Shown one piece after another: positions 1 to 64,000 of a DNA stretch of 64,000 bases. A program made the position numbers and the translations under genes. Every line of letters begins with the position of its first letter. Within the stretch, counting starts at the first letter, position 1. A model generated the notes under the pieces. It was not told where the DNA came from. It saw nothing but the letters and a program-made list of their open reading frames with translations, and ran no database searches. Origin of the DNA: Bryoerythrophyllum caledonicum (taxonomy: Eukaryota; Streptophyta; Bryopsida; Pottiales; Pottiaceae); NCBI GenBank assembly GCA_963971425.1, contig OZ020523.1, positions 12,272,867-12,336,866 on the forward strand, read 5' to 3'.

Positions 1-816
1 AAATAGACACTTCATTCATGCCGACCTTTTTGAAGGCCGGAGTTCTTACTACTACTACTACTTTGAAGTGGAGAAATTTGTTCTTTTTCTTCTTTGCATT
101 AAGTGGATCAGCAGACTTTGACTTCACTTAGTGTCAAATTTTTGCACTACACAAGGTCTGAAAATATTACCATCATGTTAATCATGATGTTATTTCCTTG
201 CACACCAATTTTTAGAGGTAGAGAAGGGGTGTAACATATTCAAAACAAATCTGCAAGGAATGGATGTTCCAAAATTGCCAATTTATTTTTTTGTGAATTA
301 AATATGTTTCAGAGTGATAATCCGAATGGTTAATAAAGAGGTTTACACCACATCTTGTAGTAGAAATAATAAAATGTAAGAAATATGAAGATCTCGTAGT
401 TTTATGTGGTAAAGAAGAAGGTTTTTTGGTACCTTGCCCGACAAAGTGTGACAATGTGTGAAAATGTTTGACTTAGATTATTATGATATCTTCCACTTAA
501 GACAAGAGATTTATTTTGAAAATATGAAAGGAAATAATATTATTTTCTAGTATTGAAAATCTCACATTCAATAGAGTGTTCTAGCAAAAGTTTTTGGAGG
601 TGCCCGAAGTGCCCGCTCTCCTCGTTTGAAATTCAAAACCCTATAACTTTTGCATAGAATGTTGGATTTAGGAAAAAAATTGGACTTACACAAAGCTTTT
701 AGCAATGTCCATCTACAATAGAAATTTCAAAAAGGAATGTTACAAATTGACACCATATGAACCTGCCCAAACCTTCAAGAGTCCCCTGAGGGGACTCTTG
801 GGCTTTTAGGGGTTAA
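1..816. repeat. TTAA-bounded non-coding element, right part
   Basis: This is the right part of a dispersed AT-rich family also seen at 4,871-5,840, 24,346-25,293 and 32,529-33,450. Shared landmarks are a GTTTACACCACAT block, a ..TTGCCCGACAA.. block, a short palindrome (AGAGTCCCCTGAGGGGACTCT-like) near the end, and a terminal TTTAGGGGTTAA at 805-816. It has no coding potential. The small ORFs are in different frames in each copy. The left end lies outside the window. Confidence 0.7.
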
Positions 817-879
817 ATGCCAACTACTACAATATTTGGGAATTCCAATACAGATTTGAATAAAAAAATTCTACTCGTG

Positions 880-1800
880 GTCATTTAGTGTATCAAAAGT
901 AGAAGAGAATTATTTGTACATTTGGTGTATCAAATGTAAAGAAGAGAAAAAATAAAAACTTGTAGATTTTTTTTTGGAGAAAATAACAATTTGGTGAAAA
1001 GATCAACATAGAAAAATCAACAATTTTGAAAAAAAGAAAACAATTTAGAAACACCAACAATTGAGAGAAAACAACAATTTGGAGAGAAATTTTTGGAAAA
1101 AGAGAACATATATATGGAAGGAAAGCAAATTTGCAATCCAAAGAACAAATAAAAACATTTGCAAGAAAAAGATTGGAAAATAAAAACTGAGGTTTGAAAG
1201 GAATCAAAACATTAAAAAAACATTTGAAAAAGGGATCATTTTAAAAAGGAAAGATTTGGAAAAGGAAAACTATAAAACAGAAAAATTAGAGAAAGAAAAC
1301 ATTTGAGAAAGGAAACATTTGAAAAAATAATATTTTGAAGAAGGAAGTATTTGAAAAAGAAAATATTTTTAAAAATATCATTTAGAAAGCGTGACCTTTG
1401 AAATTTTAACTTTTTGAAAAATTAAGCTTTTGAAGAGTAAGCTTTTCAAAAGGTAACATTTGATAAGTAAACAGTTTGAAAAAGTAAACATTTCGAAAAA
1501 CGACTTTTTGAAAAAATACCTTTTTGAATTTATTTATTCTTGAAAAAATAACTTTTGAAAAAGTTATCGTTTATTGTAGTAACTTTTTGAAAAGTAACCT
1601 TTCTAAACAATAACCTTTGGAAAAGTAACATTCTCATTGAGTAACATGTTGAAAAAGTATACATTTCAAAAAGTAATTTTTTGAAGAAAAAATAACATTT
1701 CGAAAAAGTTACCATTTCGAAAAAGAAGTCTTCTGAAAAAATAAACTTTCGAGAAAGTAACTTTTCTAAAAATAAACATTTCAAAAGGAAGCATCTTATT
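880..1800. repeat. A-rich minisatellite of GAAAAAGTAAACTTT-like units
   Basis: This is a long run of degenerate units of roughly 12-18 bp, each an A-rich GAAAAAG core followed by TAAC/AAAC and TTT. Apparent minus-strand ORFs rich in Phe, Ser and Lys are products of the repeat and are not genes. The flank at 817-900 (ATGCCAACTACTAC..., ...TATCAAAAGTAGAAGA) recurs at 42,955-43,050 beside the second minisatellite, so unit array and flank belong to one dispersed family. Confidence 0.75.
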
Positions 1801-1942
1801 TAATTAAAGCATGGCCGCCGCTTGGTAGTTGAGTGGGGGTTTCTCTTTAGTTCATTTTATTTTCATTGGCACAAGAAAGTTACTTGGGAGTTTCATGAAT
1901 GCCATGGACGGCTAACACTATGTGTCAACTTCTTTGCAATTA

Positions 1943-1985
1943 GTGCACTTCGGCAAGTGCACTTCGGCAAGTGCACTTCAGCAAA
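1943..1985. repeat. 14-bp direct repeat, three units
   Basis: GTGCACTTCGGCAA occurs three times head to tail, the last copy with one substitution. It lies immediately left of the 210-bp dispersed repeat at 1,989. It is a short local tandem duplication with no evident function. Confidence 0.75.
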
Positions 1986-1988
1986 TAC

Positions 1989-2196
1989 ACTACACTAAAC
2001 ACTGAATGTAGTGTAGAGGGATTATTGATGTAGATCACTCACACTAATTTCCATCAAAGCATGTGCATGCCAAGTTCTGATTGGGTATTTGTTCTCAAGC
2101 AAGTGTGTGTCAGTCAACAATTGCATGTAAATTTTCAATTACCGTAGGAAATTTCAAATAGTCTAGTCTACACTATATTCACGGAACAGTGTACTC
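1989..2196. repeat. 210-bp dispersed repeat, copy 1
   Basis: This is nearly identical (a handful of differences by eye) to 60,157-60,363, in the same orientation. Both start with ACTACACTAAACACTGAAT and end near CTATATTCACGGAAC. No ORF or obvious terminal inverted repeat is visible. It could be an LTR or MITE piece. Confidence 0.75.
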
Positions 2197-2199
2197 GTG

Positions 2200-2950
2200 T
2201 TGTGCACTAAATGTAATATTTAGTATAGTGAACATAAAAGAAAACATTATTTGACATTCTTTGGAAGATGCCCTCTCTTACATCTAGTACATGCTTTTCT
2301 ATTTGGCAAGAATTGGACTAGGTGTATATTGTAAATATGGTGGATCTTATAGAGATTTATGTCTCTAAAGCATATTATATCAACCTTTTCACAATGAAAA
2401 TATGTCTAAAATGTCTACAAATGTATAGTGACTATGTGATATCCTGTTGAAAATTCAAAGGGAATCTCTACTAGGATTCTTCTTTGTCCTAAATACTAAA
2501 AATTGAGAAACTTGAAGTTTTGCAAATCTCAAGGACATTTTCATGATATTTCTAATTCAAAATTATAAATACTAATTAAAATACTATTTTTATTATTTTT
2601 CTAAATCTTGAAATCTTATATGTCAATGCAAGAAGATAAAAGCTACACATCAATATAATTTTATTTTTACATGAGCTTCAAAGAAGACATGCCATCTTAA
2701 GTGATTCTCATTAAAGTTATGCATGCTAGGCAAATGTAAAACTTTTACTACAATCCTCTATTAGATGTGATAATTTTATAACAAGTAACATTTTGTTACT
2801 CAAGGTTGTGAAGAAAAATTACATTTGATAGTGTAAGACTTTTATTCCAAGACAAATAGAAGTCTTCCCACCTTTTTGAGGTGAGGTATTAATTTTTTTT
2901 AAATCTTCATAAAACTTAAAGATCTTGATTAATTCTCATTAGAAATTATT
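2200..2950. other. AT-rich stretch, no gene seen
   Basis: No ORF with protein-like composition, no RNA gene and no clear repeat structure was found here. Confidence 0.5.
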
Positions 2951-2959
2951 TTCTTCAAG

Positions 2960-4311
2960 AAGAAGCATGAACCTTATGAGTTTTCACCTTATGAGTTTTC
3001 AATTTACCCAACAACTTATTCATTAAAAGTCAAAATGTGTTCAAGGAATGTTTAAGCCTCTTTTCAATTCTTCAATGTTTTGAAAATGATTCTCTTTTCT
3101 AATACCTTTAAAAATTGGTGTAAAAGGAGTTTACATCACATACATCATTATGCTTCAAAATTAAGAAATTTTGTAGTGCAAAAATTTCATACCAAGTGAA
3201 GTCAAAGTTTACTAATCCTTGAAATGCCGGGAAGGAAAAAAAAAACCTTTGATTCAAACGCTAAAATCTTTCAATCCGTGCGGTCAATGTTTATAAAATA
3301 TTTTGTGAAGATGTGTTTAGTGGTATTGATTAAGATTCACGGTTAGATACTCAAACTTTTTTTTCCACTCTTTGTACTAGGATGCGCAATTTTGAAGTAT
3401 TATTGTTGAGAAATAGTCAAAGATTTTCAAGGGCTAATCTTTTGCCATTGGTTCTAAAAGTGTATGCCTTTACAAGGAAGGCAAAGTATACATGGGACAT
3501 ATGTTTTGGATTTTCGGTAGGTTCCTACAATTATTATTATTATTAATTTTGGATTCATGGTTTGAAAGTTAGTACCACTCAAAGATAGAAATGGGGACTC
3601 CAGGTAGCTCCAAATTTTTTCTAGAAGTCTCTATTGACATCGAGATTCTCCATTAAGGTAGAGAATATTACCATCTTTGAAAATGTAAAAAACAAATTCT
3701 TGTATTTAGTGTAAAAAAACATTTTAACACATTTTTACCTATTTCAGGGAAAAAAACTTCATTTTTTTAACATAAAACCTAGAGATCTTCATATTTTTCA
3801 CTTTTTATTTTTTCTACAACAATATGTGGTGTAAACCTTTTTATTGACCGTTTAGATTATCATTCTAAAACATATTAAATTCTCAAAAAAATAAATCGTG
3901 AATTGACAATTTTTGAACCTCCACTCCTTCCACACTTGTTTGAATATGCTACACCCTTTCCTACCTCTAAAAATTGTTGTATACGGATCTAACATCATGC
4001 TAAGCACAATGGTAAAATATTTAGACCTTGTGTAGTGCAATAATTTAATACCAAATGAAGTCAAAGTCTACTGATCTACACAACGCAGGGAAAAAAATGA
4101 ACCATTTTCTTGACTTCAAACACTATTATCTTTCAATTTGTGAGGTCAAAGTGTATGAAATTTTGTGAGTATGTTACTTAGAAAGTTTTTATGGAGATCC
4201 TATGGTCAAAAGAATAAATATATGGTTTTGTTTCTTCCTAACTCATTGCACTAGAATCAACAATTTTGAAGTGTTTTAGGTGTGAAATCGTCACGGGCTT
4301 TTAGGGATTAA
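2960..4311. repeat. Two degenerate TTAA-family copies
   Basis: About 3,080-3,436 and about 3,440-4,311 match blocks of better preserved copies. These include AATCTTTCAATCCGTGCGGTCAA at 3,265, a right end TTTTAGGGATTAAT at 4,299-4,312, and GGTTTGAAAGTTAGTACCACT at 3,559, which also occurs in the 54,256 copy. Neither copy codes for protein. The left boundaries are uncertain. Confidence 0.5.
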
Positions 4312-4378
4312 TCCTCTATACTATGTCCTATGAACATAGACTTGGTGCAGGAACAAAAATTTACTCTGTTCACGCCCA

Positions 4379-4660
4379 AGATTTGCCTAAATACCTCGGT
4401 CGAGCGTGGCAGCAAGCCTCAAGCTTGGAAGGGTGGGGGAGGGTAGGGACAAAACCGGCCCCTATTTTTATGTTGGACAGGGGCCCTATTTGATCCAAAG
4501 GGGAGCCGGCATGGGTGATTTAGGGTCGCAGGCTCAAAATTTTGGCCAAAAAAATTCCAAAAAAAGCCTCTAGAATCCTAAAACGAGCACGGCGAGAAAA
4601 ATGGATTCACCCAAGGCTGAGGTTTAGTACAACGCTTGACCATGGTCAATAAGGAGATCC
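4379..4660. mobile_element. Mutator-type MITE, 282 bp, copy A
   Basis: The element is flanked by an exact 9-bp direct repeat TCACGCCCA (4,370-4,378 and 4,661-4,669). Its ends are imperfect inverted repeats, roughly GATTTGCCT..ACC.CGGTCGAGCG on the left and GATCTCCTT..ACC.TGGTCAAGCG on the right in reverse complement. The interior (GGCCCCTATTTT..., AAAAAAGCCTC...) matches the copies at 8,452 and 27,323. It is non-coding. A 9-bp target duplication is typical of the Mutator superfamily. Confidence 0.75.
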
Positions 4661-4870
4661 TCACGCCCATATCTTACATAACAACATGTCATCTTTATTT
4701 CTTTGAATCCATTTTTTGTACTATTGGCTCTTGGTTTAAGGCATAATCAACTTTAACCTAAAGAACTATAGAATGTTGTTATAGTAGGATGTCCATTAAG
4801 CACCAACCACCCTAGCAACGTGAGTTTATCACCTCCAATAACCGGCAAGTTGTGAACAACTTTTTGTCTT

Positions 4871-5840
4871 TTAACCCCTAAATTTCTTTGACAATTTCAC
4901 TCCAAAAACACTTCAAAATTGCTTGTTTTAGTGCAGTGAGTAAGGACAAAACCAAAAACTTTTACTTCTAGTTCTAACCGTAGGATCTCAATTAAGACTT
5001 ATTACTTAATAAGTCTTAATTTTAAAAAATTATGTAACTTACATAAAAAAATTCCTTAAGTTTGACTGTATAGATGGAAATATTATAGTGTTTGAAGTGG
5101 TTAAAAGGGTCCATTTTCTTCCTTGCGTTTCCTGGATCAAGAGACTTTGACTTCACTTGGTGTCAAATTTTTGCACTACACAAGTTCTAAATTCATTTCC
5201 ATCATGTTAAGCATGATATAAGTTCCTTGTACTCCAATTTTTAGAGGTAGAGAATGGATGTAGCATATTCAAAAAAATTGTGCAAGGAGTGTAGGTTCAA
5301 AAATTGTCAAATTGCTTTATTTTATTTTTGTAAACTTAGTATGTTTTAGAATGATAATTTGAATGGTTGATAAGAAGGTTTACACCACATAATGCTGCAG
5401 AAAAAATAAAAAGTAAAAAAGATGATGATCTTGAAGTTCTAAGCGATAAAGCAAAAGTTTTTTTGGTACCTTGCCCGACAATGTGCGAAAATGTTTGACT
5501 TGGATTTTAATGTTTTTTTCACTAAAGACAAGAGATTTTTTTTGACAATATGAAAGGAAATATATTATTAGCAAGTATTCAAAATATCACATTCAATCGA
5601 GTGTCCTAGCTAAAGTTTTTGGAGTTGCCCGACGTGCCCGCTTTCCTCTACTAAACTTCAAAATCCTATAACTTTTTAATTAAATGTCGGATTTAGGAAA
5701 AAATTAGACTCACACAAAGCCTTTAGTAAAGTCCATCTACATTAAAAATATCAAAGAAAACTATCAGAGAATTACACCATAGGAAAGTGCCCAAACCTTC
5801 TAGAGGTTCTAGAGGGGACTCTTGGAAATTTAGGGGTTAA
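4871..5840. mobile_element. TTAA-bounded non-coding element, complete
   Basis: The element begins TTAACCCCTAAATTTC (4,871) and ends AAATTTAGGGGTTAA (5,840), a perfect short terminal inverted repeat including TTAA. It is about 970 bp with no coding frame. TTAA target sites with a CCC terminus are the hallmark of piggyBac-like elements, so this is probably a non-autonomous piggyBac-type relative; no transposase is seen to prove it. Confidence 0.65.
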
Positions 5841-6653
5841 CCCCTAAAGCACCAAAGTCCCCTCGGGGGACAATTTGAGTTTGGATAAGGTACCATGTTC
5901 TCAATTCTAGGCATTAGTTTCTGAGATTTTTTAATGAATGGACAACTTTTGATTAGCTTTGCATAGACACAAATTTCGTAGAATTCCGACTTACGGTTCA
6001 AAAGTTACAATTTATTTTTACTTACATATACAAATAGTGCAGCAGTTTAGTGTGACATATCACAAATAGTGTCACTAAACTTTAATAACTTCTAAATTCA
6101 ATAGAAATTCGAGTTTTTGTCCATTTATAAGAAAGAAAATGTCCTCTTGGAAAGGAAACTGAGATCTTTGCATCTACCATACGGATTTGTGAATTTCATA
6201 AATTTGAGAAGGATATAATATATGCAAAATATAAAGTGTATTGTTGATTCTCAGCACATAGTTGCATTGCATGATTTTTTAGGACATCTTCTACACCTCT
6301 TCTACTTCTAAAATTTGGTGCACATGTGCCTAACATGATCCTTTTCAAGTTAACATAATAAATTCACGGCCCGTAGTGCAAAAAGTTTCCATAGAAGGTG
6401 GTCGAAGTTTGTTGAAGGTGTATAGTATGACCTCAAAATGAGATTATGTCTCACTTCAAATGCTGATATCTTTCAATCCGTGCGGTCAAACTTACTAAAA
6501 ATTTCACCACACACTCTCATACAACTTTTGTACAAGATCCTACGGTTTAATTTTCAGAAAAAACATTTTGTATCAGTTCGTGTTGAATGCCCTGAAAATG
6601 GCAATTTTGGAGTGATTTTTGAGGGGAAAATGTCTTGGTCCTTTAGGGGTTAA
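5837..6653. mobile_element. TTAA-bounded element abutting the previous one
   Basis: It starts at the same TTAA that ends the 4,871-5,840 element (TTTAGGGGTTAACCCCTAAAG) and ends CCTTTAGGGGTTAA at 6,653. It contains the common ATCTTTCAATCCGTGCGGTCAA block near 6,470. It is non-coding, about 815 bp. Confidence 0.65.
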
Positions 6654-7054
6654 AGGCTACATTGGTGGTTTTCTGACATCTAGTGTAGTGGTTTCATCTA
6701 GAGCAACCATAAAAAAATGTTGCCACAAATAAAATTGTCGACATCGTCATTGCAACCAGTAAGGATCTAGAGCCAATAAATATGTTTACACCATATTTAA
6801 TGCTTGGTTTGTGAAGTTTACAATTCAAGTTTGAGGAAACTGCTTATCAACAGGAGTACAATTTGTGGTGGAAATTGGCCAGGATCTATGGCAAAGAATG
6901 GGTCATGGCTTACTTTACACTTTGAAGATGTGTACCCATTTCAAGATTGCAAGTTTAAATCTTGAAAAATAAGCAAAAATCATGATATTCTATTACAAAA
7001 AAGAAGTAATCATAATAAACAAACTCCCCATACTCCATTGCTTAAGTTAGTGGT
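6654..7054. other. Spacer between TTAA elements, no gene seen
   Basis: AT-rich. The block GGTCA(C/T)GGCTTACT..CCACTTTGAA near 6,902 recurs near 55,430, so part of this stretch is itself repeated. No ORF of interest. Confidence 0.4.
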
Positions 7055-7272
7055 TTAATTCCTAAATGAACAAATGTATGCTTCGGGAAACAAATTTTTT
7101 CACTTTGACTGCATTTATCTTTCAATTCACGCGGTGAAAATTCACAAAACTTTACCACATCATCTCATAGAAGTCTAGAAGAAGATCTTACGCCTACACT
7201 CTCAAGAAATTCATCTTGGAAGCTTATAATTAATGGAGTAGAGATTCCTCGTAAGAGTCCTTTAGGGGTTAA
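7055..7272. mobile_element. Short deletion derivative of the TTAA family
   Basis: The left end TTTAATTCCTAAATG and right end CCTTTAGGGGTTAA enclose only about 218 bp. The TTCAATTCACGCGGT block of the family is kept. Confidence 0.5.
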
Positions 7273-8076
7273 CCCTTTAGCGCACAGGAAGCCCGAAATG
7301 GGACTCTGGAGGTGCTAAAACTCAAATTGCATGAAATCCATGAGAAACTAGGCTTTGAGATACGAGGTTCAGATTTGCGCACTCATTACACAAACACTCT
7401 CCAACAACGAGATCATGATTTGGATTTATAGAACTCTTGGAAAAGCTAGGAATACAACACAAAATACAAAAATACACTCAAATACAGTGAATACAGTGAA
7501 TACCATGCCACATACTATGTTGTATTTCACACACATGCATGTTGATTTTGGTCTGAAATTTTGATTGAACTTTGTCTTTGAGACATTCTTCATTGTTTTG
7601 TGATTGTTGATCTCTCTCTTCACATACGAAACTATCGTTTTGATTCGTATAATGTTGGAACATTTTTGTATACAATCAAGTAGGAAAAAGCAAAAAAATC
7701 ACCAATAATTGTGTATAAATATTTTCCTCGCATATGATGTGTCAATGCGAAGCTATCAACCTAGTGCACATGTGAACTGCTCTAATTCAAAGTAAAAAAA
7801 TTCTTGCAAGAATCAATTGATGGTTAAAGTAGTGCACCCTCCAAAATCCACAGTTTTCACTACCAATATACGGTAACTTTGAACACTATAATCTATTCCA
7901 TCAACCGTTGGATGTTGTGCAAAATTTCCCCAAAGTTCAAGACATGGGTTAAGTTCAATTTTGTAAGGTTAGATATCAATATTAAGCATTGTATTTCCAT
8001 CAAATCCTGTGCACAGAAAAAAAATCAGCAGAAATCTTAGTTTTCCCAGAAACATCCCTGGGTGGTAAAGGGTTAA
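7269..8076. mobile_element. TTAA-bounded element abutting 7,055-7,272
   Basis: It begins at the TTAA that closes the preceding copy (GGGGTTAACCCTTTAG) and ends at GGTAAAGGGTTAA near 8,076. It is degenerate and non-coding. The small ORFs at 7,355-7,675 have no protein-like features. Confidence 0.5.
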
Positions 8077-8451
8077 AAGGCATCCTACCATAGTGATTTT
8101 TCATTAAGGTAGAATGATGGCAGTAATCTTATTTGAAAGGTGTAACAACAGAATCCTATGCATGGTAGGGCATAGTACTGCCCCTGGCATCAAAAACAAT
8201 AAATACTGTAGTAGAATACATAGATGTTGATAACTTCAACTGACTAAGTAAGAGTTGAATTTGAGCTTGTGAAATCAAGTGGGTTCAACCGAGGTACTTT
8301 TACCAGCAAACTCATGTCGGTCTCAATATAATACTTGCATGGCAACTAACTTAGAGTAAAGGCTGCCGATGTACCATGGTACTCGAATAAGTCATCAGAT
8401 TATATTGACTGGTTGAATTCAACTCTGATTGTCCATCTTACAATATTTCAG

Positions 8452-8728
8452 CGATTTGACAGGACATCCCCACGCTTGGACTTACCGGGTGGGGGATGAG
8501 GTGGTGGGGCCAAAACCTGGCCCCTATTTTGTTTTTGAATGGGGGCCTAAATTTAGCCTTAGGGGGACCTGTAGACTAAACTGGGGCCATAGGCCCCAAT
8601 TTTGTAAAAAAAAAAGCCAAAAAAAGCCTCTGACCCCCCAAAATGGGAGGGCCAGAAAAATGAACCCATGCAATTAAGACGGGCCCACCTCGGGTAAGTC
8701 CGAGCGTGGGGGACGTCCTGTCCGCGCC
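8452..8728. mobile_element. Mutator-type MITE, 277 bp, copy B
   Basis: The target duplication is ATATTTCAG (8,443-8,451 and 8,729-8,737), exact. The terminal inverted repeats share GACAGGAC.TCCCC(C)ACGCT.GGACTTACC. The interior matches copies A and C (GAGGTGGTGGGGCCAAA.CCTGG; CCCATGCAATTAAGACGG). Small ORFs inside are spurious. Confidence 0.8.
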
Positions 8729-8737
8729 ATATTTCAG

Positions 8738-10400
8738 TAGTAGCATAATTAAACTTCACAAATTCACCAGGACTTCATTTTTGGAGTTGTTAAGAATCTG
8801 CCCATTGGATCTTCACCCAGTTCACCAAGCTTAAACTGATGGCAAAACTTGTCAAGATAATTAAAATAACAAATCATGTGTAATTTTTTTCCGTACGAAG
8901 TATATATATATTTTAATATATCATAACCAAAAGCAGTGAGGATGTTGATGTGCAGATACAAATTTATGGTCTCTCATCTTGCAGAAAAGCAGCTCTAGAA
9001 TGACCCATTAATAACAGGATTATCTGTAAAGTGATTATTAGTGTGACCAATAAAGAATGCATTTTGTATGAGAGTACAATATAACTGTGATAATTCCACA
9101 CCCTCTGTTTTACTCAAAAACTTGATGTAAATAAGGTGTGAAATATTTGATAGTACCACATTTGGAGTATTTATGTATAATTTGATGATATCAAGGTCCA
9201 TAGGGAGACAAAAGTGAATACAAAAATAAAGGTAGAATCAATAGCTTTTGTGTAGTTTTACTCTCCACTTACCCAAGGCTCAAGACAAATATTATGCATC
9301 TTTTTACCTTACATGTTTGATGCTACAAATTGTGAATAGAACTTCTATGTATGGTCAAAGGTTTTAAATATTTTATTTGAGACAATGTTAAACTTTGATA
9401 AATGTAGAGAAAACGTACACTCAATATTTTCCGTGAAACCAATAATTGGAGTAGGGCTTTTAACCATTTGTGTATGACAACATGTCATTGCAACGTTGTA
9501 CTTCTCCCAAATACAGACCCACAACTTGTCATTGTGCTAGAAAACCCTATTCTTAATTGCTACAGTGGATAAAAAGATAGTAGGTCAATCATACAATAAT
9601 ACCTCATATCTGACATACTCCTAGATGATTTGACCGAAGTTAGGCAATACACAAAGAGATTCTCATAGTTATTCAAAAGTACAAGAATGGAATTATGGAT
9701 CTTAGATTTTTTGTCCTTGCAGAGTTTTTTCAACCATCCGCCTCTTTGTTATTGTCTAGATTGAATCGGGAAAAATGATCAATTGAAGCATTAGCGTGTC
9801 CGGTGGACCATCCAAGGATTATCAAGTTGCTCTTGCTCTACCTTGATAGGAGAACTATGGAATTTATTGTCGGTGGTGGAATGGGGGCTTGGAAGAACAT
9901 GCAAAGTCACAACAAATCAATTGTTGACCTCCACAGAACCAAAATCCTATGTAGTCAGGGACTCAATTTTCAGGCCCATTAATAACTTGTAGTGTATTGC
10001 AAGCATTGGGCATATTTGAGATGGGCTCTCGTATGCATTGAAGGTGTGATGCACAAAAGAGGACACAATCCACAATGATTTGAATCCCAGCAAGGTTATG
10101 CCACATATTCCACGCGACACATGATAGAAATGTCACCTTTGTTGTGTAAATAGAGATCTTTACACACAATAGATTGAGTGCCATAATCAACTTCAAATAA
10201 ACAAAAAAACATACCATAGGTGAACCTCTAGTTTGGCGTTCATTAATTAGAAAAATTCATGCCGAATTAAGTGAAAATTTACTTAATGAAAATGTCAAAA
10301 ATAGATAAACTATATATTAACAAATTTGGTCACAGGAAGAGATATCATAGGGGAGTCGGGCTTGGAAATGCCTTCTTCCTTAGTTGTATAGTAGGGTACA
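8738..10400. other. Gene-poor stretch, nothing recognised
   Basis: Short ORFs on both strands (for example 9,963-10,217 minus) have no recognisable motifs. The stretch may hold old transposon debris; I cannot assign it. Confidence 0.4.
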
Positions 10401-10702
10401 TTCAAATTGGCGTTTGGGCAATTCCACGGATGGTGTCCCACATTGCCGCCAACTTTGACACCCTCCATAGGGCTGAAAATTTGTTATTTTCCCCTGAAAT
10501 TTTGGAGGCAACATCATCTCTATGTTGAAAATATTCATACCAAATTTCAAGTCCAGGGGACTCATAAAACAAAAGATATGAAATATTAACCACCATGGGG
10601 TAGTTGTGAGAAAAGTTTCACAGCTGCCAACTTTGACACCCTCCCAAGGATCGAGGAATTTTTTTTGCCCATGGAATTTTTGGAGTGAAAACTTCACTCC
10701 AA

Positions 10703-10791
10703 TTGATGCACATGCCATGGTGATCACCTAATGCACATGCCAAAGTGAGTATTATGTTGTTCACTGATTTACTTAGTGCACATGCCATGGG
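10703..10791. repeat. Short direct repeats TGCACATGCCATGG
   Basis: TGCACATGCCA occurs at about 10,706, 10,733 and 10,778, between the left arm and the transposase relic. They may be subterminal repeats of the Tc1 element; no binding role can be shown. Confidence 0.5.
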
Positions 10792-10907
10792 CTCAGTCCT
10801 TTGTGTTCACTTATCCATATAATCCAAAGGCCATGGTTGAGTGTTATATTGACTACTTGTTGATGAGCGTTAAGTATTCTATCAACATCATAAAAAAATA
10901 GTCCAGA

Positions 10908-11900
10908 ATGGCAATTTCATATGAAATTCGTGCTCGCATTATAGGTTTGAATGAGGGAGGAAATACATGAGTTCAAATTGCAACCACTACGAAATTTTCT
11001 GTTTGAATGGTTTAGAGGTTAATAAAAATGTTTAAAGAAGATGGAACTTACAAGCGCAAACCTTGCGGTGGAAGTCACGCTAAAAAACTTAGTGAGAGAA
11101 ATGTACATAATATTGTGCGTTACGCAAAAACTCATCGTCGCTCCTTGGACTCAAAGATTACTAGTATATATTGTACTCAAATGTGTAGACGTACTATTCA
11201 AAGGGTATTACATGAAAGTCGTATTTTTAGTTGAATAGTAGTCAAGAAACCTTTCTTGACTCCCCGTCACATGTTTCAACGGATAGCTTTTTCTCAAAAG
11301 TACCGTGGATAGAGTCCAAAAGAGTGGGCGCTTATTGTTTGGACAGATGAATCTACTTTTGAGATTGGAAAAAGTTCTCGGCAAATTCATGTTTGGAGAA
11401 GTGCATATGAGCGCTATTCATCTAGTTGTATGTTTCCTACTTTTAAAAGTGGACGAACACCTTTGATGATTTGGGGTGCATTTGTTGGAGGACAGAAGTC
11501 ACAACTTGTCTTCATGCCAAAAAATTGACGTTCTGCTAAGGATTTTGTAGTGATCTACAATGGCAAATTGATTCATTTCTTGGATAGAGATTCTAGAAGG
11601 CGTGCTTATGGAAGATGGCGCTCCTGTCTATTGCAGCAAAACATGTAAAGAATCGAGACAAACCCACCAACTCGAAAAACTCAATTGGCTTGTAAACTCT
11701 CCTGATCTTAATCCAATTGAGAATGTCTACATGATGCTACAAAATGTTGTGCAACATGGCAAGGGATACCCTGGAAACTTAGAAGTGTTGAAGGTAGTTT
11801 TGAAAGAGAGTGGAATTTGGTCAGTGGTACAAAGCTCCTTCAACTATGTCATTCTATGCCCTCAAGGTTACAAGCAGGTATTGACGCTAAAGGAGGACAT
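10908..11900 (+). pseudogene. Tc1-like DD34E transposase relic
   Basis: Reading through stops and frame changes, the N-terminus is a helix-turn-helix of Tc1 type (EIRARIIGL...) followed by an RLIKMFKEDGTYKRKP linker. Then come a catalytic block with WTDES (Asp at 11,346), MEDGAP (Asp at 11,614) and NPIENV (Glu at 11,719). The second Asp and the Glu are in one frame with 34 residues between them, the DD34E spacing of canonical Tc1. The VWR..YERY and FKSGRTPLMIWGA blocks are typical of the family. Several stops (for example after the helix-turn-helix and after RIFS) make it non-functional. Plant mariner-like elements usually have DD39D, so this is a different lineage. Confidence 0.85.
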
Positions 11901-12316
11901 ACACGTTGGTAGTTATGGAATAATTTGTTTTTTAAATACATCTTTCGGCTTTGAAATCTATCTCACATGTTACTAACATAAAGGTGATCTTGTGGCCAAA
12001 ATTTCATCATGTATCAACAAAAACTCAATCCTAGGAAGGGTGTTGAAGTTGGAAGTAGTGGTAAGCTTTCTCCTTTGTTTCTCACAACAACACATGTTGG
12101 TAGATTTGGGATGTGATATTTTTCGTGCATTTTTTGGACTTGAAATTTTTTGGACTTTAATCAATATAAAGGTGTTTTCACTCCAAAAATGCCATGGGCA
12201 AAAAAAATTTCCTCAATCCTTGTGAGGGTGTCAAAGTTGGCAGCTGTGAAACTTTTCTCACAACTACCCTATGGTGGTTAATCTTTAATATCTTTGGTTT
12301 TATAAGTCCCCTAGAC

Positions 12317-12861
12317 ACAATAGGACTTGCCCAAACCTTCAAGAGTCCCTTGGGGAGACTCTTGGTAGTTTAAAGGCTTATCTACCCCATTCAATCCCGC
12401 TTGGTCTGCCTCGTCTAACCTTTCCCCGCAACCCTCCCTTGCGTCCAACCCCATGTTTGATCTCCCTATCTATTCCATACAATCCCATGTCCACCTCAAC
12501 CAATCCCCTGTCTGTCACGTCCAACTTCCCCCCTTCCCGGTCGAACCCTCTCGTTTGTTCCAATCCCACCTATTGGGCCCATTAGACCCCATTTGACCCC
12601 GACATTTATGGTTAGTTGAAATGGGTCTTATTAACTTCAAGAAGATTACTCGCCTTACAAGTGAAAGTGATGGTATACACATTGGATATCATTGCCACAT
12701 GAGATAGCCCGATTGACAACGAGGTAACTACTTTTCTTAAGAATGAAGACCTATTTTGACCCTATGTGTTGTGACGAGAGGGTCAGCCACTACATGTCAC
12801 TCTCTCTGTGTTACAATAGACAATCATGACTATCTCCAATTTCCTTTCAAAATATAATTTC
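12317..12861. other. Pyrimidine-rich spacer, no gene seen
   Basis: It contains the right tip of a TTAA-family element (about 12,330-12,376) and then a C/T-rich stretch (12,380-12,600). The small minus-strand ORF at 12,378-12,569 reflects composition only. Confidence 0.4.
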
Positions 12862-12870
12862 AATGGTTGG

Positions 12871-12906
12871 GGACGAGGCTATCGTGTGAGCGGTGAGCAG
12901 TGAGCA
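12871..12906 (+). repeat. Left terminal inverted repeat of the MULE
   Basis: It contains TGTGAGCGGTGAGCAG and matches the right end at 23,784-23,835 in reverse complement and the second copy at 62,331-62,382. It is built of short GTGAGC(G/A)G units and is therefore a small tandem repeat itself. Weaker similarity extends inward (GGGACCT.TAACC near 13,003). Confidence 0.8.
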
Positions 12907-13338
12907 ATTAGATTTGGATATTTTTGATCAAAAATAGTTCAGCATAGATGAAATTTAGAAAATCAGAATTTCCAAAATATTTTACTTTCTATAGTACAAT
13001 TTGGGACCTATAACCGTGGAATATTACTCCATAGTAACTGCTGAAAACTTATTTTGAAGATGTGTTCCGTCATGGGGTAAGTTAGAAAAATGAGTAAAAC
13101 TGCAACTACTCTCGTAGATTTTGTGAAAGGGAATTTGTTGTCTTTTAGATTCTATTAGCACGATGCACTTATAGTGGAGTTTAGGAAAAGCTTGTTTATG
13201 AAGAGTATTTTGATTGATACTATGAAAACCAAAAGAAAGGTGATATTGCAAAAAACAAGTAGTCGCCCTTTTAGTCTCACTACTGAATAAATAAATCAAG
13301 TGCTGGTTAAAAGGATTAGTTTGTAGAAACTGAACTAT
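12907..13338. other. Left subterminal region of the MULE
   Basis: Non-coding, about 430 bp. Part is similar to the corresponding arm of copy 2 (62,380-62,540), including a TATA.CCGTGG block at 13,010. It presumably holds the 3' end of the transposase transcript. Confidence 0.5.
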
Positions 13339-16300
13339 CTACAAGTGTAGGTGGTTCAACAACCCACTCTCTAGGACTCGCTTCACTTCATCGAAGCTAA
13401 AACTAGCTGCGTGCATGAATGTATCGGACTCTGAATCCAAACCACAAATGATTGTAAATACATAATAGAGGTGCTTACAATTGGCCCACTGACCACGCTT
13501 ATCAATTGCTTTTGTCGCCATGTCCTTGAAATTCGGGCATGTGCATGAAGGTAGCTGCGATATTGTCAAGAAATATTGTTGCACCTTTGGAGGTGCGCCC
13601 GAATCCAATGAGACGATGCATCCAAGGGCAGGGGCAGGAAGCATGCATAACTTGCGCACACTTCCTTTCAATGATAAGGCCGATGCACAATTGTTCGCAT
13701 GCTTGGTGGACGGGGTCTTTTTGTTGCGCCGGATATTTTTCCCTGATCTGCGAGTGGGATAATCGTCTGGATATGTTGGAGTCGTGTAAGCTGATAAGTC
13801 CACAAATAGTGGTTGGTCGTGAAAGAGCCATGCTAACGAAATCTCCTTCCGCTAGGGTAGTCTAAAGCCTGCATTCTCCAAGGAGAGGATCTCTTTGCGA
13901 GATAAATTGGTCCCCAACTTAATCGGCCATACCTCTGGGACCTCTAGTCTTGACATCACCCACTTTCGACGAGTGGCCTTCACGCATCTTTCAATGTCGT
14001 CATTGCAGAAGAAGAATTGCATAGACTCCTTCCTATTCTTCTTGTAGTTGTCCATCATACCAGTGTAGGTTGGAGCAGCAGTGCTCTTCCCATCTTGCAC
14101 AATCTGAGCTACGCACTTCTTCTTGGTGATGGCTTGTTGAGCAAAACATGCCTTGGCGAATGTCTTCGGAAGGCGTGCGATGTGCCATTCGGAAGGGTCG
14201 CATGTAGTATCCTCCACAACAATGATGTGGTGGCAATCGATTTGATGAGTGGGTCGGTGTGGTTCAAGGAGCGGCTCCTCTCGATCGGAAGGTGTAGGAG
14301 AATCAAGGGATGGAAGGTTGTAGTCGTTGTCATTGAGCACTGATCTGGTTTGGATGCGCCGTCTTGACATGCTAATCTTGTTAGGCCTGTGAGACTCATA
14401 TTCAGAACCAAAAGTTGTATCTGGCTTGCGTTTAAGAGAAACAAATACCTCTTCTCCTTCAAGGTGAGACGTTCTGGTGCACAACAAGTTGGCGACAAAC
14501 ATCTTCAAGAATGCTTCGTGAAGTGGTTTGGAGTTTTCACTTCGAGCCGATAACCTCTGAGCAGTTCTAAGCTTGAGATCTTCCTTTGATAGACAAGTAC
14601 CACGGCGCTCTCCTTTGAGGAACTGGTAATATGCTATGCACTGCATGAAGTCTCAAACAAAGTTGTCCACGGTTGCCACACAGAGGTCGCTCCCACGATC
14701 GTCGGATTGTTGTTTCCACTTCTTATGGATTGATTCTGCAAGATTACATGATGGCATTTCTGCAAGTTCGTCTTCAGTGAGATCCTACAGTTGTAAAATG
14801 GTGTCAAATTAGTCTTAGCATAGGATTTCATTAATGGGTGGAGGCAAAGTAGATTATTAAAAAAGATAAAGGAAGGTAGAGGAATTACTAGCTGCATGAA
14901 GCCACCCCACTGCCGGTAACGAAAGTACCAGAAGGCGAGCCAAAGCTCAAGTCGAGGAAGGCCTTGTTTAGATGTAGCTCCGGACGACATCCACCATGCT
15001 TGGATTGCAAGATATTTAGTATCAACCTCTCCCATGGACTTGGCATTCTGGTATTGCTGGCACAGTTTTCGGTGTTGAGCTTGGAGGTCCTAACGGATGT
15101 CAGCCTTGGTGTGCTTTTTCAGAGACTGTGTCTAATGAAAAAGGCAAGTCCTTTCCCTATCCACCATTTTCTCACTTGCTTCTCCACTTCCGTAGATGAT
15201 GCGAACAACGTTCCAATTAGCTCGGGCGCTATCGGCCACGAATCCCTTGAAATTGACTTCATTCACACCATGGCGCGCCATGACAGCATTCAGATTCTTC
15301 CATACAATCGACTGGGCTACAACGTCCTCCGATTGCATGTCACATATTACGATTGTCATGACCCAACAATAAGTGGAGTCGTACACGTGGCAGGCCATGG
15401 TAGTCCACGATCTGACACGTTTGACATGGTCAAACATTATCCAGGGGTTCTCAAGGTCACCCCCGGACTGCATTTGCTTCACCAAGTCAACTCTGCTGCG
15501 AGACCAAACCTTGGACATCTTGAAGACAAAGACCTTGTCCATGTCTGATCCTCGACCCGGAAACATATTATCTCGAACATAGTTCCAGGTGCTCGAGCCT
15601 CGAAGCTTGGTAATGTTGTCCATGATTCCATACCATCGCAGATGCCTAAAAGTGGAGACAATATTACAAATACTTCAATGGAGAGGTTAGATGCTTGCAC
15701 CGATCAAAGATTGGCAGCAACTCCGGGAGCTCCAAGGTCTTATATTCCTCACCTACCCTAGCCAAAAGGAGTGGCCCAAGTACTTCCTTCGCCGTTTCAA
15801 GCACAATGGAGGAACGAGTTGTTGATGGAGTTCGTTCCACGTGCTGACTAATCAAGCTCTCTCTCTGCTCAATGAAGTCACGGTAATCACCAGTCTTGAC
15901 TAGATGGTCGTGAGATCCTAAATGAACACATGCTCTCGTCATCTGTGGTGTTGAGGACACATAATATATCTTTGCTGGGCAAATTGCAATACATGTAGGT
16001 GGGACATTACATGTTTTGCAAACTAGTGTAGAACCGGTAGGAGGGCCGGATCCAACTTCAAACACTTTGTCAGATATTCCATCCCACTCAGTCTCATTCA
16101 CACCGGCAGTTCTATGGTCTTGAGATAGATACTCACAGTCGACATTGTCACAACGGAGGTGGCTTAGACATGAAGAGGTACGGAATGTAAGTTTCATATC
16201 GTTCTGAATATTAGACGTGATAGTGCAAGACCAAGCATGGCTATCATAACGTTTGTCCATGCCACGAAGCTGCTTGGCTGGGGTTTGCTGGCCATCGACT

Positions 16301-16992
16301 CCTATCGGAGGAAATTCAAATACAATGTCTCCATTGTATTGAGGCGGCAAAAATTCATCCAGTTGTAGTTTAATAGCATTGAAATCTATTCAGGGCAAGA
16401 CGTTTTTTGACCTCTTATGTACACTAAGTTTCAGTAGGGACTGAACTACGCTGATTGGTGAACTTGGTGAAGACATTGACGGCTCGCTGGAGCCTGACGG
16501 ACTGATAGGATGAGTCGACTCTTGGCGTATGGTTTACGGAAATAGCACCCTATGTTCTCTGTACTTTGGATCTAACCTTGAAAATTGGACGTCTTCATTG
16601 TTCAAGTCATCACTCAGCTCATAGATGGTCTCAAGACGTAGCTCTACTTTGACTTTGAAAAGCAATGGAGTGGTAATGCTAATAGTGAAAGACTCCCATC
16701 GAGTAAGGAGTTCAACGGAAGGTGCTGAAATTGACTCAGAGACTCCGTATCCTCGATACTTTCCGGGTTTAAGCAACCAGAATGTCTCCACATCGTTCCT
16801 ACTCAAAAACTGACCGATAGCAAGCGAGACTAGTCCCGTTGCAATGTCAAAAACCTCTTCCTCGATAAAGACAGATTCTTCACGAAATTGAAACCTCAGA
16901 CCTGAAGTTGTAGAAGTGACCATGGCATGACCATCCTCACCCAGTGGAAATGTAACTCGCATAGAATGCAAATCAACACGAATAAAGGCCAT
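13339..16992 (-). pseudogene. MULE-type transposase with SWIM finger, decayed
   Basis: Read leftward from the ATG at 16,992. An acidic N-terminal region of no known family is followed by a Cys/His-rich segment (about 16,190-15,880; C-x4-C pairs, then ACVHLGSHDH), which resembles WRKY/GCM1 DNA-binding fingers of MULE transposases. A DDE core follows: VYDSTY, then FVADSARANW, then ERTCLFH, matching the MULE order D, D, C-x2-H. The last exon (about 14,646-13,339) ends in a SWIM finger, CTCPNF...GQWANCKH. In-frame stops lie at 16,534-16,536, 16,390-16,392, 15,132-15,134, 15,090-15,092 and 13,852-13,854, and the frame breaks near 15,660. Between these the frame stays open for long stretches. A homologous C-terminus at 63,155-64,000 lacks the last stop, which shows that 13,852 is a mutation and not the natural end. 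Confidence 0.8.
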
Positions 16993-17964
16993 TGTACTCT
17001 AAGTAAATTGCAACCTCACAAAGACAGAATGAAATCGAAACCAAAGAGGGAGTTTAGAAGAGGCACAGAAGATTAAGTACATGCACACTCAAAAACTTCT
17101 TACAGGGACGAATGTAAACAATTAATCAGAAGTAAATATTGGGAGTAATCCAAGAATAAAATTACTTTAACTGAACAACCGTGAATGAGTTAGAAAACGT
17201 TACAAATTCTGTATATTTGCAAGTCCTATTCTTAAAAGTGAAAGACGGCGGATGGATGCAATTAGAGAAACTTTTAACAAATAGACGACGACACAGCTGA
17301 CGGTGTATAATTGCACTTTGACTGCACTGTATGATTGGAAAAAGATTGAAAGGTTGACAATCCATCATGTTGATGAATTAGAGTGACTGGATATTATGAG
17401 GGTTTTGAATTACGGCAATGAACAAAAATACACAGTTTTTGTATTATAAACCTGAAGGTTTGGCTTTTATCCTAAACCTTGTAACTTGACCGGGAAAGCG
17501 CGCAGACTTTTCTTGGGGGGTGACGGTGGGGACGGTTGATTGGCACGGGATCATTATTAGGGCGCCACGTGGTAGGACATGAGTCCTTGGATGAGTGTGT
17601 GTTGTTTGGGTTGGCCTGAGTTTTGAGCACAATGGATGGTGGGGTAAAATATGACAGAGGTCAGCACCCTATGCAACGATTCTTGTATTGGGGCTTCATG
17701 TTATTACTGAAGGCATGTAAGGAGTGAGGGAATAATGGGGGGCCATCCTTTGGAAAGGAATGGCTACTTGGTTGGCTTAGTAGTTCTTCAAGGCATTCCA
17801 GTCGGGCCCGAAGCATGTTGCTGGCACTTCCAATTTGATGAACATAGATATTTAATATTCACAATTAGTATTTGTCGTATGTGGTCATGCCATCATTGCA
17901 TTCTATTTTGCTTTGCTACTATCTAGACTAATAGATGAGTCTCTTGTCCAGCTTCCTGTAAACA
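16993..17964. promoter_or_regulatory. Divergent intergenic region of the MULE
   Basis: About 970 bp separate the starts of the leftward transposase and the rightward methyltransferase-like gene. They probably hold both promoters. A CCACGTGG G-box-like palindrome lies at about 17,571. No gene is supported; short ORFs here lack protein-like features. Confidence 0.45.
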
Positions 17965-20900
17965 TGGACATTAACGCTGGGGAATCTTCTCTAGCAAATC
18001 AACCGACGTTTGGTGGTGGAGGGAATTTTGAAGCTGGAGGGAATGTTGAACACATTGATGACCTATCAGAGAAGAAGACGAACCCTAGAGTCATGATGAC
18101 CTTTCTGGAGTGGACGAGGATGAGATGCGTAAGCATCAGAAGTTGAACTCAGATGCAACTATAGCAAGCTTGAGAGTGCAATGCACTAGTTCGTCACGTA
18201 TCTTTATTCCTCTTTGTAGAATGGTAGCTATGCCTATGGTGAGACCTACATTGTAGAGTGACCTTGACAAGCTTGAGCAAGAGTTTGTACATGGATATTT
18301 TGAAGGGGCTTTTGTCTTCTATGTGACAGTGACTAACGAGGATGGCAAAACCCAAGAGGTGACCGAAGCTCATAAGGAGAAATGGGGATCCATATGGAGA
18401 GCAAAGAACAGCGCGTTCAACACCTTCCTTCTCGCGAACCCTGAATTCGCACATGTGACCAGCCTCATGTTTTTTGTTTGTGATGGCAATCACAGGCGTC
18501 AAGCATGGTTAAATCACATTGAGCGTCTCCATAGGGCTGAGGCGTCGTGGTATTGTTTGGTGGACTCAATTCTTCCTGACACCAAAGACAAGATTGGAGT
18601 AGTAATGCAAGTCATGCATGACATCAACAAGTACGTAAATTTTCCACAAGAAATTCTTGAAGATCACTTACTTTTTATGCAATGATTGCTAATGACTTCA
18701 TTACTTTGTTTGCACACAGGCATACAAAGGATTCTCATGTAAAAATCAATATCGAGCACACCCTCTTTATGGTTCGTAAGTATGGTCTAATGTCTGTGGA
18801 TAACATTAAGGATGTCTTGTCTCCTTCTGATCTAAGGACATGCAAACGTACACAGAAAAAGACTTGGTACACTTTGCCTTTAAACGTGTTTACATCTTTC
18901 ATATTTCAGGTGCACATTTTCCTCCTAATTCATAAATCATAAATATTATTTATCATTTTGTCGTTTGGTATTAGTCCCGGTCTCTATTAATAGAAATGAT
19001 TACTATGCTATTTTTGAATGCCTATGTTGCCCATTCCTGGATGGCATTTTTGCATTAATGATTTTGAATTCCAAGAGTAAGCTGCTAGGATTGGACAACT
19101 AAGTCATTGCACTGTCTATGTTCATGATGCATTAGTGATGTTTGCATTTTCAGATATGTTACTTCACCCACTGTAATCATTGAATTTAGTATTTTTATAC
19201 TAGTTAACATATGGCTAGTAAACAAAGCTAACCTATGCCATATCACTTATTCTGTAGCAGCACGAACTCAGTCTCACAACCAACAAAGGTGTACGCCAAC
19301 TTGTTGAAGAAAATGATGGAGACGTTACTGCCTCAAAGAAGACCGCTGCAATGAAGTCTGCCTTGGCAAAGAAAAGCGTGGCACTGCGCGTGAAGATGGG
19401 AAAGCTTGTTGCAGTCGCGAACCCGGAGCTTACGGACGGTTGGCTGCAAGAGATAAGGACATAAATTCTAATAGTGAAGATTTATTTCTATCGGTTCAAC
19501 ATTTGGTTAGTATAAACTTAATTTGACTGTATTCTTTTTTAATTATCAAGTGTGGCACATGTAGATTGAGCGACACTACACGTTGAATTCTATTTCCTCG
19601 GAGCTAAATCTGGAGAAGCTGCAGCTTATTGCAACTTCAAGGGCATCGCCTAGCTTCAAAATCAAGTGGCTCGAATATTTTAATTCCTCTACCGCTACTC
19701 GAGAGGCTCGAAGGTTGCCACCAAAGCCTATTAACAAAGAGAGACTTGCCAACTTCCTGGTGAAGGCATGCTGGTGGGCAGGGGTAAGTTTATCATTCTG
19801 ATTTGCAGCTTATTCTATTTTATGTTTCATGATTTACTTTTGTATCAAATCAATGTTATCAACCATTTTAAATTTAATTAGTCTTGGTTGTTGAGACATT
19901 AAGTAGAAGCTTATTCTTTAATTAATTTTGCCTTATCAAGTATTTTACACGTATGAGTTCAGGTATTAGAGCAAGCGATGGTTTCATTTGACAAATTCAT
20001 GCGCGAGGATCAAATTTCATTTAATATGAATGTTGCTAGTGAGCATTTGTCCCTGATGGCTTACATTGAAGATTGTCAAATGAAGCTTTGGGCCCAGGCA
20101 TTCAACACCTACTTCAGAGGTCATGATTACTTCAAGAAGATTGACGACTTCGTGGGATTCAAGGGAACTGACTTAGTTGTCAAACGAGTTCTTTTTGGGT
20201 TTATATCACTTTATTAAGTTTATGTAAATTAGATGCTATCGTTGCATCAATTGTTTGAAATGCAATTTAATGCATGTGATTTTAAGTCCTTCTAAGAGTA
20301 GCCTTCTTTTGAAAATGAACTTCAAGTATGAGCTCTTACCGAAGAAGGCCATTTTAAAGGAAGACCTCCTGATTTTTCTTGAGTTCCTGGCTTGATCGGT
20401 CCAATGTTGCGTGCATGTTCTCTGCTGCTCAGCAACGCATCTGGGCAACTTCTCATCTTACTTTGGGATCCTGGTATCTCAATTGTGGGACAAACTTCAC
20501 TCCATCTTTTGAGATTGATCTGAAGAAGTCATAAGAGGCTATTGCTGAGTCTGGAGAAGAAATGAAAGATTTGAAGGATATAGAGGATGAGCATGAGAGG
20601 GCAAAGGCTCTCAAAAGGCGGCTTGAGGAGGACCGGAGGAAGGCGCAGAAAGTGAAAGAGGCCGAAGAGAAGGCAGAAGAGAAGGCCAAACTAAAGGCAG
20701 ATCAGAAGAATTCGAAGAAGGGCAAGAAAAAGGTGAATACAACGGGGGAGCAGGAAGGTAAGAGTCCCATGGCTCAAAGCCCCACTGTAAATTCTAGTTC
20801 ACAAGTTTGCACTATCTCTACTAGGGGCACTAAAAGAGACTCATCCTACGAGCAGCTCACTCAAGTCCCAATTCTAGTTTCTACTTTGGAGAATGAGAGC

Positions 20901-22854
20901 AAGGTAGATGAGTTCATATTGAACTCATCTTTGGACGAGGTCCTTGGAGGTGAATCAGGGACCTTAACTCCAGCCTACAACAAGCTGAAAACATTTATAT
21001 ACAAGGTAAAGTCCATGTAATCATACTTTTGTCAACCATTAATAATCTGAGTTCTTTGCACATTCCTTTCTATGCTTGTTCACGGTGGTCAACATGGCCT
21101 ACTTTACTGATAATTATGTTTGCATATACAGCACTCCAATGACAAAATCCGTCATTACAAAGGATCTGCAACGAACCACCCTTGTGTGGATATGATTCTT
21201 ATGGATATACCGGAAGGTCTTCCCGTTCGTGGGATATCCAAGCCAGCCACGATTGTTCTTGTATGGAATCAGGATGCCAAAGAATGGTTGAAGCCTATAT
21301 TCGACTTTGCCAATCAGCATCTTCAGGACAATGGTGCTATTAGAATTATTCACCCTTTTTGCTTGACCACAAAATCAAACATTCTTGGCTATTGCAAATC
21401 GTATGGCTTTGAAATTCGGAAGGAGTGGTGGGGGATGAATTGGCTCCACCTTACATCTCCTATGAATCCATCTATAACTGTAAGTCCCTATACCTTCATG
21501 ACTCAATTTGTTTTTCCGTTTCTTTCTTCAGAGTTTTACATTTGCAATTGGTAGGTAGTATAATGTCAACTTAGGCTCTGGGTGTATTTATAAAGTGGTT
21601 CATCAATGAGCAGCTGCAATTGATCCAAGGTATCCTTCAACTTCAAATTCTTGCTTCTAGCCCACGTGTAGCAATCAATTCCTTGGATTACAACTAGTGA
21701 ACCCGGATTAAACCAACTTAGGTTTTTTTCTTTGGGCCATCTTTTGATTTACATAACATAGCTTAAGCAACACTTTCGAGCCCCTAACCAACCTTCTGAG
21801 TTTCATCAAAAGTTGTATGCTTCCTAAACCACTCAAGGAATTAACTGACGAGTAGTTCCTTGTTCCAGACCATGCACTTTGGGATATGCTTGGCAGTGAG
21901 GTGCGAGCCTGGGGTGCCGAAATTGGACTTCTCTTTCCGGCCAATTCCGGCTCTTGATCGCCATGGGGTGGATGTAGCCCGTGACGATATTCTCCAAAAT
22001 TACGTTTCACGAGAGGAGCAGTTGATGAACAACACAATGCCATGGCGTGGACCACGAGAAAAATCAGTTCTTTTAATTCAAATGCTTATCGAAGCATCAA
22101 GTTTGCTTGGAGATGTTATTCTTGACTGCGCGGCAGCTACATGTTAGTGCTACTATTTCTCAAAGTTAGTTGAGTTCAAATTCCTTATATGATCAATTTT
22201 TGAAACGTACCTTTGTTCTTGGATTAATCCTCTAATTGTTTGTTTGCCAAGATCTTCCATTTGTGCCTGCCACAAAGTGAACGGCCACATTACGGCAGTG
22301 GAGGCAGATTCCAAAATCTTTGAGGTGCTACTCCCACCTCTGACTCGCAACACTGTAGTCCTTCTGGCGGAGCCCGAAGAACTTGTCACGAATTTAGATG
22401 ATATTGACGGGAAACCAATCGCCATCGAGAGGATTGTGAAGAAATCTTGTTTTAGTAAGTGAGTCTGCTCATAGGATTTCTTTTCAAATGGAATTTCTTC
22501 ACAATCGTACCTTACCAGTTTTCTTGTTTTGACATGATACATTTTGGAACTTCCAGATGCGGCACATAGACCTACCAAGTTCATCGCCCATTCTTCCATG
22601 AGCCGGAGTTCTATCCGAGCCCACCGAAGTCTTATGAACTTCCATCCTACGCGGAAGGAATTGCTAACCAACTAGCACCAAACTCAGTGGAAAATCATAC
22701 AAGTCGTCTACCTTCTGCGTGCCGTCGGGGCTTACAGTTCATCGACATTGAAGCCATTGAGTCCAGTGGAGAAGATTCGTCGGAGCCCGAGAGAGCCGAT
22801 ATGGATGCTTCTACCGCATCATCAGCTCGGAGCTTATCGAGTTACAGCATATAG
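17965..22854 (+). pseudogene. ParB-like domain + DNA amino-methyltransferase gene in MULE
   Basis: This is an intron-rich gene read from the ATG at 17,965 to the stop at 22,852. N-terminal part (18,120-18,909): CRMVAMPMVRPTL, then FVCDGNHRRQAW, then MHDINK; this is the layout of ParB/sulfiredoxin-type domains. Middle: exon 19,565-19,783 (clean AG/GT borders), exon from 19,963, then a Lys/Glu-rich coiled coil (20,562-20,740). C-terminal part: exon 21,132-21,479 with MDIPEG (motif IV position) and LQDNGAIRII; exon 21,575-21,629; then about 21,869-22,144 with MPWRGPREKS (motif X) and GDVILDCAAAT (motif I); then HITAVEAD (motif II). This IV-X-I order is that of beta-class N4/N6 DNA methylases. 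The tail FFHEPEFYPSPPKSYE ends at 22,854. Damage: stop at 18,254, stop near 20,531, frame breaks near 18,090 and 21,940, and a damaged splice acceptor near 22,250. Confidence 0.65.
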
Positions 22855-23783
22855 TGTTTTTTTTACGTATCTGTTCTGTTTCATCTAATGATATTATGAC
22901 TACTATCCCTTGCGTTACACTTACCGCTCATATTTTGGATCCCTTTATTATTTTCAACCTTGCTCTGCTTGGACGTTGGCTTTTCTGTCGTGATACATTA
23001 TGTACATTACAATCAGCTTCAGTTGGTGGCCTCCGAATTTACTTCCACATCTAGAGTTGTCTACTTCTTGACGTCTTTTACTTTTTTTATAAAAACCAAG
23101 TCTAGTCCATAGCTCTTTAAGTCCTTATGAAGCTCCTCCTCATTTTAATCACACAATGGGCACTGCGTCATAATTTTCACCTCCCTACTTCTAATTTCAG
23201 AGGTCGTGCAGTCTCTATTTACTAGTGCTTAAATTTTATTCTACACAACCTTGACCCCAAATTAGCCAAGGGGGACCCATTTAACTATGTCGCAGATCTA
23301 ACTAACCACATATTGAAGGACCATGGGAACAAGTTGTAGAATTTATTGAATAATTTAATATGGTGGAGAACAAATGCATAAAATAAAGTTAGTCATTTTT
23401 CCATTTACCTTCAGCAAGGTACTGTAGTTGTAGAGCTGATAGGGTCATCCAAAGAGGTTGAATAAGCCATATGTATAGATTATGTCCAAAGAGGTTCTAG
23501 GTCACATTCTGGAACGCAACAGTTTGATGTTAGAGTATCATATTATACCATGTGGGGTACATTAAAGTCGATAAGTTAAGGTCCCAAGTTACAAATTATA
23601 CTGTACATCGCACATGCTATACAACATTACATGTACTCTGAAAATTGAAGCTTATGCCTTTAACCCGCGGATATAGGAGCCATTACAACAATTGAATTGA
23701 TAAATATCTAAACTTCACCCGAACCATGCGGTTATAGATAATGAGTCATTTGAAAATAACTATAAAAAAACTTAGAAAAATTA
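22855..23783. other. Right subterminal region of the MULE
   Basis: Non-coding, about 930 bp downstream of the methyltransferase-like gene, probably its 3' UTR plus transposon arm. A TTGGGACCTTAACTT block (reverse complement, about 23,575) resembles the left arm near 13,000. Confidence 0.45.
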
Positions 23784-23835
23784 CTGCTCACCGCTCACTG
23801 CTCACTGCTCACCGCTCACACGACAACATTTTCCC
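23784..23835 (-). repeat. Right terminal inverted repeat of the MULE
   Basis: TGCTCACCGCTCACTGCTCACTGCTCACCGCTCACA-type sequence (split here into short units of GCTCACCG/GCTCACTG) is the reverse complement of the left end. It is followed by CGACAACATTTTCCC and then the target duplication AGTGGTTGG. Confidence 0.8.
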
Positions 23836-24262
23836 AGTGGTTGGTATTTTAAAAATAACTCCATATCAAGAAATTCCACGATATCAAAATTTGTGGTCAT
23901 GTTCAAGTTTTCATGCAATTGAAGATTCCTACTTTGTTTGTACGGCTATTGCTAAATCCAAATCATTATTGGTTCAAAGGTGTTGGAGAGCTTGTGACTT
24001 TGGTTTAGCATCTAGGGATCCCTTGATGCATGTCGTCAACAATTTCTACAATAAGGTTGTCATTTGTATCATGTTAGACTAATCCTTGTTGTTTAGTTTT
24101 GTTTGCAAACAAATGTAGAGTATGAATTGCTAAATGTATTGCAATCTATCCAAAAAAATAAATTAAGTCAACTTTTAGTAAGTGAAGGATCTCTATAGGT
24201 ATTTGAAGTCTTTCATAAGATTATTGTGATAAGATGTATATGTTTAATGCATAATTATTATG

Positions 24263-24310
24263 ATGAGATTATTGTGATAAAATTATTGTGATAAAATTAT
24301 TGTGATTGAA
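24263..24310. repeat. 14-bp tandem repeat AAAATTATTGTGAT
   Basis: Three to four head-to-tail units in an AT-rich spacer. The rest of 23,845-24,340 shows no gene; a 113-codon ORF at 23,741-24,082 begins in the transposon end and is not convincing. Confidence 0.7.
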
Positions 24311-24345
24311 TTATGTCCATGTTTAAGAATTTGTAAAAAATATAA

Positions 24346-25293
24346 TTGACCTCTACAGGCCCAAGGCATTTTCACACCAAAAACACTTCAAAATTGCTCG
24401 TCCTAGTGCAATGAGTAATGAGGTATAAAAACAATTTATTTGTATATCTAATCGCAGGATCTAAACTAAGACTTATTTGTTAACGTCCTCACAAAATTTC
24501 ATAAACTTTGACTGCACGGATTGCAAGATTATTGTGTTTGAAGTAGAGAAACTTGTTCTTTTTCTTCCCTGCATTGAGTGGATCAGCAGACTTTGACTTC
24601 ACTTGGTGTCAAATTTTTGCACTATACAAGGTGTGAAAACATTACCATCATATTAATCATGATGTTGATTCCTTGAACACCAAGTTTTAGAGGTAGAGAA
24701 GGGATGTAGCATATTTAGAACAAATGTGCAAGGAGTGGAGGTTCAAAAATTGCCGATTCACGTTTTATTTATTTGTAAACTAAAAGTGTTTTAGAACGAT
24801 AATCCGAATGGTCAATAAAGAGGTTTACACCACATCTTGTAGTAGAAAAAATAAAATGTAAGAAATATGAAGATCTCGTAGTTTTATGTGGAAAAGAAGA
24901 AGTTTTTTTGGTACCTTGTCCAACAAAGTGTGACAATGTGCAAAAACGTTTAACTTAGATTATTTTGCTATTTTCTACTAAGACTTGTGGTTTTTCTTGA
25001 CAATATGAAAGGAATAATAATATTTGCTAGTATTGAAAATCTCACATTCAATAGATTGCCCTATTAAAGATTTTGGAGTTGCCTGTCGTGCCCGGTCTCC
25101 CCATTTGAAATTCAAAACCCTATAACTTTTTAATAAATTGTCGAATTTAGAAAAAATTGGACTCTAACAAAGCTTTTAGCAATGTCCATCTACAATAGAA
25201 ATTACAGGAAGGAATGTTCTGAATTGACACCATAGGAACCTGCCCAAACCTTCAAGAGTCCATCGAGGGGACTCTTGGGCCCTTAAGGGTTAA
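24346..25293. mobile_element. TTAA-family element
   Basis: About 950 bp, very similar to 1-816 over its right two thirds. The right end GGGCCCTTAAGGGTTAA closes at 25,293. The left end (TTGACCTCTACAGG) is worn. No coding. Confidence 0.6.
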
Positions 25294-27207
25294 ACAAAAA
25301 TCTTAAGGATAGGATATCTTTTGTTGTCAAAAAAAATGTATCATTATTAAATGAACTGCACTCTTAATTTACAAATAAATTTTTAAAAGAGAAGCATAAA
25401 GATGTATATGTTTGGTACATATAAATGAATAGCATGATAAAGTCCAAAAATAATAATTTTACAACTGATGTTAAATCACTCATGAATAATTTTGAACATG
25501 CATTATAAAATTAAATTAAATAACCACCATCTATTCAAGAAGTTGATTATGCTTTAGAATTGATTATTGATGCATCTCCAAATAGAACGCCCTGTCAACA
25601 TTTTTAGCTCAAAATATTGAGGTAAGAATCAATGAAATAATATATTGAATAATTAATCTCTTGAAATGCACTTGTCTTCTTTATATGAAAAAAAGACTAA
25701 AAAAGGATGCCTTCTCTAATGATAAAAGGACCAAATAAATAAATAAAAGAAAATTGAGTGTTCTTTGCCTAATATCAATGATTTATAATTAATTTGTAAA
25801 GAAAAAAAAATGAATGTCAAGGTTAGCTATCATTATTCATATTTTCTTTTCATTAATATGATTCACTTTTATTAATCTAGTTAGTTTTAGCTTCTATACT
25901 CTCTTTTCATGACATTGCTTATCCATAAGAACATGAAAGATGAGTAGAATGAGGGTTAATAGTCTTACCCAATCACCAGACTCTAAATATCTTTTTAACT
26001 TCAACTTCCACCAAAATTAGACTTTCAACTAGCATGGTCTAACTCCATCTTACACCAACTTATGGCCATCAAATAAGCCCACCATCATTTCACTTCATTT
26101 ACTACAATAATTTCCTAAAAAGCATTGGACCCATGTTATAGTTTTATTGATATTACAACTGGACCCCTCATTGTCCCCAATGGACCAATGACAATCTCTA
26201 GTTAAGTAAACGTATGCCCGTTATTTACTTTAGATACCCAGGTTGCCTAGGTATATAAAGTCAAAAGTATTAAAGTAAATGCCATGTGTCGATTTTCCAA
26301 AGGAGGGGTAACACCCGGGTATTGCCGGTTCCCACCATCGGGTATACCCCTTCCTCTATTATCATATGGAGAGATTTAACCATTTTTGTTACTTGGTAAA
26401 CCCAAAAATGTTGCATGTGCCTTGCCCCCAATTTATTTTTCTTCATGCTCTTGCAATAAGTGAGAACTTCAACCGTGGTATACAATTCACTTTGATGACT
26501 ACACCACTTTATATGTTTTGAAATAATAATAAAATTACACCTTTGGGTGATTAAAAATAACTAACATGCTGTAATATGAAATTGATACTGAAAGAGAATC
26601 CCTTGCAAAGAAGAGACATGATTATGTCCACATACAATTAAAAGAAGATTCTTCTATCACTTTTCCAAGAATGTAACCATAGGATCTTCTATACTTGTAT
26701 GAGATAATAGAGTTTTCCTGAAAGTACTCACGGTTTAAACCCTGATTGTCACCCCAAAACGCTAATAGGGGTTTTACACCTAAAAGTCCACTTGTTTTTT
26801 TTAGAAACATGGTGGTTTGGTTAACTTTGGGGTTTATTCCATGAATTATGGTCCTTTGTCAGCCAACCAACATGCTACAAGGTTAATCATCTAGGCACAG
26901 TCACCGTCCAAACAAAGATGCAAGGTAGCATTCGTGACTTCAAATTACTAATCTGGTTACATTAGCTTGTTCCATGCACATGGCCCATAAAATATGGAGG
27001 GTGAGAACTTTCACCCTACAAATATTGCCGTATTTAAATCTCACCCTGCTTTGATGAATAGAGAAAGACACAAGGTCCTTAAAGGATGTTGCACCGGGTC
27101 TTTTTGGCTGACACAAGGTAGCCATCCTTTAAAACTTAGACTTTCAGGAAAACTCTAATGTGGCAAAGAATTAATGAATTTTGACCGTACACTTGGTCCT
27201 GTAGGGG
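25294..27207. other. AT-rich region, no gene recognised
   Basis: No protein-like ORF. 26,190-26,350 matches 42,400-42,560 in reverse complement (AAAGTAAATGCCAT... and ...TTACTTTAGATAC), so it is part of a dispersed element. A 17-bp inverted pair AGAGTTTTCCTGAAAGT (26,709) / ACTTTCAGGAAAACTCT (27,140) brackets about 430 bp. A TTAA-family tip (GGTCCTGTAGGGGTTAA) ends at 27,211. Confidence 0.4.
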
Positions 27208-27322
27208 TTAAACTTCATCTAGTTCGGGGTGATTTCTTTTCACATCCCCTTCACACCAACCATCACACAAAGAACCGAAAAATTACAACAGTGCAAAAAC
27301 AACTTCAATGAACGTCACTGTA

Positions 27323-27601
27323 GCCCAGGGTGAATTGACCCCCTTGTTGGTACTCACCCGAGGGGGCCACGAGGTGGTGGGGCCAAACCTGGCCCCTATT
27401 TTGTTTTTGGATGGGGACCTACTTATAGAAAGACAAGGTCCACGAGGTAAACAACAACTGTAGGCCCCAAATTTATCAAAAAAATCCAAAAACAAACCTC
27501 TTGACCCCCCAAAATAAGAAGGCCAGAAAAATGACCCCATGCAATTAAGACGGGGCCCACCTCCGGTAAGTACCATCGAGGGGGTCAATTCGCCCTGGGC
27601 C
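27323..27601. mobile_element. Mutator-type MITE, 279 bp, copy C
   Basis: The terminal inverted repeat of about 40 bp shares CCCAGGG.GAATTGACCCCCT and GGTACT.ACC.GAGG at both ends. The flanks GTCACTGTA (27,314) and GTGACTGTA (27,602) match 8 of 9. The interior matches copies A and B. Confidence 0.75.
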
Positions 27602-27610
27602 GTGACTGTA

Positions 27611-29002
27611 ACGGTAGAGGTTCTATGAATTTAAAAGGAAATTAAACTAAAATAAACGATGATAAAAGGCTGGAATATATCTTTAGGAAATTGTTTCAAA
27701 TACCCCATGGAGAAGTCATAATGAAAGCCAGGTGTTGATACCTCAGAATTCAGTGGTGTCCAGTAAGGACGCAGAAAGAAATCTGGTCAGAAAAGCATTG
27801 ATACTTCCAGCCTTGCCCGCAAATAGTCCCTGCCACAGGGCCAACCTACTGTAATGCCAACGCATGTCAAGCCTGAAGTACTCTCGAGTGCTCCTGATCA
27901 CTCCACTGGAACCCAAAGTGCGAACATTTTAAGCTTTAGATCGATTCTACTCCCACATTATTTGCTAACACCTATCTATGCAATGGTCTCAGTAAATACT
28001 GGCCTGAAGGAAACATACCTTTTTGCTCGTGCACAAACAGCCAGTTCCGCTATCACTTTCGAAAGTGCTACCGCAGGCACGCAAGGCAAGTGATTGGGTC
28101 GTTTACTTATCAGGTGGCCTTGTCCTCAAAATAAAGACTGGGTTTGCAAACACACTATATAGTTTACTGTTGTCCTGAAAGTAAAACGCTGTTCCAAGAC
28201 CCAGGAAGGGTCATTAAATCTACAGTGATAGCGACATGAAGCCTTGTTATGCTTCGGACACATCAAGTGAGGAATAGTTTCAGAGTTATTGTGCGAAAGG
28301 AAAGGTTAGATTCGATTTTCTTTGAAAGTAAGGGAGTGTGCCCTAAAGGGCCCCACGATGGCATGCAACTAGATCTAAAGGTTTTCAGATATGATTGGCG
28401 GAATAAGAGGGGAGAGCTCTATGATTGCTACGAGTATCTTCGAGCCTCATAGTACGCGATGTAAGATTAATTTGACTAATCTCAATCTATCAGCAAATTT
28501 ACGTTGGACTTCCTGCAAGTAACATGACGCTAGACTGGATTCATAGGTAGATTCTGCACGATGATATTTCATGTCTTTGTAAGAGTTTACCTTCGCAAAA
28601 TGCTCGACGTGAGCCTGGAATGCCCTAAAGAAATTTCGCTCAAGGTCACCAGCTTCTCCACAGCTTCTGGTACAGTACTTGATCACGCTTTTGACTCTCT
28701 CCGAAGCCGTGAGCTGTGAGGGTGAGGAGTACAAGCAAGGATGACAGAAATGACATTTCACCCTTCTCAAAGACACGCCAAAATCTCAGTTGGCAGTCAG
28801 TATTTATACATGCCAACAACGAACAGTTTTGAACATCTGAACGAAATTTCAGTGTTGCAGTAACCCATGTAAGAAGTGTCGGTTAGTTTCCAAGGTCGGC
28901 CAGGATGATAACATATCTGCAAATCGGGTGAAAATTTGTAATTTATCAAACTTACATCACCTCTGACTTCGATAACTGTCGACTTAGCCTCGTTCACACC
29001 CA
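27611..29002. other. Unassigned region downstream of enoyl-CoA hydratase
   Basis: Base composition is less AT-rich than the repeats around it. A 109-codon minus ORF (28,447-28,776) and a 67-codon plus ORF (28,249-28,452) are the longest frames. Neither shows a recognisable domain, signal or repeat. Part may be 3' UTR of the hydratase gene or an unrecognised small gene. Confidence 0.35.
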
Positions 29003-30330
29003 CTAAAGCTTAGACTTAGGTTTGGACTGCTTGGAAGATCGTCCAGAGATAAATTCCTGCATTGCAGCAAATTCCTCTGGCTTCATGTTGGAGTAGTACT
29101 CATGTCCACGTTCCTGCATGACGACATCTCGTGTTTAAGGACGAATCAAGCAGAGGGGTACAAGTTAAGAATTGACAAATCATCAACACCAGTACACGGT
29201 ATGTCAGGTTAACCGTCTGCTGGATTACACAGAGAAATGGATTCTACGTCAGAAATACAAATGAAATAGCAGAAGACGTCAGGTAGAACTACAATGTTGT
29301 GAAAATATACCTGCTCGAGTTTCAATGCCTCTCCCAAAGGAAGTTTACAACCATCGTTGATGACCGCCTTGTATTTCAACACAAGGCCCTCCTGATTCTT
29401 GAGAATAGCCTCCGCAATGCCTCTGGATGCTCCTAAAAGTTCTGAAGGAGGAACCACACGATTCACCAGACCCCATTTCTCTGCTGTTTGTGCATCCAAA
29501 GGTGCAGCAGTCAACGAGACTTCCCGTGCCCTGTAGGGCCCTATAGCGCGTTGCAATCTCTGTGACAATCCCCACGATGGAAAAATTCCAAATCTGCAAA
29601 GGACAGCATTCATCAGGTGAGCAATTGAAGCATTTCGGTAGTTCATTTCACTCCAAAAGCATCAAGGCTCAGCTTGCTTGATATCCTTGAAAGATTCTTA
29701 CATTTGCCAGCAAATCCGAATATGTAAACCAAAACTCCCAGGAGTTTATTTTAGCACTTACTTGGCGTGAGTATCGATGAATTTTGCAGCGGTGCTGGCC
29801 ACTAAAATGTCACACCCCAGCGCAATCTCGAAGCCAGCTGTGATGCAATGACCATTAATTGCGCCGATTATTGGCTTCCGACACTTTTGCATTTGTACCA
29901 AAGTGTCGGTCGCCTCGGTCTTCACATCGCCCTTGAACACATCTGCCGCTGCAGTCAGATCCTGCAATTTAGAAGGATAGAAGTCAGCAACCAACTTGCT
30001 TTCTTTACAAAAACATTCTGCAACTGCTGTGTCTTTCTAGCATCCATTTTTTGTGTTTCAAATGTTTCCATTGCAAAGACGAAAGGACATATCATCAGTG
30101 TGAGGGAATTGTTAAAAAATTACCACTCCAGCGGAGAAAGCTCTCCCAGCACCCGTGAGAATTATAACTCTGACATCCGGATCCTCATCCAGTCGAGTGA
30201 AAGTGAAGGCCAGCTTCACAAGCATGGCACGAGTGAGGGCATTGAGTGCTTGCGGTCTGTTAAGAGTAATGGTTGCGATTCCATTACTGGATTTCTCCAC
30301 CAAGATTAGCTTCTCCTTGTCGCTAGCCAT
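29003..30330 (-). CDS. ECHIA: Peroxisomal enoyl-CoA hydratase (ECHIA type)
   Basis: Four exons, all with GT-AG borders and consistent phase: 30,330-30,124; 29,961-29,762; 29,593-29,311; 29,113-29,003. The product has 266 residues, the length of Arabidopsis ECHIA. It adds water across 2-trans-enoyl-CoA in peroxisomal beta-oxidation. The crotonase fold is clear: NRPQALNALTRAM near residue 25, the first oxyanion-hole loop GRAFSAGVDL (about 62-71), the second INGHCITAGFE (about 100-110), then FGIFPSWGLSQ. The Glu in AGFE is the usual acidic catalytic position. The second family Glu appears to be missing, as it is in ECHIA relatives as I recall them. The last residues SKL form a peroxisomal targeting signal type 1. 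The first ATG after an upstream spliced leader is taken as start because it matches the family N-terminus. Confidence 0.93.
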
Positions 30331-32210
30331 GATAAAGACCCCTGCAAGATCTGTAAAGCTGCATCAAAATAGTTAGAAAGTAACTCTAAATAACAACCTA
30401 AGAATCTGGAGATGGTGTCTGAGTAGACATTTAGCATCATCTGAGTGAGATGATTGTGATTACCATCTGCTACTTTACACTTGAGGCCCAGGACTCAATC
30501 CAAAAGATCAAAGCATCGCATGGCACATATGTGCAGCAATCAAACATTCCTTTTTCCCCTCTCCCTAATATCGTGCTTGAAAGATCTTACATAAACAGGT
30601 CGGCGGTGCCTGCTTAGACTTAAGAAAAAACTTTTAAGATACAAACAGTTGAACGACGGATACTAAATCCAAACATTTCCAACATGCCAAACATTTCCAA
30701 CAAAAAAACACCAGATCTTTACATAATTCTATCCAGTTCACCGAACTCTCTAATGCTCCTGAACCACACTCAGGAATTAATTCCCAAATTGTGCTTATCG
30801 CAAACAGAATCTTACTCACTAAACCAGTTAAGAACCTCCACTCACATCCAAAATCGTCCACAACCACTCTCACGTCCAAAGCCCTACAAGCTCACCGGTT
30901 GGCCCACACCATACGATGTCAAGAAGAAAACAAAATAATCCATGTCGTAAACAGAAAAATTGCGCAAAAGCAACGGGTGAAGAATTTGAACACGACAAAG
31001 AAAGACATGAGATTTAAAATCCCGAGCCTTGAAGCAGCAAAGCGAGGACCTGAGAATATCCAAAAAGTTGAAACAAAAAGAAGTCCAAGCAAGCATTCCA
31101 CCAAAGCGATCTTCACGCGACATCCTGCTCCCAGGTGATCAATTTTTCCAAGTTTGATGCGCCGAGTGAGGCACAAATATATGATGTATCACAACTAAAG
31201 AAGATTTGGAGACTGTGGCAAGGAAGTGAGCAGAGCACAAATAGAAACTGACGCATCACACTGAATTAGAACATGAAATCGAAATCCCGAGCTTACTTGC
31301 ACTTTGGAACAGCTAAGCGAGAACCTAACAACGTCCGAAACACCAGAAACAAGCCTTGTACTAAAACGATCTCCAGATGCTGTATTCCTGGATGATCAAC
31401 CCTCCAAATATTCTCAAATATCAAATCACAAATGAAAGCGACAAAAAAACAATTGTAGCGCGAAACAAGCAAAGCAAAAACAAACTTATTTCTAAAGCGA
31501 TCCCAACATCAACTCCCAAAATGCTCAATATTTTCAAATTTCCTTCAAAATGAAACTCAAATGATAGAGCCAAGCACTACCGAAGCGGGGAATTGAAACG
31601 TATAACAAGAATTTAAGTCAAGTAAGTGATTGATTCCTACCTACAACCTACAAAGCAAGAACGATTCAGAAGCAGGAAATGAAGCAATCGCTTCATCCGG
31701 AATTACTTACATTGTCCCAAACCGCGAAACAGCAGAAACAACGCAAGTCTTACACTGAAATGATCTCCACATCCTCTCTTCCAAATGATCAACGTCTCCA
31801 ATTTTTTTTAAAAACCGAACCAGGAAATTAACGCGAATTCAACCAAGAGTTCTACCAACAAAATACTAGCGAGTGCGAATCTTCTCCACATAACCTAGTC
31901 CCTGATGATCAAATTCACTCCAATCCAAGCCATGGAAGGACGAGAAAACGCTACCGAAGAAAAAAATGAAGCGCAAACAAAGCAAACTTACCAAAGCAGA
32001 AACAGCCGAAGCGCGTAGCGATCTCCTCCCCGACGATCACTGTCTTCCAAAGCACACAAATCAATGAGAAATCCAAGCAAAGAAGAGAAATAAAGCCTCT
32101 CGCAAGCAAGAGCGTGTGTGATTTGTGCCTTCCACCTACAAAAGTGAAGGTGAAGCGCACTTGGAAGAGATGAACACAAATGCGTTTCATCAAAAAAACG
32201 TACATTTGGA
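30331..32210 (-). promoter_or_regulatory. Upstream region with repeated exon-like modules
   Basis: On the minus strand this holds about six related modules, each with a TGATCAT/TGATCG-like start, a GATGTGGAGATCG-like block, TTGTTTCTG..GTTTCG, and in the better copies a donor site GTAAGT or GTAAGC (exon ends at 31,992, 31,711 and 31,297). Blocks at 31,000-31,140 and 31,270-31,400 are clearly paralogous (CTCGGGATTT...). They look like duplicated 5' UTR exons or alternative first exons of the hydratase gene. No long ORF is supported. Confidence 0.5.
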
Positions 32211-32528
32211 ATTTGAAAATCTAGGAGTAAAGGGTTGACGGTTTTCGGTTTTCGGATACCTGAATGTGTCGGATTTGGGGTTTCTGTGGGGTGCGTTGAT
32301 TCCCAAAGGCGGCACTTAAGGTATCTACGAATGGGTTATGTTTTAGGCGATTCAATCTACGGATTATGGATTTTGCACCGCAGCCGCACCGCCCGCGCCT
32401 CATCCTTTGTGGAATCTGCGAGCTGTGATGATTTTGTCGTTGCTTGTGAAATCTTCAAGTGGCGAAGATTCAGAATGTTGACTGGGTTTGAAGTGAGGGG
32501 TGTTTCAACTCCATGTTCAATGAGCCAA
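32211..32528. other. Probable promoter region of the hydratase gene
   Basis: Higher GC than its surroundings, with small ORFs only (for example 32,235-32,549 plus). It lies just upstream of the module array, so it may contain the transcription start. No motif is decisive. Confidence 0.3.
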
Positions 32529-33450
32529 TTAACTCCTAAATTTCTTTGACAATTTCACACCAAAAACACTTCAAAATTGCTTGTTTTAGTGCAATGAGTG
32601 AGGACGAAACAAAAAGCTTTTACTTCTAGTTTTAACGGTAGGAACTCAATTAAGACTTATTGAGTAACTTACATTAAAAAAATTCATTAAGTTTGACCGC
32701 ACGGATTGTAATATTATAGTGTTTGAAGTAGAGAAAAGGGTCCATTTTCTTCCCTTCACTTCATGGATTAGCACACTTTGACTTCACTTGGTGTCAAATT
32801 TTTGCACTTCACAAGGTCTAAATCCATTTCCATCATGTTAAGCATGATATTAGTTCCTTGTACTCCAATTTTTAAGAGGTAGAAAAAGGGTGTGGAAGGA
32901 GTGGAGGTTCAAAAATTGTCAATTTGTGTTATATTTTTTTGTGAACTTTGTATGTTTTAGAATGAGAATTCAAATGGTCAATAAGAAGGTTTACACCACG
33001 TAATGTTGCAGAAAAAATAAAAAGTAAAAAATATGATGATCTCAAAGATTTATGTGAAAAAGAAGCGGTTTTTTTGGTACCTTGCCCAACAATGTGTGAA
33101 AATGTTTGACTTGGATTTATATGCTTATTTCACTAAAGACAAGAGATTTTTTTGACATTTTGAAAGGAATAAATATTACTTGCAAGTATTGAAAATCTCA
33201 CATTCAATAAAGTGTCCTAGCAAAAGTTTTAAAGTTGCCTGACGTGCCCGCTCTCCCCATTTGAACTTCAAAACCCTATAACTTTTTCATTAAATGTCAT
33301 ATTTAGGAAAAAATTGGACTCACACAAAGCTTTTAGTAATGTCCTTCTATATTAAAAATATCAAAGAAAATTGTTCTGAAATTACACCATAGGAACCTGT
33401 CCTAACCTTCTAGAGTCCCTTGAGGGGATTCTTGGAAATTTAGGGGTTAG
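32529..33450. mobile_element. TTAA-family element
   Basis: It starts TTAACTCCTAAATTTC and ends AAATTTAGGGGTTAG. About 920 bp, closely similar to 4,871-5,840 throughout. No coding. Confidence 0.65.
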
Positions 33451-35186
33451 ATGTTTAAAATTCATATAACTTAGCTTCGAAATGGCCATGCATTTACATA
33501 AATTTTCATGTTTTCTTACTTCTCAACGGACACTTTTTATCCATTTTATTTTTTGAAATTTGTTTATCTTAACTTATATGTAGAGGTGGGTAGCATTTTT
33601 TAATATTAAAATCATTAAATATAAAGTCTTGCACTAGAAGCTTTCATTTCAGTGCAAGAATTTGAGGATTAATGGACTCCCAGGCTTTACATATGGTTCA
33701 AAGCCCCTTATCCTATCATTGCTTACATATTAGTATTTTTTCTTTTTGAGAATTATGGTCTTAAAGGCAATTATTTTTTTACTAAGTTGTGGATTGGACA
33801 ATATTTAAGAATCAAGATTTTTGAGAGCTTGGTGTTTATACTCCTCACAATATATAAGAAGGAAGATTTTTGGATTATAAACGATTGGACGTGCCGTGAA
33901 TACCTTGTCATATATTTATTTAAAAGTTGACTTATGGATAACTATAAATCTTGGAGTTGTGTTGAATAAAAAAAAAGATGAAAAAATTGGCCATACAGAA
34001 GGCTTTCAGGCTATAAACGATTTGTGATAATTTACAAGCATTTTTTTAATTTTTAATTTGTCCATTACTACATCAAAAATTTGGAATACAAATAAGTGAC
34101 AAGGTCTAAAAGGTTACATGTTTAGGTCTAATGTAGTCAAAATCCAACGTTGGAAGAAGTCAAAGTTTGTTGATCATCTCTAAGCCATCATCATTTGAAC
34201 AATTTTTTGGAAAATGATTACTACTTTAAAATTGAGATTATGACTTTTTATTGAATGAAAATTGTATTCTATGAAGAAATTACAATCTGAAAAAAAATCA
34301 ACCATTAAAAAATGATAATGGGGTTAAAAGGGTGTAGAAAAAATTTAGCATCAACATGTGGTCAAATTCATTATGAAACGCGCTTTGAGAATCCTAACAA
34401 CAAAGTAACAGAGCAAACTCAAAGAGCCTTGTATCATGTTAAACCCTTAAACAACGGAGCCTATGACCGTGTCTTAAATCTAAATTTTAAATTTCCAATC
34501 TACTGTAAGTTACATATAGTTTATGCTAAAAAAAATTAGCATAAATTGTATCTAAGTTTCTCATCAAATGTAAGTGAATTTTTTATTTTTTATTTTTTTT
34601 AGAGATGAGATCACATGTCTCAATTAGGTTACACAAATCAGAGATTTTTTGGTGAAAATTTGATCTTATTGCAATTTTCATAAGAGAAAGTGAAGAAAAT
34701 TCATATTACATACAATTTATGCTAAAAAATTCTGAAATTTTACCAAAGGTGGACAATATAGTGCCAAAACTTGTGGTGTAAATGAATGTTCCATGTTCAA
34801 CTAAAATTACAACCACGGTTATAGGTCCATGCTCAAATTGTTCAAATTTATGAATTTTTCTAATTTTCAAAATGGTATGGAAACCAGACATCATAGCTTC
34901 ATTTCACTAGTGGGACTCAAATTCAAAAAATATTGTTTTGATGGATTGTATTCAGATCTAGAGCTAAAGCTAGAAGTTTCTCAAATTCATCGTTTTGAGA
35001 TCCGTATCACAAACATTTTCTTCATTAGATAAAACATGATCACCTCAATGAGGCCAATTTCATCATCATCTAACACTTATACTTTCAATGAACTCTCCCC
35101 AAAAAAATTGGATGAAAAAAGGTTGCTTAAATTGATTATCATCCAACAATGTCATTCAAGAAGCCAATTTCTCGTTGCTCCAGCGT
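33451..35186. other. AT-rich region, no gene seen
   Basis: ORFs at 34,312-34,539 and 34,829-35,032 are short and lack recognisable features. No repeat structure is obvious apart from homopolymer tracts. Confidence 0.4.
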
Positions 35187-36127
35187 TTAACCCCTAAAGG
35201 ACCAAGTGTCAAAAATGGGCTTTTTGAAAGTTTGGTCACGTTCGTATGGTGTCAATTTCCAACATTCCTCTTTGAAATTTTTACTAATGAAAGTCATTAT
35301 CAAGACCTTGGTGGGAAAACATTTTTTTCCTAATTTGGACACTTGATGAAAAAGTTATAGGGTTTTGAATTTCAAACGGGGAGAACGGGCACCTAGGCAC
35401 CTCTAAAAACTTTTGCTAGGACACTCTAATGAATGTGAGATTTACACTACTCGCAAGTAATATTGTTTCCATTCATATTGTTAGAAAAAGTTCTTCTCTT
35501 TAGTGAAAAACAACATACCAACCCAAGTCAAACATTTTCACACATTGTCACTCATTGTTGGGCAAGGTACCAAAAAACGTCTTCTTTTCCACATAAAACC
35601 TAGATATCTTTATATATTTCACTTTTTATTTTTTCCACAACAATATGTGGTGTAAACCTTCTTATTGACCTTTCGGATTACCAATCTAAAACATATTAAG
35701 CTCACAAAAAATTAAAGTGTGGATTTGAACCTCTATTCCTTCCATAGTTGTTTTGAATATGCTACACCCGTCCTTTACCTCTACAAATTGGAGTATAAGG
35801 AACTAACATCATGCTAAACAAGATGGTAATGGTTTTAGACCTTTTGTAGTGCAAAAATTTGAGATCAAGTGAAGTCAAAGTCTGTTGATCCATTGAACGC
35901 AGGGAAGAAAATGAACCATTTGCTTGACTTCAAACACTATAATCTTTCAATTAGTGCAGTCAAAATTTATGAAATTTTGTTAATATATTACATAATAAGT
36001 TTTTATTAAGACCTTAAGGTCAGAACTAGAAATCAAAGTTTTTGTTTCCTTCTTTGTTCATTGCACTAGAATCCAACAATTTTGAAGTGTTTTGGGTGTA
36101 AAACCGTCACAATACCTTAGGAATTAA
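35187..36127. mobile_element. TTAA-family element, type with AAAGGACCAAG end
   Basis: The left end is TTAACCCCTAAAGGACC; the right end is CTTAGGAATTAA. The interior is the reverse complement of the blocks seen at 1-816 and 24,346-25,293 in its left half. About 940 bp, non-coding. Confidence 0.6.
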
Positions 36128-36335
36128 GGGTTAAGAAGCAAATTCTAATAGTTCTTAAAGTAAAGCAAACTTTAGGTCTCCTGATAACAAAGCCCTTGGC
36201 AAATGTGCAATAATGTATACTATGGAAAGGTAATATAACATAATACTTTCTTCTGAGAACTATGCTACACTGATTTTGATGTTTAGTGTCATCTACCTAT
36301 ATAATAGGCGACAGTCTGTCTGTCCGCCGCTCCCT

Positions 36336-36418
36336 AATCCTAACCCTAACCCTAAAACCCTAAAACCCTTAAACCCCTAAAAACTCTAAAAACTCTAAAA
36401 CCCTAAATCCTACACCTA
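36336..36418 (+). repeat. Telomere-like CCCTAA(A) short repeat
   Basis: Degenerate CCTAACCCTAA / CCCTAAAA units over about 80 bp, like plant telomeric CCCTAAA. It is interstitial, between a Helitron-like end and a helicase fragment, so it is not a chromosome end. Confidence 0.65.
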
Positions 36419-36433
36419 AGATTTCCCCGAAAC

Positions 36434-36742
36434 ATGCGTGTTGTTGTTGGTGAACACCGTGTTGATTTGGGCAACCGTACATTTCCAGAGTGGTTCCTAG
36501 CGCTGAGAGAGGACATGCTGGAGAAGGTGAAGGATGACATGATCAGGTGTCCACGGGCGATGATTGTCGGCAATCACACCTTGAACGGCTTGATCAATGC
36601 CATATATGGAGGCATTGTTGACGTCGAAGCAAATGCACGCGAGTACTTCAGCGGTTGTGCCATCCTTGCCGCACGGAATGACAACGTTTCGCGGATCAAC
36701 GCACGACATTCCAAGGGATGCAAATTGCAATCTGAAATATAA
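36434..36742 (+). pseudogene. Helitron Pif1-like helicase fragment
   Basis: A 102-codon frame with the block LGNRTFPEWFL near the start and INAIYGG......REYFSGCAILAARNDNVSRIN, which matches the segment before the C-terminal helicase motifs in Helitron Rep-helicases (YF..RAIL.P.N..V..IN). Walker motifs and the Rep domain are absent, so it is a fragment. Confidence 0.7.
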
Positions 36743-37003
36743 TACGTCAAACAAATTTTATTCTGAGGAGCACTAATAAAAAAACCTTCCCCGGTCGGAA
36801 TACTAGTGGGCAATAAATGACTTGTAAATGCTGTAAGTTTCTACTTTTGATATAAATTTTTACTAAGAGCACAACAATCTATAGTACTAAAAGAGGGGGA
36901 TCATAGTGGACATGGTCGGTGAAAATATTCATCAAGAGTGAAAACTTATAGCATTTACAAGTCATTTACTGCCCATGACACTAAACATCAAAATCAGTGT
37001 AGT

Positions 37004-38048
37004 CAAGTATTATCCTACAAAATAAGGGATTGTACTGTACAGTATTGTACTACACATGAAGGAGCATCACAAGCATGTCAAGAAGTTAATTCACGATGTT
37101 GCAATACAAAGCTAAGAAACAAAGTCACACCGGAGAAAATTGCCTTGGATCGAAACAAAGATTTGATGTTTGATTTGAATGCAAATTTACAGAGCATGTA
37201 AAATTGAAGCTATGCAACCACATCTAGAATCACATTCCTTTATGCATTTAGATCCAGAGAATCATAGAATTGCATATTTATATTATGAGAGAGAATATTA
37301 ATACACCACTATTTCTCAAGATATTTGTTTACGTATCATGTAACATGAGGTTCAACTAGAGTATATGGTTCAATCACACTATACATTTATGATACATTCT
37401 TGTTCTAAGTGTTTACCATTTCCTACATTTCCAAAGTAACATTGAATTACTACAGGTTCAGCTAACTCAAGAGAATAGTGCCATGTCACAAAACAAGTAT
37501 TGCTCGCAACTTCAGTTTACTAATGTTTTAATAATTTATTTACATTTACAAATGTTCTATGATTTTATTTAATACAAGTGTTGTACCAATTTACTTAAAA
37601 CAAATGTGTTAATCATTTATTTAATATAAATGTTTCACAAATGTTAGTGATACAAATGAAGTTCACAATTCAGAGTCACTTCAATAATAATTCATGCAGT
37701 GTATGATATTTTACATTTAAATCACAAATCCTACAATTATCCGTCAATTTGGATCCATTTCACCAAACATTGCCCCAAGTCAATGATGTCTGAGCCTTAC
37801 CCTCCTCTCACTCTCCAATCCTCCTTGGTCCACAAGGCGTGCCGCCCGGTCTACCATGGATGTCGGCTCACCAGCCGCACGATTTCGGGAAGTTGGCTAA
37901 TCAACCCAAATATCGAACGGCTATCCTTGATATCCCTAATTGCAATGGAGTTTAGGAGGCATGGATATTGATTACCACAATGCTATGTTGTCGGTAGGCC
38001 ATTAGTGACTTGACAATCCAAATGGTATGAGCTCTTGCAAATCTTTTA
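37004..38048. other. Unassigned AT-rich stretch
   Basis: No gene is recognised. A 90-codon ORF at 37,699-37,971 has a short GC-richer core (37,795-37,935) but no identifiable domain. Confidence 0.35.
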
Positions 38049-38375
38049 TCAATGTTTGATTTTTAAAAGTGATTTAGTAAATATATCTACAATAATGTGC
38101 GTGGCATGACAATATTCCAAGTTAACATTTCCATCTTGCACACTTTTACAAATAAAATGATGTTGGATTTCTATATGTGTAGTACGTGCATGAAATTGAT
38201 GATTGTTTATTAATAATATACAATATTGATTAAATAACTGTTGATGATGTTTGATAAAGCTTAAAATCTGCTTATAAGCAGCGTAATTACATTGCTTCTT
38301 TACAAGCTTCTGTTGCTGCTTTGTATTATGCCTTGGATTAGAAAGAACAACAACTTGTTTACATTTGTTGCTCAA
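38049..38375 (-). pseudogene. Ty1-copia RNase H C-terminal fragment
   Basis: The frame contains FHARTTHIEIQHHFI, then VNLEYC and VDIFTKSL. These correspond to the copia consensus FHARTKHIE...HF(I/V)R...ADIFTK at the end of the RNase H domain. Only about 108 codons remain, AT-rich and eroded, with no LTR recognised nearby. Confidence 0.85.
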
Positions 38376-39508
38376 TGATATTGCAGCGTTTCCAAGTAAG
38401 AATGTATAACTAGCAATAGATTTATATTATATTATTATTATTATTAATTCCATAATATAAAATCAAATGCACCAATACTTTTATTTTGCTCAATTTTAAC
38501 ATCTATTTAAGAATAATAATCTTTCAAATTTGACATTTTAGTTTTCTTATGTATAAAGGCATCAAAATATGTTTTGTACATATAATATTTTGAATCTAAT
38601 AAGAAACCTTAACGTTTCACATTAACATTATATAAATAAATTTCAATCTACTAAGATTTGTTTTCAAAATATTTTTTCAATGTACAAATCTCTACAAGAT
38701 ACAATGTAATCCTGACTACTTTATAAAATGAGCTTTTCCTCTACAAGATCAACAATCATTTGTAATTATTTCATATTTAATAATAATAATAATAAATGAG
38801 AAATCCAAAGGCAAGAAGCTGCAAGTTGAAGCATTCTCAAACGTTGTGATTGGTCAAAATTGAGAAGTCCCTCAAATCTGGCTTTATGCTGAAAAAACTA
38901 GCTCGAAAGGGGGAGGGATGAGAAAATGATGTGGCGAGCACTTTTTTCCTACACGGCAAAAAAAGTGCCTCGATTTTGTGTCCCCTAGAATTTCCATCTG
39001 ACCCACCTCTTTGACGTGGGCCTAACAAAAAATGCAAGAAGCCATTCTGAAATAGCTATGAAAAAATAAGATATATGTATTTTAAAGTGTATTTTAAATG
39101 ACTTGATTAATGAGTATTACTATTCATTGCAAGAATTTTTCTTTAAAAGAAGTACTCTCCCTCCTTGAGACTTGTATCTTTTACAACCGCAGGGAGTGTT
39201 TTTTCTTCTATGTCTATGTCAAATTCTGTTTCTATTGCTTTGAAAAACAAAATGTATTTCAATCTATTACTGTTGAAAGGTCATCATAATCAAATAGACT
39301 TAGAGCAAGTGCCGTGTAGTGCAAATGTTGTCTAATATTTACTAATGCAAATGAAGGAAGAAGAAGCCATTGCTGCTGCTGCAAAGTTTCTAACAAATGA
39401 GGAGGGGATCTAGCAAAGGACTTATTCAATGAAGGAGTAGAAGCATCAAAGAAGAGAGGCCGTCCTTGACAACTACACAAGGAAGATTGAAAGGACAATC
39501 TTGAAGGG
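38376..39508. other. AT-rich stretch with TAA microsatellite
   Basis: ATT/TAA trinucleotide runs lie at about 38,430-38,450 and 38,778-38,797. ORFs at 38,837-39,037 and 39,259-39,540 (minus) are not supported. The plus strand from about 39,350 may be a 5' exon of the trihelix-like remnant (KEEEAIAAAAKF...). Confidence 0.4.
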
Positions 39509-40349
39509 GAAGAAAGCAAAGCCCCTAGCAAACAAGCCAAAGGAAGTCATTGATGTACACGAATCAAATTATGAAGATGAAGATGAAGGAGTCGTCAAGT
39601 GGAAAGATCATGAAGTGGAGCACCTTATTGCAATTAGAGGTGAAATAGATGAAGAGTTTGCAAGGTGAGCAGAAAACAAGGTATGCATTATTTTCCTCAT
39701 ATCTTATATTCTTTTGTAGTATGTTGAAGAATTTTCCCCAAAAAAATCCCCCTGGTTTTGGCAAAATGATGTTGCCTTTTGCTGCCTTTGCCGGAGGCCG
39801 GAAAGGACAAAATGGGCTTGTTTGAGGCACCACGATTCCCCTCACAGATCTCTCAATCGGAGACAAAATGCCACCGGCGGGTATCCAACCCCACACGTTG
39901 AGTATGTCACCCAAAGGCTCTACCTTGGTTAGGCTACCAACAAGCCTTCTTCAATTTGGTGTTCTAAAACTACATTCATTCTTACCTATACCATTGTATA
40001 GTTCAGATATCTTTGTTGTCCACTTCTTTGATATGTATTTTTGAGGCCTTCAAGCTTATTTTTTGAGTTCTTTCACCTATATTTAACTACTAAATGCTTA
40101 TATAAATACTATGCATGTATTTTTTCAAGGATAAATACATGGTTGAAGTGGCAAACAAGGATGGTGGTGGCAATGCGTGGATTTAACCGGTCATGGGAGT
40201 CATGCAAGAAAAAATATAAGATTACTTATTTAGATTACAAGAATGACAAGCAATGGAATGAAATTTTAGGATTGGGACAACATCAAGATTGTAAGCGGTT
40301 TCATCAAATGGACCTTTGGAATTCTGGAAAAGCCATCATCAAAGAATAA
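39509..40349 (+). pseudogene. Trihelix/Myb-SANT-like protein remnant
   Basis: Exon about 39,509-39,665 encodes an acidic linker, then VKWKDHEVEHLIAIRGEIDEEF, ending at a GTGAGC donor. A second piece (about 40,129-40,349) encodes WLKWQTRMVVAMRGFNRSWE followed by CKKKYK. The W..VA..M...G..RS...CK.K(W/Y)K pattern is the trihelix (GT factor) DNA-binding fold, also found in proteins linked to Harbinger transposons. An in-frame stop follows at 40,347, and the N-terminal part has stops near 39,410. It may be a decayed gene or transposon-derived; both parts fit one split domain. Confidence 0.5.
39720..39940 (-). repeat. tRNA-derived SINE candidate
   Basis: On the minus strand from about 39,938: an A-box-like TAGCCTAACCAAGG followed by GTAGAGCC, then a B-box-like GGTTGGATACC at 39,890-39,880, about 46 nt apart as in a tRNA. 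A non-tRNA body follows to about 39,720. It lies inside the apparent intron of the trihelix-like remnant. The acceptor stem cannot be folded well, so this is tentative. Confidence 0.4.
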
Positions 40350-42086
40350 AATTCCAGCTTGTGCATCCAAAGGAGGAGCTAATTGAAGTGAAGATTAAAG
40401 TACTCGAAACCAAGGTAATGCGACAGAACTTCTTGAGCCAAAAAAATAATTCAAGAAGAAGAAAATTCAAGACAAATTAGAAGGAATTTTGCAACAAGTT
40501 GTTGCAAATTCCTCTAATTTTCTCACAGTATTCAAGAGAGCAATGCTTTGTTGAAAAATATGGATCGTCACATGGCAGCTATATTAGAGAAGTTATAATT
40601 ACTCTTCCATAACATCTGAATTACCAAAATCATAAAATTAAATTATAGATTCCATTGCAAGCTTGTATTTTCACAATCCTTTTGTAATGATTACATGAGC
40701 TCTTGTAGCTTCTTGCAATAAATCTTCAGCCTTTCGTCTTCTCTTATTAAAAAAATGCATCACGTTCATCATCAATGCCCTCAGCAGTTGAATCTCAACC
40801 ACCTTCCAACACTCTATTGGGATCTGAATTAAAAATTTTGGTCTTTACCTCAGCTATAGAAGCACGTTCACCTTGTAATTTGTGGCCCTCCTTCAACGCA
40901 CCACTCTCTGTTCGCCTCTTCAATTCATTTTCAGCATCTTCTATCCAATTTTTGTCAAACTAAGGTAGAGGCACCCAATTCCAATTGGCCACACAATTCC
41001 GATCCATAGAGTATGCATGGCATGGTGCATGAAAATGGCAAATGCATGAAATGGTGCATGAAGTGACCAAAAATTGATAATTCAAAATCTAAAATCACCA
41101 GTCATTATCGGCATTGGGTCATGAAGTGTGCAATTTTGGATTGCTCCACCTAAATTGAGCTCTTATTGGTGGCATTGCCTTGAAAGTCGAACAAGGCCGA
41201 TCGGCATTGGGCATCCTCCATGAGTTGGTTATCCATGGCATGTCTTCTCTCTTTTACTTACTCTCACTTGTTGGCATTGGGCAAAGGAGGGCACTAAATC
41301 TCACCTACTCTACAGTTTGATTGTGGGCTCCGATGGTTTTTGGGCTATTAAATTCTATATCAATTGCAAATCTTTGTGATTAAAATTGAAAAATATTTGT
41401 TGAGTTTCATTCCTAATTCCGCATCTTTCTACATAAATATTTTGACATAAAATGCCATTTGAGTCCCAAACTGGCTCTTCAAACTCCTCTAAGTCTCTCT
41501 TAAAGAAACCTCTATACAATTCAAAACACAAGATGTAAAATTTTGCCCCATTTATGATTTAAAGAAGAAGATACAAGCCTGATGCTTTGTGCATCTCTTC
41601 ACCTCTTCAAGCAACCTAAAGACCCTCAAACCTCTAAACCCTTAGAAATACTTAAAAGACACTCATTAACACTCCAAATCCAAACCTCCCCCATTCTAAA
41701 TCCTCCTTTCCTAATTCCAACACTTACCCTATTCATACAATACCAAACACAATAACTAGTCAATAAGAAGCGTCCACAGAATTGGCCAACACAAAAATCT
41801 TTGCAAGGTAAATCCAATGAAAACCCATCTTCATGCCATTACCATCCAACCAATTATTTACTTAATGCTTTTCAACTCAATCTCTTTATCTATGAACCAA
41901 ATAACCAGTAGACTAGTTCTCAACCGCAGCATCAACACAACCAAACACCAACCACAACTTAAACCAACACTAAACAGAAGTAATTACTAATAGACAACCC
42001 ACATGACAACACCATGCGCAGTGAAATTTTTTGGCACCTACCTTCTAAACCAATCATTTTACAAATTCCAGTGGTTTGGACACAAA
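40350..42086. other. Gene-poor stretch
   Basis: No gene is recognised. Dispersed GGCATTGGG motifs (41,110-41,285) and GCATGGTGCATGAA-like repeats (41,007-41,065) are the only structure seen. The trihelix-like remnant may extend to about 40,600 (a Lys-rich segment). Confidence 0.35.
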
Positions 42087-42170
42087 GGGTATCATTTGGG
42101 CATTGCATGGGTATCACCTTGGCATTACATGGGTATCACCTTGCCATCACATAGGTAGCACCTAGACAAT
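42087..42170. repeat. 22-bp minisatellite, about 3.8 units
   Basis: Units start GGGTATCA at 42,087, 42,109 and 42,131 and AGGTAGCA at 42,153. The consensus is GGGTATCACCTTGGCATTACAT with few changes. Confidence 0.8.
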
Positions 42171-42359
42171 GTTCTTAAATAATCCAAGGTTTTTAGACAT
42201 TCTTCATTGTAAATATTTACGTAGTAACTAAACTGACCACTGCATACAGTACCATGAATCGTATCCATATTTTTCCTCTTTGTGCCAATTACATGAATTT
42301 ACAGTTATTTAGGGTTGGTTTTAATTTTCTTAAATGAGAAAAAGAAAGCATCTTTTTCT

Positions 42360-42800
42360 CACTTCTACCCTCTATCATAAAAGAGCAAGGGCAATACCTG
42401 GTGGTGAAAACCTCCAATATCTAGGTGATACCCTCTTCTCTAAAAAATCCACTTATGGCATTTACTTTAATATTTTTACTTTATACAGCTAAGCAACCAT
42501 AGTATCTAGAGTAAACAACAAATATGCGTTTACTTTATTGGTGGTTGTCCTTTGCCCGTTGGGAACAACGGAGGGTCAACTAATCTACTACATATAATAA
42601 AAGAGAAGGGGTCAATACCTCGTCAATACCTTGCGTCAATACCTTACGTGGCGCAATCCCTTGCGCCACGTAACAATACCGGACCTACCTCGATATTGGC
42701 TTTCCTTGGCACATGGCAATAGCTAGGTAAAAGAAGAACGGAGATACTAGTCTCTCTAAATAATAAAAGGTCAGACTAGTGTACCTGATGATTTGGTCCT
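42360..42800. mobile_element. Cluster of Helitron-like 5' ends
   Basis: Three similar starts occur in tandem: TCTACCCTCTATCATAAAAG (42,364), TCTACTACATATAATAAAAG (42,584) and TCTCTCTAAATAATAAAAGG (42,751). TC followed by an AT-rich ...ATAAAAG is a common Helitron 5' end. 42,400-42,560 matches 26,190-26,350 inverted. No helicase frame. No CTRR 3' end could be fixed, so the limits are nominal. Confidence 0.4.
42614..42673. repeat. Tandem GTCAATACCT units and a perfect hairpin
   Basis: GTCAATACCT occurs three times about 14 bp apart. A 13-bp perfect stem follows: TTACGTGGCGCAA (42,644-42,656), loop TCCC, TTGCGCCACGTAA (42,661-42,673). Confidence 0.85.
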
Positions 42801-42950
42801 CAATTGGCTCTAGAGGTACATGATTGTTCTTAATTTTGGCAATCTCTTGACTTGAAACAAGACTAAATATTACTTTTAGTGTAGTAAACACTAAGTACAA
42901 ACCCATGCACTAATAGCGAAGTAGGCAATCAATGTAGTGACAAAGCAATA
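42674..42950. other. Spacer, no gene seen
   Basis: A 73-codon minus ORF at 42,685-42,906 has hydrophobic stretches but no family resemblance. Confidence 0.3.
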
Positions 42951-42954
42951 CATT

Positions 42955-44240
42955 AAATGCCAACTACTACACTATTTGTGAATTCCAGTAAAGATTGCAA
43001 TATGATTGTTTTCACTTATGCATGTTTAGGGTATCAAAAGTAGAAGAATGTTATGTGTACATTTTGATAATTAAAAACTACAAAGATTTTAATTACATTT
43101 TGAAAAAACAACCATTTGAAAGCGTTATTTGAAAAAAGTAGAATGTGGATATGGAAGGAAAGTAAAATTGCAAGTACCAAAAAAAATAAAATTTGGAGGA
43201 GAAATATTGAGAATAGATAGAACTTAGATATGGAAGAGAAGTGGAATCGCATACAAAGGAAACATTTGAAAAAATAAGATTGGGAAAATAAAAAGTTAGA
43301 CTTGAAAGGAATGTGACATGGAAACTTTAAAAAGAAAGGAAAATCTGAAGAACGAAACATTTGGAAAAGGGAACATTTGAGAAAGGAAACATTTGACAAA
43401 GGAAACATTTGAAAAGGAAACGTTTGAAAAACGAAATATTTGAAAAAGGAAACAATTGAAAAATGAAACATTTGAAAAGTAAACATATGATACAGTAAAC
43501 ATTTGGAAAAATAAAGTATTGAAAAAGTAAACATTTCAAAAAGTAATCATTTAAACAAGTAAATGTTTTGAAAAGATTGAAATATTTGGAAAGGAAACAT
43601 TTGAGAAAAGAAAAAATTGAAATTCTAAACTTTTCAGAAGTAATTTTTTGAAAAAGTATGCTTTTGATAATGTAGAATTTTGCAGAAGTAATATTTTTCA
43701 AAAGTAAGGGTTTGAAAAAGTATGGGTTCCTGAGAAGTAAACTTTTGAAAAGTAAACCTTTTTTAACGTAATTTTTTTTGAAAGTAAACTTTTTCAAAAG
43801 TAAACCTTCTCAAAAGAAAAATTTTCCAAGAAGAAAACCTTTTCAGATGTAAACTTTTTCTATGTAAACCTTTTCAAAATTAACTTTTTCAAAGTGAACG
43901 TTTTCAAAGTGACTTTTTCAAATGTAAATTTCGGAAAAGATTACTTTTGAGAAAGTATGGGTTTTGAAAAGTAAAGTATAGTAAAAGTAAAGGATTGGAA
44001 ACAGGTGAAAAAGGAAACGTTTTGAAAAGTATCATTTTGAAAAAGTAAACCTTTGAAAGTTAAAAGATTCAAAAGAAATCATTACATAAAGGAAACAATT
44101 GAAAAACTGAAGTTTTGAAAATGTTAAGTTTTAGAAAAGGAAAGGCATGGAAAAAGTAAACTATTGAAAAAGTAATGATTTAAAAGAAAAATATGTGAAA
44201 AATGCAACTTTTTCAAAAAGCAAACTTTTCCAAAAGTATC
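42955..44240. repeat. A-rich minisatellite, second copy with shared flank
   Basis: The flank ATGCCAACTACTACACTATT and the following segment match 817-900. The body is GAAAAAGGAAACATTT- and GAAAAGTAAACTTTT-like units over about 1.1 kb. Long minus ORFs (43,034-43,534 and 43,327-43,797) with repeated F/S/N/V residues are repeat translation and not genes. Confidence 0.75.
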
Positions 44241-44855
44241 CCACTCAATCTCCAATAGCTTGAGCTAACCCCATCTCATCTAATCTTCCATCAATCCTGT
44301 CAGACATCTGAATTCACCAAAAAGTTGCAAATAATTTCACCCTAACCGTGTTGGATTTTTTAATATAACAGGTATAACGGGTACACAATGGATATATAAT
44401 AGATAATTAATAGGTTCATTTGATTTTTTACATTACATAGGTACTTTTACTTAGTTGTGGACCACCCTTGCTCCGTCAAGGACAACAAGGATTCTACTAG
44501 TTACAAATACAATAGCCTCCCATGTAAATCCCCTTGACACCTATAAAATTGGGGCATATCCAACCCACTCCCATCTCTTTACCACCCATTCACTCATCCA
44601 AACAATGGTTCACTTGTAGTCAAGACCCGGTACTTTTGGTTGGCGCTTATAGGGGGTACCTACAAGCAACCACGAGCTGAACATGGGCAACACACTTTGA
44701 AAATTCATAACTAAACCACTTTTCATGAGAAAAATATGAAATCACTTGGATTGAGATGATAATTTTATTGGCTATTAGTGAAAAAAAAATGTATAGTTCT
44801 TTCCTCTCTTCATATATGTCCATCGCTCAAGTTCTTGGTTGTAGAGGTGTTTACC
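44241..44855. other. Spacer, no gene seen
   Basis: AT-rich to mixed composition. No ORF or RNA gene supported. Confidence 0.35.
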
Positions 44856-45009
44856 TTAACCCTTTAAGGCCGAGCGACCCAATTCTGGTCATCTCCGAAA
44901 TTTTCAAGATGTACCCACCGGGAAGATTCTGACGCCAAATCTTCCCGCTGGCTACATCCTGGAAATTCGAAGACGACCAGAATCGGGTTGCTCGGCCTTG
45001 AAGGGCTAA
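44856..45009. mobile_element. Foldback MITE of 154 bp with TTAA-like end
   Basis: Almost the whole element is one inverted repeat. The left arm TTAACCCTTTAAGGCCGAGC...CCGGGAAGAT and the right arm in reverse complement (TTAGCCCTTCAAGGCCGAGC...GCGGGAAGAT) match over about 65 bp with a loop near 44,930. Ends TTAA / CTAA and CCCTT resemble the larger TTAA family only at the tip. Confidence 0.8.
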
Positions 45010-45249
45010 CTTGAATAGATGGATGGTTGTGGAAGAGTGCCACGTATTCAGTGACGTGGTTTCCCAGTTGTCGGACTCTTCCCCACGCAACAAAGTGTCA
45101 AAACGCGACTGCATGCAATGTATTCACGTGATACCGCTGCGTTACTCAGGTGTTACCACCCCGATACCCTCTCATACCCGTGGATATGGGGTGGAGACAC
45201 AACCATAGTTTTGTGTCACGGACATGATTTTTGGGGAAGAAGAATGTGC

Positions 45250-46290
45250 ATGTGAAGTTTGCAATTTTTCGCAGTCTTTGTGAGCATTCAGAAACTTACA
45301 TGATTTGTTGTCACAGTTGTTTTGAAGTGATTGTGAGATTCTAGCAGGGGAGGCGCTGTTGCCCTATTTTGCTATGAAGGGACGGATCGTTTGATGTTGA
45401 TACATTCTCGCCTGAATACTTGAAGGTGACAATAGGGTTCAGAGAGAGAACTTCTACTTGGTTTGATAATCTGGGCTTTTTTGTCTTGGAAAGGGGGAGA
45501 GACATTTTGTTTGAGTAGCCTTTCTGTAACGGAAGTCGCTTTTGTCATGTTGCAGGTGCCTGAGCATGGTGCAGGGCATCAAGGGATCAGGTATTGAGAG
45601 AGTTGTTACGTGAATTATTGCCTACAATTATTTTTTGTTAAATCGTGCTAAACCCTGCTCAATGTGCAAGTCTTTTTTGAGGTTGTAACCGGGGATGCGA
45701 TGTTGCCCTAATTCTCTGCAGTGTTGTTCTGAAGAGTAATCTCATTGTTATATAGCCTCTGCTTGGTTGGATAGATTACGATGCCTTGTCTTTTGCTTCC
45801 TTTGTGTAGGGAAGGAGAATATATTTACTCTTAGTTACCTCTCTGTAACATAAAATTTCAAAATTTGAGTGCAACTATGCATTACATTGGCAGTTTCTCC
45901 TGATTTTGGTAATTTAGGAAGCTCTCCCTAAACATGAAGATGTAATGTATTTTGAATCCCAAAACCTCATATAACTGCCAAATTATTGAATATCTCCATT
46001 CCTTGTCCACTGCGGCTTTTCTCATGTACTATTTTGGCTCGAGTTGCAGGTGCCTGAGCATGGCTGAAGGCTGCTGCAAGCCTTCAAGAAATCAGGTATC
46101 GACAAACTCACGTGAAGTATTGCCAACAATCAGTTTTTATTAGCCAGCTGATGCTCAATGGGCATGTCTTTGAAATTAGGCGATCTGCTCTTAGTAACCT
46201 CTCTGCATCTCATTATGTCATGTAACATTTCGGCTTAATGGTGCAGGTGCGTGAGCATGGATTGAGGGCATCAAGGTGAAGAAATTCGTT
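45250..46290 (+). promoter_or_regulatory. Leader region with triplicated exon-like module
   Basis: A module with acceptor GCAG then GTGC(C/G)TGAGCATGG occurs at 45,554, 46,047 and 46,245. The first two end in an ATCAG|GTAT donor-like site. Related intron text (TAGTAACCTCTCTG..A) precedes the copies. Unit spacing is about 493 and 198 bp. They look like duplicated 5' UTR exons of the transporter gene. The third copy runs directly into the coding exon and creates a tiny upstream ORF (ATG GAT TGA at 46,257). Confidence 0.5.
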
Positions 46291-48178
46291 ATGAAGTCCT
46301 CGGATTCTACATGGGGCGTGCTGCAAAGCAGGTGGCTAGTCCTGGCAGCAGGGCTATGGATCGAGAGCGTCGCAGGCGCCGGGTACACGTTCGGCGTGTA
46401 CTCGCAATCGCTGAAGCTCGCCCTCGGATACGACCAGAAACGGCTGGACAATCTGGCCTTCTTCAAGGCAATCGGCGGCAACGTGGGCGTCCTCTCGGGG
46501 CTGCTCTACGAAGTAATGTCACCATGGTTAGTGATCCTGACGGGCGCAGCCGAGAGCGGACTCGGCTACTCCATGCTCTGGCTCACCATTACAGGCCGTA
46601 TCGCTCCCCCCGCCTACTGGCAGATGTGCCTCTTCATCTGTCTCGCTAGCAACAGCAACACGTTCTTCAGCACGGCGTGCGTGGTGACGAACGTGAAGAT
46701 CTTTCCGAAGAAGCGGGGCGTCGTGATCGGGTTGCTCAAGGGCTTTTTGGGGCTGAGCGGCGCGATCCTCACGCAAGTCTTCTACGCGGTGTACCCGAAC
46801 GACCCGAGCTCGTTCCTGCTGCTCCTCTCGTGGCTGCCCGTGGTGGTGGGGGTGCTGCTCATGGCGTTCGTTCGCGTTCTGCCCGCGTCAGAGGAAGACA
46901 ACGCCGCGTTCCGGGATTTCTCGACGCTCGCCGTGTGCCTCGCGGTGTACCTCGGTCTGGTTATCGTTCTGGAGAACGTCTGGGGCGATCGGAGGTGGCT
47001 CATGTGGAGTTTATGTCTTCTTCTACTGGGATTCTTCCTGTCGCTGTTCGCGGTCGCCATCAAAGCAGAGATGAGGGAGAAGAAGCAGAATCAAGAGGTG
47101 ATCACCGAGCCATTGCTGAGTGCTAGAAACTCGTCTGATGACCCGGAAACAGGTCCGAACGATGACGACCCTTTGATCAAAAGGACTGGTGGTCTTCCTG
47201 AGAGAGGGGAGGATCATACGCTGCGCGAAGCGGTTTCGTCGCTGGATTTCTGGTTGCTGGTGGTGGCCATGTTTTGCTCCATGGGCTCCGGCACGACAGC
47301 CATAGATAACATGGGCCAGATTGGCGCGTCTTTGGGGTACAAGCAAGTGGACATCAACACGTTCATCTCCTTGATCAGCATATGGAACTTCGTGGGCCGA
47401 TTTGGAGCAGGCCTCTTCTCTGAGTTTCTGTTGCATCAGCGAGGGTTGGCACGACCTTTCTGCTTGGCAGTCAGTTTGGTAAGTGCTCAGATCTCCCCTC
47501 TTGTAATGACTAGAAGAGCTTATCCTTCAATTCAGTCAATGGAAGAGTTTGGATGTCTCTAAACTCAAGTCAGAAGTAGTTTTAGCTGTCTTTGAGAGCG
47601 AAGAAAAAGAATGTAAGCGACCTCTCTCTACTTTGAGCTGATCTTGCGAAACCATTCAGAGCTGATTTTAATCATTCAAATGAATATTTAGAGGAGTATC
47701 TTCAGGTGACTGTAGACGAACTAGTTTCTGAGATGTTTCGAATCGCGTGCAGGGACTGATGTGCATCGGCCATCTCGTAATGGCATCCGCGGCAACAGGC
47801 TCCTTGTACGTCGGATCCATCATCATGGGCGTCTGTTACGGAGCGCAATGGACGCTGATGCCCGCAACAACGTCCGAGCTCTTCGGTTTACGACGGTTCG
47901 GAACGCTCTACAACACCATTACAGCTGCTTGCCCGGTGGCCGCATACGTCTTGTCTGTGCGCGTTGCCGGCTACTTCTACGACCAGGAAGCGAGAAGGCA
48001 GCATGGTTTCGCAAGCGAGGATGAGGCCCTGTTGTGTCATGGACCCAGCTGCTTCCGTATCACCTTCGTCATTCTGGCGGTTGTGTGTGCGTTTGGGTGT
48101 GGGGTGTGTGTTTGGCTGTTCTGGCGCACGAAACGATTCTATGCTCAAGTTCATGAAAAATTGAACAAGGTTGAGTAG
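46291..48178 (+). CDS. Nodulin-like MFS transporter
   Basis: Two exons, 46,291-47,478 and 47,753-48,178, joined in phase 0 by a 274-nt GT-AG intron, giving 537 residues. It is a polytopic membrane protein of the plant Nodulin-like/MFS group. SRWLVLAAGLWIESVAGAGYT at the start, then FGVYSQSLKLALGYDQ, and a GVVIGLLKGFLGLSGAI helix are diagnostic for the Nodulin-like domain. A hydrophilic acidic loop (about residues 270-310, with TEPLLS and DDDPLIKR) separates the halves. The second half has DFWLLVVAMFCSMGSG...DNMGQIG, SIWNFVGRFGAG and, in exon 2, TTSELFGLRRFGTLYN...YILSVRVAGYFYD-like blocks. The ATG at 46,291 is used because the only upstream in-frame start is GTG and a stop lies at 46,252. The substrate is not predictable. 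Exon GC is far above the flanks. Confidence 0.93.
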
Positions 48179-49909
48179 GACCTTTCATCAATTGTAGTGT
48201 ACTATAAGGTGGAGTTACGTTTAGATTCCTGCGAGTCTAACTGCAGGTGTTATTATATATGGCCATTGTGAGCTTAGAGCTTCAGATTCTCTGAAGCATT
48301 GAAGGGAGAAGGCTTAGTTAACAGCGCAAGCTGTAAGATGGACGGACAATACTTCACAAGAGATGATCTTGGTGGCCCGAGATCAAAACGTGCTGTTGGA
48401 CTGTGTAAATTACAAGCACCCTGAAAGCACCGAGTATGCACGAAGTTCCATGAGAAATTAGTCGGCTAAAACTAGTTTCATGCTCTCTTTGAAGACAAGG
48501 GTTCGTTGCATCGCGAAGCATTCATCGTATGATTCTTTCATAGTAAGTCTTACAAGAAGAGGAAAGAAACTTGTTAAGGTTTACAGGTGATTAAAATTGG
48601 TTCTATACTCTCTTTGAAGACAAGGATCATCAGTGTCAAGAAGCATTACTCTCAATGTACTCATGAGAAAGCTTGGAAGAGAAAGGTCAACTTGCAGATG
48701 CAAGGAATGCCGCACATGTGCTACAGCTCGAACAGCTCTCCAGTCCAACAATTCTTGCTGGCTCCAGAGGATGAATAACTGGAGCAACGGCTATTTTAAA
48801 TTATTTACAAACGTAGTTTGATGCTCTCATCTGAAACTGTAACATAAGCTACACTACCTTAAGTAACTCAGGATTGTTGAAAAGCCGTTCTCGTACCACG
48901 AGACCAACCTGCACAGCGACAAGGATATGTCCACAATCTCAAACATCCATGTGACTTGCTACAGGAACAATCCCACGTTTATGTGTTTCATGTCAACAAT
49001 CCAAGAAGAAAACCATGTGACTTTGCTACCAGGTTTTAGGGCTTATGGTTGCATATGAACCTGCTCGTGCTTGCATTTCATGTAGTTGTCACGTATGTCT
49101 CTGCACACCGCCAGATTTTTGTCCAATGCACATTCCTTATACGACCGTTTCTCCTCCTGAAAACGCAAGAACCAAAACCCTAAACCTCCAGATGCGTCTC
49201 CGACTAGAAACCCAATTTATAAAAGAGAGTGATAAAAACAAACCAAGTAAACAATCCATCCTCAAGAAAAAAAAACAACAACAAAAGCATTTCAAATCCA
49301 AACAACAAACCATCTGAAACAATCCAAACCCCAGGAAAAAAATTGAAGAAGAACAGGAAAATGCGCTAGATCCACAAGGCACTGGATCACTTCTTCGAAA
49401 CCCAAATCACAGAGAGAGTGATACAAACAAACCAGGCAAAATCCATCCTAGAGAAGGAATTTCTCCAGGAGAACAACTATCCAACATCCAAAATAAGAAA
49501 CACGCGATACCTGCAGCGAATCCAAGCACTTGACAAGTCTGAGCGCCAACGCTCTGCACGATTTGTGTACCTGCAGCTTACCATCGCCATCCGCCATCAC
49601 GGCGCACGAAAATCATCAACCAGGGCCCGAAAAACCCGAAAACGAAAGGAAAAAATGCATAACCCCCAAACCCTACAAACGACGGCAATGCCACGACGGC
49701 AGCCGACGCAGCCCTAAATCTCAAACGGGCCCCGATTCTCGAGCTCGACCGTCGCAATTTGAATTTTGGGTGGTGGGAGATGGGCCTGACGCGCATTTAA
49801 ACCCGGTGTCCACTCTCCCTTTCTCTTGTTTCTGTTCCTGGTCTGCAGTTGTTCGCGAGTTTTAGCTTCGGGTTTGCAAGGTTTGTGAGTTTAGAGCGAG
49901 TATTTCACG
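48179..49909. other. Intergenic: transporter 3' side and importin promoter
   Basis: About 1.7 kb without a supported gene. A CTCTCTTTGAAGACAAGG block with following GAAGCATT occurs twice (48,482 and 48,608). The last 200 nt before 49,910 become GC-rich with CT tracts, likely the importin 5' UTR. ORFs at 49,045-49,865 lack protein features. Confidence 0.4.
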
Positions 49910-52900
49910 ATGTCTCTTCGACCGAGTGCCCGGACGGAGGGCCGCATGAAGGCGTACAAGCTGGCGGTGGACGCGACGGAGGCGCGGCGCAAGCGTGAGG
50001 ATGGCATGGTGGAGATCCGCAAGAGCAAGCGCGACGAGAGCCTGCAGAAGAAGCGCCGCGAGGGCTCCCTGCACAACGCGCCCTTCGTGCCCACCGGCCA
50101 AAGCGCCACCTCCGACAAGAAGGTAGCAGAGTCAAATCCTCTCTCATCCTTCCACAATGTTGTTTGTTTTGTATGATTGCAGATCAGATCTGTCTTTTCA
50201 GAGGTGGTTCTAGTCAGATCTCATCTTGTTGTGGTGGAGGTTTCGCAATGTGTGGTTTATGTGATGAAGTTGCTCCAACTTGTTGAGTGTTCTTAACTTT
50301 CCTTAGTTTTTTGAAGGTCTTGCAATATGGTTTCTAGGTTGAGTGTTGGTCGATGTGTCTGGTGGTTTTACTTTATTCTGAGTTTTGTGAGTGATTTGTT
50401 TCCTGGAGAGTTATCCGGGAATATTGATCACATCTTGTCATGTTGGAGGTTTTTAAATGTGTAGTTCCAGGGACGCTGATGATGGAGGTTTTGCAAAGTA
50501 TGGCTTTCTGGGATGACGATTTCCAACTTAGAGTTTTCTATTTTTTAATAAATTTTTGAAGGTTGAACTTAATGTAGAACATGGAGGCTCTCTCGGGGAT
50601 GACGATGCTTAGATAAGGAGTCTCTGGGGTGACGATGGTTCAATGTACTCTGAGTTTCCGGAGTGTCCTGAAATTAAGTGTTTTTTCCTCATTTGTAGAA
50701 CCTGGAGAGTCTTCCGGGGATGGTGGCGGCCATCTACACTGACGATCCCGCGACGCAGCTGGAGGCGACCACGCAGTTTCGGAAGCTTCTTTCAATTGGT
50801 AAGTTAAATATTTGGTCGATACTTCAGGTTTTCTAGATATGGCGGTCGATCCCGTTGCTAATGTTTGGTGGCTGTTGGGTGTGCAGAGCGCAGTCCTCCT
50901 ATCGAAGAGGTGATTGCCGCTGGCGTGGTGCCGCGCTTCGTCGAGTTTCTGGTTCGGGGAGACTTCCCCCAGTTGCAGGTAATGACGAGTGGCAACCTTA
51001 CTATGTTGATCGTAACGGGTTTGTTGAGTGTCTCTTTCAATCTGTACCGGTCAATGCATGTGCCGCACTGGTATGTGGATTTCAGTCTATGTAATGAGTC
51101 TCTACTACATTCAGGTTTGACGATTCACGGGCACTGTAGTTTTGGACTTGAAACGAGAATTCTGAGTTTCATATTGTCTGGAGCCTTCGGTGGATTAGTC
51201 GAGAATGGGTGACCTGATTTCTTTGTTACTTTTTGGTTGTTGTTTGGATAGTTCGAGGCAGCGTGGGCCTTGACGAACATTGCGTCCGGAACTTCTGATC
51301 ACACCCGCGTGGTGATCGAGCATGGTGCTGTACCAATCTTTGTTCAGCTTCTGAGCTCTCCTAGCGACGACGTTCGTGAGCAGGTACTTGGTGGTTCTAG
51401 TTTATCAGTATCTCTGCATATCCAGAGCATTTGCAGTAGCCCAAGCTTGATACTGGCGCACATTCTGTAGAATAATTTTGAGTGGACTGATGTCAAGTTA
51501 GATTGATCACACGAGTATTCCTTTGAGGGGAGGGTTGAAAGGCGAAACTGCAGTTTGAATCTGGAAGGAGTAGTGTATGCTAATTCGGATCGTGGTGTTA
51601 CTTTCTTCGCAGGCTGTTTGGGCCTTGGGTAACGTGGCTGGAGACTCGCCCAAGTGCCGTGACCTTGTGCTTGGACATGGCGCTTTAATGCCATTGCTCG
51701 CCCAGCTTACCGACAACACGAAGCTGTCTATGCTGAGGAACGCTACCTGGACCTTGTCTAACTTTTGCCGCGGCAAGCCTCAGCCACCTTTCGAGCAGGT
51801 GTGCATCAGTGCCCACATCCATCGGCCCTCTAAAGCTGATCCCTTGGAAGTGACCTTGATGTTATTTCGCAGTCATTGGTAGAGTGCGGGTTATTGCCTG
51901 TGGGTCTTTTTTGGAGACGGTTGCTTCCGCAAATCCCACGTCTAGGATCATGATTTTTCTGACAGGTTGTTTTATCTGTTTTTGCAGTCGAAGCCTGCGC
52001 TTCCTGCTCTGGAGCGTTTGATTCACTCTAATGACGAGGAGGTGCTCACCGACGCATGCTGGGCGCTCTCTTACTTGTCTGACGGGACGAATGATAAGAT
52101 CCAGGCCGTGATCGAAGCTGGTGTCTGCCGTCGCCTTGTGGAGCTTCTGCTGTAAGCCTTTTATTTTGTCGGTTTGGCCACTTTCAACTACCATCTTCTC
52201 GCGAATGTGTTTGTTCTGGGCAGGGAGTTGTTTTACTTTGCACTGATTTGGGTGATTTTCTGTGGTTCCTAGCAGCCACCCTTCCCCCTCAGTGCTCATC
52301 CCGGCCCTGCGAACTGTCGGGAACATCGTCACCGGTGATGATGTTCAGACTCAGGTTTGTCGTTGGTTCACCATTTCCTTTCGAGTTCTTCATGATCACT
52401 TGCTATGTTCTCATTTTGGTCGCAATTCTCACCTCAATTATTGGTCACACCTGTTGTCCAGTTCATCATCAACAACCAAGCCCTGCCATGCCTACTTGCC
52501 CTCTTGACCAACAACCACAAGAAAAGCATCAAGAAGGAGGCCTGCTGGACTATCTCCAACATCACTGCCGGAAACAAGGAACAGATTCAGGTACGAATAA
52601 CAGACATTCTGCTAGATGACTCCTTTCCATCATGTACCACCTGCTCGGCTTTCAAGTTCCAGCATTTCCTGGTGGACAGATACCCCTCTCCCCGGTCAAC
52701 ATTCTAATTGTGATGGACGCGTGCGATTTTGCAGGCCGTGATTGATGCCAACATCATTCCACCCTTGGTAGCACTACTTGCCACCGCGGAATTTGACATC
52801 AAGAAGGAAGCAGCTTGGGCTGTATCAAACGCCACCTCAGGCGGGACTCCGGACCAAATCAAGTAGGCCCCTTTTCTTTTGCTTCACTCTGCTTCCGGTG

Positions 52901-53332
52901 CTCCATTCACTACGTAGTCAGGGTGCTGACATCTTTTCCTTTTTTCTTATCAGGTACCTCGTGAACCAGGGCTGTATCAAGCCGCTCTGCGACCTGCTGA
53001 CCTGCCCAGACCCCCGAATCGTGACCGTCTCTCTCGAGGGTCTGGAGAACATCCTGAAGGTGGGTGAGCAGGAGAAGGACGCCGGCAGCATTGGCGGCGT
53101 GAACCAGTACGCCCGCTTCATCGACGAGGCGGAGGGCCTGGAGAAGATCGAGAACCTGCAGACGCATGATAACAACGAGATCTACGAGAAGGCCGTCAAG
53201 ATTCTGGAGACGTACTGGCTGGAGGAGGACGAGGACCAGAACACGGCTCCTGAGGGAGCAGGCCAGCAGCAGCAGTTCGCCTTCGGGCAGGCGGCTGCCG
53301 GCGCGCCGCCTGGCGGCTTCAACTTCGGTTGA
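49910..53332 (+). CDS. Importin subunit alpha
   Basis: Ten exons with consistent phases: 49,910-50,122; 50,699-50,798; 50,887-50,978; 51,252-51,383; 51,613-51,798; 51,988-52,151; 52,276-52,354; 52,462-52,590; 52,735-52,862; 52,954-53,332. The product has 533 residues, normal for the family. It binds classical nuclear localisation signals and links cargo to importin beta. Residues 1-70 are the basic IBB domain ([20 protein letters not shown], then KKRREGS). Armadillo repeats follow with the NLS-binding W...N pairs: [28 protein letters not shown], then TVGN, ACWTISN and AAWAVSN. The tail is acidic (EEDEDQN), Gln/Ala/Gly-rich and ends FNFG. All motifs are intact, so the gene is probably functional. 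Confidence 0.96.
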
Positions 53333-54255
53333 AGCGGGATGTAAGGTAGGTTGCAATCAGGTTATGATGATTCAGTGTTGTGGCCAGATATAATTTTGAT
53401 GATGACTCTCAGTAGGACAGGCGTGGGGTCCCCTCGTGAGGAAAGAAGAGGCACCGGTGGGATGAAGAGCTCTCTTGGTGGCGGAACCTCTCTTCTAGTC
53501 TAGCAGAACAATTCTTTTGTTCTTGAATACTTCACCTCGAGCTTATTCAAGGACACTCCCCGAGTAACTCAGTTTACATAAATTCCATTTTCTGCTTTCT
53601 TTGACTCTGTTCATTCTGTCCTTTTCGTTTGCCCCCATTTTAGTGTCGAAATACGTTTGGCTGTTTCTCTTATAGAGCGATTACATTTCTATACAGTATT
53701 TATGCTGCTAAACCTTTTTAAAGGAATGTATCAGATTGGAAGTCAATTTTTATCTCCATGAAATTTTCTGTAAGGCTTGTGTAAAGTTAGTATGTAGTGT
53801 TGTGTGACCATTAGTGTTATTACCCCTACTACGATAGTGTCATTAGTTGCCAATTTGTTGCCAATTTGTACGAATTGTTGTTGCTGACTTTGACATGCAT
53901 CTCTGGTTTTGTTGTGAACTTTGATTGTTGCTGCCTTAAGTGAGATTTGTTGTGGAGATGTGGAGGATGGAAAATTACTCTATATTTGTTGGGTTTCACC
54001 TCTGTACTTGCAACAAATCATGTTTTTTTTATCCAATAAACACAAACAACATTGAACCTCTGAACTCTTTACTACACATCCTTTTGACTTGCAGGGTTAA
54101 ATGGGTTGCTTACTTCATGAGAGAATAGGCATTGGCAAATCACTCTCTTCTATTAACGCTCTTACACATGATTGTAGAACAAATGTAGAGTAAACCAACA
54201 CCCTCATGGTCAATCAAATGTGTAGGATGAAAACTGCAAATGTTAAAATGCTTAC
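53333..54255 (+). other. Importin alpha 3' UTR and spacer
   Basis: The first roughly 400 nt are probably 3' UTR; AT content rises after 53,640. No gene in the rest. Confidence 0.4.
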
Positions 54256-55184
54256 TTAACCCCTAAAGGACCAAACGTCCCCCCGGGGTCATTTTGGATT
54301 TTGGGCATGTACCTACAATTCGAAAAAAAACCCTTTTCAAATGATTTTTTTCAAGATAGGATCTGATAAAAGCTTCGTGGAGATATATTATCTTTTTTTT
54401 TTGGATTTGTGGTTTGAAAGTTAGTACCACTTAAAGCTAAAAGTGGGACTTTGAGCACCTCTAAATTTTTTGACAAAAGTTTCTATTGACATTGAGATTT
54501 TTCACACATATAAAGAATATTTCCTTATTCAAAAAATTTCAAAAATAAATCTTGTCTTTAGAGTAAAAAGGCATTATATTCCAAGTCATACATTTTCACA
54601 CATTGTCGGGCAACGGGGGAAAAAAACTTCATCCTTTCTACATAAAACCTAGAGATCTTCATATTTTTCACTTTTTATTTTTTCAACAACAATGTGTGGT
54701 GAAAACCTTCTTAATGACCGTTTGGATTATCATTTAAATACATATGTAGTTCACAAAAAAATAAAACGTGAAATGGCAATTTTTGAACCTCCACTCCTTG
54801 CACACTTGTTTTGAATATGCTACACCCCTTTTTTACCTCTAAAAATTGGTGTGTTGGGAAATAACATCATGCTTAAGACAATGGTTAAAGATTTAGACCT
54901 TGTACAATGCAAAAATTTGATACAAAATGAAGTCAAAGTCAACTGATCTACTCAACGCCAGGATGAAAATGAACCATTGTTTTGACTTTAAACACTAAAA
55001 TCTATCAATCCGTGCGGTGGATTGCAACCAAAATTTGATGGCATGTTTATATGGAAGTCTATTTAAAGATCTTACGGTTGAAAATCCAAAATTCACTTTA
55101 AAATGTGATTTCATGTCTCTTTTTGACAGTGGTAGTTTTGGACTGGTTTTAGAGCGAAATAGGTCGTGGTCCTTTAGGGGTTAA
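54256..55184. mobile_element. TTAA-family element, best preserved ends
   Basis: The left end is TTAACCCCTAAAGGACCA and the right end TGGTCCTTTAGGGGTTAA: an 18-bp perfect terminal inverted repeat including the TTAA. About 929 bp, with no coding frame. Confidence 0.75.
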
Positions 55185-56364
55185 GAAACAGAACCTGAGA
55201 AAAGCATGGCGTCTTCCTGGAATTCTCAGACTTGTGTGTTATCTAAGGTTGGATGACCTATAACCACCACGAACCCCATAACGGATAAGCAAAAGTGGAA
55301 ATTTTAGGAAGTCAGATTTGATTGGGTGTTAGTTCATGATTGGTTCAAAGCTGCCGGTTTTTAGTCAATGCAGAAGTGGTTATTAGTACAACTTAGTGTG
55401 GAAATAGAGAGTTTTGTATGTCGAGGAATGGGTCACGGCTTACTATCCACTTTGAAAATTTGTAACAATTTCAATATGAAGAAATAAATGGTCACGACAA
55501 TTGCAATATTCATGAAATCCTATTTTGAATTCCCAAAAAATGTCTTACCACGTATACAAATGCTATAAATAGGTCAACAAGCTTAAGTTGGTGGTTATAG
55601 GTCATCCAACCTTATGTATGCTTGTGTGTGTGTAATCTAAGTATGTGTGTGTGAAATCTAACACTAAAATTCAACATATGAAATGTCACAGCGACCAAAG
55701 CTTACTGATATTGACAATTGATGTTCAAGTTGACATTTAATGTTTGTTACATTAGTAGCATTATTGATCACATAATCTTTACTTGGGTTTTTGCTTGGGA
55801 TTATTTCTGCATGATAATCTCAGACGTAGCAAAAGCTACAAGTCACCTCCATGCAAGATTACATTGTGTGACATTGGAAGATATTATACTTTTATTTTTA
55901 CAATTTTAGTTAACTTGACTAAACTTACATTACTCGTTGGAGACAACAGCTCAGTATCCTCTGCCTCACAATTTTGGATGTGTTGTTTACCCCTGAAGGA
56001 CCAAGTGTCCATTTGGGGGACAAGTTTTTTCATGCTGACTACAATTGTCTTTCAATCCGTATGCTCAAAATTCACACAATTCTCACGTTTCTTTGGTACA
56101 TATGTGATACCAAAAAAATACGTAAAGAAAGACACTGAGCTGTATTAGGTAACCAAAAAAAATACAAAAAAGAATACGGTTACTACATTGGCCCGTTGTG
56201 GACATCACCTTGTTACGTTAAGATTTTGATGGTTTTACGAACGTTCATGATGATGTCAGTTGCGCTAATGCAAGCTCTGAGTTGCATGCGGTGCATTTGT
56301 CTTAGTAGACGACTTTGATTCTTTTCTCTTCTTCCAAGACATTATTTATCTTCTATTGCCTTGA
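55185..56364. other. Spacer with a truncated TTAA element
   Basis: TTTACCCCTGAAGGACCAAG at 55,986 is the left end of a TTAA-family element broken off after about 150 bp. No gene; the ORF at 55,783-56,148 runs across this junction. Confidence 0.4.
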
Positions 56365-56366
56365 TC

Positions 56367-56453
56367 CGTTGGGGACAACCGGTCGGTATACTAGAAGAGC
56401 TTCACAATACAAGCTCTTTTAATATACATGCATGTTGTCCCCAACGGATAATG
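56367..56453. repeat. 16-bp inverted repeat with GTTGGGGACAAC
   Basis: ATCCGTTGGGGACAAC near 56,367 and GTTGTCCCCAACGGAT near 56,438 form a perfect stem around a roughly 55-bp loop. Similar GTTGGGAACAACGG / GTCCCCAATGG text occurs near 42,558 and 26,174, so it is probably the end of the same dispersed element. Confidence 0.65.
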
Positions 56454-56664
56454 TAAGTTTAGGTAAGTTAACTAAAATTATTAGAATAAAAATAAAAGTA
56501 AATATGATTTTAAAAAATGCCACATGTCACAGCCTCCCACGACGGGTATTACTAGATATCACATGATATCATTAGGGCTCCAAAAATACACCATGGTCTC
56601 CACCCCCCAAACCCACCACAACCCAAACCGAAGCAACAACAACAAACTAGCATAGAGTTACCTT

Positions 56665-56741
56665 AAACCGAGAACGTACCCTAAACCGCTATGTACTTGT
56701 TCCTTTCATCGTATTAGCGGTTTAAGGTACGTTCTCGGTTT
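56665..56741. repeat. 26-bp inverted repeat upstream of TMEM205 gene
   Basis: AAACCGAGAACGTACC-CTAAACCGCT (56,665-56,690) pairs with 56,716-56,741 in reverse complement with one mismatch, loop 25 nt. It sits about 185 nt before the start codon, in the probable promoter or 5' UTR. Confidence 0.85.
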
Positions 56742-56924
56742 CAGGTACCTCTACCTTCGGGATGACTCCACCTCCAATTCGCCCCGAGTTTTTCCCATTC
56801 TAGGGATTGGATTCTTTCCTCTCGACGTGCATTTGGTCCCGAGTTTCTCTCTCTTGTGTGACTTGTGCGCTGTGCCTCTGTTTTGTTTCGAGTTTCTTGG
56901 GCGTTCTTGCTGGTCGTGGCAGCG

Positions 56925-58689
56925 ATGGGGTGGTTCACGAACCTGGTGGTGGTGATGGCGTGCGTGGCGGGCGGGCTGGTGCTGTACCCCGTGCAGATCA
57001 CCGACGTCACCGGCGGAGAGCAGGCCGGGGTGACGCTCGCCGGGATCGTCCGCCTCGTCCACCTGCTCAGCTTCGCCACGGCGTTCGGGACCTCGCTGTG
57101 GGCCTCCTTCATCGGCGGCATCATCATGTTCAAGTACGTGCCCGCGCTCCCTCCTCCTCCTCCCTCCTCCTCCTCAATTTGAGATTGATAACATCAATTT
57201 GAAAAAGGGGTTGAACTAGAACAGGGTTTAGTGAACCACCCTCGTTTTTAATGAAACCCTATATGTCTTTGGAATTCATTTCGTACATGGCTTTGTGGTT
57301 AAACCGTATATTTATTCTAAATTGTTGCATTCCACGAGCTTGCTTCTACCCTACAATGAACGCCAACTTTCGTTTGGCTCTAAACCCATCAAAGGTTTTC
57401 ATATGTTACAACAGTAATTCTAGGTCAGGGCTTAGTGGCACACCCTCAGTCTTTTCGAACATCAATTAATCTGGCTACATTTCGCTACATGTATGGTGTC
57501 GTATTTGATAAGGTTCACATATTGAAATGACCTTTGAATGAAAGATGTTAGTTGAGGAATCTTCAGGTGTAAGTCTTACTAAACTTCAATGCATTTTTAA
57601 TATTTTACAGAGTACAATACATGCTTGTATATTGGTTCCCGATTGACACTTACGGGTTAAGCCCTAAATATCACATCTCTTTCTGGTTACTAGAATAGTG
57701 TACAGATGTTATCTTTGGAACAGATCAACATCTCTAACGGGTTTTTAGGTTAAGTTGAGGTTGAGATTAACGTGGTGTTAGTGAGCTGTGGTCTTTTATG
57801 CCTCTATGTACTGTTTCAGGGACGTGTAGGGGTTACAAGTCCAGAAAAACAAATAAAATAAAATTCAAAGGGAAACGAGGGATTACAATCATTTAACGAA
57901 GATGTGAATTATGGTTTATAACTGTCTCTTTCTTTCTTCAGGAACCTGCCAAGGCATCAGTTTGGCAACCTACAAGCGAAGATGTTTCCGGTTTACTTCA
58001 AGCTGCTGGTTGTGTGCTGCTCCTTCTGCGTGAGTGCCATGGCCACCACGCACCCTTGGAACGTGGCCACGCAGAGGGAGCGCCTGCAGATCGTCTCATT
58101 GGGCGTCTCGCTCTTCACTGTGGTTGTTAACTTGCTCGTCTTCCAGCCTCTCACTGTCAAGGTAATGTTTGTTGTAGCGTTGTACAATTTTTTTCTTTGT
58201 TATAGTGTTCATGTAAAGTACAGTTATTTTGTTTGTTGTAGTATTTATGTAAGGTGTACTTTATTGCTTGAGTCAGTTCTCATATCATTGTAGGGTGACC
58301 TTCTAAACATACCCTATTGAAAACTTTTGTTTCTTTATGCCTTGATTGGTTAAAGTCAAAACTTGAATTTGGTTGACTTGTTTTGTGTTTAGTACAATTT
58401 CTAGGGCTTAATAATAGCGTTGTTAGCTTACTCTTTCAATGTTTCTGTTGAACTTTTTCTTCTGTTTATGCAGATAATGATGCAGAGGCACAAGATAGAG
58501 AAGGAGGACGGCATTGGAACGGAGGTGGGGCGGTCCATGAACTTGGAGGCTGCCAAGAAGAACCCGGAGCTGGCAAAGATAAACAAGACTTTTGGCATGG
58601 TGCACGGATTCTCTTCCCTAGCCAACCTTTTCTGCTTCGGCGGCCTTGCCTTCCATTCTTGGTACATGGCCTCTCGGATGGTGTTGTGA
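56925..58689 (+). CDS. TMEM205-like (DUF4149) membrane protein
   Basis: Three exons, 56,925-57,133; 57,942-58,161; 58,474-58,689, with GT-AG borders and matching phases, give 214 residues. It has four hydrophobic segments: about 5-22, 40-68, 90-110 and 125-140, with a further one near the C-terminus (LANLFCFGGLAFHSW). Family marks are RLVHLLSFATAFGTSLWASF, the NLPRHQFG loop, ATTHPWN, and the C-terminal FGMVHGFSSLANL. Plant members are often labelled LEA-related; the molecular role is unknown. The ATG at 56,925 gives the usual short N-terminus; a longer in-frame extension to 56,865 lacks conservation. Confidence 0.9.
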
Positions 58690-59274
58690 AATTTCTTCTA
58701 GAACCTCACTTTCACCATCAAAACATTGTCTCATTCTTTTTTGAAAGATGGAAAACATCCTCAGTTTCCTACATCAAGACATTTCGTTTCAAGTATGGGC
58801 AATTGGATGAGGTACCACATTCATGTATACATGATAATCTAGTCTTGTATTTGTATTCTACAAATAATGTTTAAACTGTTATGGTGATTCCATATTCTAC
58901 AAGTAACGGTTTGTCACTTCTTTATCATTAATCAAGGATCTTGGAACCAAATTTTGACTGTGTTGGGGAAAATAGGATGCAGTCCACATACATTTTCATT
59001 TTGATTTATATTTGGATTTATATTTCATTTATTTTGAACCTTCTTTCATGTGTTGACATATTAGTTCTTTTCCAAAAGTAGGTATTTTCCCCTCTATGTG
59101 TTTGGATTCTGAAATTCTATTTGAGCTTTGTAAATGAATTGAGTGCATTTCTTTCTAAACAAGTTTTCCATTGTTATATATGAAGCGTACCATATTTACA
59201 TCATTACATCTTTGATTTTATCTACAAAGTTGCAATTTTGTTTAAGAAGTTGTAAGTTCACTAAACCATTTGGT
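58690..59274 (+). other. TMEM205-like gene 3' UTR and spacer
   Basis: AT-rich, no ORF of interest. Probably contains the 3' UTR. Confidence 0.4.
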
Positions 59275-60082
59275 TTAACCGCTAAAGGACCTAGTGTCCA
59301 GAAATGGCAATTTGAAGGTTTGGTTGGGAAACATGTGATGAACCTGCAGTGCTGACACTTTTATGCACAGAGCGCCAAAGAAGCCGTGCTTGAACGATGT
59401 CGGCGAAGTAGGAAACGTGAGTGAATGAAGAAGAATGGATCAACATGTCTCAGACGGGTTTTGTTAATAGTCGTCACATATTGGTAGACAATGTTTTTCC
59501 CGCTTACAGATCGATGGAATCGATCAAATCTTCAAATTAGGTTCCTATGATGTCAATTTCTAACATTCCTCTTTGAAATTTTTACTGGAGAAGGGCATTA
59601 CTAAAACCTCAGTGGAAGAACAATTTTTGTATAAATTTGGCATTTAATGAAGAAGTTATAGGGTTTTCAATTTCAAATAGGGAAAGCGGGCATGTCGGGC
59701 ACCTCCAAAAACTTTTGCTAGGACATGCTATTGAATGTGAGATTTTCAATACTAGCAAGTAATATTATTTCCTTTTGTATTGTCAAAAAAAATTTATTGT
59801 CTTTAGTGGAAAATAGCATACTATCCCAAGTCAAACATTTTCACATTGTCAGGTAAGGGGGAATTTATTTTTCTTCTCGCACTTCAAACGCTATAATCTT
59901 CAAATCCGTGTAGTGGATTGCATCGAAAAAACTATGGTATGTTCATATTGAAGTCTATTTTAAAATCTTACGGCTAAAAGTACAAACTTTGACTCAAAAA
60001 TGTGGTTTTCATGCCTCTTTATGTTAGTGACAACTTTCGAATGGTTTTTCCCTCTAAAATGCCTTGGTCCTATAGGGATTAA
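59275..60082. mobile_element. TTAA-family element
   Basis: The left end is TTAACCGCTAAAGGACC; the right end is GGTCCTATAGGGATTAA. About 808 bp, similar inside to 35,187-36,127. Non-coding. Confidence 0.65.
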
Positions 60083-60156
60083 ATGAAAACTATAGAAATC
60101 AATGACACAAAAATTAGTATCACTTTTTGTATGTGACTACAAATAAAGAAGAAGAC

Positions 60157-60363
60157 AACTACACTAAACACTGAATATAGTGTAGAGAGATTATTGATGT
60201 AGATCACTCACACTAATTTCCATCAAAGCATGTGCATGCCAAGTTCTAATTGGATATTTGTTCTCAAGCAAGTGTTTGTCAGTCAACAATTGCATGTAAA
60301 TTTTCAATTAGTGTAGGAAATTTCATATAGTCTAGTCTACACTATATTCACGGAACGGTGTAC
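60157..60363. repeat. 210-bp dispersed repeat, copy 2
   Basis: Near-identical to 1,989-2,196 in direct orientation. Confidence 0.75.
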
Positions 60364-60954
60364 TAATTCTCTAAATGGCTGATTGGAAGTGATCCTTCAT
60401 TGACTAGGGACTTTTTCCACAATTTCAAGATTTGCATTGATATTCTTATTGAGCTGCTCCTTTTGGAAATAAAATTTTCAAGAAATAGAATGTTCAATAT
60501 TAATATCTAACCTTGTGAAATTGAATTGAGCATATGATCTTAACTTTGAAGAAAATTTGCACATTAAATGATTGATGACATACATTAGATTATAGTGTTA
60601 TATTATATTGGTTGTGAAAATTGTGGATTTTGGAGGATATACTTCTTTATCAATCCATATAATTTGGTAAGAAAATTCATATTTTAAATGGACAAGGTTA
60701 GACGTGTATTATGAACTTGATAGCTTTGTATTGACTTGTAAACATGTGAAGTACGCATTTATGCATGACTTCTAATGGATCTTCATTGATCAAATACAAA
60801 GATGTTGTACTTGATTGTATACAAAGTTGTTCCAAAATTCATCCAAATGAGAATATAAGTTTTGTATGTGGATAGAGAGATCAACGTTCACAAACCATTA
60901 GAGAGTCTCTCAGCAACAAATTCCGATCTGAATTGTAGAACAAAATCGTTTTGC
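60364..60954. other. Spacer, no gene seen
   Basis: Segments such as AATATTAATATCTAACCTTG and AAAATTGTGGATTTTGGAGG are inverted relatives of 7,850-7,990, so this is repeat-derived. No ORF. Confidence 0.35.
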
Positions 60955-61971
60955 ATGTACAATAGGGTGACATTCAAATTGGCCGTTTAGTAGTTCCAGG
61001 GATAGTGTCCTACACTGCTGCCAACTTTGACACCCTCCCCAAAGCTGAGAAATTGTTATTTTACCATGAAAATTTGGGGACAGCATCATCTTTATGTTGA
61101 AAACATGCATACCAAATTTCAAGTCCAGGGGACTTATACAAAAAAACTTATGCAAGATCTACCAACATGGGATAGCTGTGAGAAAAGTGTCACAGCTGCC
61201 AACTTTGACACCCTCCCAAGAATTGAGGAAATTTTTTTTGCCCATGAAATTTTTGGAGCAAAAACATTTTTATGTTTTTTGCATGTGTGGAAAATTTCAA
61301 GTCCAAAAGACCCATACAAGAAATAATATTCCAAATCTACCAACATGTGTAGTTTTGAGAAACAAAGGGGAAAACCATTTTACTACTTCCAACTTTGACG
61401 CCCTCCTTAGGATTGAGTTTTTGTTGATACATAGTGAAATTTTTGGCACAAGATCATCTCTACGCTGGTAACATGTGGGATAAATTTCAAAGCCAAAAGA
61501 CATACATAAAAAAAGTTATTCCATATCTATCAACTTGTGTAACTATGATAAACAATTTGAAGGTCATATTGAAAATGTCAAAATATCTTTGACACCTCAT
61601 GCTTTTTCATTGAACTCAATCATGTGAGTAAGCCACCAAACATAAATGCTTCTCAAAAAGATCAATAACATCTAAATAAAGAAGTGAAGAGGTGTTCCAT
61701 GCAGAAGAATCCACTTGGCCATAAAGTGTGCATTAGACACATGACAAATTTTTTCTTCTAAATATCTATTGAACACTATGTAAAGGGAATGGTGTGTGTG
61801 ATTTGTGATAGACAGAATGTTGAGACAATCCTCAAAACAGAGAGTGTTGTATTGTGGGATGCATGAGTTTTGATTCACATTGGACATACATGATGAGTGA
61901 TTAAGAGCAAAACGATTTTTCATGAATGCATATGGGCTTGTGTTTTGGTGACCCTTCTCTCTCCTCTCTGT

Positions 61972-62130
61972 TCCAGCGCCTTGGCTCCCTTCTCTCCCCC
62001 TTGCTCTGCTCCAGCCCTATTCTCCTTCCTCTGCCAATTGTCACGTGTCAATCCTGCAACCCCCTTTGCTCTGCTCCACCCCCTTGGCCCCCTTCTCTCC
62101 CCCTTGCTCTGCTCTAACCCCTACTCTACT
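61972..62130. repeat. Imperfect duplication of a CT-rich segment
   Basis: CTTGG(C)CCCTTCTCTCCCCCTTGCTCTGCTC occurs at about 61,980 and 62,084, about 105 bp apart. The high pyrimidine content just before the transposase ATG could be a leader or promoter segment. Confidence 0.6.
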
Positions 62131-62162
62131 GCTGTAGCTAGCATCACGCACTCTATAAGTTT

Positions 62163-62334
62163 ATGATGGCAATTTCAGATGAAATTCGTGCTCGCATCAT
62201 AGGTTTGAGTGAGGGAGGATTTAGAGGAGTTCAAATTGCTGCTACTATTGGAGTTCCTATTAGAACAGTTACAAGGTTAGTAAAAACATTTAGAGAAGAT
62301 GGAACCTACAAGCGCAAACCTTGCGGTGGAAGCA
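62163..62334 (+). pseudogene. Tc1-like transposase N-terminus, truncated
   Basis: Open frame from the ATG with the helix-turn-helix DEIRARIIGLSEGG...VQIAATIGVP..TVTRLVKTF and the linker REDGTYKRKPCGGS. It is cut there by the MULE end. The same segment in copy 1 (10,908-11,080) has several stops, so this copy kept a better sequence. Confidence 0.8.
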
Positions 62335-62382
62335 GCGACGCTATCTTGTGAGCGGTGAGCAGCGAGCGGTGAGCGGTGAGCA

Positions 62383-63154
62383 TAAAAAATCCTGAAATCT
62401 GGATTTTTTTGGTCATTTTTTTGGGGAAAAAGTGAAATTAGTGATTTTTTCAGCAGATCATCCCATTTTGGTGACATATTTTCCATAAATTTCTAATTTT
62501 AGAAACTACCCTATAGCCGTGGTGTACTGCGAAATTGCATGTTTTTTTCTTTATTTCGGTTTTTTAGAGTCCCCTGTTTTAGTTGAAAGGTGTGTCATAA
62601 TTTTTTCCCATGAAGCTCCTACAATTTGTAAAGTGCCATATTGGAATGAAAAGCACATATTTACTTAGGTATAGGGTTTACGCATTGTGGTAGAATATCA
62701 TACGAAGCGGACAATTTTTGACCGTACTTGCTAATTTATAATAATATTGATCTTCAGAATCAACGGGAATCACCTAGGTATTAAGTGGATATTTCACTGG
62801 TATTAAATCGGTACCAAATTCGAATTACATGAGAGGGAAAATGTTTACTACGAAATGCACGAAAGTCACCTTTGCCTTCCATGCATATCATTCGCACAAA
62901 TCGCCAGGACAATTCCCAGAATATTGGCATAGGCGATTTCTAATGACTTATGTATAAAATCGTCACCTTAAACCATAGAACACGCTAAGTACAGGATTCT
63001 ATTGCTCAGAATAATATAACGGAATATAATAACATATTAAACTAATTCATGACCATCAGCTACAGTCATGTAATCAGGTACGGACCGAGGATGTATAGAT
63101 GACGACCTCTTGAGCATTCAAGAGATATTAATAATTCTGGTTGCGACGCCTTCC
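62383..63154. other. Subterminal arm of MULE copy 2
   Basis: About 770 bp of non-coding DNA between the terminal repeat and the transposase stop codon. No ORF of interest. Confidence 0.45.
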
Positions 63155-64000
63155 TCACGCTCGTTTAGTGATGTTAGCAAGCTCGAGAATGCGCATAACT
63201 TCGTTAAAGCTGTAGCTTGGAGCATGCATGAACAGGTCCTCTTTGTAATCCATCTTACATAGATAACGTAAGACGTAATATACATGCTTGCAATACTTCC
63301 ATTGCCCCTTCTTTCCCAACGCTTCGGATTGCATCTTCAAAAAATCTGGACATGAACATCCTGGGAGGTCTGTAAACGTGACGCAATAAGACTTGTCCTT
63401 CCCCGTGTCAAGAGTGATAACGCATCCCCATCCCGGATACGGTATGGCTAACAGATTCGAGACGTAGCAGTTATTCATAAGAGCTGCGCTTGACCACTTG
63501 TTACGTTGGTCAATTGTGGGAGCATCTGTTGTCCTACGAATTGCGTAGCCATTCCGAAAGCTGTGGTGAGAATTCGGATTTGCTGGAATGGGGAAGTGAG
63601 ATCGCGGAAGCGGCATGTCCATAGACACTTGGAATTGTCGTCGTGGTGAAAGAGCCCCACGCTGTTGCAATTGGAAACCTGCTTCCTCCAATGCTAAAAC
63701 CTCATGCACAGCCAAATTGGTGCCAAGTTTCACAGGCCACGATATTGGAACTGATGGCCAATCCATCACAAACGCTTTCTTCGACCCCTTTACACAGCGG
63801 CCTACATCATCTGGACAAAACCAGAACTCCGCAGTAACATTACGGGGTGATCTGTAATCCTTCTTCATATCCGAATAGGTGGGGGCAGGAGTTCCATGAC
63901 TTCCACATGAAACTTTGGTGTTGCAAGGCTCACCACTGTCAGCCTGCAATGCTTGGCATTTTCGAGCTGACTTTTTGGGGAGCCGAGCAATGTGCCACTT
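63155..64000 (-). CDS. MULE transposase C-terminal part with SWIM finger (partial)
   Basis: A continuous open frame from the window edge (WHIARLPKKSARKC) to a stop at 63,155. It aligns throughout with the last exon of copy 1: APTYSDM, CPDDVGRCVKGSKKAFVMDW, PVKLGTNL..HEVLALEEAGF, and ends with the SWIM finger CSCPDF...GKKGQWKYCKH. Unlike copy 1 it has no stop in this stretch. The finger is known to bind DNA or protein in MULE transposases. The DDE core and N-terminus lie outside the window. The frame being open suggests a younger or still coding copy. Confidence 0.8.
   Translation of the reverse strand, partial: KWHIARLPKKSARKCQALQADSGEPCNTKVSCGSHGTPAPTYSDMKKDYRSPRNVTAEFWFCPDDVGRCVKGSKKAFVMDWPSVPISWPVKLGTNLAVHEVLALEEAGFQLQQRGALSPRRQFQVSMDMPLPRSHFPIPANPNSHHSFRNGYAIRRTTDAPTIDQRNKWSSAALMNNCYVSNLLAIPYPGWGCVITLDTGKDKSYCVTFTDLPGCSCPDFLKMQSEALGKKGQWKYCKHVYYVLRYLCKMDYKEDLFMHAPSYSFNEVMRILELANITKRA

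Follow-up and report, generated by a model that had tools for sequence, protein, structure and literature searches.

The window analyzed here, a 64,000-nt stretch of contig OZ020523.1 from the moss Bryoerythrophyllum caledonicum, contains a transposable element at positions 12871-23835. Re-reading of the sequence agrees with the preliminary description of one unit with matching ends, a target duplication equal at 8/9 positions and two divergent genes, and shows 7-bp tandem repeats at the ends. Both genes are multi-exon; the minus strand carries the left one (16992-13357), the plus strand the right one (~18128-22854). The element belongs to a large family and is decayed, with in-frame stops in both genes and an altered splice donor. 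Its features, and a second element in the window, are as follows (MTase, methyltransferase; Y2, a better-preserved relative).

12862..12870, no strand: left target-site duplication AATGGTTGG, 8/9 positions equal to 23836-23844
12871..12906, plus: left terminus, GGACGAGGCTATCG core and three 7-bp GTGAGC units; core common to relatives
13357..16992, minus: decayed transposase gene, located with the Y2 protein in tblastn at 63-77% identity
18128..18637, plus: right gene, DGNHR exon (ParB/Srx-like by motif), with 66% identity to Y2 and a single in-frame stop
18715..20654, plus: right gene, middle exons (no assigned domain) and the beginning of a charged region, from tblastn of Y2 exons and three-frame reading
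21132..21479, plus: MTase-like exon with motif IV, DIPEG replacing DPPY
21869..22142, plus: MTase-like exon with PWRGxREK and motif I (DCAAATC in the window copy)
22252..22454, plus: last exon of the MTase-like domain, its 3' splice site placed by eye
22557..22854, plus: C-terminal exon of the right gene (frame 22570-22854), start placed by eye
23783..23835, minus: right terminus, five 7-bp GTGAGC units and core ending TTTTCCC
23836..23844, no strand: right target-site duplication AGTGGTTGG, compared with 12862-12870
62330..64000, plus: another such element, much diverged, whose left end lies in the window and which runs past it; boundary approximate

The element opens with GGACGAGGCTATCG at 12871 and closes with CATTTTCCC at 23835. 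Within the window, TGTGAGCGGTGAGCAG occurs exactly at 12885 (plus), 23805 (minus) and 62347 (plus), and a search allowing up to three mismatches returns nine matches against 0.12 expected. The second element at 62.3 kb has 7-bp repeats at 62348 and 62369, and the lineage that starts there retains both genes in L030 and L031, at 25-52% identity. A left-end core, GGACGA(A/G)GCTAT, is common to the window copy and the relatives Y2, Y4, Y12 and C6b. Two genes in the window are plant-like, judged from the names of their matches.

Better-preserved relatives measure 16.4-16.9 kb and carry the same two genes, two of them (Y4 and Y12) between perfect 9-bp duplications. Y2, Y4 and Y12 share both the genes and the ends, and Y4 and Y12 are 84-93% alike over longer matches. 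Target duplications were compared for these three, the window copy, C6b and C15a; the left end of other copies is unplaced. The duplication of C6b is perfect over 9-10 bp, that of Y2 is uninformative, lying inside a CAA repeat, and C15a has no matching duplication. No copy with both genes intact was found among those read: Y2, as read here, has a stop in one middle exon, and the transposase has two in Y4 and one in Y12. The preliminary description had asked whether further copies, each between its own target duplications, carry the same right gene. They do, and this copy comparison rejects a local insertion of a host gene.

The family has a high copy number and a two-gene architecture, and both parts of its right gene are linked. 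Of 1744 first-look candidates for the DGNHR exon and 1651 for the MTase exon, 150 places each were scored, and every one matches. Among the best 60 MTase exons, 52 lie 1-9 kb downstream of a DGNHR exon ranked in the best 100, compared with 0.05 by chance, indicating that the right gene belongs to the transposon. The genome offers a very large natural set of lineages, at least two of them with near-identical copies. The Y2-type motif IV exon is found at six places, stop-free and with 98-100% protein identity.

Every complete element read is bounded by tandem 7-bp repeats (GTGAGCR) and has the transposase on one strand and the accessory gene divergent from it. The triple repeat gives 945 + 890 matches (overlapping ones counted), against 1 + 1 for a reversed control. 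Between positions 1 and 26.4 Mb of C1, neighboring triple repeats less than 30 kb apart form 15 inward-facing pairs and one outward-facing pair. In the same region, 5/14 MTase exons have an array within 3.5 kb downstream versus 0.06 at random; the other 9/14 lack a strict array there. The units lie mainly at the ends of the window copy, with 3 + 5 in the outer 150 bp and 1 + 1 elsewhere; the corresponding counts are 3 + 4 and 2 + 4 in Y4, 3 + 5 and 3 + 4 in Y12, and 1 + 5 and 3 + 2 in Y2.

The element had been described as a MULE. MULEs duplicate 8-11 bp of target, usually 9, and the family fits this length (9/9 in Y4 and Y12, 9-10 bp in C6b, 8/9 in the window copy). MULE, Rehavkus and MuDR elements have 9-bp target duplications and transposases with a D-D-E core containing C-x-x-H and a SWIM C-terminus; Rehavkus elements also have tandem-repeat ends, as does the moss family. 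Reading by eye locates a DDE-like core with CLFH at ~14.9-15.7 kb of the window and a SWIM-like CxC..CxH at ~13.4-13.6 kb; by the same reading, FDHVKR, CDMQSED, ADS..ANW and TCLFH are common to most transposase copies. The window gene has six in-frame stops in the stretches matched by the Y2 protein in tblastn. Unlike the known elements, the moss transposase yields no match to PF10551, for which the Y2 protein was searched to E 5, and its core together with the C11 lineage to E 10. Its SWIM profile match is weak (E 0.51). Likewise, none of the 138 places matched by PF10551, among 150 scored from 384 candidates, lies in the window. Membership is based on duplication length and motifs, and we call the family MULE-like.

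The right gene does encode DGNHRRQAW (frame 18257-18685) and MTase-type motifs, as the preliminary description had it, but its motif IV reads DIPE rather than DPPY. Its DGNHR signature is invariant in 10/10 members of set A2 and is present in the C11 lineage. The proposed ParB homology finds no statistical support. PF02195 (ParBc) is absent from all Pfam scans of the window protein and its relatives, and hhalign against ParB returns a probability of 0.1; a profile of greater diversity and changed settings failed as well. In an hmmsearch with a phage-ParB profile, 0/10 real sequences reached the top 15, all of which came from 200 shuffled controls. Weak matches were obtained to DUF1015 (3/10 sequences, best E 0.031) and to the ParB-like phrog_1033 (5/10, best E 0.066). 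NCBIfam returned just unrelated weak names and the PDB unrelated chains alone (best eL24, 0.0095). A pattern-seeded search of GTDB genomes and viral contigs found no relatives of the DGNHR profile, and the 96-aa DGNHR stretch had no phage match in tblastn at E up to 10. A DGQHR domain is linked in the literature to GmrS/DUF262, for which a ParB/Srx fold is predicted (PMC4619093). The moss protein bears a DGxHR-type signature, and a motif by itself is insufficient to place it among ParB or sulfiredoxin proteins; "ParB/Srx-like" therefore denotes the motif.

The DGNHR exon is under purifying selection in one subfamily, from which all 21 pairs compared are drawn (dN/dS 0.09-0.40). For the MTase exon, dS was usable in just 4/36 pairs, all at ~1.1 or more. 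It is highly improbable, and already largely refuted, that a host or prokaryotic gene was caught by chance in the manner of Pack-MULEs and has no role in transposition. The absence of DGNHR, middle and MTase exons from 4/12 old copies in tblastn agrees with such a capture, but the gene is found in lineages only 25-52% identical, lies divergent to the transposase wherever both were read, shares introns in nine sequences and has a low dN/dS in one subfamily.

Homology of the C-terminal part to the MTase family is firm from profiles and alignments. Against PF01555 (cut-off 26.7), Y2 scores 33.7 bits, L064 34.4 and the C11 lineage 31.8, all above the threshold, while the window protein alone stays below it (E 0.021). 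With the threshold at E 1, all nine sequences of set A1, which includes Y2, are listed as matches, the best at 1e-8. The CcrM alignment spans the MTase domain, hhalign against phage enzymes gives 97.9, and a search of phages at E up to 10 returns 600 records, the best among the matches listed at 2e-7. A pattern-seeded search of viral contigs found no relatives of the MTase profile. Like the beta-class amino-methyltransferases (CcrM 6pbd, DpnA 5hek and phage adenine methylases), the moss domain matches PF01555, has motif IV before motif I and aligns over most of its length; in contrast to theirs, it is split by introns. The conserved splice donor following exon 21869..22142 is altered in the window copy, and the C-terminal frames of Y2 and Y4 match the C-terminal exon.

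The catalytic motif IV departs from the family form. Motif IV of N6_N4 MTases is [DNS]PP[YFW], with an aromatic Y, F or W in position 4, and their SAM-binding motif I is of the DPFxGSG type. Of the 16 sampled moss sequences, 15 carry an acid (E or D) at position 4, in the form D-x-P-[ED], and one keeps an aromatic (DQPF). Motif I is kept in most members as LDxxA[ST]TG[AS]S, the first Gly being lost, so that AST or AAT mostly stands in place of GSG. The significant MTase homology supports that part of the earlier proposal of an acquired prokaryote-type methylase that could modify DNA, but active methylation is doubtful because of the acid in 15/16 sequences. A working N6-adenine or N4-cytosine MTase, guided by the DGNHR domain to the DNA of its own element, is in our estimate unlikely. 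Homology spanning motifs IV to I speaks for it, as do the motif IV D and P, motif-I Asp and post-I Glu kept in most members, and phage relatives also vary at motif IV position 2 (DIPY, DLPY). The DQPF lineage (C3/L064) also speaks for it, with eight near-identical places and 34.4 bits over positions 2-219 of PF01555, but 6/8 of these places have one TGA in the matched exon, and the acid at position 4 and the altered motif I of most sequences count against activity. The large set of lineages that keep the domain with this altered motif makes self-methylation directly testable with native long reads.

Since almost all sampled copies share one kind of change in motif IV, the protein may instead bind DNA or counter silencing; retention of the domain with position 4 shifted in one direction suggests that binding, not catalysis, may be its conserved job. 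The reading we favor, with a probability of about 0.55 as a whole, is that the window element belongs, as a decayed copy, to a large MULE-like family of multiple lineages whose accessory protein binds the terminal arrays, and whose MTase domain derives from beta-class amino-methyltransferases of the CcrM/DpnA type and is mostly non-methylating. From the DGNHR domain, the protein runs through a middle region and a charged stretch to the MTase-derived domain at its C-terminus. It is most likely sequence-specific and would act on the 7-bp arrays at the ends of its own element, the GTGAGCR units being a simple candidate target; such binding could help transposition or work against silencing by the host. 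The MTase domain would, in most lineages, be a binding or SAM-sensing fold, or have changed chemistry, rather than producing 6mA or 4mC. More tentatively, a prokaryotic amino-methyltransferase may have been turned, in a plant transposon superfamily, into a conserved module that binds nucleic acid and either does not methylate or reacts differently. With the DGNHR domain fused to it as reader of the 7-bp arrays, it would form a transposon-encoded iteron-like or centromere-like (parS-like) complex that bridges the ends.

Arabidopsis offers a parallel in VANDAL, a MULE-type element. The targets of its VANC protein are not known to be confined to the termini, and we know of no MTase domain in VANC. 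VANC is described as TE-encoded and sequence-specific, with targets that are often tandem repeats (PMC5735166). The moss family similarly combines a MULE-type element, an accessory protein and short tandem motifs as candidate targets; it differs in the MTase domain and in repeats that are mainly terminal. An anti-silencing factor of this kind, itself non-methylating, which binds tandem motifs and removes host 5mC silencing, would suit the tandem 7-mers of the end arrays and the selection seen for one subfamily in the DGNHR exon. The concentration of repeats at the ends rather than along the element counts against it, and we consider it unlikely.

The element had been thought to be without a described plant counterpart. 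This holds for land plants insofar as no ParB-MTase transposon gene was seen in open-access literature listings, but algal transposons with such accessory genes were already reported. In Ectocarpus, Sola1-1_Ec32 encodes a 1104-aa protein with ParB-like and N4/N6-MTase parts, its gene and that of the transposase lying on opposite strands; earlier cases from green and red algae are cited (Iyer 2011; Petroll 2025, Bostrychia), the accessory genes are proposed to mark the DNA of their own element, and self-methylation is suggested for the Sola1-1_Ec32 protein (PMC12477816). By description rather than by sequence, the moss family resembles Sola1-1_Ec32 in being a large DNA transposon with an accessory gene opposite the transposase and an N4/N6-type MTase in its product, the ParB part being present by motif alone. 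It differs from that Sola1 element of a brown alga in variant features, namely its plant host, MULE-like type, 9-bp duplications, 7-bp terminal arrays and the acid in motif IV.

The window (C11:12272867-12336866 of the 437-Mb genome) contains exact matches to a 16-bp terminal sequence at 12885 (+) and 23805 (-), and nine matches at up to three mismatches against 0.12 expected. These sites and the flanks bear out the matching termini and duplication that the preliminary description placed at 12871-23835. The element and the three better-preserved copies read at full length are:

12871-23835, window element, starting GGACGAGGCTATCG and ending CATTTTCCC
Flanks of the window element, target duplication AATGGTTGG / AGTGGTTGG
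Y4, 16.9 kb, target duplication TTCTGTATA (9/9)
Y12, 16.7 kb, target duplication GTCTCAACC (9/9)
Y2, 16.4 kb, within a CAA repeat that makes the duplication uninformative

Scoring 40 of 215 candidates for the right end turned up 62 matches in the genome. The analysis took in 12 old copies with 81-89% identity across this end, and the surroundings of the third terminal match. The preliminary description had proposed looking for target duplications of their own in other copies, and these are found in Y4, Y12 and the old copy C6b, which has TGTTTACAA(G) at both flanks. The flanks of another copy, C15a, show no matching duplication. The comparison covers the copies with a located left end (window, Y2, Y4, Y12, C6b and C15a).

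The termini carry tandem 7-bp GTGAGCR repeats. Counts of GTGAGC on both strands, outer 150 bp versus interior, are 3+5 versus 1+1 in the window element, 3+4 versus 2+4 in Y4, 3+5 versus 3+4 in Y12, and 1+5 versus 3+2 in Y2. Across the genome, GTGAGCRGTGAGCRGTGAGC has 945+890 matches, overlaps included, and the reversed pattern 1+1. In the first 26.4 Mb of contig C1, the part listed, 60 hand-merged clusters include 15 inward-facing neighbor pairs within 30 kb versus one outward-facing pair. An array follows within 3.5 kb downstream of 5 of the 14 methyltransferase (MTase) exons in this stretch (random, 0.06), and none does for the other nine. A scored MTase exon lies just upstream of 8 of 25 repeat-only clusters from the right-end search; two more, judged by eye outside the scripted test, have no listed MTase exon. 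Tandem Repeats Finder detected no other array common to the scanned stretches. Inward-facing arrays 2-3.4 kb apart occur at C1:6787998-6790971, C1:10275248-10278669, and C1:16058061-16060060; such closely spaced pairs are probably short non-autonomous relatives.

Both genes, the transposase on the left and the accessory gene on the right, are part of the element. In Y2, the transposase has long open frames (718 and 490 aa); the accessory gene runs on the opposite strand and, as read, has a stop inside one middle exon. The transposase exon contains two stops in Y4 and one in Y12, so no copy is demonstrated with both genes intact. The right gene is detected by tblastn in 8 of the 12 old copies, and is not found in C14a, C1c, C6b, and C9a; DNA of its 3′ end is still present in C14a despite this null result. 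A top-100 DGNHR exon lies upstream, at a distance of 1-9 kb and in the same orientation, for 52 of the 60 best MTase exons from the motif-IV search, where placement at random would give 0.05. Two introns within the MTase domain hold the same positions in the nine sequences compared, and the L064 lineage lacks the second, a single frame spanning motif I.

Judged by its 9-bp duplications and the order of its motifs, the element looks MULE-like, with membership short of proof. This much of the MULE assignment in the preliminary description stands; the profiles do not add to it. PF10551 matched 138 places in the genome (150 of 384 candidates scored), none of them at the window, and the SWIM match of the transposase has an E-value of 0.51. 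Pfam yields no credible match for the transposase, only unrelated names (E 0.05-4), and a search of solved structures with its first exon found no relative. An ordinary PF10551 MULE transposase fragment (C14:21490079-21490330, in L010) adjoins one old copy.

The accessory gene is abundant. All 150 scored places (of 1744 first-look candidates) match the DGNHR exon at E 9.3e-42 or better, many of them stop-free, and all 150 scored of 1651 candidates match the Y2 motif-IV exon, six being 98-100% identical. Contigs C5 and C13 have none among the matches listed in the right-end, DGNHR-exon, motif-IV-exon, PF10551 and MTase-lineage searches; C4, C6, C12, and C14, by comparison, are 22-32 Mb long. 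For the DGNHR exon, dS is usable in 21 of 78 pairs, every one from the L035-L041 subfamily, and these give a dN/dS of 0.09-0.40. The motif-IV exon gives the same range, which is weak evidence of selection because only 4 of 36 pairs are usable, at dS 1.1-1.9.

The MTase domain is firmly placed. PF01555 is listed for all nine spliced domains at E ≤1 (best 1e-8); Y2, the sole score shown of the nine, reaches 33.7 bits against a cut-off of 26.7, which L064 (34.4, profile 2-219) and the C11 lineage (31.8) also pass. The window protein alone fails it (E 0.021). All nine domains match phage MTase families, and a profile finds DpnA (2.2e-6) and CcrM (3e-6, positions 3-219 of 261). Using hhalign, three phage methylases align with probability 97.9 (E 3.9e-13, 198 columns), with unrelated comparisons near zero. 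L064 (C3:24476-25487 and seven more places, 97-100% identical, six of the eight with one TGA) is a distinct lineage with an almost full-length PF01555 match.

Motif IV reads DIPY, DPPY, or DLPY in the phage relatives. Its fourth position is E or D in 15 sequences (all nine domains, the C11 lineage, and L076, L077, L078, L079, and L080), which include close relatives and so represent fewer independent lineages. L080 also has E for the first D, L054 has Q for P, and among the sequences sampled only L064 has DQPF. The aromatic residue of motif IV stacks on the flipped base; with an acid in its place, ordinary N-methylation by these proteins seems unlikely. A further MTase lineage (C12:5874416 and others) has open frames of up to ~564 aa or more across the motif-IV stretch, with DVPE in the two read.

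The ParB-like identity proposed for the right gene fails statistically. DGNHR is invariant in all ten members and the C11 lineage, and PLCR, VR, and a late N are likewise kept. Pfam and NCBIfam scans give no ParBc or DGQHR-named match to this domain; the best weak matches are DUF1015 (0.031, 3/10), phrog_1033 “ParB-like” (0.066, 5/10), and an ArsR-type HTH name in NCBIfam (0.035, 4/10). The PDB returns unrelated chains only (best, ribosomal eL24, 0.0095), and hhalign against eight phage ParB domains gives a probability of 0.1, in register at DGNHR. This leaves the label “ParB/Srx-like by motif” only. PMC4619093 links a DGQHR domain to GmrS/DUF262, for which it predicts the ParB/Srx fold.

ParB-MTase accessory genes of transposons are a kind already known from algae (PMC12477816). 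The present family extends it by its plant-type host, its 7-bp end arrays on a MULE-like element, a very large and diverse set of copies, and a motif IV that is consistently changed. As a working model of an accessory protein recognizing short tandem motifs, VANC (PMC5735166) comes closest. Among the open-access papers listed, no land-plant report of such an element was seen.

Other features of the window are:

46255-47562, Nodulin-like gene (PF06813, E 3.6e-72)
52772-53332, importin-alpha-type C-terminus (Arm_3, E 2.9e-22)
6-815, 5035-5839, 24481-25292, 32666-33449, dispersed repeat, direct
3750-4312, 35572-36050, 54565-55111, dispersed repeat, inverted
1145-1791 and 43165-44214, A-rich blocks, 41 kb apart, of imperfect ~16-bp units (AAACATTTGAAAAAGG-like)
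62330-64000, second element, opened by the same 7-bp repeats and running on into L030/L031

The two host genes are plant-like, and we take them to encode an NFD4-type transporter and an importin-alpha-like protein. The dispersed repeats form a family of ~0.8-1 kb whose pieces are 63-85% alike to reference copies. The second element (from ~62.3 kb) contains both genes, at 25-52% identity to Y2, and its motif IV is DVPE.
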